In this document: piece by piece, positions 1 to 43,593 of the stretch | Layout: each line of letters opens with the position of its first letter | How positions within the stretch are numbered: the first letter of the stretch is position 1 | From: Phytoactinopolyspora halotolerans | Lineage (GTDB): Bacteria; Actinomycetota; Actinomycetes; Jiangellales; Jiangellaceae | DNA: 43,593 bases | Direction of reading: 5' to 3' | NCBI RefSeq assembly: GCF_010550675.1 | Contig: NZ_JAAGOA010000037.1 | Coordinates: 1 to 43,593, forward strand | Made by a program: the position numbers and the translations under genes | Notes under the pieces: model-generated | Databases searched by the model: none | What the model saw: only the letters and a program-made list of their open reading frames with translations | What the model was told of the DNA's origin: nothing

Positions 1-1
1 C

Positions 2-127
2 AACGCCAAAATCCGCGCCTTCATCGACGGCTGGAACGACCGCTGCCACCCCTTCGTCTGGACCAAGACCGCAGACGAGATCCTCAAAAAAGCCAACCGT
101 CAGCCAACTTCAAACACGGATCACTAG
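2..127 (+). mobile_element. IS630-type transposase, C-terminal end (partial)
   Basis: The reading frame is open from the first base and ends at TAG 125-127. It encodes 41 residues containing FIDGWNDRCHPFVWTK followed by TADEILKKA. This is the conserved C-terminal segment of IS630-family transposases, downstream of the DDE catalytic core. The rest of the gene lies outside the window, so integrity cannot be judged. I did not find a clear terminal inverted repeat after the stop. It marks the left edge of the window as transposon sequence. Confidence 0.8.
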
Positions 128-192
128 CGAACGAACTGTGACGTTCACCGTCGTGTGGTGCGAGTGCCGGCGGCCCGGACGGTCCGCTCTGG

Positions 193-747
193 TTACGCTC
201 GCGTATGGGACTGTGGCAGCGGCTGCAGGCCGGCCGGTGGCTCATACCCCTCGTCCCACGGGAATCGCCGCCCTCGGTCATCCCACACGCATTGCAACGC
301 AGGCACGGGGTTGTCACGAGTGCGCTGGTAGTAACGCTGCGCGCCGATCAGTGCCGGCGTCTCGGCGTCGTCGCGGAAGGTGAACAGCTTGAGGCGGTGT
401 GGCCAGTTGGTGAACGTGACCACCTCGCCGTGCGTCATGGACTGGCCACGCCGCACGCGTTCGCCGAGATCGTTGAGGACCTTGGCGGAGGTGTGCGGAT
501 CCATGCCGTAGATCAACAGCTCGGGATGGTCGAAACCGTGCAGGCCGATGGTGTACGCGTACGGCGGTGAGACGCCGCGCGGTCGGTCGCACGGACAGTT
601 GGGCGGCCCCCAACACCCCTCGCCGAACACCACCTGGACGGCCCATCCGTGACGCCGGATGGCGTCGGCCATCCGGGCATCCTCCTGATCGAGCCACTGC
701 AGCTGCTGTATCTCGGATGCGAACGATAGATCATCGCCATGGTTCAT
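193..747 (-). CDS. DUF4262 domain protein
   Basis: A 184-residue protein of unknown function. The DUF4262 core is seen as YAYTIGLHGFDHPELLIYGM (about residues 63-82), followed by NDLGERVRRGQSMTHGE. It is a soluble single-domain protein with no signal peptide or membrane segment. The start at ATG 747 is chosen because AGAGGAG lies 7 bases upstream; an earlier in-frame start at 819 would add 24 residues with no family similarity. A 10-base inverted repeat (722-731 / 784-793) brackets the ribosome site and start codon. It is separate from the sbcDC operon downstream on the same strand. Confidence 0.8.
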   Translation of the reverse strand: MNHGDDLSFASEIQQLQWLDQEDARMADAIRRHGWAVQVVFGEGCWGPPNCPCDRPRGVSPPYAYTIGLHGFDHPELLIYGMDPHTSAKVLNDLGERVRRGQSMTHGEVVTFTNWPHRLKLFTFRDDAETPALIGAQRYYQRTRDNPVPALQCVWDDRGRRFPWDEGYEPPAGLQPLPQSHTRA

Positions 748-985
748 GCCGGTCTCCTCTTTGAGATCGCGTTGACATGAATAATCTATCGTTTGCTTAT
801 GTTTGAGGCCGATGATCAAGCTTTAAGCGAACACCCGTCGTCTCGGCCGGCCGGCTCGATGGGGCATCGGAAAGTCGTCCAGGCTGGTCCACGGTATTCG
901 CTCACCCGTCGTCATGGCCGGTCGTGCTGAACGGTGCCGAGGTCAGACCTTGTCGACACGCACGAAGCCCGCCCGCAGACCAGCC
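748..985. other. Intergenic region between DUF4262 gene and sbcC
   Basis: This 238-base gap has no convincing gene. The 770-835 part is AT-richer than its surroundings and should hold the promoter of the DUF4262 gene on the minus strand. The rest is GC-rich sequence after the sbcC stop, without a clear terminator. Confidence 0.4.
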
Positions 986-3900
986 TCACGCAGTGACCGT
1001 GAGCGTGCTGGGTCCGCCGACCGACGCCCGCCGCACCTCGATCCGCTCCGGGATGCGGGTCTTCAGCTCGTCCACGTGGCTGACGATCCCGACCACGCGG
1101 CCGCCGCTGCGCAGGTCGGCGAGTACGCCCATGACATCGTCCAACGTGTCCGGGTCCAGGCTGCCGAACCCCTCATCGATGAAGAGCGTGTTCATGGTCA
1201 TGCCGCCGGCCTGCGAGGTGACCACATCGGCTAGACCGAGCGCGAGGCTGAGCGACACGTAGAAGGTCTCACCGCCGGAGAGCGTGCCGGTGTCACGAGC
1301 GTGTCCGGTGTGCGCGTCGATGACGTGCAGCCCGAGACCGGTTCGCCGCGTCCCTGCCTGCTTACCGTCGTACGAATCCAGCGTGTACCGGCCGGCGGAC
1401 ATCTCGACGAGGCGCTCGTTCGCGGCGTCCACCACGTTGTCGAAGACCCGTTGCAGCACGTAGGTCGCCAGCGGCATGCGCAGCGCGTTGTCGTTGATGT
1501 CGGCATTGGCCAGGCCCGCCATGCGGATGACCGCCGCGGCGCCGGCGTGTCGTTGCCTGCGGAGCGAGATCGCCTCTGCCACCCGGCGCCGCGCACGGCG
1601 GCTGCGCTGCAACCGATCCGCGCTGGTGGCGACCTCGCGCTGCAGGAATGCCAGCTCTGCCTCGCGGGCGTCGAGCTCCGCACGAGCGTGGTCGACGTCG
1701 ATCTGCGCGTCCGGGTCGATCCCGTCCAGATCCGGCTCCGCGAGGCGGCCCTCCACGGCGTGCAGCCGACGCCGCCATTCCTCGACCTGCCGGCGCAGCG
1801 TCTCCAGCTCTTCGGCCGGTACCAGAGCGGCGCGGGCCGCGTCCACGTCGTCGAAATCGGCCTCGGCAATGGTCCGGTTGAGCTCAGCCAGCCGCGCACC
1901 ACGGTTCTCGGCGTGCCGGTCCAGCTCGGAAAGGGCCCTGACCAGCTGGTCGGCGGCTGTTGCCCGACGCTTGAGGTCGCCCGCCCGGGCGGCGACGCTG
2001 GAGAAGCCGTGCCGCTGCTCGGCCACGCGTGCCTCATCCCGCTCGACCGCCTCGGTCACCGCGGCGATCCGTGCATCCGCCGCGGCGATGTCCGCCGTCG
2101 CCCGCCGGTGTTGCTCATGGCAGTCCTCGAGCTCCTGCTTACGCTGGGCGATCTCGGCGGTGAGTTCGGTGAGCCGTTCTTCGGCTTCCTGTGCCTTCGC
2201 GATGCCGTGATCGATCTCGGCGAGCCGCGCCTCCAACTCCTCGGCGGTACGTCCGTCGAGCTTGCCCTCCAATTCGGCGACGCGCGTAGTGGCGCGCTCG
2301 ACGACGTTCTTGCTGTCGTCGAGGTCCTGCTGCCGTTTCAGCCGCTGCTGCTCGGCCTCGTCGACCTCCTCACGGTCGACGTGATCCAGTGCGCGTTGCG
2401 CCAACCGTGGGTGTTTCCGGGAGCCGCACACCTGGCATGGCTTGCCCTTGGGCAGCGCCTCGGCCAGCTCGGCGGCCACGCTCTCCAGGTAGCGTCGTCG
2501 CAGGTCCGCTTCGTTCTCGCTGGCGAGGGTGTACAGGCGTAGCGCGGCCCGGCGGTGACTGTTCGCGGATTCCCGCTCCTGGCGAGCGGCGACAAGATCG
2601 TGGTGGACCCGGATCATGTCGGCCACCTGGCGCCGCTCCTCGCGGAGCGTGCCCACGCCGACGGCGGCGTCGCGAGCCGCGGCGAGGTGTTCCTCCAATT
2701 CCTGGATGCGCTTGGGGAGCTCGGTCGATCGAGTCTCGATCGCGGTCAGGTTCGTGCTGAGCTTCTCCCGCTCCTCGCGGAGCGTCGTCAGCTCGTCCCG
2801 CCGGTGTGGCAGGTCGGCCTCGACCTTCAGTACGTCGTTCAAGGCGACGATGTCGTCGAGCAGCGCGCGGTGAGCGGTGGCGACCTCGTCCTGCTCGGCC
2901 TGGGTGACGTCGAGGCCGGGCAGCTCCACCGTGGCTCGCAGCGCTTCGACGCGGTGGCGTGTCTGCTCCAGCTGCGCGGTCGCGGCGTCGACGGCATCGA
3001 TGGCGACGCGGCACGTGGCGGCCCGCAGGCCGGCGTCCAGCCGCTGAGCACGGGCGTCGTGTGCGTCCCGGTCGGCCTCTAGGCGCTGCTTCTCGGCGAG
3101 TGCGGCGCGGAGCCGGTCCCGGCGTTCGCGCCGTTGCTCCAGGTCCTTCAGCGTGGCGTGCGCTTCCGTCCGGGCCGCCTCGGCGCGCGTGCGACGCTCG
3201 TCCAGAGTCTGATGCGCCGATTCGAGCCGGGCAACGATCTCATCGGTCCAGGAGGTCAGCGCTGTCTCGGCGTCCTCTTCCGCGTCGACGACGGCCGTCA
3301 GCACCTGCTCGGTGAGTTGTGCCGCGGCGGCGGTCAGTTCGTCATCGTTGTGGCCCGCGGCGTCGGCGAACGAGGTGACGGCGTAGCGGAGGTCGGCGTC
3401 GGCGTCGTCGCAGGCCTTGCGCGCCTCCACACGTCGCCGCTTCAGCTCGGCCTGGACCCGCTCGTAGTGCTCGGTGCCGAAGATGCTCTGCAGGATGTCC
3501 CGGCGTTCGTCGCTCTTCGATTGAAGGAAGCGAGCGAACTCGCCTTGCGGCAACACCACGGTCCGGACGAACTGTTCGCGGCTGAGCCCGATCGCGTCCC
3601 GGATCTCGTCATCGGCCTCGCCGGCGCGAGTGGAGATCGGATCGCCGTGCACGCCGGACGGACTGGTGCCTTTCCACAGCTTGACCGTTGCCTGCTGCGG
3701 CGTCGTGCCCTCGCCGCGCTTCTTCAGCCGTTCGAACGCGGGCGTGCGCCGGACCCGGTAGACGCCGCGACCGGTCTCGAAGGTCAGGTCGACGAAGGGT
3801 TCGGTGCGGGGATCGCGATGGTCGGAGACCAGTCGGTGCAGGCTGGAGTTCCCGCCGGCGACCTGCCCGTACAGGGCGAAGACGACGGCGTCGATGATGG

Positions 3901-4027
3901 TCGACTTGCCGGCACCGGTCGGACCCTCGAGCAGGAACAGTCCGCCGGCGGCCAGCTCGGCGAAGTCGATGTGCTGCTCGTCCCGGAACGGCCCGAGCGC
4001 GGCGAAGGTGAGCGAGTGCAGCTGCAT
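986..4027 (-). CDS. sbcC: Exonuclease SbcC, ATPase subunit of the SbcCD nuclease
   Basis: A 1013-residue SMC/Rad50-like ATPase that pairs with SbcD to cleave DNA hairpins and blocked or double-strand ends during repair. Walker A GPTGAGKST is at residues 35-43. Long coiled-coil arms surround a zinc-hook CQVCG near residue 530. The ABC signature LSGGE is near 915 and Walker B TLFIDEG at 947-953, followed by the D-loop (SLD) and the switch histidine (IVSHVDEL). Length is normal for the family. It starts 2 bases after the sbcD stop, so the two genes are one translationally coupled operon. Confidence 0.96.
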   Translation of the reverse strand: MQLHSLTFAALGPFRDEQHIDFAELAAGGLFLLEGPTGAGKSTIIDAVVFALYGQVAGGNSSLHRLVSDHRDPRTEPFVDLTFETGRGVYRVRRTPAFERLKKRGEGTTPQQATVKLWKGTSPSGVHGDPISTRAGEADDEIRDAIGLSREQFVRTVVLPQGEFARFLQSKSDERRDILQSIFGTEHYERVQAELKRRRVEARKACDDADADLRYAVTSFADAAGHNDDELTAAAAQLTEQVLTAVVDAEEDAETALTSWTDEIVARLESAHQTLDERRTRAEAARTEAHATLKDLEQRRERRDRLRAALAEKQRLEADRDAHDARAQRLDAGLRAATCRVAIDAVDAATAQLEQTRHRVEALRATVELPGLDVTQAEQDEVATAHRALLDDIVALNDVLKVEADLPHRRDELTTLREEREKLSTNLTAIETRSTELPKRIQELEEHLAAARDAAVGVGTLREERRQVADMIRVHHDLVAARQERESANSHRRAALRLYTLASENEADLRRRYLESVAAELAEALPKGKPCQVCGSRKHPRLAQRALDHVDREEVDEAEQQRLKRQQDLDDSKNVVERATTRVAELEGKLDGRTAEELEARLAEIDHGIAKAQEAEERLTELTAEIAQRKQELEDCHEQHRRATADIAAADARIAAVTEAVERDEARVAEQRHGFSSVAARAGDLKRRATAADQLVRALSELDRHAENRGARLAELNRTIAEADFDDVDAARAALVPAEELETLRRQVEEWRRRLHAVEGRLAEPDLDGIDPDAQIDVDHARAELDAREAELAFLQREVATSADRLQRSRRARRRVAEAISLRRQRHAGAAAVIRMAGLANADINDNALRMPLATYVLQRVFDNVVDAANERLVEMSAGRYTLDSYDGKQAGTRRTGLGLHVIDAHTGHARDTGTLSGGETFYVSLSLALGLADVVTSQAGGMTMNTLFIDEGFGSLDPDTLDDVMGVLADLRSGGRVVGIVSHVDELKTRIPERIEVRRASVGGPSTLTVTA

Positions 4028-4029
4028 GG

Positions 4030-5217
4030 CTACTCACTCCGCTCCGCCGCGAGCACCGCGTCGTGGGAGGCTCGGAAGCTCTCCAGCTCGGCATCGGTGA
4101 TGTCTGTCCCGGTGACGTGGTGGACGAAGTCTCCCGCGACCTCGAGCGGGTCGATCGCGCTCGGATTGGCGACGCCGTCACCGGTGCCGATCTCCTCGCC
4201 CTCCGGGACGTGGCGGACCTCCAGCAGATGCGGGAACCGGTGCGCGACACGCTCGCGCATCTGCTGTGGCCTGCCCGGATCGGTGACCGTGACCTGCACC
4301 CACGACTCGACGTGCTGCTCGTGCACGGGATCGGTGAGGACCGAGTCCAGTGTCCCGACGATCCGTGCCATCGGGCGTGGCTGCGGCACCGGGACGGCGG
4401 TCACCTCGGCCACGCCGTCCTGCCCGAGGTCCACAATGGTGATCGACTTCTCCTGGGTGGCCTCGGAGAAGGAGAAGCGCAGCGGAGATCCCGCGTAGCG
4501 CAGCCTGGTGGTGGCGTGGTCCGTGCGCGGCTCCTGCGGGCCGTGCAGGTGTCCGAGCGCGACGTAGTCGATCCCGTCGAACACGGCGCTGGGCACCGAA
4601 TCGACGCCGCCCACCCGGATATCCCGTTCGCTCTCCGACGTCTCCAGCGGAATCCCGCCGACGACGAAAGCATGCGCCATGACGACGGTGCGCACGGCGC
4701 CGTCGTCACCCCGTCGTTCCTGAAGGTCGGCGTTGACGCGGCGCATCGCGGCGGCGCAGACGGCCTCGTGTGAGCGGGTGAGCGGCGCGTCGTCGTCGGA
4801 GAGCTCATGCCGGCAGCCGTCGGGATCCAGATATGGGAACGGGTAGATGAAGACCGGGCCGTGCTTGTCGGTGAGCGCGACAGGCACACCGACATCGGCG
4901 ACGCGGGTGGCGACGTGCAGGTTCTGCGGGAACAGCGTCGAGCCGTAGCCGAGCCGGATCGCGGAGTCATGATTGCCGGACGTGACGATCACGGTGGCGT
5001 GCTCGGTGAGCCGCTTGAGCGTGTCCTCAAGGAGCCGGACGGCCTCGACGGGTGGAATGGCCCGGTCGAAGACGTCACCGGCGATGAGGACGGCGTCGAC
5101 CTTCTCCCGGGCGGTCACCTCGACGATATGGTCGAGCACAGCGGCCTGGTGTTCGAGCAGGTCGAGGCCGTGCAGTGTGCGGCCGAGGTGCCAGTCGGAC
5201 GTGTGAAGCAGACGCAT
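4030..5217 (-). CDS. sbcD: Exonuclease SbcD, metallophosphatase subunit
   Basis: A 395-residue calcineurin-like nuclease, Mre11 family, that provides the Mn-dependent cleavage activity of SbcCD. All metal-site motifs are visible: TSDWHLG at residues 7-13, then LIAGDVFD, SGNHD, VMAHAF and ALGHLHGPQ. The C-terminal capping region follows. It is the first gene of the sbcD-sbcC pair; the stop is two bases before the sbcC start. ATG 5217 opens exactly at the conserved MRLLHTSDWH start of the family. Confidence 0.95.
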   Translation of the reverse strand: MRLLHTSDWHLGRTLHGLDLLEHQAAVLDHIVEVTAREKVDAVLIAGDVFDRAIPPVEAVRLLEDTLKRLTEHATVIVTSGNHDSAIRLGYGSTLFPQNLHVATRVADVGVPVALTDKHGPVFIYPFPYLDPDGCRHELSDDDAPLTRSHEAVCAAAMRRVNADLQERRGDDGAVRTVVMAHAFVVGGIPLETSESERDIRVGGVDSVPSAVFDGIDYVALGHLHGPQEPRTDHATTRLRYAGSPLRFSFSEATQEKSITIVDLGQDGVAEVTAVPVPQPRPMARIVGTLDSVLTDPVHEQHVESWVQVTVTDPGRPQQMRERVAHRFPHLLEVRHVPEGEEIGTGDGVANPSAIDPLEVAGDFVHHVTGTDITDAELESFRASHDAVLAAERSE

Positions 5218-5346
5218 GACACCTCCCCACCGATGCGACTAGACGATCATTGTGCGTGCCGTCGAGAACGAGGATGCCAGGCCCGACCGACAGAACCCGA
5301 CCAGCCGCGCCGTGACTGGACCACACTCGGCTCCGCGATGGTCAAG

Positions 5347-5387
5347 CGAGACGTAACTACAGTTATGATAACTGTAGTTACGTCTCG
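5347..5387. promoter_or_regulatory. 41-base perfect palindrome upstream of AAA ATPase
   Basis: The two 20-base arms (5347-5366 and 5368-5387) are exactly complementary around a single central G. The core is AT-rich within a GC-rich genome. Its right edge touches the GGGAG ribosome site (5387-5391) of the ATPase start at 5398, so a bound protein or an RNA hairpin here would control transcription or translation of that gene. I infer an operator; there is no T-run, so a terminator is unlikely. Confidence 0.7.
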
Positions 5388-5397
5388 GGAGCAGCCG

Positions 5398-6861
5398 ATG
5401 GACAAGCCTCTGGGGATGTTCGATCGTGAACACGAGTGGTCCGCGCTTACTCGGTTCGCATCCGACGAGCAGCCGGGCGCCACGCTCGGTGTGGTATCCG
5501 GGCGACGTCGACAGGGCAAGACGTTCCTCCTGGACGCGCTGTGCCGGACCATGGACGGCTTCTACTTCGGTGCTGTCGAGGAGACCGAGGCGGAATCGCT
5601 GCGACGAATCGGCCACGCCCTGACTGACTTCCTCGACCTGCCTGTGACGTTCCGGCCGGATAGTTGGTATGAGGTCATAGACACGTTGCTGACCGTCGGG
5701 CGGGAACGACCGGTGCCGGTGGTGATTGACGAGTTCCCGTACCTAGTCAAGGCCAGTCCGGCATTGCCGTCGATCATTCAGCAAGCGTATGGCCCGTTAC
5801 GCGATGAGCGGGTTGAGTCGCGATCACGATTGCTTCTTTGCGGTTCAGCATTGTCGGTCATGGGCAAGTTGTTGTCCGGCAACGCGCCCCTGCGGGGCCG
5901 GGCAAGCTTGGAGCTTGTTGTTCGGACACTTGACCATCGGCTTGCGGCAGAGTTCTGGGGTATTGACGATCACCGCCTCGCCGTTCAGGTGAACGCGATC
6001 CTGGGAGGCACCCCGGCTTATCGTCGTGAACTTGCTCGAAACGATGTTCCTGCCGGGCAAGACGATTTCGATGATTGGGTTGTGCGGACGGTTCTCAGCA
6101 CGGACAGCCCGCTCTTTCGCGAAGCCCGGTATCTGTTGGCCGAGGAGCCCGACCTTCGGGACAGCGCCCTTTACCATGCGGTCTTGGCTGCCGTGGCCGG
6201 AGGCAATGCCAATCGTGGGGGAATTGCCGATTACCTCGAGCGCAAATCGTCGGACTTGGCGCACTCACTCGACGTGTTAGAGGGTGCTGGGCTGCTGGTC
6301 AGAGAGCAGGATGCGTTCCGCGCCAAGCGGAGCACGTACAGAATCACCGAGCCGTTGATCACGTTCTACCACGCCGTGATGCGCCCGGCATGGGATCAGC
6401 TTGAGCGGCCGGGAAACGCCGAACGCGTATGGCGCAATAGCCAGCGCAGGTTCGTCAGCAACGTACTCGGACCCCGATTCGAGCAGATCTGCCGTGAGTG
6501 GGCGCTGTTCCATGCCGATGACGATGTTCTCGGCGGCCTTTCCGCACAAGTCGGCCATGGCGTGGTCTCTGACCCCACACAGCGAACGACGCACGAGATC
6601 GACGTGGTCGTTACAGGAACGGCTGACGGGAACAAGCCGCCTCTTCTCGCGATCGGCGAAGTGCAGTGGGGCGAGGTGATGGGGATCGAGCACCTCGATC
6701 GGCTTCGGCACGTTGCGTCGCTGTTGGCCAAGAACGACCGGTACGACGCGTCGCAGCTCCGGATTCTCTGCTTTAGCGCTGCCGGATTCTCGCCGGAGCT
6801 TCACGAGGCGGAAGGTGCCGGACAAGTTGTACTGGTTGGTTTGGACAAGCTATACGGCTGA
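5398..6861 (+). CDS. AAA-family ATPase with DUF234 C-terminal domain
   Basis: A 487-residue ATPase of the archaeal-ATPase type. Walker A GRRRQGKT is at residues 35-42 and Walker B PVPVVIDEF at 106-113. A winged-helix segment (about 260-310) and the C-terminal DUF234 nuclease-like domain follow. In that domain the acidic residue D402 and E421 are present, but the usual lysine is glutamine (E-V-Q423), so nuclease activity is doubtful. No cellular role is established for the family. ATG 5398 is favoured because GGGAG lies 6 bases upstream; ATG 5416 is an alternative. An open frame extends further upstream, but it runs through the palindrome and antisense to sbcD. The gene stands alone, pointing away from sbcD. 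Confidence 0.85.
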   Translation: MDKPLGMFDREHEWSALTRFASDEQPGATLGVVSGRRRQGKTFLLDALCRTMDGFYFGAVEETEAESLRRIGHALTDFLDLPVTFRPDSWYEVIDTLLTVGRERPVPVVIDEFPYLVKASPALPSIIQQAYGPLRDERVESRSRLLLCGSALSVMGKLLSGNAPLRGRASLELVVRTLDHRLAAEFWGIDDHRLAVQVNAILGGTPAYRRELARNDVPAGQDDFDDWVVRTVLSTDSPLFREARYLLAEEPDLRDSALYHAVLAAVAGGNANRGGIADYLERKSSDLAHSLDVLEGAGLLVREQDAFRAKRSTYRITEPLITFYHAVMRPAWDQLERPGNAERVWRNSQRRFVSNVLGPRFEQICREWALFHADDDVLGGLSAQVGHGVVSDPTQRTTHEIDVVVTGTADGNKPPLLAIGEVQWGEVMGIEHLDRLRHVASLLAKNDRYDASQLRILCFSAAGFSPELHEAEGAGQVVLVGLDKLYG

Positions 6862-6963
6862 TGTGGAGCACCCGACCGTGTCCTGGACGTGGCGCCCGCG
6901 ACAAGGACCGCTCGTGCGACGCCGAGGGCCGGTTGCGGATCCAACCGGGCCTGTCTCTCTCGG

Positions 6964-7485
6964 TCATCCGAGCACGACGGCGAGCACGGTCGCCGCGATG
7001 AGCCAGGCCACCACCGCCGCTCCGGTGATAAGCATCGCCCGCCGCCCTGACCGGCTGATTCGTTCGAACTCTTGGCCGGTGCGCGGATCGATGACGTGGT
7101 CGGTCTTGGGAAGGGCGAACGCGCCGCTTGCCATCATGATGATCCCGGCGAGCACAGCCAGGACAGGATGAAGACGCCAGACAGACTCGCCGGTTGCCGT
7201 CCCGATGACGCCGACGCCAAGCAGTGATCCGCCTGCCCCGGCCGCGACGATGCCGAGGACGGAACGGACAAGTTCTGGCCGGCTCTGCCGATGCCCTGCG
7301 TTTCGTGCCCACGTACGCGCGTACTCGCGGGGTCTGCCGAACGCCTCGGCTGGGTCTTCGCCGCTCTCCGCGACGTGGGCCTCCACTTCGGCAACGATCT
7401 GCCCGATCTCCTTACCGGGCACGTTCCGCATGCGCAGGGCGAAGATCAGGTTGTCGACGTACTTGTCTACTCGGCTGGCTGTCAC
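6964..7485 (-). CDS. HAAS-domain membrane protein
   Basis: A 173-residue protein. The N-terminal HAAS helical domain (about 1-60) contains the pattern of a conserved small helical bundle ending in FGRPREYART. After it come three hydrophobic segments (about 75-100, 108-127 and 148-170). HAAS proteins are nearly always paired with a PadR regulator and are thought to act as its membrane partner. The GTG start at 7485 overlaps the padR stop by 4 bases (GTGA), with GAGGAG upstream, so the two are co-translated. A start at 7527 is possible but would overlap padR by 46 bases. Confidence 0.85.
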   Translation of the reverse strand: MTASRVDKYVDNLIFALRMRNVPGKEIGQIVAEVEAHVAESGEDPAEAFGRPREYARTWARNAGHRQSRPELVRSVLGIVAAGAGGSLLGVGVIGTATGESVWRLHPVLAVLAGIIMMASGAFALPKTDHVIDPRTGQEFERISRSGRRAMLITGAAVVAWLIAATVLAVVLG

Positions 7486-7883
7486 TGCTCGCGCCTCCTC
7501 CGAGCCGTTGCCTGTGGTGCTTCGCACGGTTGCTGCCCTCCTGACGCGTTGTCCGGGTCTTCAACGGTCGCGGCGACGAGTCCCACCCACGTCTTCCACT
7601 CGGCGACCACTGCGTCCAGTGCACGACGACCTTCATCCGTGATGCTGACCAGCTTCCGGCCAGGTCCCCCCTCGCCACTGATCCACTCGGAGCGCAGGCG
7701 GCCGCGCTGCTCGAGGCGGCCGAGGACCGGATACAGGGTCCCGCCCTTGATGTCACCCAACCCCGCGTCGCGAAGACGCTGGGCAATCTCGTAGCCGTGG
7801 GTAGGGCCGTGTTGCCGTACGAGCGCGAGAACGCACATCTCGATCGCCGCGCGGGTCCACGACTGCGGCCATTGGTCGGTCAC
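7482..7883 (-). CDS. PadR-family transcriptional regulator
   Basis: A 133-residue winged-helix regulator. The PadR fold is clear: LALVRQHGPTHGYEIAQRL (about 19-37), then IKGGTLYPVLGRLEQRG (45-61) and GGPGRKLVSITDEGRRAL (72-89). The tail after residue 110 is low-complexity. It forms an operon with the HAAS membrane protein by a GTGA overlap. GTG 7883 has no ribosome site but sits shortly behind a candidate promoter/operator (7893-7931), so the mRNA may be leaderless or nearly so. Autoregulation is usual in the family and is inferred here. Confidence 0.9.
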   Translation of the reverse strand: MTDQWPQSWTRAAIEMCVLALVRQHGPTHGYEIAQRLRDAGLGDIKGGTLYPVLGRLEQRGRLRSEWISGEGGPGRKLVSITDEGRRALDAVVAEWKTWVGLVAATVEDPDNASGGQQPCEAPQATARRRREQ

Positions 7884-7892
7884 GCCGTAGAT

Positions 7893-7931
7893 GCTAGCGC
7901 TATCTAGTTAGCTACACAATCTAGCTAGCCA
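7893..7931 (-). promoter_or_regulatory. Putative padR operator/promoter with repeated ATCTAG half-sites
   Basis: Just upstream of the padR start, two direct copies of ATCTAGYTAGCYA (7902-7914 and 7919-7931) are spaced 17 bases apart, and a GCTAGC palindrome sits at 7893-7898. The AT-rich repeated sequence contrasts with flanking coding DNA. Inferred binding region for PadR; it also contains the stop codon of the TetR relic. Confidence 0.5.
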
Positions 7932-8151
7932 AACTGTCGTCTCCGCCGATCAACGCCTGCAGCACGCAATGCTTCGGTGATGTCCCGTTAGGGGTCGACA
8001 AGGTATGGAGTAGGAGCCCATCGCTGGCGGCGACGATCAGTGTGGCCAGAGCATCAGGTATCACGCCCGACGAATGGTCATTCTCTCGCTCAGCGGCGAT
8101 CAGCTCACTGACCCTCGCGTTCGCGCCACGGGCGGACTGGCTGTTCCGACG
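7921..8151 (-). pseudogene. TetR-family regulator, C-terminal remnant
   Basis: The minus strand is open from 8151 to TAG 7921-7923. It encodes RVSELIAAERE, then IPDALATLIVAASDGLLLHTL and a short tail ending SLAS. This is the ligand-domain end of a TetR regulator. No DNA-binding domain, start codon or ribosome site precedes it. The upstream frame is closed by TGA 8152-8154, and a plausible continuation lies in a different frame, so the 5' part is lost and probably frameshifted. It lies directly upstream of padR. Confidence 0.6.
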
Positions 8152-8260
8152 TCAGCGATAGGAGCGGCTGCGCGGCGGAGTCGGACGCGCAGAAGCACTC
8201 TGAAGGCATCGGCGACGTTCCTCGGCCGGCATCACAGTAGGCGGAGTTTGCCCTGAGAGA

Positions 8261-8962
8261 ATGCCCCTCGTGACGGGTCTTGTGCTCGGGGTCGACGCCT
8301 GTAGGACGGGTTGGGTCGGCGTCAGCCTGAGCGGTGACGACATCCGCGGCTGGCATGCGGTCACGATCGCGGAACTCGCAGACGCGGTAGGCGCGCATGC
8401 CGTGCCGTCCGTCGTCGCGATCGACATTCCGATCGGGCTTCCATCGCATGGTCCGCGGCGCGCGGATGTGCTGGCGCGGGAGCGCCTCGGCGTCCGTCGT
8501 TTCTCGGTATTTGCGACGCTCGTCCGGGAGGCGTACGAGGCGGAGACCTATGAAGCCGCGCTCGAAGCACAGCAGGCAGCCACCGGCAAGGGCATGTCGC
8601 GACAAGCGTGGGGGCTGCGGCACAAGGTCTTGGATGTCGACGGATGGCTTGAGCATCCGCAGCGCATCGGGGTCGTCGTCGAGTGTCACCCCGAGTTGTC
8701 CTTCGCGACGATGAACGGTGGGGCGCCGGTTCCGTACGGCAAGAAGACGTGGTCCGGCCAGGCGCGTCGGCGCGAGTTGCTGGCCTCGGCAGGGATCGTC
8801 GTACCGGCCGAATTCGGTGACGCCGGAACCGTGCCGCCAGACGACGTCCTGGACGCGGCCGCCGCTGCCTGGACTGCCCGCCGCGTCGCTGAGGGGCGCG
8901 CCGAATCCCTTCCGGAGACGCCCGAGCGGTTCGCCGACCGGCTGGCCGCGATCACGTTCTGA
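8261..8962 (+). CDS. DUF429 domain protein (RNase H-like fold)
   Basis: A 233-residue protein. The DUF429 hallmarks are visible: GVDACRTGWVG (9-19), AIDIPIGLP (53-61), the FATLVREAYEAETYEAALE region, TGKGMSRQAWGLRHKVLDVD (108-127), and VVECHPELSFATM. The family has an RNase H-like fold with acidic residues, but its substrate is unknown. The frame starts at ATG 8261; a GTG at 8270 is an alternative and the upstream sequence gives no strong ribosome site. It is a single gene between the TetR relic and the convergent AraC gene. Confidence 0.85.
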   Translation: MPLVTGLVLGVDACRTGWVGVSLSGDDIRGWHAVTIAELADAVGAHAVPSVVAIDIPIGLPSHGPRRADVLARERLGVRRFSVFATLVREAYEAETYEAALEAQQAATGKGMSRQAWGLRHKVLDVDGWLEHPQRIGVVVECHPELSFATMNGGAPVPYGKKTWSGQARRRELLASAGIVVPAEFGDAGTVPPDDVLDAAAAAWTARRVAEGRAESLPETPERFADRLAAITF

Positions 8963-9001
8963 CCAGAGACCGCCGTAGATTCGGTGCGGCTCGCGAGGTG
9001 A

Positions 9002-9826
9002 TCACGTGCGAGAGGTGGACATCCGCAGCTGTGTCGGAGATAGGCCGGTGGTCTCCTTGATCTTCCGCGCGAAGTGAAAGCTGGTCTTGAAACCACATCG
9101 AGCGGCCACCGAGCCGATGGTCAAGCCCGTCGAGGTGAGAAGCTCTACGCCCAGAGAGATGCGACGATCCCACAGGTAGCGGATCGGGGTCGTGTCCATG
9201 TGTGTGCGGAACATGCGTACCAGATGAGGTGGCGTCACGGACGCTGCCGCCGCGATGTCGGTCAAGGTAATCGGCTGCTCGACGTGGGTGTGAATGAACA
9301 ACCGCGCATCTTCGATCGGCGTCGGCAGGGCGGCGGGGAGGTTTCTGAACTCGGCGATGAACCGCCACAGCAATGCGGTGGCGAGCGCATCGAGCAGCGC
9401 TCCGTCGGCGGTCAGACGGGTCTGCTCGGTGACGACGGCTTCCCGCGCCAGATACGTCAGGGCAGAAGACAGGACCCTGGTAGGCCGGAGCGACTCGAGC
9501 CACGCGCGCATCTGCTCCGTCACATTCTCCATCCGACCCCGGACGAGGGTCTCTCGGGTGTCCACGTCCTTGTCGAACCGGATTTCCTCGGTGTGACCCG
9601 GCAAGAGCAGACATATCTGGCCCTGGGGGACGTGGCGGGGTGGGCGATCATCAACGCGCAGACTCATCGATCCGGCGTGGATCAGCATGAACTGGATTTC
9701 CTGCTGCTGCCGGGGCCCGATCTTCGAGCCGGCGGGCTGCACGATCTGTCGCGCCGTCGCGTCGGCGATCCGTAGTCTACGGGCGGCGGCATCAAGCTCG
9801 GATACAGAACGGTGCATTACAGCCAT
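9002..9826 (-). CDS. AraC-family transcriptional regulator
   Basis: A 274-residue regulator. The N-terminal half is a cupin-like sensing domain (RQQQEIQFMLIHAGSM, then VPQGQICLLLPGHTEEI). The C-terminal double HTH is complete: ITLTDIAAAASVTPPHLVRM for the first helix pair and TIGSVAARCGFKTSFHFARK for the second. It is transcribed divergently from the FAD-oxidoreductase/ABC operon 36 bases away and probably controls it in response to the imported sugar. ATG 9826 is chosen because it clears the divergent gene; ATG 9817 is nearly as likely and neither has a strong ribosome site. Confidence 0.88.
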   Translation of the reverse strand: MAVMHRSVSELDAAARRLRIADATARQIVQPAGSKIGPRQQQEIQFMLIHAGSMSLRVDDRPPRHVPQGQICLLLPGHTEEIRFDKDVDTRETLVRGRMENVTEQMRAWLESLRPTRVLSSALTYLAREAVVTEQTRLTADGALLDALATALLWRFIAEFRNLPAALPTPIEDARLFIHTHVEQPITLTDIAAAASVTPPHLVRMFRTHMDTTPIRYLWDRRISLGVELLTSTGLTIGSVAARCGFKTSFHFARKIKETTGLSPTQLRMSTSRT

Positions 9827-9861
9827 GTTAATCGAGGTTGTCTTGGTGGTGTCATGTGTGC

Positions 9862-11481
9862 ATGAGCGAACTTGAGACACAGCTTCTCGTCGTCGGCGGC
9901 GGCGTAGGCGGCGTCATGGCCGCCGTTACCGCGGCCCGTCGTGGAATCCTCGTGACACTCACCGAGCCGACCGACTGGCTTGGCGGCGTGCTGACGACCC
10001 AGGCCGTGCCGCCGGACGAGCACGTGTGGATCGAGCAGTTCGGATGCACAGCGACGTATCGGGCGTATCGAGAGGCCGTGCGCGAGTACTACCGACAGCA
10101 CTATCCGCTGACCGACGCCGCGCGGCAGCGCCGAGCCCTCAACCCCGGGGGAGCTAAGGTGTCCGACCTGTGCCACGAACCACGGGTCACGCTTGCCGTG
10201 CTCGAAGCCATGGTGGCGCCGCTGCGAGGCTCCGGGCGGCTGCGCATCCTGATGGAACACGAACCCGTCGCCGCCGACACGGACGGCGATCACGTCACGG
10301 CGGTGACCGTGCGGAACACGCGAACCGGCACATCGACGGTGGTCTCCGCCCAGTGGGTCATCGACGCCAGCGAGACCGGGGAGCTGCTGCCTCTGGCCGG
10401 TGTGGAATACGTCTCCGGCGCCGAGGCGCAGTCGGACACCGGTGAACCGCACGGCGCCGACGTGGCCGATCCGTTGAACATGCAGCCGGTGTCGGTGTGC
10501 TTCGCGCTCGACCACCGACCGGGCGAGGACCACACGATCGACCGGCCGGACGGCTACGAACAGTTGCAGGCCGCCCGTGCCGTCGACTGGCCGAACGGTC
10601 AGCTCTCGTTCACGGCGCCGCACCCGAAGACGCGCCGGCCGGTTGAGCATCAGTTCTGGCCGAACCCCGACGACGATCCGGCGACGATCCGGCCCGACTA
10701 CGCGGATCAGCGGGTGGGCTCGATGGACCGGAACCTGTGGACGTTCCGGCGGATCGCGGCCCGGGCGAACTTCCAGGCCGGGGCTTATCCGAGCGACATC
10801 ACCCTGGTGAACTGGCCTCAGATCGACTACTGGGGTGGGCCGGTCTACGACCATCCGGACGCAGCACAGCACGCGCGGTCAGCCCGGGAGCTGAGCCGAT
10901 CCTTCCTCTACTGGTTGCAGACGGAGGCTCCTCGTCCCGACGGTGGTGCCGGATGGCCCGGGCTGCGGTTGCGCGGCGACGTCGTCGGCGATACCGACGA
11001 CGGGCTGGCGAAGGCGCCGTACATCCGAGAGTCGCGCCGTATCCGGGCCGAGCACACGATCGTGGAGCAGGAACTGTCCCTCGAGGTGCGTGGAGCGGCG
11101 GGCGCCGTGACGTATCCCGACAGTGTGGGTATCGGCATGTACCGGATCGACCTGCATCCGTCTACCGGTGGCGATCCGTACATCGACATCGGCTGTTGCC
11201 CGTTCGAACTGCCACTGGGAGCGTTGCTGCCGGTGCGCGTCGAGAACCTGCTGCCGGGCGCGAAGAACATCGGCACCACACACATCACGAACGGTGCGTA
11301 CCGCATGCCGCTGGTGGAGTGGAACATCGGCGAGGTCACCGGGCACCTGGTCGCCTTCTGCACGCGGCGGAAGGTCTCGCCGCGACAGGTCCGGGCAGAC
11401 GAGGAGCTGTTGGCCGAGTTCACGCACGAACTGGATGAGGCCGGCGTCGAGCGGCACTGGCCGCGGATCGCCGGCTACTGA
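9862..11481 (+). CDS. FAD-dependent oxidoreductase (FAD_oxidored family)
   Basis: A 539-residue flavoprotein. The N-terminal dinucleotide-binding motif is VVGGGVGGVMAAVTAARRG (residues 9-27), followed by EPTDWLGGVLTTQ, which is typical of the FAD_oxidored (PF12831) family. A second Rossmann element ends in VIDASETGELLPLAG. The C-terminal region with LLPGAKNIGTTHITNGAYR contacts FAD. There is no signal peptide, so it acts in the cytoplasm, probably oxidising a sugar derivative brought in by the ABC transporter encoded downstream. ATG 9862 fits the family start. First gene of the operon, divergent from araC. Confidence 0.85.
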   Translation: MSELETQLLVVGGGVGGVMAAVTAARRGILVTLTEPTDWLGGVLTTQAVPPDEHVWIEQFGCTATYRAYREAVREYYRQHYPLTDAARQRRALNPGGAKVSDLCHEPRVTLAVLEAMVAPLRGSGRLRILMEHEPVAADTDGDHVTAVTVRNTRTGTSTVVSAQWVIDASETGELLPLAGVEYVSGAEAQSDTGEPHGADVADPLNMQPVSVCFALDHRPGEDHTIDRPDGYEQLQAARAVDWPNGQLSFTAPHPKTRRPVEHQFWPNPDDDPATIRPDYADQRVGSMDRNLWTFRRIAARANFQAGAYPSDITLVNWPQIDYWGGPVYDHPDAAQHARSARELSRSFLYWLQTEAPRPDGGAGWPGLRLRGDVVGDTDDGLAKAPYIRESRRIRAEHTIVEQELSLEVRGAAGAVTYPDSVGIGMYRIDLHPSTGGDPYIDIGCCPFELPLGALLPVRVENLLPGAKNIGTTHITNGAYRMPLVEWNIGEVTGHLVAFCTRRKVSPRQVRADEELLAEFTHELDEAGVERHWPRIAGY

Positions 11482-11503
11482 CGACGCACCACCGCGGTGA
11501 ACG

Positions 11504-11523
11504 GCTGGCCGTTGCGGGCCAGC
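11504..11523 (+). other. Small hairpin between oxidoreductase and substrate-binding gene
   Basis: A 7-base perfect stem (11504-11510 / 11517-11523) with a six-base loop follows the oxidoreductase stop. It lacks a full T-run, so it may be a partial terminator or an mRNA processing and stability element. Such an element would allow different expression of the highly produced binding protein. Confidence 0.35.
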
Positions 11524-11559
11524 ACCTTGTTGCTTTCCTTCATCAAAGGAGATGGCGTC

Positions 11560-12936
11560 ATGAGCAAGAGCAGAATGACGACGACGACGGCGACCGTGGC
11601 GATAGCATCGGCCGCTGCCGTTATGGCGGGGGTGGCCGGCTGTGGCTCCGACGGGGGTTCGTCCGCGTCGGACTCGTCGGCGGACACGTCCGGTGATTCG
11701 GGCGAGATCGTGATCACGTGCGCCACGTGCCAGGAGAGCCCGACCGATCCCTTCCTGCAGTACAACTACGAGGCCGCGCAGCGCTTCAATGAGGAGTTCG
11801 CCGGGACGTACCGGGTCGAGACGATCGAGAACGCGAACGCGGGCTCCAGCGATGACCGGCTGCAATATTACCAGCGACTCGCCCTCGCGGACGACCTGCC
11901 TGACCTGTTCCAGCTCAACTCCGGTGAGATCAAGGCACTGCAGGAGACAGGCAGGCTGCACGACTTCGCATCCACCCTGGAGAACGACGACGAGTGGGCG
12001 GCGACCTTCCATGACCAGGCCTTCGATGCGCTGATGGGTGCCGGTGGCGAGATATGGGCGATACCGCAACAGCGCGACGCGATCGGGATCTACTACAACA
12101 CCGAACTGCTGGAGAACGCCGGCTTCGCTGAGTTCCCGGCGACGTGGGACGAGTTCGAGGATCTCGCGGCGGAGTTGCGGTCGCAGGACAAAGTGGCGAT
12201 CGCCATGGATGGCGATTGGGCGACGATGCTCATGTGGGTGAATCTGATCGGGACCCAGCCCGGCGGAGCGGAGTTCCTGCGCGAGGGGATTGTCGGGTCG
12301 GACAACTGGGGTGATGACCCCACCGTGGTTCAGGCGACGGAGCGTCTTCGCGACTGGCACGTCGAGGGCTATGTCAACGCCGACGCGTTCTCCGGAGAGT
12401 TCCAGAACGCGGCCGCGCCGTACCTGACCGAGGAGGCGGCGATGGTCGCCAACGGGCCGTGGTTCGTCAACACCAACCTCAAGACGGACTCGGCCGCGCC
12501 CGGACTGTATGAGAAGACGGGCTACGCCGCGGCACCGGGATGGTCGGAGGGCGACCGGGGCGCCGTCGTCGTCTCCGGTGCGGGCTGGGTGTCCGGAACG
12601 ACCGATGAGCAGAAGCTCGAGGCGGTCGAGACCTTCGTCAAGTTCGTCTCGTCCGAGGACGAGGTGCTCCGGCAGGCGACGGCCACCGGGGCCAACCCGC
12701 CGGTGCAGGTCGACGCCGCGGCCGCGGAGGAAGCAGACCTTGAGCCGTTGGCGACGGGGCTGATCGAGGAGGCCGCCGAGTCGACGTACCGCTACCCGCA
12801 CGTGCGCGTGCACGGTCCGGCCGGGTTCGGCGCGGCCTGGAAGAACCTGTGGCCCGCCTACGTGAAGGGTGAGATGGCCACGGACGAGTTCCTGCAACGA
12901 CTCACCGACGACGCCATGTCGGACCAGACTGGCTGA
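11560..12936 (+). CDS. Sugar ABC transporter substrate-binding lipoprotein
   Basis: A 458-residue extracellular solute-binding protein, family 1. The N-terminus is a lipoprotein signal: basic start MSKSRM, a hydrophobic stretch and the lipobox VAGC, followed by a Ser/Asp-rich linker. Mature-domain motifs include DLPDLFQLNSGEIKAL, IWAIPQQRDAIGIYYNTELLENAGF and TWDEFEDLAAEL, all characteristic of MalE/UgpB-type binders. A strong AAAGGAG site lies 8 bases before ATG 11560. It delivers a sugar to the two permeases encoded next. The sugar cannot be inferred. Confidence 0.93.
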   Translation: MSKSRMTTTTATVAIASAAAVMAGVAGCGSDGGSSASDSSADTSGDSGEIVITCATCQESPTDPFLQYNYEAAQRFNEEFAGTYRVETIENANAGSSDDRLQYYQRLALADDLPDLFQLNSGEIKALQETGRLHDFASTLENDDEWAATFHDQAFDALMGAGGEIWAIPQQRDAIGIYYNTELLENAGFAEFPATWDEFEDLAAELRSQDKVAIAMDGDWATMLMWVNLIGTQPGGAEFLREGIVGSDNWGDDPTVVQATERLRDWHVEGYVNADAFSGEFQNAAAPYLTEEAAMVANGPWFVNTNLKTDSAAPGLYEKTGYAAAPGWSEGDRGAVVVSGAGWVSGTTDEQKLEAVETFVKFVSSEDEVLRQATATGANPPVQVDAAAAEEADLEPLATGLIEEAAESTYRYPHVRVHGPAGFGAAWKNLWPAYVKGEMATDEFLQRLTDDAMSDQTG

Positions 12937-12938
12937 CG

Positions 12939-13913
12939 ATGAACCCACCGACGACGACATTCCCGCTGGCAAGGGCGGAGGACGGGCCGGCGAGCCGAGC
13001 GGTCCAGCGAGGCCGTGGCACGCGGACCCAGCCGGGTCGCGGGACGAGGATCCCGAGGGGCATGCGGGGGCCCGTGATGGTGTCCCTGCTGCCCGGGATC
13101 ACTCTGTTCGGCATCTTCTTTCTGGTGCCCTTCTTCGTGCTGGTGGCGACGGCGTTCGCACGGTGGGGCGGCTTGGACTTCGCCTGGGTGGGGTTGGACA
13201 ACTATCAGCGGATGTTCGACGACCCGGTGTTCTTCAAGGCATTCGGCAACACGCTGTTCTACGCGGCGGCGTCGATGTTCATCCAGGTCCCGCTGGGGGT
13301 CGCCGTGGGGATGGTGCTGGCGCTGCGGCCGCGTGGGTGGAGGGCACTACGGACGATCATCTTCGTGCCGTTCGTGATCTCGGGCGCCGCGTACGCCGTG
13401 ATCTTCTCCATGTTCTACAACCCGAGATCGGGGCTGCTGAACAACGTTCTCGGCGCGCTGGGACTGTCCGGCGACCGGGATTGGCTCTTCGATACGGCGA
13501 CGGCGCGGTGGGCGGTCGCGGGGACGTTCGTGTTCATCATCGGCTTCGTCGTGGTGCTGGTGATGGCGGAGATCGCGTCCATCCCGAATGAGATCTACGA
13601 GGCGGCGTCGGTGGATGGAGCGACGACGTGGCAGCAGCTGACTCGGATTACCTTGCCGCTACTGCGCAATGTGATCGGCACCGCGATCCTGGTGCGGCTG
13701 CTGGTGGATATCGGCATGTTCGATCTGGTGTTCATCCTGACCGCCGGAGGGCCGGATGATGCGACGGCGACGCTGGCCCTGTACGCCTACCGCGCGTACC
13801 TGAACGGCGAGTGGGGTTATGCCAATGCCGTCGGATCGGTGATCCTCGCCGTCGGTCTGGTGCTGATCGTGACGGTGCGGCGAGCGTTTCGGATCGGGGA
13901 GCGGGCGCTATGA
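12939..13913 (+). CDS. Sugar ABC transporter permease, MalF/UgpA type
   Basis: A 324-residue inner-membrane permease with about six membrane segments, beginning at SLLPGITLFGIFFLVPFFVL. The cytoplasmic EAA loop that docks the ATPase is seen as EIYEAASVDGATTWQQLTRI (about 221-240). The N-terminal 45 residues are Arg/Pro-rich and cytoplasmic. Its stop overlaps the next permease start (ATGA). No ATPase gene is nearby; such actinobacterial systems usually use a shared MsiK-type ATPase encoded elsewhere. Confidence 0.93.
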   Translation: MNPPTTTFPLARAEDGPASRAVQRGRGTRTQPGRGTRIPRGMRGPVMVSLLPGITLFGIFFLVPFFVLVATAFARWGGLDFAWVGLDNYQRMFDDPVFFKAFGNTLFYAAASMFIQVPLGVAVGMVLALRPRGWRALRTIIFVPFVISGAAYAVIFSMFYNPRSGLLNNVLGALGLSGDRDWLFDTATARWAVAGTFVFIIGFVVVLVMAEIASIPNEIYEAASVDGATTWQQLTRITLPLLRNVIGTAILVRLLVDIGMFDLVFILTAGGPDDATATLALYAYRAYLNGEWGYANAVGSVILAVGLVLIVTVRRAFRIGERAL

Positions 13914-14764
13914 GAAGTGCGGAGAGCGTGGCCGCCGCGGGGAAACGACCCCGGTGGGCGCATGTCCTGATCTACGGGTTCTTGGGTGCGGTGGCACTGC
14001 TGGCATTGACACCGACGGTGTGGGTGATGCTGTCGAGCTTCAAGACCGGGAACCAGATCTTCAGCGGGGAGGGATTCTGGCCGTCGCCGTTCACCGTGCA
14101 GGGCTTCGTCGACGCATTCACCCAGATTCACCTGCATGAGTACCTACTGAACACGCTGATCTACGCGACGCTCGGGACGCTTGGTGCGCTCGTGGCCGCC
14201 TTCCTGGCGGCCTACCCGTTGGCCAGGTTCGTGTTCGTCGGGCGCAACGCCTTGGTGGCGCTCTTCTCGCTGGCGTTGGCGCTGCCGCTTGTGGGTTTGG
14301 CGACGCCTGTGTTTTTCGTCGTCCGAGAGCTCGGGCTTTTCGATTCTCGGCTCGGGATGGTGATCTTCTACTCGGCTCTGCAGTTCCCGTTCACGTTCAT
14401 CGTGCTGCGGGCGTTTCTGGTGTCAACTCCGCCGGAGCTGGAGGAAGCCGCGATGATGGACGGTGCCGGGTACTTCACGACGCTGTTGCGTGTGGTGCTG
14501 CCGCTGGCACGGCCGGCGTTGGCGACGGTGGCCGTCGTGGCGTTCGTCAACATCTGGAACGAGTTCTTCTTCGCGAACCTGTTGCTCGTATCGCAGGAGA
14601 ATCAGAACGTTCAGTTGGCGCTGGCCGGATTCAAGTCGCAGTTCGGCTTCAACGTCACCGGGGCGGTGGCGGGGGCGACCGTCGTCATGCTCGTACCGAT
14701 CTGCCTGTTCCTGATTCTGCAGCGGCAGGTGATCTCCGGCCTCACCGCAGGTGCGGTGAAGTAA
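13910..14764 (+). CDS. Sugar ABC transporter permease, MalG/UgpE type
   Basis: A 284-residue partner permease with six predicted membrane segments. The EAA loop reads ELEEAAMMDGAGYFTTLLRV (about 177-196). ATG 13910 overlaps the previous stop in an ATGA, so the two permeases are translationally coupled. It is the last gene of the operon: an inverted repeat (14792-14833) follows 27 bases after the stop and a T-tailed hairpin (14976-15017) further on. Confidence 0.93.
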   Translation: MRSAESVAAAGKRPRWAHVLIYGFLGAVALLALTPTVWVMLSSFKTGNQIFSGEGFWPSPFTVQGFVDAFTQIHLHEYLLNTLIYATLGTLGALVAAFLAAYPLARFVFVGRNALVALFSLALALPLVGLATPVFFVVRELGLFDSRLGMVIFYSALQFPFTFIVLRAFLVSTPPELEEAAMMDGAGYFTTLLRVVLPLARPALATVAVVAFVNIWNEFFFANLLLVSQENQNVQLALAGFKSQFGFNVTGAVAGATVVMLVPICLFLILQRQVISGLTAGAVK

Positions 14765-14791
14765 CGACGTAGTGACAGAGCGCCACGGAAG

Positions 14792-14833
14792 GAGCATGCG
14801 TTGTGGCCGTGATCGCGACCACAACGCATGCTC
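14792..14833 (+). terminator. Inverted repeat after the ABC operon
   Basis: Two perfectly complementary 15-base arms (14792-14806 and 14819-14833) are separated by a 12-base loop, shortly after the last permease stop. There is no T-run, as is common for actinobacterial terminators. Confidence 0.6.
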
Positions 14834-14975
14834 GTTTCGGGAGGAGAGTGATCCGGTCCAGCCGTTGTCAATGGTGTGGAAGGGGTGTACGTACAGACAG
14901 GAACCTTGCTGCTCGGGTTGGCCGTCGGGTTGCGCCGTTCGGGGGGGAAGAGGCAGCTGATGCATGGCGATTGGT

Positions 14976-15017
14976 GACCGCGCGTCCGCCACACCACATG
15001 GCGAGCGCGGTCTTTTT
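14976..15017 (+). terminator. GC-rich hairpin with five-T tail upstream of the LVIVD gene
   Basis: Complementary 8-base arms GACCGCGC (14976-14983) and GCGCGGTC (15005-15012) are followed directly by TTTTT (15013-15017). This is a classic intrinsic terminator. It lies 47 bases before the next start codon, so it could be either the end of the ABC operon or a transcription attenuator in the leader of the LVIVD gene. Confidence 0.6.
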
Positions 15018-15063
15018 GATGTCCGGTGTGTTGTCCGTAGCACCTCAATGGGGAGGTAGAAGG

Positions 15064-17085
15064 ATGAGGCGACATCGACGCCAGAGAAACGCCAGGCGAG
15101 CCGCAACCGTCGTCGTATCGGGGCTGGTCCTCGCGCTCGGGTTGGCCCAGGCCGGTGCACATCCCGGCCATGAGGACGGGATTCATCCGCGACCCGGGCC
15201 ACACGGCGCCGGTGAGCCCGACGACGCGGTGAGCAAGAACAACGCCCACGAGTTCCAACACGGGCCGAGCACCGGCCATCTGCCCGGCTCGGTGGAGAAC
15301 GTCGAGCTGGTCAGCTCGCTCCGGCTCACGTCGTTCGCGGAGGATATCTCCGACGTGTCCGCGCTGCAGACCGCGGACGGGCGATGGTTCGCCTACGTCG
15401 GCGATTGGGGCGCGCACTGTGAGACCGGCGGTGTCCGCGTCGTCGATTTCACCGATCCGGAGAACCCGACCCGTGCCGGGTACCTGAACAGCCGAGGCTT
15501 CGGGTACGTGACCGAGGGCCTGCAGGCGCTGCACATCGAGACCGCGGAGTTCAGCGGCGATCTCCTCGTCATCAGCAACGAATGGTGCCGGGCGAGCGGC
15601 AACCCGAAGAACATGCCCGGCGGCATCACGCTCTGGGACATCACCGAGCCGACCGCGCCCAAGAGACTCGTCGAGGCGTTCGGCGACTTCGACGTGCACG
15701 GCAACCGGGCGAACGAATCGCACAGCGCGATCGCCTGGGACACCGGCGAGGGCAACGCCTACGTCGCCGTCATCGACAACGAGGAACTCGAAGACGTCGA
15801 CCTGTTCGACATCACCGATCCCAGCAACCCGGTGCTGCTGGCCGAGACGGAGCTTCCGGGCGTCAACGTCAACGGACTCGGCGATCTGAAGACGGCACAT
15901 GACTTCGATGTGCTGCAGTTCCCCGACGGCAGCTGGCACCTGATGGTGTCGGACTGGGACGCCGGCTGGATCGACGTCGACGTCACCGATCCGGCGAACC
16001 CGGTCATCGTGGGCGACTTCGACTACGCCGAGTGCGATCAGGTGCTGCTGGAGGAGCTCGGCGAGTGCCTGCAGCCCGAAGGCAACGGCCATCAGGGCGA
16101 GTGGACGAGCGACGGGTCCGTGTTCGTCGGAACCGATGAGGACTTCTCCCCGTACCGCACCAGTGACCTGATGATCACGACCGGTCCGCACGTCGGGGAG
16201 TACCCGGCGGTGAGCGTGGGCGGCGCCCTGTCGCCCGCCAGCCTGCCGGATCTCACGCTGGACGGTCCGGTGGTGTACGGCGGCTACGGCTGCCCGGACT
16301 CCGCTCCGATCCCGAGTCCGGAGGACATTCCGGGCTACCTGGACATGCTGGAGGAGGGCGACGAGCGGATCATCGCGCTGCAGCGCGGCCCGTTCGGGGA
16401 CCCGAGCGCGCCCGAGGATGCCTGCTTCCCGGGCGAGAAGGCGCACGAGGCCGTGGAGGCGGGCTGGGAGTCCGTGCTGTTCGTCCAGTCCCACGTCGGT
16501 CCCGAGGATCCGCCGTTCTGCGGGTCGGGTGCGTTCGTCGACCCCGTCGTAGGTGTGTGCACCAGCCATGAGGTGTTCCACCGACTGTTCGACACGCCGC
16601 CGTTCCTGCCACCGTGGACGTACCCGGACGGGCCGGCCATCGGCGAGATCGGCGCGCGCATCGCGGTGGTGTCGACGTTCGACGGCTGGGGCTACACCCG
16701 GGTCGTCGACACGTCGGACCCGAGCATGCCGACGGAGATCGCGCAGATCACCATCCCCGAGACCGCCGACGAGGACTTCGCCTTCGGCTTCGGGGACCTG
16801 ACCGTGCACGAGGTCGAGGTACCGCGAGGCGATCCGAACGAAGGCGGCCCGAACGTCGACGACGACGTACTGGCGTACTTCTCCTGGTACTCGGGCGGTT
16901 TCCGCGTCTTCGACATCAGCGATCCGGCGAATCCGGCGGAGGTCGGCCACTACATCGACGACGACGGCAACAACTTCTGGGGCGTCGCGTTGGCCACCGA
17001 CCAGAACGGCGACCGAATCGTTCTGGCCAGCGACCGGGACTACGGACTGTTCATCTTCCGCTACACCGGTCCGCTGCCTGAGTAG
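15064..17085 (+). CDS. Secreted LVIVD-repeat protein with inserted PA domain
   Basis: A 673-residue exported protein. The N-terminus has RRHRRQRNARR, a hydrophobic core and a likely cleavage near AGAHPG. The body holds repeated beta-propeller blades of the LVIVD type, recognisable by the recurring phrase DITDPSNPVLLAE / DVTDPANPVIVGD / DISDPANPAEVGH. Between blades, about residues 390-520, sits a protease-associated-like domain (VYGGYGCPDSAPI, GEKAHEAVEAGWESVLFVQS). Function is unknown; surface binding is the usual inference. ATG 15064 is chosen because GGGAGG (15051-15056) precedes it and because the signal peptide begins there. Upstream frame to 14803 is leader sequence. Confidence 0.85.
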   Translation: MRRHRRQRNARRAATVVVSGLVLALGLAQAGAHPGHEDGIHPRPGPHGAGEPDDAVSKNNAHEFQHGPSTGHLPGSVENVELVSSLRLTSFAEDISDVSALQTADGRWFAYVGDWGAHCETGGVRVVDFTDPENPTRAGYLNSRGFGYVTEGLQALHIETAEFSGDLLVISNEWCRASGNPKNMPGGITLWDITEPTAPKRLVEAFGDFDVHGNRANESHSAIAWDTGEGNAYVAVIDNEELEDVDLFDITDPSNPVLLAETELPGVNVNGLGDLKTAHDFDVLQFPDGSWHLMVSDWDAGWIDVDVTDPANPVIVGDFDYAECDQVLLEELGECLQPEGNGHQGEWTSDGSVFVGTDEDFSPYRTSDLMITTGPHVGEYPAVSVGGALSPASLPDLTLDGPVVYGGYGCPDSAPIPSPEDIPGYLDMLEEGDERIIALQRGPFGDPSAPEDACFPGEKAHEAVEAGWESVLFVQSHVGPEDPPFCGSGAFVDPVVGVCTSHEVFHRLFDTPPFLPPWTYPDGPAIGEIGARIAVVSTFDGWGYTRVVDTSDPSMPTEIAQITIPETADEDFAFGFGDLTVHEVEVPRGDPNEGGPNVDDDVLAYFSWYSGGFRVFDISDPANPAEVGHYIDDDGNNFWGVALATDQNGDRIVLASDRDYGLFIFRYTGPLPE

Positions 17086-17139
17086 ACGCTCGACGTCGAC
17101 GCTCGCGCCATGTCCGATGCGTCGGCGCGCGGTTGACTC

Positions 17140-17184
17140 CTGAGCGGGGGTGCCGAAGGCCGGGGACGAGGCACCCCCGCTCAG
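17140..17184. terminator. Strong inverted repeat after LVIVD gene
   Basis: Arms of 15 perfectly complementary GC-rich bases (17140-17154 and 17170-17184) enclose a 15-base loop, 55 bases after the stop. There is no T-run. Probable factor-independent terminator of the actinobacterial type. Confidence 0.65.
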
Positions 17185-17257
17185 GCCGGACACAACCGTC
17201 GCGGGTCGCGCTCGCGGCCATGTCGGTGCTGACGTACGCCGGCATGGCCGCCAAGTC

Positions 17258-17287
17258 TCGACCGTGTGGCCGGCGACTTCCTAAGCT
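17258..17287 (+). promoter_or_regulatory. Candidate leaderless promoter of the PhoD-like gene
   Basis: A -35-like TCGACC (17258-17263) and a -10-like TAAGCT (17282-17287) are 18 bases apart. Initiation about 7 bases downstream would coincide with ATG 17294. No Shine-Dalgarno sequence is present. Weak consensus, inferred. Confidence 0.35.
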
Positions 17288-17293
17288 TCACTC

Positions 17294-18898
17294 ATGGCGC
17301 GACTGCTGCTCGGACCGATCGTTCGCGCCGCCCATCGTGACCGCGTCACGGTGTGGGTGGAGACCGACGAACCCTGCGAGGTGACGGTCGGCCCGCAAAC
17401 GTCGCGGACCGTGACGCTGCTGGGTCACCATTACGCATTCGTCGCCGTGGACGGGCTCGGCACGGCCACGCCGTACACGGTGGCGCTCGACGGCGAGCAG
17501 GTGTGGCCGGCGGACGGCGCCGACTTCCCGCCCAGCGTCCTGCGTGCGTTGCCGGATGACCGGCTCCGGCTTGTCTTCGGGTCGTGCCGGACGATCCTGC
17601 CGGACGAGAACGGCGATTCGGACCGGATCGATGCACTGCGCGAATGCGCGTTACGCTGCGCCGGCGGCGATTCCGAGGATCTGCCGGACGTGCTCGTTCT
17701 GCTCGGTGACCAGGTATACGCTGACGAGGGAGCGCCTGCGACGCGTCGGTTCGTCCGTCGTCGGCGCCGCACCGACGGTCCGGTGGGAGCGCAGACACAC
17801 ACCTTTGCCGAGTTCGCCGCGCTCTACCGGGAAGCGTGGAGCGACCCCGCCGTGCGGTGGCTGCTGTCGACCGTGCCGACGCTGATGATCTTTGACGATC
17901 ACGAGATCATCGACAACTGGAACACGTCGGAACAGTGGCTCGCCGAGCACCAGGCACAGCCATGGTGGCGGCAACGGCTGACGAACGGCCTGGCCGCATA
18001 CTGGATCTACCAGCACATGGGGAATCTCCTGCCGGAGGAACGGGAGACGGACGCCGCGTTCGCGGCGCTGTCCGGCGGCGACGAGAGCGTGGCGCTCGAC
18101 GTCTTCGACACCCGGGCCACGCACGGCGCGCTCGGAACCAAGGGCACACGGTGGAGTTACGTTCGCGCGCTCGGGCCGGCACGGCTGGTCATGCTCGACT
18201 CCCGCGACGGCCGGGTGCTCGCCGACGGGCAGCGGCACATGCTCGATGAGGACGGGTGGGAGCTGCTGGAACGCGAGGTGAACGCCGCGGAGCCCTACCT
18301 GCTGGTCGGAACGTCGCTGCCGTTGTTGCTGCCTTCTGGCCTGTTCGAATTGGAGCGCCTCGTCACCGCGGCGTGTTCCGGACGGTGGGGGCGCGCCGGC
18401 GTCCGTATCGGTGAGGAGATCCGGCAGGCCGCACAGTTCACTCACTGGGCCACCTTCCCGGGCTCGTTCACCCGTGCCCTGCAGGCGCTGCGCACCGCCG
18501 GCGACGCGGGCCGCAAGGGCGTGATCGTGCTCTCTGGAGATGTGCATTTCTCCTACGACGCGCGGGTGAGCTCGTGGGCGGACGGGACCACGCCGCGTTC
18601 ACCCACCCATCAGCTCGTGTCCTCCCCGCTCTGCCACGATCTGCACGGCAGCATCATCGGGGGCGTGCGTGCCCTGGTGTCGCGGCCGGGCAGATTCATC
18701 GGCCGGCTGGCGGCGCGTGCCGCGGGTCGGCGGCGGTCAGCGTTGCGGTGGACGATCGAGTCGGGGCCCTGGTTGCACAACGTCATCAGCACGCTCGACC
18801 TCGGTCCCGACGGCGCCAGTGTGCGCGTCGAGTGCACTCGCACGGGCGGCCGCCAAGGGGAGCGCTTGGAAACGGTCGCGGAGCACCTGCTGACCTGA
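17294..18898 (+). CDS. PhoD-like phosphatase / phosphodiesterase
   Basis: A 534-residue metallophosphatase of the PhoD-like family (calcineurin-like fold, Fe/Ca-type centre). Motifs in order: FGSCRTILPDENGD (about 95-108), VLVLLGDQVYADE (134-146), MIFDDHEIIDNWN (197-209), and the C-terminal VIVLSGDVHFSYDA (412-425). There is no Tat or Sec signal, unlike classic PhoD, so it is predicted to be cytoplasmic. No ribosome site precedes ATG 17294. A TAAGCT -10 box (17282-17287) ends six bases before it, which suggests a leaderless transcript. Confidence 0.88.
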   Translation: MARLLLGPIVRAAHRDRVTVWVETDEPCEVTVGPQTSRTVTLLGHHYAFVAVDGLGTATPYTVALDGEQVWPADGADFPPSVLRALPDDRLRLVFGSCRTILPDENGDSDRIDALRECALRCAGGDSEDLPDVLVLLGDQVYADEGAPATRRFVRRRRRTDGPVGAQTHTFAEFAALYREAWSDPAVRWLLSTVPTLMIFDDHEIIDNWNTSEQWLAEHQAQPWWRQRLTNGLAAYWIYQHMGNLLPEERETDAAFAALSGGDESVALDVFDTRATHGALGTKGTRWSYVRALGPARLVMLDSRDGRVLADGQRHMLDEDGWELLEREVNAAEPYLLVGTSLPLLLPSGLFELERLVTAACSGRWGRAGVRIGEEIRQAAQFTHWATFPGSFTRALQALRTAGDAGRKGVIVLSGDVHFSYDARVSSWADGTTPRSPTHQLVSSPLCHDLHGSIIGGVRALVSRPGRFIGRLAARAAGRRRSALRWTIESGPWLHNVISTLDLGPDGASVRVECTRTGGRQGERLETVAEHLLT

Positions 18899-18992
18899 GG
18901 TCCACGGCACGAGACGCCGACGGACAGCCCGATGGGTCGAGCGCCGAGGTTATGGTGATGAGTACAGTCGGCGGCGACGAGCAGGCGATGAC

Positions 18993-19787
18993 ATGGACCA
19001 CGTTGTTGTTGCGGGTCTACGGGTCGCGTATGTGCGCTCCGGCGCCGGCCCGCCGCTGGTGCTGCTGCATGGCGGGTTGAGTGACAGCCGTGCGTGGTCG
19101 GCGCAGATCGACGAGCTGTCGGATGAGTTCACGGTGGTGGCGTGGGACGCGCCTGGGTGCGGCCAGTCGTCGGACCCGCCCGAAGGTTTCGGATTGCCGG
19201 AGTATGCCGACTGCGTGGCAGGCCTGATCGATGCGCTGGACCTCGGCCGGCCACATGTGCTGGGGCTGTCCTTCGGTGGCGGACTTGCGCTGGAGCTGTA
19301 CCGTCGGCACCCGATGGTGCCGAGGAGCCTGGTGCTGGCGTCGGCGTATGCCGGATGGGCAGGGTCGCTTCCGCCGCAAGAAGTCGAGCGGCGGCTCAAC
19401 CGGGCGGTCAGCGATGCCGAGAAGCCTCCTGAGGAGTGGGCGGCCAGCTACCTGCCCAGCCTGTTCACCGAGTCCGCGTCTCCGGAACTGCTCGACCGTG
19501 TGATGACGATGATGCTCGACACCCGGCCGGCGGGGATGCTGGCGATGTTGCGCGGATTCGCCGAGGCCGACCTGCGTGACGTGTTGCCGCAGATCAGGGT
19601 TCCGACGCTGCTGCTGTACGGCGGCGCGGACCAACGATCGCCCGTGCGCGTCGGCGAGGACCTGCACGCCGAGATCCCGTCGTCCCGGCTCGTCGTCATG
19701 CCCGGCGTCGGCCACGACAGCGCGATGGAGGCGCCAGAGCTCTTCAACGCCGAAGTCCGCGGGTTCCTTCGGTCGATACGGACGTGA
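18993..19787 (+). CDS. Alpha/beta hydrolase
   Basis: A 264-residue soluble hydrolase. Seen are the oxyanion region LLHGGLSDSRAW, the nucleophile elbow GLSFGG (Ser in G-x-S-x-G), the acid in LLLYGGADQRSPV and the catalytic His in PGVGHDSAMEAPE. The fold and length fit the alpha/beta hydrolase 1 family; the substrate cannot be predicted. ATG 18993 is the only start consistent with the family's N-terminal strand. It follows the PhoD-like gene by 94 bases and may be read with it. Confidence 0.9.
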   Translation: MDHVVVAGLRVAYVRSGAGPPLVLLHGGLSDSRAWSAQIDELSDEFTVVAWDAPGCGQSSDPPEGFGLPEYADCVAGLIDALDLGRPHVLGLSFGGGLALELYRRHPMVPRSLVLASAYAGWAGSLPPQEVERRLNRAVSDAEKPPEEWAASYLPSLFTESASPELLDRVMTMMLDTRPAGMLAMLRGFAEADLRDVLPQIRVPTLLLYGGADQRSPVRVGEDLHAEIPSSRLVVMPGVGHDSAMEAPELFNAEVRGFLRSIRT

Positions 19788-19848
19788 CCGCAGCCGTGAT
19801 CGCCGTCTGAACAGGGGCTTCCGTGCGGCGGCCGCACCGCCACCGCGG

Positions 19849-19915
19849 CTTCTTGAGCGTTGGTTGCGCTGAAGTCCTGCGATCGGGGGCCTATGCGCAA
19901 CGGACGCTCAAGAAG
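19849..19915. terminator. Interrupted inverted repeat after hydrolase gene
   Basis: CTTCTTGAGCG + GTTGCGC on the left pair with GCGCAAC + CGCTCAAGAAG on the right, broken by an internal 3 x 3 mismatch; the loop is 25 bases. Likely terminator or a small relic element. Confidence 0.4.
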
Positions 19916-19945
19916 CGAGTGGGCGAACGGCCCGCGAGTCCACGC

Positions 19946-20012
19946 CTCGTCGCCCTCGTCGCCCTCGTCGCCCTCGTCGCCTCGTCGCCCCCGTCGCCGT
20001 CGCCGTCGTCGA
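19946..20012. repeat. Low-complexity tandem repeat, 9-base unit
   Basis: About four nearly exact copies of CTCGTCGCC are followed by degenerate GTCGCC units. A slippage-prone non-coding repeat between two genes. Confidence 0.7.
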
Positions 20013-20176
20013 CTCCATGTGTCCGACCTGATCGCTACCGTCTCTGTCTGGCTCTCGGGGGCGGGGGCCGGAAACAAGGGGTGGGCGGCTGTTCGAAGGC
20101 GGCCGTCGTACTGGTAGGGGAGGCCGCTCCCGGTGTGACCTGGGGCGGGCCGGGCGACACCGAGGGACGGATGCCG

Positions 20177-20842
20177 ATGTGGTTGGGTCAGAACGTCGAA
20201 ACGAAGGCGTCCGTGTGGGCGCAGCGCGCGGAGCCGCTGTTGATCATCGCGGCGCTGGCCTTTCTCGGCGCGTATGCCTGGCCCATCATCGATCCCGCGA
20301 TCTCGGACGAGACCAAGTCGCTCTGCGCGTCGGTGGTGTGGCTGACATGGGCCTTGTTCGTCGTCGATTACGGCACCCGGTTATTCATCGCCAAGGACCG
20401 GTGGGCATTCGTCCGGCGCAATGCACTCGAGCTGGCGACGGTGGTGTTGCCGATGTTCCGGCCGTTGCGTCTGGTGCGCCTTCTCGTCGTGCTCGAGTAT
20501 GTGCAGCGCCGAGCGATGAGCGTTCGTATCAAGGCGGGCACGTATCTCGCGACCGGCGGGGCGTTGCTCGTCTTCGTCGGCGGGCTGGCCATCACCGACG
20601 CGGAACGCGGACATCCGGACGCGCTCATCGCGAACGTCGGCGACGGATGGTGGTGGGCGTTCGTCTCCATGACGACGGTCGGATACGGCGACATGTACCC
20701 CGTGACGACGACGGGACGGCTGGTGGCGACCGTGCTCATGCTGGCCGGCATCGCGGTGCTGGGCAGCGTCACCGGGATGGTCGCGTCCTGGGTGCTCGAG
20801 CAGGTGAAGGCCACGAACGACGACCACGAACGTGCCTCGTGA
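20177..20842 (+). CDS. Potassium-channel-like ion transporter
   Basis: A 221-residue membrane protein of the voltage-gated ion channel superfamily. Four helices resembling a voltage sensor occupy about residues 14-115, with basic residues in FRPLRLVRLLVVLEYVQRR. A pore loop with the potassium selectivity filter TTVGYGDMYP (about 171-180) and a final helix follow. ATG 20177 has GAGGGA (20162-20167) 9 bases upstream; ATG 20171 is too close to it. The frame is open further upstream, but only through low-complexity sequence. Confidence 0.9.
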   Translation: MWLGQNVETKASVWAQRAEPLLIIAALAFLGAYAWPIIDPAISDETKSLCASVVWLTWALFVVDYGTRLFIAKDRWAFVRRNALELATVVLPMFRPLRLVRLLVVLEYVQRRAMSVRIKAGTYLATGGALLVFVGGLAITDAERGHPDALIANVGDGWWWAFVSMTTVGYGDMYPVTTTGRLVATVLMLAGIAVLGSVTGMVASWVLEQVKATNDDHERAS

Positions 20843-20931
20843 CCTTCGCCCCTACCTGTGGGCGGCATCACTGGTCAATCTGGAAGGTCTCGCGAGTAGC
20901 GGCGTCGGGTCACCGATGAGGGGGAGTAACG

Positions 20932-21672
20932 ATGGGTGGAGACATACCTGGTGCGGCTCCGGTTCCGCCGCCACCGCCGCCACCGGAGCAGCATGTGCAG
21001 CAGACGAGGAAGACGCCGGTGGCGGCCGGTGAAGAGCGAGGCCGGCGATGGTTCTGGCCGTCGATCGTGGTCGTGGCGGCAGTGGTGGGCGCCGGCCTCG
21101 GTTATGGGATCCGCATGATTGCCGAGCCGGACTACACGGAGACGGACGAGTACGCCGCGGCGCAGGCCGAGTTCGATGATCGTGAAGCGGCGCTGGAGGA
21201 ACGTGGTCTGGAACTCGACCAGACGGCGGATGAGCTGGAGGACTTCCGCGACGAGGTCGATAGCCTGGATCAGCGCGCCGGTGAGCTCGACGAACGCGAA
21301 TCCGAGCTGGACGAACGGTCCGAGAAACTCGATAGCCGCGCGGAGGAGCTGGAAACTCAGGCTGAGGAGCTGGAAACCCGTGCGGGGGAGCTTGACCAGC
21401 GGGAAGAAGACATCGCGGCGACCGAGTTGGAGATCGAAGAGAACACGATCCCCGGCGCCGGTGTCTTCTTGGTCGGCGAGGACATCGAACCTGGTCGATA
21501 CCGGGGTGACGGCGGCGACGGCTGCTACTGGGCGCGCCTGGCCGGCACCAGCGGTGAACTCGACGACATCATCGCGAACGACTTGCCCGCAGGTCCCACG
21601 GTGGTGACGATCAGTGAGTCTGACGTGGCTTTCGAGACGACACGCTGCGGGGAGTGGGTCCGCATCGACTGA
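20932..21672 (+). CDS. Membrane-anchored coiled-coil protein with C-terminal secreted domain
   Basis: A 246-residue protein of unknown function. It has a Pro-rich cytoplasmic N-terminus (APVPPPPPPPE), one membrane helix (about 41-62), then a coiled coil of about 100 residues built on a near-exact 7-residue period (ELDERES, ELDERSE, KLDSRAE, ELETQAE, ELETRAG, ELDQREE). A small C-terminal domain with GEDIEPGRYRG and two cysteines (CYWARL ... TTRCGEW) follows; this domain is widespread at the ends of secreted actinobacterial proteins. A strong GGGGGAG lies before ATG 20932. Confidence 0.75.
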   Translation: MGGDIPGAAPVPPPPPPPEQHVQQTRKTPVAAGEERGRRWFWPSIVVVAAVVGAGLGYGIRMIAEPDYTETDEYAAAQAEFDDREAALEERGLELDQTADELEDFRDEVDSLDQRAGELDERESELDERSEKLDSRAEELETQAEELETRAGELDQREEDIAATELEIEENTIPGAGVFLVGEDIEPGRYRGDGGDGCYWARLAGTSGELDDIIANDLPAGPTVVTISESDVAFETTRCGEWVRID

Positions 21673-21737
21673 CGGGTCAACCGAGCGACGAGCGGCGGTG
21701 ATGTACAGCGCCGCACGGCTGCGCAAAGATAGTGGGC

Positions 21738-22136
21738 ATGGAGCATGAACCGCGGAACCTCGACGCTGTGTTGTCGTCTTTCGACGATTTGTGGATGCCG
21801 AGGATCGTCACCCAGGTCAACAACTACGACGTGCGGGTCGCCAAGGTGCAGGGAGACTTCGTCTGGCACGTGCACGAGGACACCGACGAGTTCTTCCTTG
21901 TGCTCGACGGCGAGCTCACCATCGGGCTCAGGTCCGCCGACGGTGAGGAGAGCGCCGTGCATATGAAGCGGGGCGACGTGTTCGTCGTTCCGAAGGGGAC
22001 CGAGCACCGGCCGTCGTCGCCGGCGGGTGCATCGATCCTGCTGTTCGAGCCGGCCGGGACGGTGAACACCGGCGACCGCCATGAGGACATCCCGGACTAC
22101 ATCACGACTACCGTCGGTCGCGACCTGAGTTCCTAG
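21738..22136 (+). CDS. Cupin-domain protein
   Basis: A 132-residue single cupin. Motif 1 is WHVHEDTDEFFLVLDGELTI (His-x-His ... Glu metal ligands), and motif 2 is GDVFVVPKGTEHRPSSP with the third His. It is soluble. Such proteins are often isomerases or small-molecule binders; the substrate is unknown. ATG 21738 is preferred; a GTG two codons earlier is equivalent. It ends convergent with the APH-like kinase gene. Confidence 0.85.
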   Translation: MEHEPRNLDAVLSSFDDLWMPRIVTQVNNYDVRVAKVQGDFVWHVHEDTDEFFLVLDGELTIGLRSADGEESAVHMKRGDVFVVPKGTEHRPSSPAGASILLFEPAGTVNTGDRHEDIPDYITTTVGRDLSS

Positions 22137-22172
22137 GCGCGCAGCGCTGCGCCGGGTGAGCTGGTGTTGTGT

Positions 22173-22200
22173 AATAGATGAGCAATGTCGCTCGTCTATT
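22173..22200. terminator. Inverted repeat between convergent cupin and kinase genes
   Basis: Arms 22173-22183 and 22190-22200 pair over 11 bases with one G-T mismatch around a six-base loop. A GC-rich short palindrome (22139-22153) lies just before. Together they could terminate both converging transcripts. Confidence 0.5.
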
Positions 22201-22262
22201 GATCGTACAGTCCGACTTGCCCTTGGGCTGGCAGCTACCTCAGGTGCGAGCCGATGGGGCCG

Positions 22263-23078
22263 TCAGGTGAGGTCCCAGAGCAGGCGATAGTAGGCGATGC
22301 GTTCTGGATCCGGCTCGACGCCGTACGCCTCGTAGACGACGTGCTCGTAACCGGGGCCGTAGTTCCACTCGGTGCTCCAGGCGCCCACGGTGAGGTCGGC
22401 CCAGCGATCGGCGGTGCCGAGGTTGTCGAGGTCCACATGCGCGGCGAACGTGCCGTCGTCGTGCAGCATCGTGTTCGGCGCGCACGCGTCGCCGTGGCAG
22501 ACGACCATCCGGTCGACGGGTGGCGGGCTGGCGACGCGCGCCTCCGGATCGGTGACACCGGGGTATCGGTCCAGAGAGAACCGGTCGGCGAGACCTGCGT
22601 CGTCGGTGAGACTCGCGCGGGCACGGGCGAGGCGCGCGTCGACGCTCCAGTCGAACGGGCAATCGTCGACCGGCAGCGCGTCGTGGAGGATGCGCAGCCC
22701 GTGGCCGATCGCGGTCGCGGCGGTCTTCGGGTCGGCGGCCCATCGAGGGTCGACGGCGGACCGGCCGGCGACCGCCGAGGTGACCAGCCACGCACCGTCG
22801 TCGTCGGAACCGAAGTCGAGGACGTGCGGGACCTGGATCCATCGCTGTGCCCAGGAGAGTCGCTCCGCCTCGGCGGCGAGGTCGAGGTGAGGGTTCTCCG
22901 CGGCCACCCACTTGACGTACCGCGTGGTGCCGCGCCCGTTGTCGAGCCGAAACGTCAATCCCCCGACCTGGTTCTTCCACACGGGTGTGATCGTGTCGCC
23001 GCCGGCGAGCGCGACGACCACGTCCGGCGTCGTGATCGACTCGAGTTCGGCTGCTTCCGGGCTGATCGGGCGGCTCAC
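22263..23078 (-). CDS. Aminoglycoside phosphotransferase-like kinase, APH(3') type
   Basis: A 271-residue small-molecule kinase. It has the N-terminal lysine strand (TRYVKWV), the phosphate-transfer motif VVCHGDACAPNTMLHDDG (Brenner motif H-G-D-x5-N) and the metal aspartate in HVDLDNLGTADRWADL. The latter resembles the IDLGRxGxADRxxDL of APH(3') enzymes, with DLD instead of DLG. The real substrate may be an aminoglycoside or another metabolite; resistance is not shown. GTG 23078 is chosen because GGAAGGA lies 8 bases upstream; the frame further upstream is compositionally non-coding. Confidence 0.82.
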   Translation of the reverse strand: MSRPISPEAAELESITTPDVVVALAGGDTITPVWKNQVGGLTFRLDNGRGTTRYVKWVAAENPHLDLAAEAERLSWAQRWIQVPHVLDFGSDDDGAWLVTSAVAGRSAVDPRWAADPKTAATAIGHGLRILHDALPVDDCPFDWSVDARLARARASLTDDAGLADRFSLDRYPGVTDPEARVASPPPVDRMVVCHGDACAPNTMLHDDGTFAAHVDLDNLGTADRWADLTVGAWSTEWNYGPGYEHVVYEAYGVEPDPERIAYYRLLWDLT

Positions 23079-23242
23079 CTCCGCGATCCTTCCAGATGCT
23101 CTGCGGCCCTCGCGAGCGAATTCGACCGTGCTTTGAGTGGCGCTAGCTGTGTCGCGCCGATCGACGCTTGGGAGGGAGAGGGTGTGTTGTTCGTAGTGTG
23201 AGGAAACCGAACAATGCCGTTCGCAGCGTTGGTTGTGTCTCC

Positions 23243-24508
23243 CTAGGACCAGAGGCGGTCGACCGGCATGACGTGGATGCGGTCGTCGTAGGTGTAAGAG
23301 CGCTCGCCGAGATAGAATGCGACACCAGCACAGAATGCGTCTCCGATCACGTCCCTGAGCTTGCGAAGCGGACGTAGGTGTTCGCCGGGGACTCGTCCTG
23401 ATGCCTTGACTTCGAATGCGATGACTGCGCCGTCGTCCCGTTCGATGATGAGGTCGACTTCGTCTTCGTCTCGGGTACGCCAATGACCGAGGCCGGTGAT
23501 CCCGTCGAGCCAGGATGCTTGGCGTTGCAGCTCGCCGACCACGAATGTCTCGAGCAAGTGCCCGAACTCTGTCATTGAGGTTGGGTCTCGGCGTGCCAGC
23601 TTTTCGGGTGTCAGGCGTAGGAGGCGGGCGGCGACGCCGGAATCGATGACGTGTAGCTTCGGCGATGCTGCAGTGCGTGATGTCAGGGTTTTGTCCCAAG
23701 CAGGGAGCCGTTGGATTAGGAAGACCCGTTCGAGTAGTCGCGTATAGCCGTCGGCCGTGCGATCGTCAAGGCCGACGTCATTGGCGGCTCGGGTGATGTT
23801 CAGGATCTGGGCCGTCTGTCCCGCGAGGCGGCTGAGCAGGCGTGGGAGTACCGCGGCTTGCTGGATCCGCGCCAGCTCGTGTACGTCGCGTTCGAGTGTG
23901 AGGCGGATGTAGTCATCGAACCAACGATTGCGGGCGGCAGGCGACCTGCGCGCTAAGGCGGGCGGGAAGCCGCCTTGGACGATCCGCTGGATGTAGTCGT
24001 CTCTTGACGTTGTAGACACGGGGGCCGCGACCGTGTTCGTGGGATCCTTGAACAGGTCATCGATGAGATCTTCAGACATTCCTGTGATCTCGCCCTGAGA
24101 AAGTGGATAGATCGCGATCCGATGTAGGCGTCCGGTCAGGGCTTGGGCGGCAGCAGGGAGGGCATCGTGACGAGTGGATCCGGTTAAGAGGAACCTGCCA
24201 GGGCGCCCGTCGCGATTTAGTTCGGCTTTGATGGCGTCTAAAACCAGCGGAGCCTTCTGGTACTCGTCGACACACACGGGTGCAGGCTCGCCCATGAACG
24301 TAGCGGGATCGATGCTCACCGCCTCCTGTGTCGCGGGATCATCGAGATCGAGGACACCGACCCCGTGCGCATCGGCCAGACCTCTCAGCAATGTTGACTT
24401 GCCTACGGAGCGTGGTCCTTCGAGCAGGATGACGGGTTCGTCCTCCATGCGCGACTGAACCACGGCAACTAGGCGGCGAGGGATGACGCTGGTGGACTGC
24501 TCGATCAT
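23243..24508 (-). CDS. AAA_14/DUF4143 ATPase
   Basis: A 421-residue ATPase. The AAA_14 domain has Walker A GPRSVGKST (31-39) and Walker B PVCVDEYQ (77-84), followed by a sensor-like FLLTGSTRHDALPA. The DUF4143 C-terminal domain contains a nuclease-like core EVDLIIERD ... AFEVKASG, with D352, E366 and K368 in a PD-(D/E)xK arrangement. Family function is not established. ATG 24508 is 21 bases from a striking array of four 23-base-period repeats, which probably regulates it. It is a single gene between the APH-like kinase and the damaged trypsin gene. Confidence 0.88.
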   Translation of the reverse strand: MIEQSTSVIPRRLVAVVQSRMEDEPVILLEGPRSVGKSTLLRGLADAHGVGVLDLDDPATQEAVSIDPATFMGEPAPVCVDEYQKAPLVLDAIKAELNRDGRPGRFLLTGSTRHDALPAAAQALTGRLHRIAIYPLSQGEITGMSEDLIDDLFKDPTNTVAAPVSTTSRDDYIQRIVQGGFPPALARRSPAARNRWFDDYIRLTLERDVHELARIQQAAVLPRLLSRLAGQTAQILNITRAANDVGLDDRTADGYTRLLERVFLIQRLPAWDKTLTSRTAASPKLHVIDSGVAARLLRLTPEKLARRDPTSMTEFGHLLETFVVGELQRQASWLDGITGLGHWRTRDEDEVDLIIERDDGAVIAFEVKASGRVPGEHLRPLRKLRDVIGDAFCAGVAFYLGERSYTYDDRIHVMPVDRLWS

Positions 24509-24528
24509 GTGTGCACTCTACCAGCACT

Positions 24529-24613
24529 CTTGCGGATCTGGAGCGGTATTTCTTGCGGATTTTGACGACCAGTTCTTGCGGATTTTGACGGCCTGGCTCT
24601 GCGGATCTGGAGC
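24529..24613. repeat. Four direct repeats with exact 23-base period upstream of DUF4143 ATPase
   Basis: GCGGAT begins at 24532, 24555, 24578 and 24601, exactly 23 bases apart. Each copy is preceded by CTT or CT. The outer two continue as CTGGAGC and the inner two as TTTGACG, giving an A-B-B-A arrangement. The array ends 21 bases before the ATPase start codon on the minus strand. Too few and too poorly conserved between units to be CRISPR; it looks like an operator or iteron cluster. Confidence 0.75.
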
Positions 24614-24729
24614 AAGTGTCCTTCGCGAGGCGTGTTGCGGGGATCTCATGCGGTGCGAAGCGGCTGTCCCATCAACCACACGCCGGAAGGACACCAATGC
24701 ACGAGCGGATGTGAACGAGAGACAAGCCG

Positions 24730-26103
24730 TCACGCGCACGGTACGTGGCCGGAGGAGTCGTCGTGGCCCGTGACCCGGTCGATGAGCAGCCAGCCGTCGT
24801 ACCAGACCAGCTCGTAGTCCAGCGACCAGTAGGTGCAGGTCTCTCCCTCCGGGCCGTAGCCGGGGGCCTGGAGGCTGACGAACTCCAGCCAGACGTGGGC
24901 GCCGTCGGCGGTCTCCTCGACGGTGTGTACCTCGAACCCGAAGTCGTAGCTGGTCTCCACGCCGGCGGCGAACTCGTCGACGGACATGTTGCCTTGCAGC
25001 CGCGGGGAGAGCTGATCGAACGCGAGCCCGTAGTCGCGCTGTTGATGCCGTCGAAGTAGCTGCCCAGCGTTGCGGCGACGGCGTTGTGCAGGTCGTCGGT
25101 CGCTCCGATGTCCGGTGTCTCGGCCTCTTCCGGGCCGAGGGGCTGGCTGCAGTCGGCGGGTGCCGGCGGAGCGAGCAGGTCCGGGTTCTCCAGGTGCTCG
25201 GCGAGAACGTCGGCGCGGATCGCGTAGCCGAGCCCTTCGGCCTCGCTGTCCTTGGCGACGAGCATCCCGACGACGTCGCCGTCCGCGCGGACGACGGGGC
25301 CGCCGGAGTTGCCCGGGTTGACGCTGACGTCGAGCTGGAAGTTCGGCCACAGGGCGTCGTCGACGCGGGAGGTGGTGCCGGTGGTGAGCGTCAGCGGGTC
25401 GCCCAGCGGGTGGCCGATCACCGCGAGCGACTCGCCGGCGACGGTCGGTGACTCGGTGATGTCGAAGACGTGTCCGTCCATGCTGCCGCGGATTTCGAGG
25501 AGCGCGGTGTCCGTGCCGAGGTCCACCCCGACGACGGACGCCTGGTGTGCGGCTCCGTCGTCCTTCATGACGGCGACGGAGGCCGCACCGTCGACGACGT
25601 GGGCCGCCGTCAGCACCCGGTCGTCGCCGACCAGGAACGCCGAGCCCACACCGGTGCCGTCGCAGGTGGTGGCGTGGACCATGGTGACGCCGCTGGCGAC
25701 CTGGTCGTAGAGCGCGGCGAAGTCCTGCGGGCCGGGTGTTTCGGTGGCGGTCGGCGGCGTCGTGGGCGTCGGCGAACCTCCGGTCGATTGCGGGGTCGCG
25801 TCTGCGGCGGACGGTGTGCTCGGTCTCGTCCGGTGCCGCCGGTGAGGTCTGATCGAGGACGGCGGGTTCACGTTGCGAATCGGCGCTCGTCGTCGGCCCG
25901 TCGTCGTCGTTGATCAGCACGTAGGCGACCGCAGCGCCGCTTCCCAAGACGAGGACCGAGAGCACGATGATCGCGAGCATCGCCGGGCGCGACGTGCGGC
26001 GCACCGGTTGGGATGGTGCGGAGGCGGCCTGCTTCTGGGTGCCGCACGTCGGACAGAAGTTCGCGTTGTCGCCGATCGGCGAACCACACTGAGTGCAGTA
26101 CAT
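24730..26103 (-). pseudogene. Zinc-ribbon membrane trypsin-like protease, two compensating frameshifts
   Basis: Three parts of one protein lie in two frames. The N-terminus MYCTQCGSPIGDNANFCPTCG is a zinc ribbon, followed by a membrane helix (AIIVLSVLVLGSGAAVAYVLI). A shift in the Ser/Thr/Pro linker (about 25815-25830) leads into a trypsin domain with His in VLTAAHVVDG, Asp in GTDTALLEI and Ser in NPGNSGGPVV. A second shift at about 25036-25041 returns to the first frame for the C-terminal domain (YGLAFDQLSPRLQGNMS). Restoring one C there gives the continuous reading FDGINSRDYGLAF. Net length is preserved, so either recent mutation or sequencing error. Confidence 0.75.
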
Positions 26104-26541
26104 AGCCGTCCCCCTCTAACGACCTCTACTCAAGGTGGCACAGAAGGGGCGTATCGGATAGATCTTGCTGCAATGTCCGGGATCGACGTGGATGCCGGAT
26201 TCCGAGCGGGGAACGCCTCAATCGCGCCGCTAAACTACCTAATCTGCCAACGGATTAGGTAGTTTAGCGAGATCTTTGGTTAGTTTCCGCACTACACGCG
26301 GGTCTCTCGATGTCCGTCTGCGGTAGCCCACATACGAGCGAGCCGGGGGCCCGTCCGGGTCGCATCCCGAACCGGAGCTCCAGGTAGGTGCGGGGCAGGT
26401 TGGCTGTCCGTGGTCCGCTATCGTCATGGCGGTGAACGCGGCATCCGGGTGCGCCAATGCGGTGCTGGTTGCCGGAGTGGGCACGATCGATGACCTGAGG
26501 TGGTCGGCCGCGTCGAGCCAATGGGTGAAGGAGACCGCTGG
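26104..26541. other. Intergenic region between trypsin gene and mraY
   Basis: This 438-base stretch between divergent genes holds one notable element, the inverted repeat at 26228-26269. I see no gene of convincing composition; frames on the minus strand around 26240-26520 give arginine-rich peptides without family similarity. Confidence 0.45.
26228..26269. repeat. Inverted repeat with perfect 17-base arms
   Basis: Arms 26228-26244 and 26253-26269 are exactly complementary around an 8-base loop. The sequence is AT-rich within GC-rich DNA and has no T-run. It resembles in style, not sequence, the palindrome at 5347-5387, but no ATPase gene adjoins it. Confidence 0.7.
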
Positions 26542-27603
26542 GTGACTGCAGTACTGATCGCGGCAGCCGTGGGTCTGGTGGTCTCGATTCTCGGAACTCG
26601 GGTAGCGATCCAGGTGCTCGTCCGGCGTGGCTTCGGCCAGCCGATCCGGGACGAACTCTCGGCGAGTCATCAGGTCAAGCGTGGCACGCCCACGATGGGT
26701 GGGTTGGTGATCGTCCTGGCGGCGGTGATCGGCTACGCCGCGGCCCACCTGGTCCGCTGGTACGAGCCGTCGGTCTCGGCGTTGCTCGTGCTCGGCCTGA
26801 TGGCCGGGCTGGGTTTGGTCGGCTTCCTCGACGACTACATCAAGATCTTCAAACAGCGGAGTCTGGGCCTGCGCAGCCGGGCGAAGATGGCCGGACAGGT
26901 GGCCGTAGCGCTCGCATTCGCGCTGCTCGCGATCCGGTTCGAGAACGACGAGTCGTTGACCCCGGCGTCGCAGGCCGTATCGTTCTTGCGCGACACGCCG
27001 ATCGTTCTGCCAGCCGCGCTGTTCGTGGTGTGGGCGCTGCTGATCATCTCCGGTACCTCGAACGCGGTGAATCTGACCGACGGGCTGGACGGCCTGGCCA
27101 CCGGTGTGTCGGTCATGGTGTTCGGCGCCTACACGCTCATCGGGATCTGGCAGTTCAACCAGAGCTGCGACACCGTGCCGGTACCGGCATGCTACGACGT
27201 GCGCGACCCGTACGACCTGGCCGTCGTGGCAGCTGCGCTGGTGGGCGCATGCTTCGGATTCCTGTGGTGGAACGCACCACCTGCCAAGATCATCATGGGC
27301 GACACCGGGGCACTCGGGCTCGGCGGAGCCATGGCCGGGCTGGCCATCACAACCCGCACCGAGCTGCTGTTGGTCATTCTCGGCGGGCTGTTCGCGGCCG
27401 TCACGATGTCGGTGGTACTGCAGGTCGGCTACTTCAAGCTGACCGGCGGACGACGCCTGTTCCGGATGACGCCACTCCATCACCATTTCGAGCTCAAGGG
27501 CTGGAGCGAGGTCACGATCGTCGTCCGCTTCTGGATCGTGGCCGGCATCTGCGTCGCCACGGGGCTCGGCATCTTCTATGCGCAGTGGGTTGTCGGCACG
27601 TGA
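26542..27603 (+). CDS. mraY: Phospho-N-acetylmuramoyl-pentapeptide-transferase
   Basis: A 353-residue integral membrane enzyme that transfers phospho-MurNAc-pentapeptide from UDP to undecaprenyl phosphate (lipid I synthesis). All family motifs are present: KRGTPTMGG, the aspartate pair [33 protein letters not shown], and the cytoplasmic [14 protein letters not shown]. About ten membrane segments are seen. GTG 26542 has GAAGGAG 8 bases upstream; ATG 26521 lacks one. No other cell-wall gene (murF, murD, ftsW) is adjacent, so this is outside a dcw cluster, either a displaced gene or a second copy. Confidence 0.92.
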
Positions 27604-28048
27604 TTGCGGCGGGGCCGCGCTAGGCCTGAAGCGTGGCGCCCACGACTCTTTCGTCGTCAGCATCTGCTCCTCGCCAGCGCGGATGAGGAGCTTGCGGATG
27701 CGTTCGTACCGGTGCTGTGGGCTTAACTGCCTGAGCACTCGCAGTGCGTCGGTATCGTCGGTCGCTATGGTGTAGCCGCGATGGACAGCGATGGCTATGC
27801 ACGCTGCTTCGCCCGCGCCGAGAGGCGACACAAGTTCGAGCGTCGGGTCTGGTGTATGGGCTGTGAGCTGTGCGAACTGTGTTCATTCCGCAGCCGTCGT
27901 GTCGGTGATGGTCACGGTATCGTCGGCTGCCGTGTCAACGACTGTCGGCGTTTAGACCAGCACGCCCGTCTGCTCGTATTCGGCCGTCTCACGTCGCTCG
28001 AGCGACGTCGGACCGAAGCCTTGTTCCTCCATGATTCTCCGGGGAAGC
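27604..28048. other. Intergenic region with a gene relic and an 18-base palindrome
   Basis: Between mraY and the convergent glycosyltransferase gene there is no intact gene. It holds the PIN-like relic on the minus strand and a perfect palindrome at 27991-28008 (9-base arms meeting at CTCGAG). No clear T-tailed terminator is present for either flanking gene. Confidence 0.5.
27640..28032 (-). pseudogene. PIN-like nuclease (toxin-type) relic
   Basis: One minus-strand frame encodes, from its middle on, SPLGAGEAACIAIAVHRGYTI and ATDDTDALRVLRQL, the acidic C-terminal core of a PIN-like nuclease with the typical GEA and TDD residues. The same frame upstream carries two stops, TGA 27883-27885 and TAA 27952-27954, between otherwise consistent segments starting at ATG 28032. 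Downstream the frame runs on, antisense into mraY, with no natural end. I read it as a decayed toxin-like gene; no antitoxin is visible. Confidence 0.55.
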
Positions 28049-29359
28049 TCAGGCGTCGGCCAGGATCGGGATGCGTGCGCCGCGGTAGCGACCGTGCATG
28101 CGGGCCCGGCGTCGCGTCGGAGCGGCTTTCGCGCCCCGGGTCCCCCAGCCGGACGAGCGCAGCTTGAACAACGCGTGGATCATCGCTGGGCGCAGAACCA
28201 GCAAGTGGATCAGGACGAGCGACGGAGTTCCGAGCAGCCAGATCGACCACCGCTGGACGGCAGTCATCTGCGGACGTCCCACCGCGTACTTGAGATTGAG
28301 CATCCAGCACGCCACGGTCCAGTACGCGAGGAACTGCCATGCCAGCGGGTGGCCGAGCAGGGGCGCCACGACGAGCGTCATCATGAGCGAAACGGGCACG
28401 ATGACCGACAGAACGGCGTAGAACGCACTCCACAACATCGGGACTGTGGGCAGGTGCGCAATCTCCCAGAGCGTGTAGCGCCAGTGCGACGAAGACCAGC
28501 GGACCCGTTGCCGATACAGCTGCTTTATCCGGGTCGGCATGTCGGTGTGGACGACGGCGTCGGCCACTGAGACGACATTCCCGCGCAACATCGCGTAGTG
28601 CGTCAGGCGGCGGTCGTCGCCGTGGCTCTGCGCGGCCGAGACGTAGTCATCCAGATTGTCCAGCACGACCCCGGCGCGGTACAACGACAACGCGCCCGAG
28701 CACGTCGTGATGCTGCCCAGCCGGGACCGCGCGGCGCGGTAGGTCAGGCAGATTGAGGTGATTTCCAGGTCGATCAGCCGTGCTAGCCAGCTCGACCGGT
28801 TCCGGGTCAGCGGGAGCCCCGTGGCGGCCTGCACGTCGGAATCGGACATGGCTTGCAAGAGGCGCTGCACGGCGTAGCGATCAACGGTGCAATCAGAGTC
28901 GACCGTCAGGACGAAATCGGCACCTGTATCCGTGCGCAACGCGTGAGCCTGGGCCTTGCGCTTGCCACCGTTGGGCTGGCGGTACCAGAACACCCGTGGA
29001 TGCTCGAACTCCGGGATCGGGTGGTGGGAGCCATCGTCGACGACGTGGATCTCGTCGGGAGGCCGCGTGCCCGACAGCAGAGACCGGATCGTTTCGTGCA
29101 ACGCATCCGGGTCCTCGTTGAACGCGGGGATGACGGCGACAACCTTGCCGTCGGCCATGGGCCGGTGACTGTAGCGCCGACCAGGCACGGCCACCGAGAA
29201 GGTAATCACCAGCAGCACGATCGTGGGGAATACGGTGTTGAGGTTGAACGACGGCTCGCTGTGAAACCGGTAGAACCCGATCCACATAGTGACGGCGAGC
29301 GCCGCAACGACGCCCGCCGCCACTAGCGTGCGCTGGCCGTCAGCCGCGTGTCGAGCCAC
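28049..29359 (-). CDS. Hyaluronan-synthase-like family 2 glycosyltransferase
   Basis: A 436-residue membrane processive glycosyltransferase. Two membrane segments precede the GT2 domain. The catalytic motifs are in order: VDDGSHH (UDP binding), VDSDCTVD (DxD), HGDDRRLTHYAML (the GDDR acceptor motif), and QRVRW (Q-x-x-R-W). Four or so membrane helices follow. This layout matches hyaluronan/chitin synthase-type enzymes; the polymer made is unknown. GTG 29359 is chosen because AGGAAG lies 4 bases upstream; TTG 29380 lacks a ribosome site. It overlaps by 20 bases the second of two microprotein genes and is probably co-translated with them. Confidence 0.85.
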   Translation of the reverse strand: MARHAADGQRTLVAAGVVAALAVTMWIGFYRFHSEPSFNLNTVFPTIVLLVITFSVAVPGRRYSHRPMADGKVVAVIPAFNEDPDALHETIRSLLSGTRPPDEIHVVDDGSHHPIPEFEHPRVFWYRQPNGGKRKAQAHALRTDTGADFVLTVDSDCTVDRYAVQRLLQAMSDSDVQAATGLPLTRNRSSWLARLIDLEITSICLTYRAARSRLGSITTCSGALSLYRAGVVLDNLDDYVSAAQSHGDDRRLTHYAMLRGNVVSVADAVVHTDMPTRIKQLYRQRVRWSSSHWRYTLWEIAHLPTVPMLWSAFYAVLSVIVPVSLMMTLVVAPLLGHPLAWQFLAYWTVACWMLNLKYAVGRPQMTAVQRWSIWLLGTPSLVLIHLLVLRPAMIHALFKLRSSGWGTRGAKAAPTRRRARMHGRYRGARIPILADA

Positions 29360-29450
29360 ACTGCTTCCTGGTGGCCGCAAGGAACACGAACAGCCCGGTG
29401 AGCATGGCCGCGCACGCCACAGCCGTGATCACTGTCGGTAGGCCGACCAT
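29340..29450 (-). CDS. Single-helix microprotein, second tandem copy
   Basis: A 36-residue ORF. Its core GLPTVITAVACAAMLTGLF is one membrane helix and matches the upstream 54-residue microprotein (GLPTVITIAVAFMLTGLF), followed by a basic tail (ATRKQ / VTRKQ). The conserved pair suggests tandem duplication and selection on the protein. It overlaps the glycosyltransferase start. A GGTGGG sits just ahead of ATG 29450. No similarity to a named family is recognised. Confidence 0.55.
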   Translation of the reverse strand: MVGLPTVITAVACAAMLTGLFVFLAATRKQCGSTRG

Positions 29451-29461
29451 GTGCCCACCGA

Positions 29462-29626
29462 CTAGCTGCGTGTCTGGGCACGCTGCTTGCGGGTGACAAG
29501 CCGGTACAGGAACAGACCGGTCAGCATGAATGCGACCGCGATGGTGATGACGGTCGGAAGGCCGATGGCGTGCCCGCCGAGCAGCAAGCCGCCGGCGCCG
29601 GTGGCGGCCAGGCCGTCGTCGTACAT
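29462..29626 (-). CDS. Single-helix microprotein, first tandem copy
   Basis: A 54-residue ORF with the strong ribosome site GGAGGAG two bases before ATG 29626. The N-terminal half MYDDGLAATGAGGLLLGGHA is Gly/Ala-rich; one membrane helix (about 23-42) and a basic C-terminus (RLVTRKQRAQTRS) follow. The layout, a short motif, a helix and positive charges, resembles a sortase-sorting tail without a passenger, but a true LPxTG is absent. It heads an operon with its paralogue and the synthase-like glycosyltransferase. A role as a small synthase partner is inferred. Confidence 0.65.
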   Translation of the reverse strand: MYDDGLAATGAGGLLLGGHAIGLPTVITIAVAFMLTGLFLYRLVTRKQRAQTRS

Positions 29627-29694
29627 ATCTCCTCCATCGGGGGATGGTTGGAATGGGAGGGATCGCGACCCCCTCGCGCGACCCCTGGAAGACT

Positions 29695-29774
29695 CTAGAC
29701 GATTTTCATCTAGATGAGAACAGTCTAGACATATATCACATAGACGAAGTTGGGCTAGACGGTTTTCTGCTGTC
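29695..29774. promoter_or_regulatory. Five direct repeats with exact 15-base period, divergent promoter region
   Basis: TAGAC (TAGAT in the second) begins at 29696, 29711, 29726, 29741 and 29756, exactly 15 bases apart, usually preceded by C. The stretch is AT-rich and lies between the microprotein/glycosyltransferase operon (minus) and the XRE gene (plus). If translated in the XRE frame, it would use the rare CTA and ATA codons at every repeat, so I read it as DNA-level conservation: a multi-site operator, probably for the XRE regulator. Confidence 0.7.
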
Positions 29775-29784
29775 GTATCCTTGG

Positions 29785-30024
29785 GTGGTCGATCGACAGC
29801 GTCCCGAGTATGAACGGCTGCGCACCGTCCTGCGCGAGCTGCGGCGCGAGGCCGGGTTGAACCAGACCGAGCTGGCCGAACGGTTGCGTGTGCGGCAGGA
29901 ATGGGTCAGCCGCTACGAGGTCGGGGAGCGTCGGCTCGATGTCATCGAGCTGGTGGACGTCGCCAATGCGCTTGGCGTCACGCTCGACGACATCCTGGAG
30001 AGGGCCAGCATACGTCACGGCTGA
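29785..30024 (+). CDS. XRE-family helix-turn-helix regulator
   Basis: A 79-residue Cro/C1-type regulator. The HTH reads LNQTELAERLRVRQEWVSRYEVGERRLDVIELVDVANALGV, a complete five-helix XRE domain with almost nothing else. The frame is open back to 29644, but that part runs through the 15-base repeat array with atypical codons. GTG 29785, directly behind a TATCCT -10-like box (29776-29781), is therefore preferred and may be leaderless. Probable autoregulator and controller of the divergent glycosyltransferase operon. Its 3' end overlaps the convergent gene by 10 bases. Confidence 0.75.
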   Translation: MVDRQRPEYERLRTVLRELRREAGLNQTELAERLRVRQEWVSRYEVGERRLDVIELVDVANALGVTLDDILERASIRHG

Positions 30025-30296
30025 TCACCTTGGGTGCTGCGCTGTGCGCTGTCCCTGTCGTCGTCGACGGTCGTGTCGCCGGCGAGGCCAACGACGGCGG
30101 ACGACACGTCCCGGTGCAGCAGGGTCAGTGCGCTTCGTAGGTCCCGTAGTGCGGCAAGCGCGCCCTCCAGGTGTGTGTAGGCGTCGTCGAGCTCGGACAG
30201 GATGAGCTCTAGGCGCCTGGCTATCGGTTCGCCATCGTCGCCCTGTGTGGCTTGCGGCGAGGCGCTCGATGCCTCGCCGCCCTCGATCGGTTGCAT
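30015..30296 (-). CDS. Small hypothetical protein
   Basis: A 93-residue soluble protein, not recognised. Residues 25-75 (RRLELILSELDDAYTHLEGAL, then LRDLRSALTLLHRDVSSAVV) form a likely amphipathic helical pair; both ends are low-complexity and acidic or polar. A strong GGGGGAG lies 7 bases before ATG 30296, which supports it as real. It lies 221 bases downstream of the CBASS ligase gene on the same strand and is convergent with the XRE gene, overlapping its end by 10 bases. Confidence 0.6.
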   Translation of the reverse strand: MQPIEGGEASSASPQATQGDDGEPIARRLELILSELDDAYTHLEGALAALRDLRSALTLLHRDVSSAVVGLAGDTTVDDDRDSAQRSTQGDQP

Positions 30297-30517
30297 ACCG
30301 CAGCTCCCCCTTCAGCGGTCGATCGCTTCGCCCGCGCGCACGGTCCATCAAAGACAACTTGCAGCTGAACGCCACGCCAGCGACGCGGCCGCTGGACGAA
30401 GACATCGGACAAAGCGGTCCCACAGTAGATGCGACCTGGGACAGAACAGAGATGTCGTGCTTCGGAGGGTGTTCAGGCCCCCGTAAGTTGGTGATCAGTT
30501 TTTCGAATGTTGTCGCC

Positions 30518-32281
30518 TTAACCGGTTCCATGCACGGGAGATTGCTCTGACGACGGTGGACCGGTCGCGGGGACAGCGACGCAGCGCGGTACGTCATGAG
30601 GCGCGTGCGCTGTCGCAAACAGGTAGCCGCCCGATATGCGGCGACTGAGTGCGGTCGACGCGAGGGTTACAGTCGTCGAGGCAACTGCACTAGCATCTGC
30701 TGCCGAGCCGTGGAATGTCGGCACTGAGCAGCCGATCGTTGGGGTCAGTGACGGGTGGTCGTCCGGGTTCCAGAAGGCCAGGTAGGGTCGGAGTGATCTA
30801 TCGGTGGCGGCTGCGTCGTGGAGAGCCCGGTCGATGCCGTTAGTCGTCACTCCAGGCTCGCCCGTCGTGACGGTTAAGATTCCTAAGGACGCTGTTTCGT
30901 TGTCAGTCGCCACTTGCACAACAGGTGTCCGGAGGCCTCCCTCTGCTTGACTCTGATCGAGTGCGGCAGAGACCGCCGTGTTTACAGTGCAGTCGACTAT
31001 GACGTCTGCACTCTTGGTGCCTTCTTGGAGTGATGTTTGCGCGAAACTCTGTACAGGCGTCACGTTCGCCCGCGAAGAGATTGCTCGTAGGCGGTCGGCG
31101 AGCGCATCGACCTTGGGTCGGCCCACGTCGAGTTCCGTGAAGTTCTGACGCACGAGCAGTCCGCTGGTCACGTAGCTCGGGTCTCGCAGGGTTATCGATT
31201 CGACACCGGCTCGCACGAGGTGTTCTGCTATCCACGAGCCAAGGGCTCCGCATCCCCAAAGCTCCACGCTCCTTGCTGCGAACCAACTCACGGGACGAAC
31301 GTGATCGCGGCGAGTGGACACGTTCGGGCGGACGTCGTCGATGTACGTCCATTCAACGCTGGGCTCGTGGTCGGCGGGAGGTGTATCGGATCTGTGTCGT
31401 TGCCGCGCGCTTTCGACGGCCTTGGCGACGGCGGGCTGGGGAAGGCGCCAGCCAATGAGGTGGAACCGCGCCTCACCGGTGAGATGTCGGTTCGGTACCG
31501 CCATGATGACGTGTAGGTACTGATCGCGTGTGAGTGACCGTGCTGTCTTCGAGACCACATTGAAGAACTGCTTGCGTTGATTCCGGGAATCTTGCGCACG
31601 AATGGTTGCGGCGAGATCAGAGAGGTAGTGCCCGCCTCCACGCGGCATGGTGTCTGAGAGGACAACCAAGATGCCGGGAAAGGTATCACTTGGCCGTTGG
31701 AGGCCAGGACGTTCCCACGCGATGACGTCGAGGCGATGGTCGCTGCGTTGGCGCATGGTGAGCTTTGAGATTCGGAAGCCGTCGGACAGGTCAGCGAGCT
31801 GCTCTGCAACGACTACGGTCGGCGCGCCCGGAGTTCGATGGAAGACGCCCCCGACAGGGTGGAAGAGTGCGGTGGCCGCGTCGAACCTGTCGGCGATCGC
31901 GTCAGCGAACCAGTCCCACAGACGTTGTAGGTATCCACGCATCCCTCCGTGTGGATCCCACTCGGCAGCGGGGTCGAGATAGAGGCATAAGCGAGTGCCC
32001 TGAAGTACGTGTGGATAGTCGTCCCAGCGATGATGGTCGACGAGCGCTTGTGGCGGTACCCATGGGTACTCCTTGGGGATCTGGACGTACAAGCGCTCGA
32101 GCGATTCCACCGGGAGGCCACCGTCGACCTTCGCGAAGGTGTCCGTCGCTAGGTCGACGGCGACGACCAGTGCAGCATCATCTTCTATGCATTCGACGAC
32201 GGAGACTGAGTCGGGCGAGGAGAGCTGATCGAGTTCGCCGAGAGCACGAAACTGGTACTCCGTCAGGCCTGTCTCGTTCAT
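30518..32281 (-). CDS. CBASS ubiquitin-ligase-like protein, E2-E1 fusion (Cap2-like)
   Basis: A 587-residue protein with two linked domains. The N-terminal E2-like part has YVQIPKEYPWVPPQALVDHH and the candidate catalytic Cys99 in GTRLCLYLDP. The C-terminal ThiF/E1 part has the nucleotide motif WGCGALGSW (342-350), RDPSYV, the VRQNF/GRPKVDAL segment, and a candidate catalytic Cys518 in TIGCSVPTFHG. In type II CBASS, Cap2 conjugates the CD-NTase C-terminus to targets and primes it for signalling. ATG 32281 follows the CD-NTase stop by 7 bases. No JAB/Cap3 domain is fused here or encoded nearby. Confidence 0.85.
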   Translation of the reverse strand: MNETGLTEYQFRALGELDQLSSPDSVSVVECIEDDAALVVAVDLATDTFAKVDGGLPVESLERLYVQIPKEYPWVPPQALVDHHRWDDYPHVLQGTRLCLYLDPAAEWDPHGGMRGYLQRLWDWFADAIADRFDAATALFHPVGGVFHRTPGAPTVVVAEQLADLSDGFRISKLTMRQRSDHRLDVIAWERPGLQRPSDTFPGILVVLSDTMPRGGGHYLSDLAATIRAQDSRNQRKQFFNVVSKTARSLTRDQYLHVIMAVPNRHLTGEARFHLIGWRLPQPAVAKAVESARQRHRSDTPPADHEPSVEWTYIDDVRPNVSTRRDHVRPVSWFAARSVELWGCGALGSWIAEHLVRAGVESITLRDPSYVTSGLLVRQNFTELDVGRPKVDALADRLRAISSRANVTPVQSFAQTSLQEGTKSADVIVDCTVNTAVSAALDQSQAEGGLRTPVVQVATDNETASLGILTVTTGEPGVTTNGIDRALHDAAATDRSLRPYLAFWNPDDHPSLTPTIGCSVPTFHGSAADASAVASTTVTLASTALSRRISGGYLFATAHAPHDVPRCVAVPATGPPSSEQSPVHGTG

Positions 32282-32288
32282 CACGCGG

Positions 32289-33311
32289 TCATCCAGCCCG
32301 GCCCGATCGGGAACTTGCAATTCCCAACGCCGGGACGGCGGCTGCGTATGGGTTTGCAGACGTGCTGGCCTGCTTACCTACGGGCGGGTCAAACTTTTCA
32401 CCGAACAACTTTTGCCATGCGATTGCGGACTTCGAAGGGTCCGTTTGGTCATAGGCGCTGCGCATGTCGGCGGCAATCGTATGGATGCGGTCGCGGAAGT
32501 TGCGATACGTCTCGTCAGTCCACCTTTCGTGGAAGTCGGTGCCGTCGTCACTGGGGTTGGCTAGGAAAGGCCTGGTATCTCCCTGCGCTTGTAGAAATCG
32601 GTCGAGATCTTCCACGATATTCACGAGCGCGGTAGGAGTGTTGCTGTAGCGGCCCGGGGTGATCGCATTTAGCTCGGTCACCTGGAGTCCAAGGAGAGTG
32701 GTGAGAACGACCGATTTCACGCCGTTGAAGCTCCCACGTTCACGCTTGAGGTACTTCATCAGGCGCACGACCTTGCGGAACTGCTTGTTCGTGAGTTCGT
32801 CACGGCGCCTCACCCAGTTGGTGAATCCTTGGGGGTCAGTCGAACCGAGGGCGGGCTCCCATTTGTCTTCATCACGGTTGACTATCACGCGTCTTCCGCT
32901 TGGGAGTGTGATGAATGGAACGATGTCGAGGTGGCAGCCGATGCCCTCCTCAGGTGCGTATTTCAGCCAGACGCAACGGCACTTCCTTCCGTGATCCTGC
33001 TTGGAATAGGTCGAGTGGCGATGGAGCGCGTTGTATACCGCGTCGATATAGGCGGTCGGCCGCCAGTTCTCCTGGTGAGACATCGCAAGGAGGAAATCCG
33101 CATCGAAATCACCGTTGGTCGTAGGCTTGATGATCAGCTTGTGGGGCCATGAGCCCTGGGGGAACTTGCTCGTGATCATCGTGCCAATTTCCGTGTCCGC
33201 GACGAGAGCGTTGTAGACGGCGTCTACACGGCTCTCCAATTTGCCGATACGGCTCTGGTTCAGGTTGACCTCATCGTTGAGGAACGTCTTGAAGTATTCC
33301 GCGTGCTGCAT
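32289..33311 (-). CDS. CBASS CD-NTase (cyclic oligonucleotide synthase)
   Basis: A 340-residue nucleotidyltransferase of the cGAS/DncV-like group. The active site has the G-S of PQGSW (53-54), the metal aspartates D70 and D72 in GDFDADFL, and the third acidic residue, likely D129 in CHLDIVPF. A helical C-terminal lobe follows. On phage infection it is expected to make a cyclic di- or trinucleotide read by the SAVED effector. The protein ends SGRAG, and a C-terminal glycine is what Cap2 needs for conjugation. The start lies one base after the effector gene stop, so they are tightly coupled. Confidence 0.9.
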   Translation of the reverse strand: MQHAEYFKTFLNDEVNLNQSRIGKLESRVDAVYNALVADTEIGTMITSKFPQGSWPHKLIIKPTTNGDFDADFLLAMSHQENWRPTAYIDAVYNALHRHSTYSKQDHGRKCRCVWLKYAPEEGIGCHLDIVPFITLPSGRRVIVNRDEDKWEPALGSTDPQGFTNWVRRRDELTNKQFRKVVRLMKYLKRERGSFNGVKSVVLTTLLGLQVTELNAITPGRYSNTPTALVNIVEDLDRFLQAQGDTRPFLANPSDDGTDFHERWTDETYRNFRDRIHTIAADMRSAYDQTDPSKSAIAWQKLFGEKFDPPVGKQASTSANPYAAAVPALGIASSRSGRAG

Positions 33312-33312
33312 G

Positions 33313-34452
33313 TCAGTTGATCTCCAATGCTGGTTGGTATATGCCCTCGACGCGGTCGTAGAGGACGAGCTGAGGATGGATGTCGAGGGTCACCGCTCGT
33401 CCAAGCGAAATACATGCGGACAGCGGTGCTGCTCCGAGTACGTGTACGCGGCGGACGTGCTTGCGGTGGTGTTCGATATCGGCCAGGACGTCCCGGAAAG
33501 CACGTTCAGCCGACTTGAGTGAGTCCGGTGTACCGATGACGTCGTAGTGCGCAGTCGTGTCGGCCATTGGGCTGATGCGATAGGCCGTGTAGCCGGTGAG
33601 CGGTTGCGGGATCTCAGTGATGTGCACGGTTGCGGAGAGAGAAAGGACCAGCACGATGTCCTCGGAGTCGTCGCCGTTGACGGTCTCCCAAGCGAAGCGT
33701 GTGTTCAGGTTGCCGGATGGCCACGACCATCCTTCGGTGCTGCGGTGTCGCTGGTAGATGTCGACGTCGAGCTTGTCGCCGATTAGAGTGCCGAGGTATA
33801 CCAGCAGCGGCCATCGTGCCAAGCTGAACACACTGAGGTGCTGAATCGTGCCGTCCTCGACAGCGGGAGCGAACTGGCGGCGGACAAACTGGTCGATAAT
33901 CCGCCTGCAGCTCGCGTAGTAGTCGCCGTTTCCGGCGTTCGGATCTGCGACGTGGCGGAGATCGATCTCCAAGCCTGTCCGGTCGGGGCTCAACGGGAAC
34001 TTGGCGTATCGGTTCGCATGTAGCACGGTAGCAGCGGCCATGCTTCGGTCGACATGGACCTTGCTGTCGCCGATGCTGCCTTGCATTCGCAAGATCGTTG
34101 TGGAGTTGGCGGGCGGGACCGACAACAGCTGCTCAATCCTGCCCTCATGCTTGCGCTTGATCTCTCGAAGGCGCTGAACTGTTAAGACGTCGAGATTCGT
34201 AGCTATGTCAAGGTCATCGTGGCACGTGCCACATAACAACAGGAGGTTGTCCGCCTCGTCACGTTGCTCAAGCGGCAGTGGATCGTCGCCTCTCGGGGAG
34301 CGAGTGCTCGTCGAGCGTCCTACTATGTGGGCCCGCTCACCCAACGGGACCGATTTCCAGGTAACTGACGAGGTGAGGATGTCGCGGTAACAGACCGCGC
34401 AGCGACCGCCGCTCCGTACAAGGAGGAGTCTTGTTGCGTGTTCAGAGATCAT
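33313..34452 (-). CDS. HNH-SAVED effector nuclease of CBASS (Cap5-like)
   Basis: A 379-residue effector. The N-terminal HNH nuclease has zinc cysteines in GGRCAVC (18, 21) and LLLCGTCHDD (74, 77), with active-site H42 (AHIVG), N69 and H78. Residues 140-379 form the SAVED domain that binds the cyclic nucleotide and drives oligomerisation (VFSLARWPLLVYLGTLIGDK, HVLGAAPLSACISLGRAV). When activated it degrades DNA, killing the infected cell. ATG 34452 has GGAG 5 bases upstream and overlaps by 4 bases the end of a small upstream ORF. Confidence 0.9.
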   Translation of the reverse strand: MISEHATRLLLVRSGGRCAVCYRDILTSSVTWKSVPLGERAHIVGRSTSTRSPRGDDPLPLEQRDEADNLLLLCGTCHDDLDIATNLDVLTVQRLREIKRKHEGRIEQLLSVPPANSTTILRMQGSIGDSKVHVDRSMAAATVLHANRYAKFPLSPDRTGLEIDLRHVADPNAGNGDYYASCRRIIDQFVRRQFAPAVEDGTIQHLSVFSLARWPLLVYLGTLIGDKLDVDIYQRHRSTEGWSWPSGNLNTRFAWETVNGDDSEDIVLVLSLSATVHITEIPQPLTGYTAYRISPMADTTAHYDVIGTPDSLKSAERAFRDVLADIEHHRKHVRRVHVLGAAPLSACISLGRAVTLDIHPQLVLYDRVEGIYQPALEIN

Positions 34453-34715
34453 CTCGACTCCATCATGAGCGCTGGCTCTGACAAGGTTCGGAGCTCGGCG
34501 AGGGCCCTATCGCGCCGCGAGGGTGTGGGTTTCATCTGGCCGCGGCCCGTCGCTGGACAGAGCGGCACGCAGTGCAGCTCGCCCAGGTCATCCTGTCGAC
34601 GATTCGTATACAGCCCGTCGTGTGGTCCGCCGCGCCGGTCTGTGGCGAGGAAGACGTGCACTTGGCTGGCTGATGAGGCAGCGGGCGTGTTCACCTGGGG
34701 CATCTCGTTTCCCAT
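34449..34715 (-). CDS. Small ORF coupled to the CBASS effector
   Basis: An 88-residue ORF, not recognised. Its stop overlaps the effector start in an ATGA, the pattern of translational coupling seen elsewhere in this genome. It is polar, with the stretch VHVFLATDRRGGPHDGLYTN in the middle and a helical end (RRDRALAELRTLSEPAL); no membrane segment. The ribosome site before ATG 34715 is weak and the composition only moderately gene-like. It could be a genuine accessory protein, or leader sequence that is open by chance. Confidence 0.4.
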   Translation of the reverse strand: MGNEMPQVNTPAASSASQVHVFLATDRRGGPHDGLYTNRRQDDLGELHCVPLCPATGRGQMKPTPSRRDRALAELRTLSEPALMMESR

Positions 34716-34881
34716 CTCTGCTTGCCGCGTTCTGCGGCGGACAGGCTCAACCGTGGCCTAGAGAGGCGAGGCTTGAGAACACAATCACCGTTAAGGGGGC
34801 TTAACAGAGACTCGAATGGCTCGGCCGAGCATAAGATGGCATCGTACGCGAGACGGCCGTGTTCACGGGAGGAGGCCGAGT
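34716..34881. promoter_or_regulatory. Divergent promoter region of CBASS and type I RM operons
   Basis: The 166 bases between the two defence operons are AT-richer in the middle and contain the hairpin/palindrome GTTAAG-GGGG-CTTAAC at 34790-34805. I infer that both promoters lie here. The HTH protein encoded first in the RM operon is the obvious candidate to bind it. Confidence 0.5.
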
Positions 34882-36798
34882 GTGCAGCAGACTGCATCGA
34901 CGCTGACGATGCAAGACATCGCTGACCTTGCGCATGTTAGTCGTCAGGCAGTCTCTATGTGGCGCAAGCGACCGCGCGTCAAGGGGCGTGATGTGCCATT
35001 TCCTCGCGCTGTGGAAGTTATGGACGGCGTTGAGCACTTTGATCGCGATGACGTCGTCGCATGGCTGGAGGAGACAGGCCGGGGGAACAATGCCGAGGTT
35101 CGCTACGACGCTCCAGCCGTGGCGATGCCGGAAGGCATGAAGCTGGAAGATCTCGTCGTACTCCTGTGTGTGTACGCCGTCGCAGGTGAACAGCTTGATG
35201 GTGCCAGTCGGGACCAGCTTTTAGCGTGGGCGCAAGATGTAGACCCTCAGGACGAGTTTGTACTGCACGAAGTGCGAACATTGCACCCTGGACCGGACGC
35301 CCTCCGATATGTCGACGACCTGGTCGAGGCCTCGTACGGACCTGCGGATGCGCTCGCTCGTCTCGACAATGGGCGCTTGAAGCGACAGGCAGCCGAACGT
35401 GGCCTCACGGACGACGTGATCAAGATATTGCAGGTGTCGGCGCAGGCATGCCGCACATACCTAGGTACGGACGAGACAGTGCTGATGCACGGCGGCGATC
35501 GTGTCCTGACCCTTGCGCTCGCTGGTGACTTTGGCGCCGTGGTACTGCAGGGCGACAACGTGAGAGATCGCGCGCTCCGGCGCCGAGCTGCGATAGCCGA
35601 CGTCGGAATCACATCGACCGTGACCGGCCCGAGCATCGTAGCTGCCTCGATTGTGCGCCTAGCCGCGGATGATGCTCTCGACCGAGTCGACGGGATCGTC
35701 CTCGGTTTGGGGCCGCAAGATGTGGCGATCATTCTTGGCTCGGCGGCTGCTCTGTGCGACAGGCTCCGTGACGAGTCAGAGCGGATGCGTTCGCAGACGC
35801 TGCGCGGAGAGAATCTCGCGATGGCTGTCCGCCTCCCACGAGGCTTGTGGCGCGCTGCCCATCGGCAAAGTCTTGGCTTGTGGGTGCTACACGGCGGCAA
35901 CTTCACACAACGGCCACGGATAGCGGACCTGGCTGCGGTTCCCGACGGCACACTCGACCTGGATGATCTTGCCTCTGACATCGTCGGTGCGCTCGAAAGA
36001 ACCGACCATAGGGCATTTCGTTACTGCCGGCGTGGAGATCTGAGCTCGATCCTGGCGGGCGCGCCAGTTGTTCCGCGGGGAGCGCGGGCTCTACGGATCG
36101 GACAAAGCGACGGAGCGTCCCATGTGGAACGTATCCACGCCGCAACCTTGACTACGAGCACACCGCTCGCCGGTCATGACATCCTCGTGGAGCAGGCGCC
36201 TGGGGCGGTCTTATTGCGGCATCGCTCGCTCGGCGAGCTCCGCGACTCCGGTCATATCGTGATGAGGCGTGGGAGCCGAGTCGACACCGGACACGCCGAT
36301 CCTGAGGGGACGGTAACCGTAGCCTCGGCTGATGGCAACTGGGACAGCGTACGACTTGACCCGTTCGACGCTGAGCGCCATTACCCAAGGGCCACTCGGA
36401 CCGAGCCTGGCGACGTCGTCTTCATTGAGAAGCCACGACCTAGGGCTCGCGTCGACACTGAAGGAGGTGCCATGGTGGCCTCGCCATCGAGGATCCTCCG
36501 CCTTAGAGAAGCGGCGGAAATCGGCCCGTATGCGCTGGCGGCCATAATCAACGAAATGACGTCTGAAGGTAGTGAGTGGGAGACATGGAGCGTGCCGGTC
36601 CTATCACGGCCGCAGGCCCAGCGTCTAGACGATGCGCTCCGCGACTCCCAGCTCTACCGCGACGAACTGCGTAGACGCGTAGACGCGACGCGCGATCTGA
36701 CCCGGGCATTGATCGAAGGCGTAGCCGCGGGCGCGGTCACACTGGACGCTGCACCAACGACAACCGGTATCACCACCAACCAAAGGAAAGCAGGCTGA
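34882..36798 (+). CDS. HTH protein with degenerate N6-methylase-like and specificity-like regions
   Basis: A 638-residue protein heading the type I RM operon. Residues 9-32 are an HTH (TMQDIADLAHVSRQAVSMWRKR), continuing into a second DNA-binding-like segment ending WLEETGRGNN. The middle (about 180-360) resembles N6-adenine methylases in order (VVLQGDN, VDGIVLGLGPQD, LAMAVRLPRGLW, SLGLWVLHGG) but lacks an NPPF/Y catalytic motif. The last third resembles an HsdS half-subunit: PGDVVFIEKPRPRARV and VPVLSRPQAQRLDDALRDSQ, ending with a helical GVAAGAVTL. GTG 34882 has GGGAGGAGG upstream. Its stop is one base before hsdM. A regulatory or DNA-targeting role is inferred. Confidence 0.7.
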   Translation: MQQTASTLTMQDIADLAHVSRQAVSMWRKRPRVKGRDVPFPRAVEVMDGVEHFDRDDVVAWLEETGRGNNAEVRYDAPAVAMPEGMKLEDLVVLLCVYAVAGEQLDGASRDQLLAWAQDVDPQDEFVLHEVRTLHPGPDALRYVDDLVEASYGPADALARLDNGRLKRQAAERGLTDDVIKILQVSAQACRTYLGTDETVLMHGGDRVLTLALAGDFGAVVLQGDNVRDRALRRRAAIADVGITSTVTGPSIVAASIVRLAADDALDRVDGIVLGLGPQDVAIILGSAAALCDRLRDESERMRSQTLRGENLAMAVRLPRGLWRAAHRQSLGLWVLHGGNFTQRPRIADLAAVPDGTLDLDDLASDIVGALERTDHRAFRYCRRGDLSSILAGAPVVPRGARALRIGQSDGASHVERIHAATLTTSTPLAGHDILVEQAPGAVLLRHRSLGELRDSGHIVMRRGSRVDTGHADPEGTVTVASADGNWDSVRLDPFDAERHYPRATRTEPGDVVFIEKPRPRARVDTEGGAMVASPSRILRLREAAEIGPYALAAIINEMTSEGSEWETWSVPVLSRPQAQRLDDALRDSQLYRDELRRRVDATRDLTRALIEGVAAGAVTLDAAPTTTGITTNQRKAG

Positions 36799-36799
36799 T

Positions 36800-38422
36800 A
36801 TGCCGCCACGTAAGAACGGGGTCTCGTCGGGACCATCGACGATGAAGGAACTTAAGGACACACTATGGAAGGCCGCCGACCGGCTCAGGGGTTCTCTCTC
36901 GGCGAGCCAGTACAAGGATGTCATCCTTGGCTTGGTCTTCCTCAAATATGTGTCCGACGCGTACGACGAGCGGCGCGAAGCCATCCGGGCCGAGCTGGTC
37001 GCAGAAGGTATGGACGACGAGCAGATCGCAGACCTCATTGACGATCCAGAGGAATATCACGGCTACGGCGTGTTCGTCGTCCCGCCAGAGGCCCGCTGGA
37101 CCTATCTCGCCGAGAACGCGAAGGGCAAGCCGGCCGTCGACGGTGAGCGCGAGAAGAACGTCGGGCAGCTTATCGACGAGGCCATGACCGCCGTCATGAA
37201 GGCCAATCCGTCCCTCGACGGCACGCTCCCGCGTCTGTACAACAAGGACAACATCGACCAGCGCCGGCTTGGCGAGCTGCTCGACCTGTTCAATAGCGCC
37301 CGGTTCAGCCGACAGGGCGAGTACCGAGCCCGTGATCTGATGGGCGAGGTATACGAGTACTTCCTCGGAAACTTCGCCCGCGCCGAGGGCAAACGAGGCG
37401 GCGAGTTCTTCACTCCGCCGAGCGTGGTCAAGGTGATCGTCGAAGTGCTGGAGCCTAGCAACGGTAGGGTCTACGACCCGTGCTGCGGATCGGGTGGCAT
37501 GTTCGTCCAGACCGAAAAGTTCATCTACGAGCACGAGGGTGACCCGAAGAACGTCTCGATCTATGGCCAGGAATCCATCGAGGAGACTTGGCGGATGGCC
37601 AAGATGAACCTTGCCATCCACGGAATCGACCACAAGGGCTTGGGCGCCCGCTGGGGCGACACGTTCGCGCGCGATATCCATCCGGACGTTCAAATGGATT
37701 ATGTGATGGCGAACCCACCGTTCAACATCAAGCATTGGACCCGCCGCGAGGATGATCCTCGCTGGAAGTACGGCGTACCACCGGCAAACAATGCCAACTA
37801 TGCCTGGATCCAGCACATCCTGTCCAAGCTCGCGCCTGGCGGCAAAGCGGGCGTTGTCATGGCCAACGGATCGATGTCGTCAAGCTCCAACGGCGAGGGC
37901 CAGATCCGCGCCCAGATTGTTGAGGCCGACCTCGTCTCCTGCATGGTCGCGATGCCCACGCAGCTCTTCCGCAGCACTGGTATCCCGGTCTGCCTGTGGT
38001 TCTTTGCCAAGGACAAGTCCGCTGGAGCGCAAGGCTCAATCGACCGTACAGGGCAGGTCCTCTTCATCGACGCCCGCGAGATGGGCTACATGGTCGACCG
38101 CGCAGAGCGCGCTCTCAGCAACGAAGACATCATCCGTATCGGTGACATCTATCACGCCTGGCGCGGTTCGACTTCAGCGGCGAAAAAGGGAATCGAATAC
38201 GAGGATGTAGCCGGCTTCTGCAAGTCCGTATCTCTGGCTGATATCAAGGCTGCAGACTACGCCCTCACGCCGGGGCGTTACGTTGGCGCGGCTGATGTCG
38301 ATGATGACGGCGAACCCATCGACGAGAAGATCGAGCGGCTCACAAAGGAACTGCTAGAAGCCTTCGGCGAGTCAGCACGGCTGGAGGAGAACGTGCGCAA
38401 TCAGTTGGAGCGTATCTCGTGA
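36800..38422 (+). CDS. hsdM: Type I restriction-modification methyltransferase subunit
   Basis: A 540-residue N6-adenine methyltransferase. The N-terminal HsdM domain (about 15-150) includes LRGSLSASQYKDVILGLVFLKY. SAM-binding motif I is VYDPCCGSGGMF (224-235) and the catalytic motif IV is MANPPFN (303-309). It forms the M2S core with HsdS and, with HsdR, the full restriction complex. ATG 36800 lies one base after the preceding stop, and its own stop overlaps hsdS (GTGA). Normal length; it appears intact. Confidence 0.97.
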   Translation: MPPRKNGVSSGPSTMKELKDTLWKAADRLRGSLSASQYKDVILGLVFLKYVSDAYDERREAIRAELVAEGMDDEQIADLIDDPEEYHGYGVFVVPPEARWTYLAENAKGKPAVDGEREKNVGQLIDEAMTAVMKANPSLDGTLPRLYNKDNIDQRRLGELLDLFNSARFSRQGEYRARDLMGEVYEYFLGNFARAEGKRGGEFFTPPSVVKVIVEVLEPSNGRVYDPCCGSGGMFVQTEKFIYEHEGDPKNVSIYGQESIEETWRMAKMNLAIHGIDHKGLGARWGDTFARDIHPDVQMDYVMANPPFNIKHWTRREDDPRWKYGVPPANNANYAWIQHILSKLAPGGKAGVVMANGSMSSSSNGEGQIRAQIVEADLVSCMVAMPTQLFRSTGIPVCLWFFAKDKSAGAQGSIDRTGQVLFIDAREMGYMVDRAERALSNEDIIRIGDIYHAWRGSTSAAKKGIEYEDVAGFCKSVSLADIKAADYALTPGRYVGAADVDDDGEPIDEKIERLTKELLEAFGESARLEENVRNQLERIS

Positions 38423-39603
38423 GACGCTTCGAAGTCAGCAATCTGGTCGCTCAAGGCATACTGCGCGTTGAGGACGGTAACCACGGAAACGACCGCCCCC
38501 GGCCCGGCGAGTTTGTTGAGGACGGTGTGGCATTCATCCGCGCAGCAGACATGACTAGCGGCGTGGTTGACTTTGAGGGTGCCGGAAAGATCAGTACTAT
38601 GGCACGGAACCGCATTAGAAAAGGCGTCGGCGCTCCGTGCGATGTAATATTATCGCACAAAGGGACGGTCGGACGCGTTGCGGTGGCGCCTGTTGATGCC
38701 CCTGATTTTGTCTGTTCGCCGCAGACTACATTCTGGCGCAGTCTAGACCACAATAGGCTCGACCAGCGGTTCTTGCGCTATGTGCTTGAGTCGAATGACT
38801 TCCAGCAGCAACTTCAAGTGTTGGCTAACCAGACCGATATGGCTCCATACGTTAGTCTCACTGGCCAGAGGTCGATGCATATTTCAATTCCAGAGATTTG
38901 GGAGCAGCAGGCGATTGCGGAGGTGCTGGGCGCGCTCGACGACAAGATCGCCGCCAACGACCGGCTCATACTCATTGCGGATGACCTCGCACAGGCATTG
39001 GCGCGGCGGTCGTTTGGTGACTCGGATTCTCGCTTGTCTGATATTGCATTCGTTACAATGGGTTCATCTCCGCCGGGGGAGAGTTACAACGAACACGGTG
39101 AGGGCGTGCCTTTCTATCAAGGCGTCCGAGATTTCGGTGTCAGGTTCCCGAGTCGTCGAGTGTGGACGACCGCGCCTGTCCGGGAAGCTAAAGCGAATGA
39201 CACGTTGCTCAGCGTTCGAGCTCCCGTTGGCCGTACAAACCTTGCCGGCGAGGACCTGTGTGTTGGCCGCGGCCTTGCCGCTCTGCGTTCTCGTTTGGGT
39301 CACCCAATGACTCTGTACCATCAGGTCAGGGCAACCGCCTCTATATGGGCTCCCTATGAGGCAGAAGGGACAGTGTTCGGTTCCATAAATAAGAAGCAGC
39401 TCGAAGCGATTCGCGTACCGTTCGTCATCGAATCCATGGCGAACGAACTGGAAGAGATGTTGTTTGCGATCGAAGGCCGCATCTCCGCAGCCATTGCTGA
39501 AAATGGTCTGCTCGCGGCGACCCGGGACGAGCTGTTGCCGTTGCTGATGTCGGGGAAGGTACGCGTGAAGGACGCGGAGAAGGTCGTGGAGGAGGTGACG
39601 TGA
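38419..39603 (+). CDS. hsdS: Type I restriction-modification specificity subunit
   Basis: A 394-residue DNA-recognition subunit with two target-recognition domains (about 1-150 and 200-345), each followed by a conserved helix: SIPEIWEQQAIAEVLGALDDKI and VPFVIESMANELEEMLFAIE. The standard motif ATRDELLPLLMSGKVRVKDAE closes the protein. The recognised sequence cannot be predicted. Composition is AT-richer than the neighbouring genes, as expected for exchanged specificity domains. GTG 38419 overlaps the hsdM stop and its stop overlaps the hsdR start region. Confidence 0.96.
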   Translation: MRRFEVSNLVAQGILRVEDGNHGNDRPRPGEFVEDGVAFIRAADMTSGVVDFEGAGKISTMARNRIRKGVGAPCDVILSHKGTVGRVAVAPVDAPDFVCSPQTTFWRSLDHNRLDQRFLRYVLESNDFQQQLQVLANQTDMAPYVSLTGQRSMHISIPEIWEQQAIAEVLGALDDKIAANDRLILIADDLAQALARRSFGDSDSRLSDIAFVTMGSSPPGESYNEHGEGVPFYQGVRDFGVRFPSRRVWTTAPVREAKANDTLLSVRAPVGRTNLAGEDLCVGRGLAALRSRLGHPMTLYHQVRATASIWAPYEAEGTVFGSINKKQLEAIRVPFVIESMANELEEMLFAIEGRISAAIAENGLLAATRDELLPLLMSGKVRVKDAEKVVEEVT

Positions 39604-42600
39604 TGGTCAGCGAGGCCGAGTGGGAGATTATCGCCCTTGAAACGTTCGCAGAGCAGGAGTGGATGCCCACTGCCGGTGCTGAAATCGCTCCGGGAGTCGA
39701 CGGTGGTCGAACGTCCTGGGAAGATGTCGTTTTGCCCAGCCGCATGTTGCGCAAGTTGGGTGACCTCAACCCGCAGGTTCCGGTGGAGTACCTGGAGCAG
39801 GCGCTTGCGGAGATCGTTCAGCCGAAATCGCAGGACGCGATCGCGGAGAACTTCCGATTGCACCAGATCTGTGTGCATGGGTATCGGGGGATTAGCTACG
39901 TTGACTCCGACGGCATCGAGCAGAATCCGACGATTCGGTTGGTCGGCCCAGAGGTCGAGGACAATGAACTCTTGGCTGTCAACCAGGTGATTGTGCGCTC
40001 GAAGGACGCCGAGCGGCGGTTTGACATCGTGCTCTACCTCAATGGCATGCCAGTGGCGATCGTCGAGCTCAAGAAGGCCGGCTCCCAGCACGCGGACATC
40101 GCGGCCGCGCATGCTCAGCTGGACACCTATCTGCGCGAGTTCCCGATGGCGTTCCGCTTCGCCGTGATGACGGTGATCAGCGACGGCATCGTCGCGCGCT
40201 ACGGAACGCCGTTCACGCCGCTCAACCACTACTCGCCATGGAGGGTGGATGACGAGGGCAAGCCGGTGAGGCTCGGCGAGGCGGCCGGCGATGTGCATCT
40301 GGGCACCGAGCTCGAGTTCCTGATCGAGGGTGTGTTCAACCCGGAGCGGTTCCTGCAGTTGCAGCGCAACTTCACGGCGTTCGACGAGGGCGACGTCCTC
40401 AAAAAGCGGATCGCGAAGCCGCACCAGTACTTCGCCGTCACGAAGGCAGTCGGCTCAACGGTCGCGGCGGTGGAGAGCAACGGCAAGGCGGGCGTCGTCT
40501 GGCACACCCAGGGCTCGGGCAAGTCGATGGAGATGGAACTCTACGCCCACCTTGTCGCCCGTCAGCCCAAGCTGAAGAACCCGACGATCATTGTCGTGAC
40601 CGACCGCCGCGAGCTGGACGGTCAGCTCCTCGACACGTTTAAGGTGTCGACACTGTTGGGCGAGGACCCGATCGCCGTCACCACTCGCAGCCAGTTGCGC
40701 GACGAGCTGACGAACAGGACGACCGGCGGCATCTACTTCACGACTCTGCAGAAGTTCGGTCTCACCGACGAGGAGCGGCAGTCCGGCCTCGACCATCCGC
40801 TGCTGTCGAATCGGCGCAACATCATCGTCGTCGTCGACGAAGCCCACCGCAGCCACTACGACGATCTTGACGGTTACGCCCGGCACCTCAAGGATGCGCT
40901 GCCCAACGCTGCGCTGATCGCGTTTACCGGCACGCCGATTTCGGAGTCGGACCGTAACACCCGCGAGGTGTTCGGTGATTACGTCGACATCTACGACCTC
41001 ACCAGGGCTGTGGACGATGGTGCGACCGTCGAGGTGCACTTCGAGCCGCGGCTGATCCAGGTCGGGCTGACGTCCGACGTTAGCGAGGATGATCTCGATA
41101 AGGCGGCCGACGAAGCCACGACGGGGCTCGACGACGTCGAGAGGACGCGAATCGAGAAGTCGGTCGCGGTGATCAACGCGGTCTACGGCGCGCCGGCCCG
41201 GCTTCAAGCACTGGCAGCAGACATCCTCGAGCATTGGGACACCCGCTCGGAGGAGATGCGCAAGTTCATCGGTACGCCCGGCAAGGCATTCATCGTGGGC
41301 GCCACGCGGGAGATCTGTGCCCGGCTGTACGAGGAGATCATCAAGCTTCGGCCGGATTGGCACAACGATGCGGTGGACAAGGGCGTCGTCAAGGTCGTGT
41401 ACTCCGGGTCGGCCCAGGACGAGATGCCCGTTGCCAAGCACGTGCGGCGGAGCTCGCAGATCAAAGCGATCCAGACCCGGCTCAGGGACGCGGACGACCC
41501 GTTGCAGATCGTGATCGTCAAAGACATGATGCTGACGGGCTTCGACGCTCCGCCACTGCACACGCTGTACTTGGACCGTCCGCTCAAGGGCGCGCTGCTC
41601 ATGCAGACTCTGGCGCGGGTCAACCGGACCTTCGAGGGAAAGCCGAGCGGCTTGCTTGTCGCGTATGCGCCGCTGGCGGAGAACCTAAACCAGGCCCTTG
41701 CCGAGTACACCGACACTGACCGTGCCACGAAACCGGTCGGGAAGAACATCGATGAGGCTGTCGAGCTAACGAGAGGTCTGATCTCATCGCTGGATGACCT
41801 GTGCTCAGGGTATCCGTGGCGGAAACAGCTTGACGGTGGTCCAAAGTCGTGGATCAAGGCAGCCACAGGCTTGACCAACTATCTCCGCTCGCCAGACACA
41901 CCGGGCAATCAGCCGGCCGAAGGGGAGGAGACGCTAGCCGACCGGTTCCGCAAGTTGGCTAACCAGCTTTCTCGGGCCTGGGCTCTGTGCGCTGGCAGCG
42001 GAGAGTTGCACGATATGCGATCCGAAGCGCGATTCTACGAAGAAGTCCGGGTCTGGATGGGCAAGTTCGATGCCCAGGAACGTCAATCACAGGGCCGCCC
42101 CGTCCCAGAAGAGATCCAGCGGATGCTCTCGGCGTTGGTAGCAACGTCGACCGCATCCGGCGAGATCGTGGACATCTATGAGGCGGCCGGGCTAACGAAG
42201 CCGTCACTCTCGGATCTGGGACCGGAATTCCATGTCAAGGCACAACAAGCGTCCAACCCGCACCTGGCGATAGAGGCGTTGCGGGATCTGCTCACCGAAG
42301 AGGCAGGCAAGGTGACGCGCCACAACCTTGTCCGGCAGCGAGCGTTCTCTGAACGGATCAAGGAGTTGATGAAGAAGTACACGAACCAGCAGCTCACCTC
42401 GGCCGAGGTCATCGCTGAACTGATTGAGTTCGCCAAAGAGGTGGCCGCCGAGGGTAAGCGCGGCGCGCGCTTCGCACCCCCTCTATCGGAAGATGAACTC
42501 GCCTTCTACGACGCCGTGAGCACCAACGAGTCGGCAGTTGAGCTCCAGGGTGAGGACGTACTGGCCCAGATCGCTCGCGAACTGGTGGCAGTGATGCGGC

Positions 42601-42764
42601 GGGACGTGAAGACTGACTGGACGGTGCGGGACGATGTTCGAGCCAAGCTGCGCTCTTCAATCAAGCGGCTCTTGGTCAAGCACAAGTACCCGCCCGACAA
42701 GCAGCCGGAGGCGATCAAGCTTGTCATCGAGCAGATGGAGAGTATGGCCCCCCGCTACGCCTGA
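39603..42764 (+). CDS. hsdR: Type I restriction endonuclease subunit
   Basis: A 1053-residue motor/nuclease. The N-terminal PD-(D/E)xK nuclease has D141 and E155-L-K157 (FDIVLYLNG ... AIVELKKA). The superfamily 2 helicase motor has Walker A GSGKS (304-308), DEAH (412-415), TGTP (442-445) and later motifs near ILVKDMMLTGFDAPPL-like sequence (VIVKDMMLTGFDAPPLHTLY). A helical C-terminal domain contacts the methylase. It translocates and cuts unmodified DNA. ATG 39603 (in TGATG overlap with hsdS) has GGAGG upstream. All motifs are intact. Confidence 0.97.
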   Translation: MVSEAEWEIIALETFAEQEWMPTAGAEIAPGVDGGRTSWEDVVLPSRMLRKLGDLNPQVPVEYLEQALAEIVQPKSQDAIAENFRLHQICVHGYRGISYVDSDGIEQNPTIRLVGPEVEDNELLAVNQVIVRSKDAERRFDIVLYLNGMPVAIVELKKAGSQHADIAAAHAQLDTYLREFPMAFRFAVMTVISDGIVARYGTPFTPLNHYSPWRVDDEGKPVRLGEAAGDVHLGTELEFLIEGVFNPERFLQLQRNFTAFDEGDVLKKRIAKPHQYFAVTKAVGSTVAAVESNGKAGVVWHTQGSGKSMEMELYAHLVARQPKLKNPTIIVVTDRRELDGQLLDTFKVSTLLGEDPIAVTTRSQLRDELTNRTTGGIYFTTLQKFGLTDEERQSGLDHPLLSNRRNIIVVVDEAHRSHYDDLDGYARHLKDALPNAALIAFTGTPISESDRNTREVFGDYVDIYDLTRAVDDGATVEVHFEPRLIQVGLTSDVSEDDLDKAADEATTGLDDVERTRIEKSVAVINAVYGAPARLQALAADILEHWDTRSEEMRKFIGTPGKAFIVGATREICARLYEEIIKLRPDWHNDAVDKGVVKVVYSGSAQDEMPVAKHVRRSSQIKAIQTRLRDADDPLQIVIVKDMMLTGFDAPPLHTLYLDRPLKGALLMQTLARVNRTFEGKPSGLLVAYAPLAENLNQALAEYTDTDRATKPVGKNIDEAVELTRGLISSLDDLCSGYPWRKQLDGGPKSWIKAATGLTNYLRSPDTPGNQPAEGEETLADRFRKLANQLSRAWALCAGSGELHDMRSEARFYEEVRVWMGKFDAQERQSQGRPVPEEIQRMLSALVATSTASGEIVDIYEAAGLTKPSLSDLGPEFHVKAQQASNPHLAIEALRDLLTEEAGKVTRHNLVRQRAFSERIKELMKKYTNQQLTSAEVIAELIEFAKEVAAEGKRGARFAPPLSEDELAFYDAVSTNESAVELQGEDVLAQIARELVAVMRRDVKTDWTVRDDVRAKLRSSIKRLLVKHKYPPDKQPEAIKLVIEQMESMAPRYA

Positions 42765-42831
42765 GCGATCGTCGACCTTTCTCCCGGCAGTCCGTGTACC
42801 CATGGCAGATGTGCCGGCAGGAGCGGCTGGT

Positions 42832-42872
42832 CCAGACGGAACCTCCGTTCCGTCCGCGTCCGGTCCGTCTGG
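42832..42872 (+). terminator. Alternative hairpins after hsdR
   Basis: An 8-base perfect hairpin (42835-42842 / 42847-42854, 4-base loop) competes with a 9-base stem (42832-42840 / 42864-42872) that uses the same left arm. It lies 68 bases after the hsdR stop and 87 before the next gene. Likely terminator; the two mutually exclusive forms would also suit attenuation. Confidence 0.45.
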
Positions 42873-42958
42873 TACATCTCGCGTGCGTCTGTTAGTCGTT
42901 TACTTGATGGACGCCCTCTGAGAAGATCCACGTTGAAGGGTGAGGGGAAGAGGACAAG

Positions 42959-43480
42959 TTGACAGCGTGGATTGTGCGTGCGGGGCCATATGGCGAGCGG
43001 GAGCAGTGGGCGCTGGAACACGGGCTCGCCGGCGGTGGGTTCCATGAGGTTCCGGATCTGTCGGCGGCCGAGTCGAAGGAGATGGTCAGAGCCGAGGTAG
43101 TGGCCGCGTTCCCGCACGCGACGGCGGGCAAGCAGGCCAACTTCACCGGCCAGTTGTGGGCGTTACGGTCCGCGATCGTTCCCGGCGACATCATCGTGAT
43201 GCCGATGAAGACGACCAAGAAGATTGCTGTCGGCATCTGCGCGCACGGCTATTCATACCGGTCTGACGAGGATGACGTAACCAGGCGACACACGGTCGGA
43301 GTTGATTGGAAGGTCACCGAGGTCCCCAGGACCGTCATACGCGACGACCTGCTGAACACGATCAACGGCGCGATGACGATCTTCCAGGCTGCAAAGAACA
43401 ATGCCGAGGCGCGTCTACGGGCCCTGATTGAGACGGGACAGGATCCCGGGAGCCAGGTCGCAAGTCCACTAGATGAGTGA
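42959..43480 (+). CDS. Mrr-nuclease N-terminal-domain-like protein
   Basis: A 173-residue protein starting AWIVRAGPYGEREQWALEHG, with GKQANFTGQLWALRS, GDIIVMPMKTTKKIAVGI and a C-terminal helical RDDLLNTINGAMTIFQAAKN. In larger actinobacterial proteins this domain precedes an Mrr-type nuclease domain; here no nuclease core follows. It may therefore be a stand-alone DNA-sensing domain or a gene cut short, with an IS982-type element beginning about 45 bases after the stop. TTG 42959 is chosen because AGAGGA lies 5 bases upstream. It follows the type I RM operon. Confidence 0.6.
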   Translation: MTAWIVRAGPYGEREQWALEHGLAGGGFHEVPDLSAAESKEMVRAEVVAAFPHATAGKQANFTGQLWALRSAIVPGDIIVMPMKTTKKIAVGICAHGYSYRSDEDDVTRRHTVGVDWKVTEVPRTVIRDDLLNTINGAMTIFQAAKNNAEARLRALIETGQDPGSQVASPLDE

Positions 43481-43525
43481 TTCCTTGAAGATCACGGTCG
43501 GCGCGTCGTGACCGGAGAAGTGGAC

Positions 43526-43593
43526 GGAGGGTGTTCAAGATCAATGTGTGACGAAAGAACTGAACACCCTCCTGACTGCACTGTACGTATTGA
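43526..43593 (+). mobile_element. IS982-type element, 5' end with transposase start (partial)
   Basis: From GTG 43548 the frame encodes TKELNTLLTALYV and continues beyond the window; this is the N-terminus typical of IS982-family transposases. The element appears to begin near 43526. Perfect 12-base inverted arms GGAGGGTGTTCA (43526-43537) and TGAACACCCTCC (43561-43572) bracket the start codon. It closes the window with transposon sequence. Confidence 0.65.

Follow-up and report, generated by a model that had tools for sequence, protein, structure and literature searches.

A two-gene module of Phytoactinopolyspora halotolerans probably joins a nearly cargo-less class E sortase substrate, the microprotein ORF1, to a processive GT2 polysaccharide synthase. 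The module lies in a stretch of 43,593 nucleotides (contig NZ_JAAGOA010000037.1), called the window in the following, where ORF1, its partial copy ORF2 and the GT2 gene are encoded one after another on the minus strand. The region contains these features:

29462..29626, minus strand: ORF1, a 54-aa microprotein with the full sequence MYDDGLAATGAGGLLLGGHAIGLPTVITIAVAFMLTGLFLYRLVTRKQRAQTRS
29597..29611, minus strand: LAATG codons of ORF1, a class E sortase-type (LAXTG) motif; no other signal of this kind was found in the window
29629..29635, minus strand: GGAGGAG ribosome site, separated by 2 bases from the ATG of ORF1
29340..29450, minus strand: ORF2 (36 aa), a partial copy that lacks the LAxTG tip and overlaps the synthase start with its end
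29458..29585, minus strand: tandem DNA duplication, first copy (local alignment)
29337..29466, minus strand: tandem DNA duplication, second copy (local alignment)
28049..29359, minus strand: GT2 synthase, hyaluronan-synthase/NodC-like; the start is taken as GTG at 29359, and a longer frame begins with TTG at 29380
29644..30024, plus strand: divergent XRE-type regulator (PF01381), with 17 bases between its start codon and that of ORF1
29694..29760, plus strand: three repeats of the TCTAGA/CTAGAC type, within the XRE frame close to its 5' end and adjacent to the start of ORF1

ORF1 has the layout MYDDG-LAATG-AGGLLLGGHAIG-LPTVITIAVAFMLTGLFLY-RLVTRKQRAQTRS, i.e., an LAXTG pentapeptide, a hydrophobic helix and a basic tail, and its C-terminal end reads RLVTRKQR. 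The LAATG motif occupies residues 6–10 with merely five residues ahead of it, which is too short to hold a cleavable signal peptide. The hydrophobic segment has a hydropathy of 2.12 and the basic tail, YRLVTRKQRAQTRS, contains R and K as adjacent residues. The class E sorting signal is defined by LAXTG, a hydrophobic segment and a basic cluster (PMC5148588), and the succession of hydrophobic segment and basic C-terminal cluster is likewise given as a criterion in PMC13251363. Both the pentapeptide and the segment with its basic C-terminal cluster are present in ORF1, and the further attribute of a class E sortase substrate, a class E sortase in the same genome, is found as well: the window genome encodes five sortases over the Pfam cut-off, two of which are class E by NCBIfam with 208 and 206 bits (cut-off 160). 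LAATG, helix and basic tail together are a predicted class E sortase sorting signal, which the preliminary description had not recognized. In profile searches neither ORF1 nor ORF2 matched a Pfam or NCBIfam family, and for the counterpart of ORF1 in Phytoactinopolyspora halophila, too, no such model, those for sorting signals included, gave a match. ORF1, which adjoins the synthase gene, is conserved and evolves under purifying selection: compared with the P. halophila counterpart its dN/dS is 0.195, the differences are distributed over the codon positions as 11/8/29, and 0/2,000 random substitution sets were as conservative.

The synthase contains the Pfam domains PF00535/PF13641, and all features by which processive GT2 enzymes are recognized, i.e., the GT2 domain, DDGS, DSD, GDD, Q..RW and helices, are found in it; the DDGS, DSD, GDD and Q..RW columns are invariant among 13 aligned relatives. 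Its best NCBIfam match is the NodC model with 149.9 bits, which does not reach the cut-off of 550, and the PgaC model gives 81.7 bits, likewise under its cut-off of 422.3. At E <= 1e-5 five PDB sequences were matched, all of them hyaluronan synthases (best E 2.7e-14). An AlphaFold2 model built from 11 sequences (mean pLDDT 73.6, pTM 0.75) has the hyaluronan synthases of Chlorella virus and Xenopus as best fold matches, with TM-scores of 0.51–0.70 by query length among the first 13 matches listed. A scan of viral contigs revealed no relatives of the synthase.

To what extent the pair is conserved was studied with synthase relatives collected from actinobacterial genomes and plasmids, of which those with at least 80 bits to the window GT constitute 126 distinct GT loci. 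In a first scan of ORFs, 38 loci showed an L[AP]xTG microprotein, 16 a one-helix ORF with basic tail and 72 neither of these, and 0/3,580 other ORFs of these loci passed the same test. A frame scan allowing other starts raised the number with an upstream L[AP]xTG microprotein to 47/126, 46 with LAxTG and one (L004) with LPTTG, and it returned 0 in 1,054,868 strand-bases elsewhere in the same loci. The MAFFT alignment put the LAxTG motifs of two microprotein groups out of register, and later counts were made by the motif itself. A FastTree phylogeny of the 126 GTs splits into 78 and 48, with support 1.0 for the 78; this clade of 78 holds 46 of the 47 motif microproteins and the other 48 hold one (L007). 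A further 22 clade loci encode a one-helix ORF, namely 21 motif-less microproteins (16 from the first ORF scan, five added by eye) and L111, also added by eye, which carries LAQTG; the one-helix label of the first scan was given to 0/48 loci outside the clade. No microprotein was found at 10/78 clade loci (L003, L109, L034, L036, L037, L038, L039, L040, L063, and L065). L034, L036, L038, and L040 are Nocardioides/Kineococcus-type members, L109 lies at a contig edge, and at L003 the synthase is truncated on the 5' side. The latter locus, in genome G011, appears as a decayed module, in which only the last 275 synthase residues match, no microprotein was found and a 32-residue piece of an XRE homologue lies nearby.

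The preliminary description had proposed to search upstream of related synthases for similar short ORFs, and such a one-helix ORF is present in 68/78 clade loci (six by eye). Its view of the short ORF as a conserved partner gene coupled to the synthase is borne out insofar as the ORF is a conserved and apparently translationally coupled neighbour: in several relatives the microprotein stop overlaps a candidate synthase start, with spacings of -13 at L004, -19 at L029, -10 at L092/L093, and -3 at L030–L033. It is plausible that ORF1 acts as a subunit or anchor of the synthase, as had been suggested. The expectation that such genes are missed by annotation holds in part, since two plasmid records contain such ORFs as hypothetical proteins (WP_020269611.1 and WP_019328316.1). 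In a phylum-wide draw of 296 genomes the synthase occurs in four besides the window genome. One of them (L218, genome G1114) belongs to a different class of the phylum, and upstream of its related GT2 lies a microprotein-like frame with GTG start, MYDDVLG.., that contains LATTG; no microprotein was found at the other three synthase loci of this draw, which are outside the window's class.

ORF2 is the partial copy of a tandem duplication. The unit common to both ORFs comprises 91 identical among 131 aligned DNA columns. The alignment of the two copies scores 98; about 1,000 random pieces of the window scored no more than 46. Since the duplicated unit begins at the LLGGH codons, ORF2 lacks the ORF1 N-terminus MYDDGLAATG. 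The earlier observations on this tandem hold: both ORFs lie on the minus strand at the places claimed (ORF1 29462–29626, ORF2 29340–29450), they have GLPTVIT..MLTGLF..TRKQ in common, the tandem unit being confirmed at the DNA level, the first has a strong ribosome site (GGAGGAG 2 bases before the ATG), and the second overlaps the glycosyltransferase start, by 20 bases with the GTG start at 29359 or by 41 with TTG at 29380. That the two ORFs in tandem form the functional unit is not supported, as ORF2 is a partial copy found only at the window locus (L001): a scan of the 126 GT loci found no second copy at any other, and L002, a candidate for a second two-copy locus, was ruled out because of a spurious overlapping frame. 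The dN/dS between ORF1 and ORF2 is 0.57. P. halophila has one copy, the 3' end of which overlaps the candidate synthase start with a spacing of -19 as for ORF2, and this places ORF2 at the ancestral junction with ORF1 as the full-length copy. ORF2 probably serves mainly to keep translation coupled via this ancestral overlap with the synthase start; it may be decaying, or be retained for coupling.

The presence of the motif is associated with the presence of a class E sortase, called present if NF033747 reaches at least 160 bits. Such a sortase was found in 43/44 genomes with the motif vs 10/20 with a motif-less microprotein (Fisher 1.1e-5). These 64 genomes are the 66 tested minus two that have a class E sortase, G011, where the synthase is truncated and no microprotein was found, and G002, where the GT was found but no microprotein; L111 (LAQTG) was counted with the motif, L113 (IASTG) as motif-less, and G447, at 157 bits, as without class E sortase. 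Among genomes at least 90% complete the association is 41/42 vs 10/16 (p 0.001), and it weakens when contaminated motif-less genomes are also dropped (41/42 vs 10/14, p 0.012); within the single family f17 it is 15/16 vs 8/18 (p 0.003; by genus state p 0.05). It is not significant for independent pairs on the synthase tree, of which there are too few for a decision: on average 3.2 of 6–7 agree and 0.0 disagree (median p 0.25). There are exceptions in both directions, as G624 has LAVTG and no class E sortase over the cut-off, and ten genomes have the sortase together with a motif-less microprotein.

Two further sequence features set the microproteins apart from ordinary sortase substrates, as far as can be judged from 29 non-redundant microproteins (under 80% identity) and 20 ordinary LAxTG/LPxTG proteins as controls, taken from the loci of the NF058583 scan of 296 genomes described below: an N-terminal tyrosine and a spaced RxxxR tail. 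Tyrosine precedes the motif in 24/29 microproteins vs 1/20 controls, counted in the latter within the 15 residues preceding the motif (Fisher 4e-8). The spaced R-x-x-x-R/K tail occurs in 24/29 motif microproteins, in 16/22 of the other list (the 21 motif-less proteins plus L111, which has a long tail and was missed by the scan), and in 0/20 controls, for which the cut in this strict count differed slightly from that of the microproteins; with a looser RxxxR/K pattern the numbers are 27/29, 21/22, and 10/20. Within the first ten residues, tyrosine is found in 24/29 microproteins with the motif vs 4/10 motif-less ones of sortase-less genomes (p 0.017), and in 5/11 motif-less microproteins of genomes with a class E sortase. 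The charge pattern favours an N-out/C-in orientation in 29/29 of the non-redundant microproteins.

NF058583 of NCBIfam (LAXTG_small_WW, 'LAXTG motif-containing small protein', a model of 54 positions) did not exceed its cut-off of 65 in any of the 296 genomes (0/296), and it matched neither ORF1 nor ORF2 at E <= 1 nor the P. halophila microprotein at E <= 5. Weak matches of 10.6 to 40.8 bits were obtained for 9/11 of the relatives' microproteins scanned, and six places of the window genome match under the cut-off, one of which reads LADTG-helix-RRRR. Among the matches listed are 13 in short frames, four of them at a contig end (L186, L187, L191, and L193). Of the remaining nine, seven (L182–L185, L188–L190) are small free-standing proteins that carry MY at the N-terminus or close to it, and all seven adjoin a GT2-like gene, six by Pfam and L182 by a weak tblastn match; no GT2 was found beside either L192 (87 aa) or L194 (102 aa, with a signal-peptide-like start). 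The combination of tiny LAxTG proteins with GT2 thus appears as a theme wider than the clade of 78. At L183 and L184, both of the window's family, an exosortase-like gene lies between the LAxTG microprotein and the GT2; the exosortase-like proteins match TIGR04178 with 34.5 and 39.5 bits (cut-off 23), and the L183 GT2 gives 276 bits with NF053846 (XrtP-associated GT), for which the cut-off of 520 is not reached. TIGR01167 (LPXTG_anchor) was over its cut-off in 2/8 relatives in one scan and in 1/3 in another.

Besides the synthase, the neighbours of the module vary between loci. Around 22 modules (20 fetched neighbourhoods plus L114 and L115) the recurring gene clusters, synthase apart, are a dehydrogenase at 7, an FG-GAP-repeat-type gene at 4, and two others at 3 each. 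In 6/22 neighbourhoods (L114, L195, and L197–L200, from genomes of family f19 and a Streptomyces plasmid) the microprotein is directly preceded by a UDP-glucose-dehydrogenase-type gene. The dehydrogenase gene ends 348–514 bases ahead of the synthase match, and the microprotein lies in the interval; the domain was confirmed by Pfam at one of the six. This neighbour would fit a uronic-acid polymer at those six loci. The window is not among them, and no gene of this type was seen beside its module; in P. halophila a member of the dehydrogenase cluster lies ~6 kb downstream of the module. FG-GAP-repeat-type genes recur near four of the six dehydrogenase loci. An XRE homologue with 49% identity is divergent from the P. 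halophila module as well, and the XRE-type gene is a possible regulator of the module. The idea that the CTAGAC repeats are an operator is weak, because a search of the 380 bases ahead of the P. halophila module revealed none of the TCTAGA/CTAGAC type.

Several further genes were observed around the modules. In the window, positions 30518–34452 next to the module encode a CBASS-type E1–E2 protein, an oligonucleotide cyclase and an HNH-SAVED endonuclease (PADLOC), and positions 36800–42764 the methyltransferase, specificity and restriction subunits of a type I restriction-modification system. An MraY-type phospho-N-acetylmuramoyl-pentapeptide-transferase gene (26500–27603; NCBIfam 307.7 vs cut-off 192.05) is convergent with the synthase, and proteins at 4807–6861 and 23243–24508 match the PADLOC candidate families PDC-S27 and PDC-S01. 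By eye, an ORF beside the G015 module (L196 6267–7274) resembles a tyrosine recombinase, and ORFs upstream of the P. halophila module (L204 2699–5964) resemble what we take to be a terpene cyclase and an encapsulin-like shell protein.

How the two gene products might act together can be outlined as follows. ORF1 would be made together with the synthase and would sit beside it in an N-out/C-in orientation, held by its helix and RxxxR tail; a synthase-binding role of these two parts is suggested because both are retained when the motif is absent. A class E sortase encoded elsewhere in the window genome is presumed to act on ORF1. It would cut between T9 and G10, with the peptide MYDDGLAATGAGG as predicted SrtE cleavage substrate, and would pass the nonapeptide MYDDGLAAT to lipid II or a wall peptide, a transfer that is proposed because of the motif and its association with the sortase. 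Helix and tail would remain with the synthase after cleavage, and polymer output would be tied to the wall-anchoring machinery. Several observations speak against this outline: ORF1 is too short for a cleavable signal peptide, neither it nor its P. halophila counterpart is detected by sorting-signal models, the association with the sortase loses significance in the paired comparison and has the exceptions given above, and microproteins were not found at ten clade loci and at three of the four loci outside the window's class, nor a GT2 beside L192 and L194. A more far-reaching version, which we regard as speculative and rather improbable, holds that the exposed tyrosine tip is, or becomes, the site to which the polymer from the adjacent synthase is attached, and that the class E sortase welds tip and glycan to peptidoglycan; if true, this would constitute a protein-sorting route fixing a synthase-made polysaccharide to the wall.

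Other explanations have to be weighed against this module of sortase substrate and synthase. ORF1 might serve the synthase simply as an accessory subunit with one helix, similar to BcsF or IcaD, with an LAxTG that is not used by a sortase. The 21 clade synthases whose microprotein has one helix and a basic tail but no L[AP]xTG speak for it (nine of them come from genomes without a class E sortase over the cut-off, and one more, from G447, has a sortase just under it), as do the spaced RxxxR kept in 16/22 and the candidate stop/start overlaps with the synthase. Such a subunit leaves unexplained that the motif occurs in 46/78 clade loci and nowhere else in the loci, that it is associated with the class E sortase, and that tyrosine is commoner where the motif is present than in sortase-less, motif-less cases (24/29 vs 4/10, p 0.017), and we consider it unlikely. 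The complete sorting signal and the variation of the non-synthase neighbours between loci would also suit a stand-alone wall peptide made by sortase, merely co-regulated with the synthase and linked to the polymer neither physically nor chemically. The helix and RxxxR tail, however, persist where the motif is absent, and the pair stays together across divergent synthases and changing neighbourhoods, so that this explanation appears quite unlikely to us.

Small membrane toxins are typically small, with a single helix and a basic tail, and ORF2 looks partial, which could indicate that ORF1 is such a toxin, what is left of a larger wall protein, or an ORF that arose by chance. Against this stand purifying selection, the ribosome site of its own, and the same place upstream of 46 related synthases with none elsewhere in the loci, which make these explanations highly improbable; the chance-ORF and toxin readings were set aside on the purifying selection and the confinement of the motif to the synthase-upstream position. 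The preferred reading remains a sortase substrate paired with the synthase.

Compared with known systems, several parts of this module are familiar. BcsF, IcaD, and PgaD are small subunits of GT2 synthases and, like ORF1, small membrane partners of these enzymes; to our knowledge, they are without a sortase motif. In general, little is understood of how Gram-positive walls retain the polymers that single-chain synthases make. The window synthase has the GT2 motifs and the fold in common with hyaluronan synthase, NodC, and PgaC; in contrast to NodC and PgaC, it scores under the model cut-offs and has a microprotein partner. The loci L183/L184 resemble exosortase-associated GT2 systems (XrtP-associated GT, NF053846), and no exosortase was found among the window neighbours scanned (MraY-type, XRE, E1–E2). 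NF058583 comprises LAXTG small proteins like ORF1, and seven stand-alone hits of this model likewise lie beside GT2-like genes. Sorting signals of class E are already known, as are HAS-like synthases and, in NCBIfam, a narrow family of LAXTG small proteins. In the open PMC literature searched we found neither a pairing, throughout a clade, of HAS-like GT2 synthases with LAxTG microproteins almost devoid of cargo, nor the tyrosine tip, the RxxxR tail and the lack of the motif from most genomes without the sortase. Substrates of class E sortases such as the chaplins ChpA–C and others have LAXTG, a hydrophobic segment and a basic cluster as in ORF1 (PMC5148588). Unlike these, ORF1 is without a surface domain and without a cleavable signal peptide and has five residues before the motif, and the tyrosine tip (1/20) and the spaced RxxxR tail (0/20) are rare or absent in ordinary sortase substrates. 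What distinguishes the module is a nearly cargo-less sorting signal linked to a HAS-like enzyme across many actinobacterial genera, which suggests a direct link between polymer synthesis and sortase/wall anchoring in soil actinobacteria.
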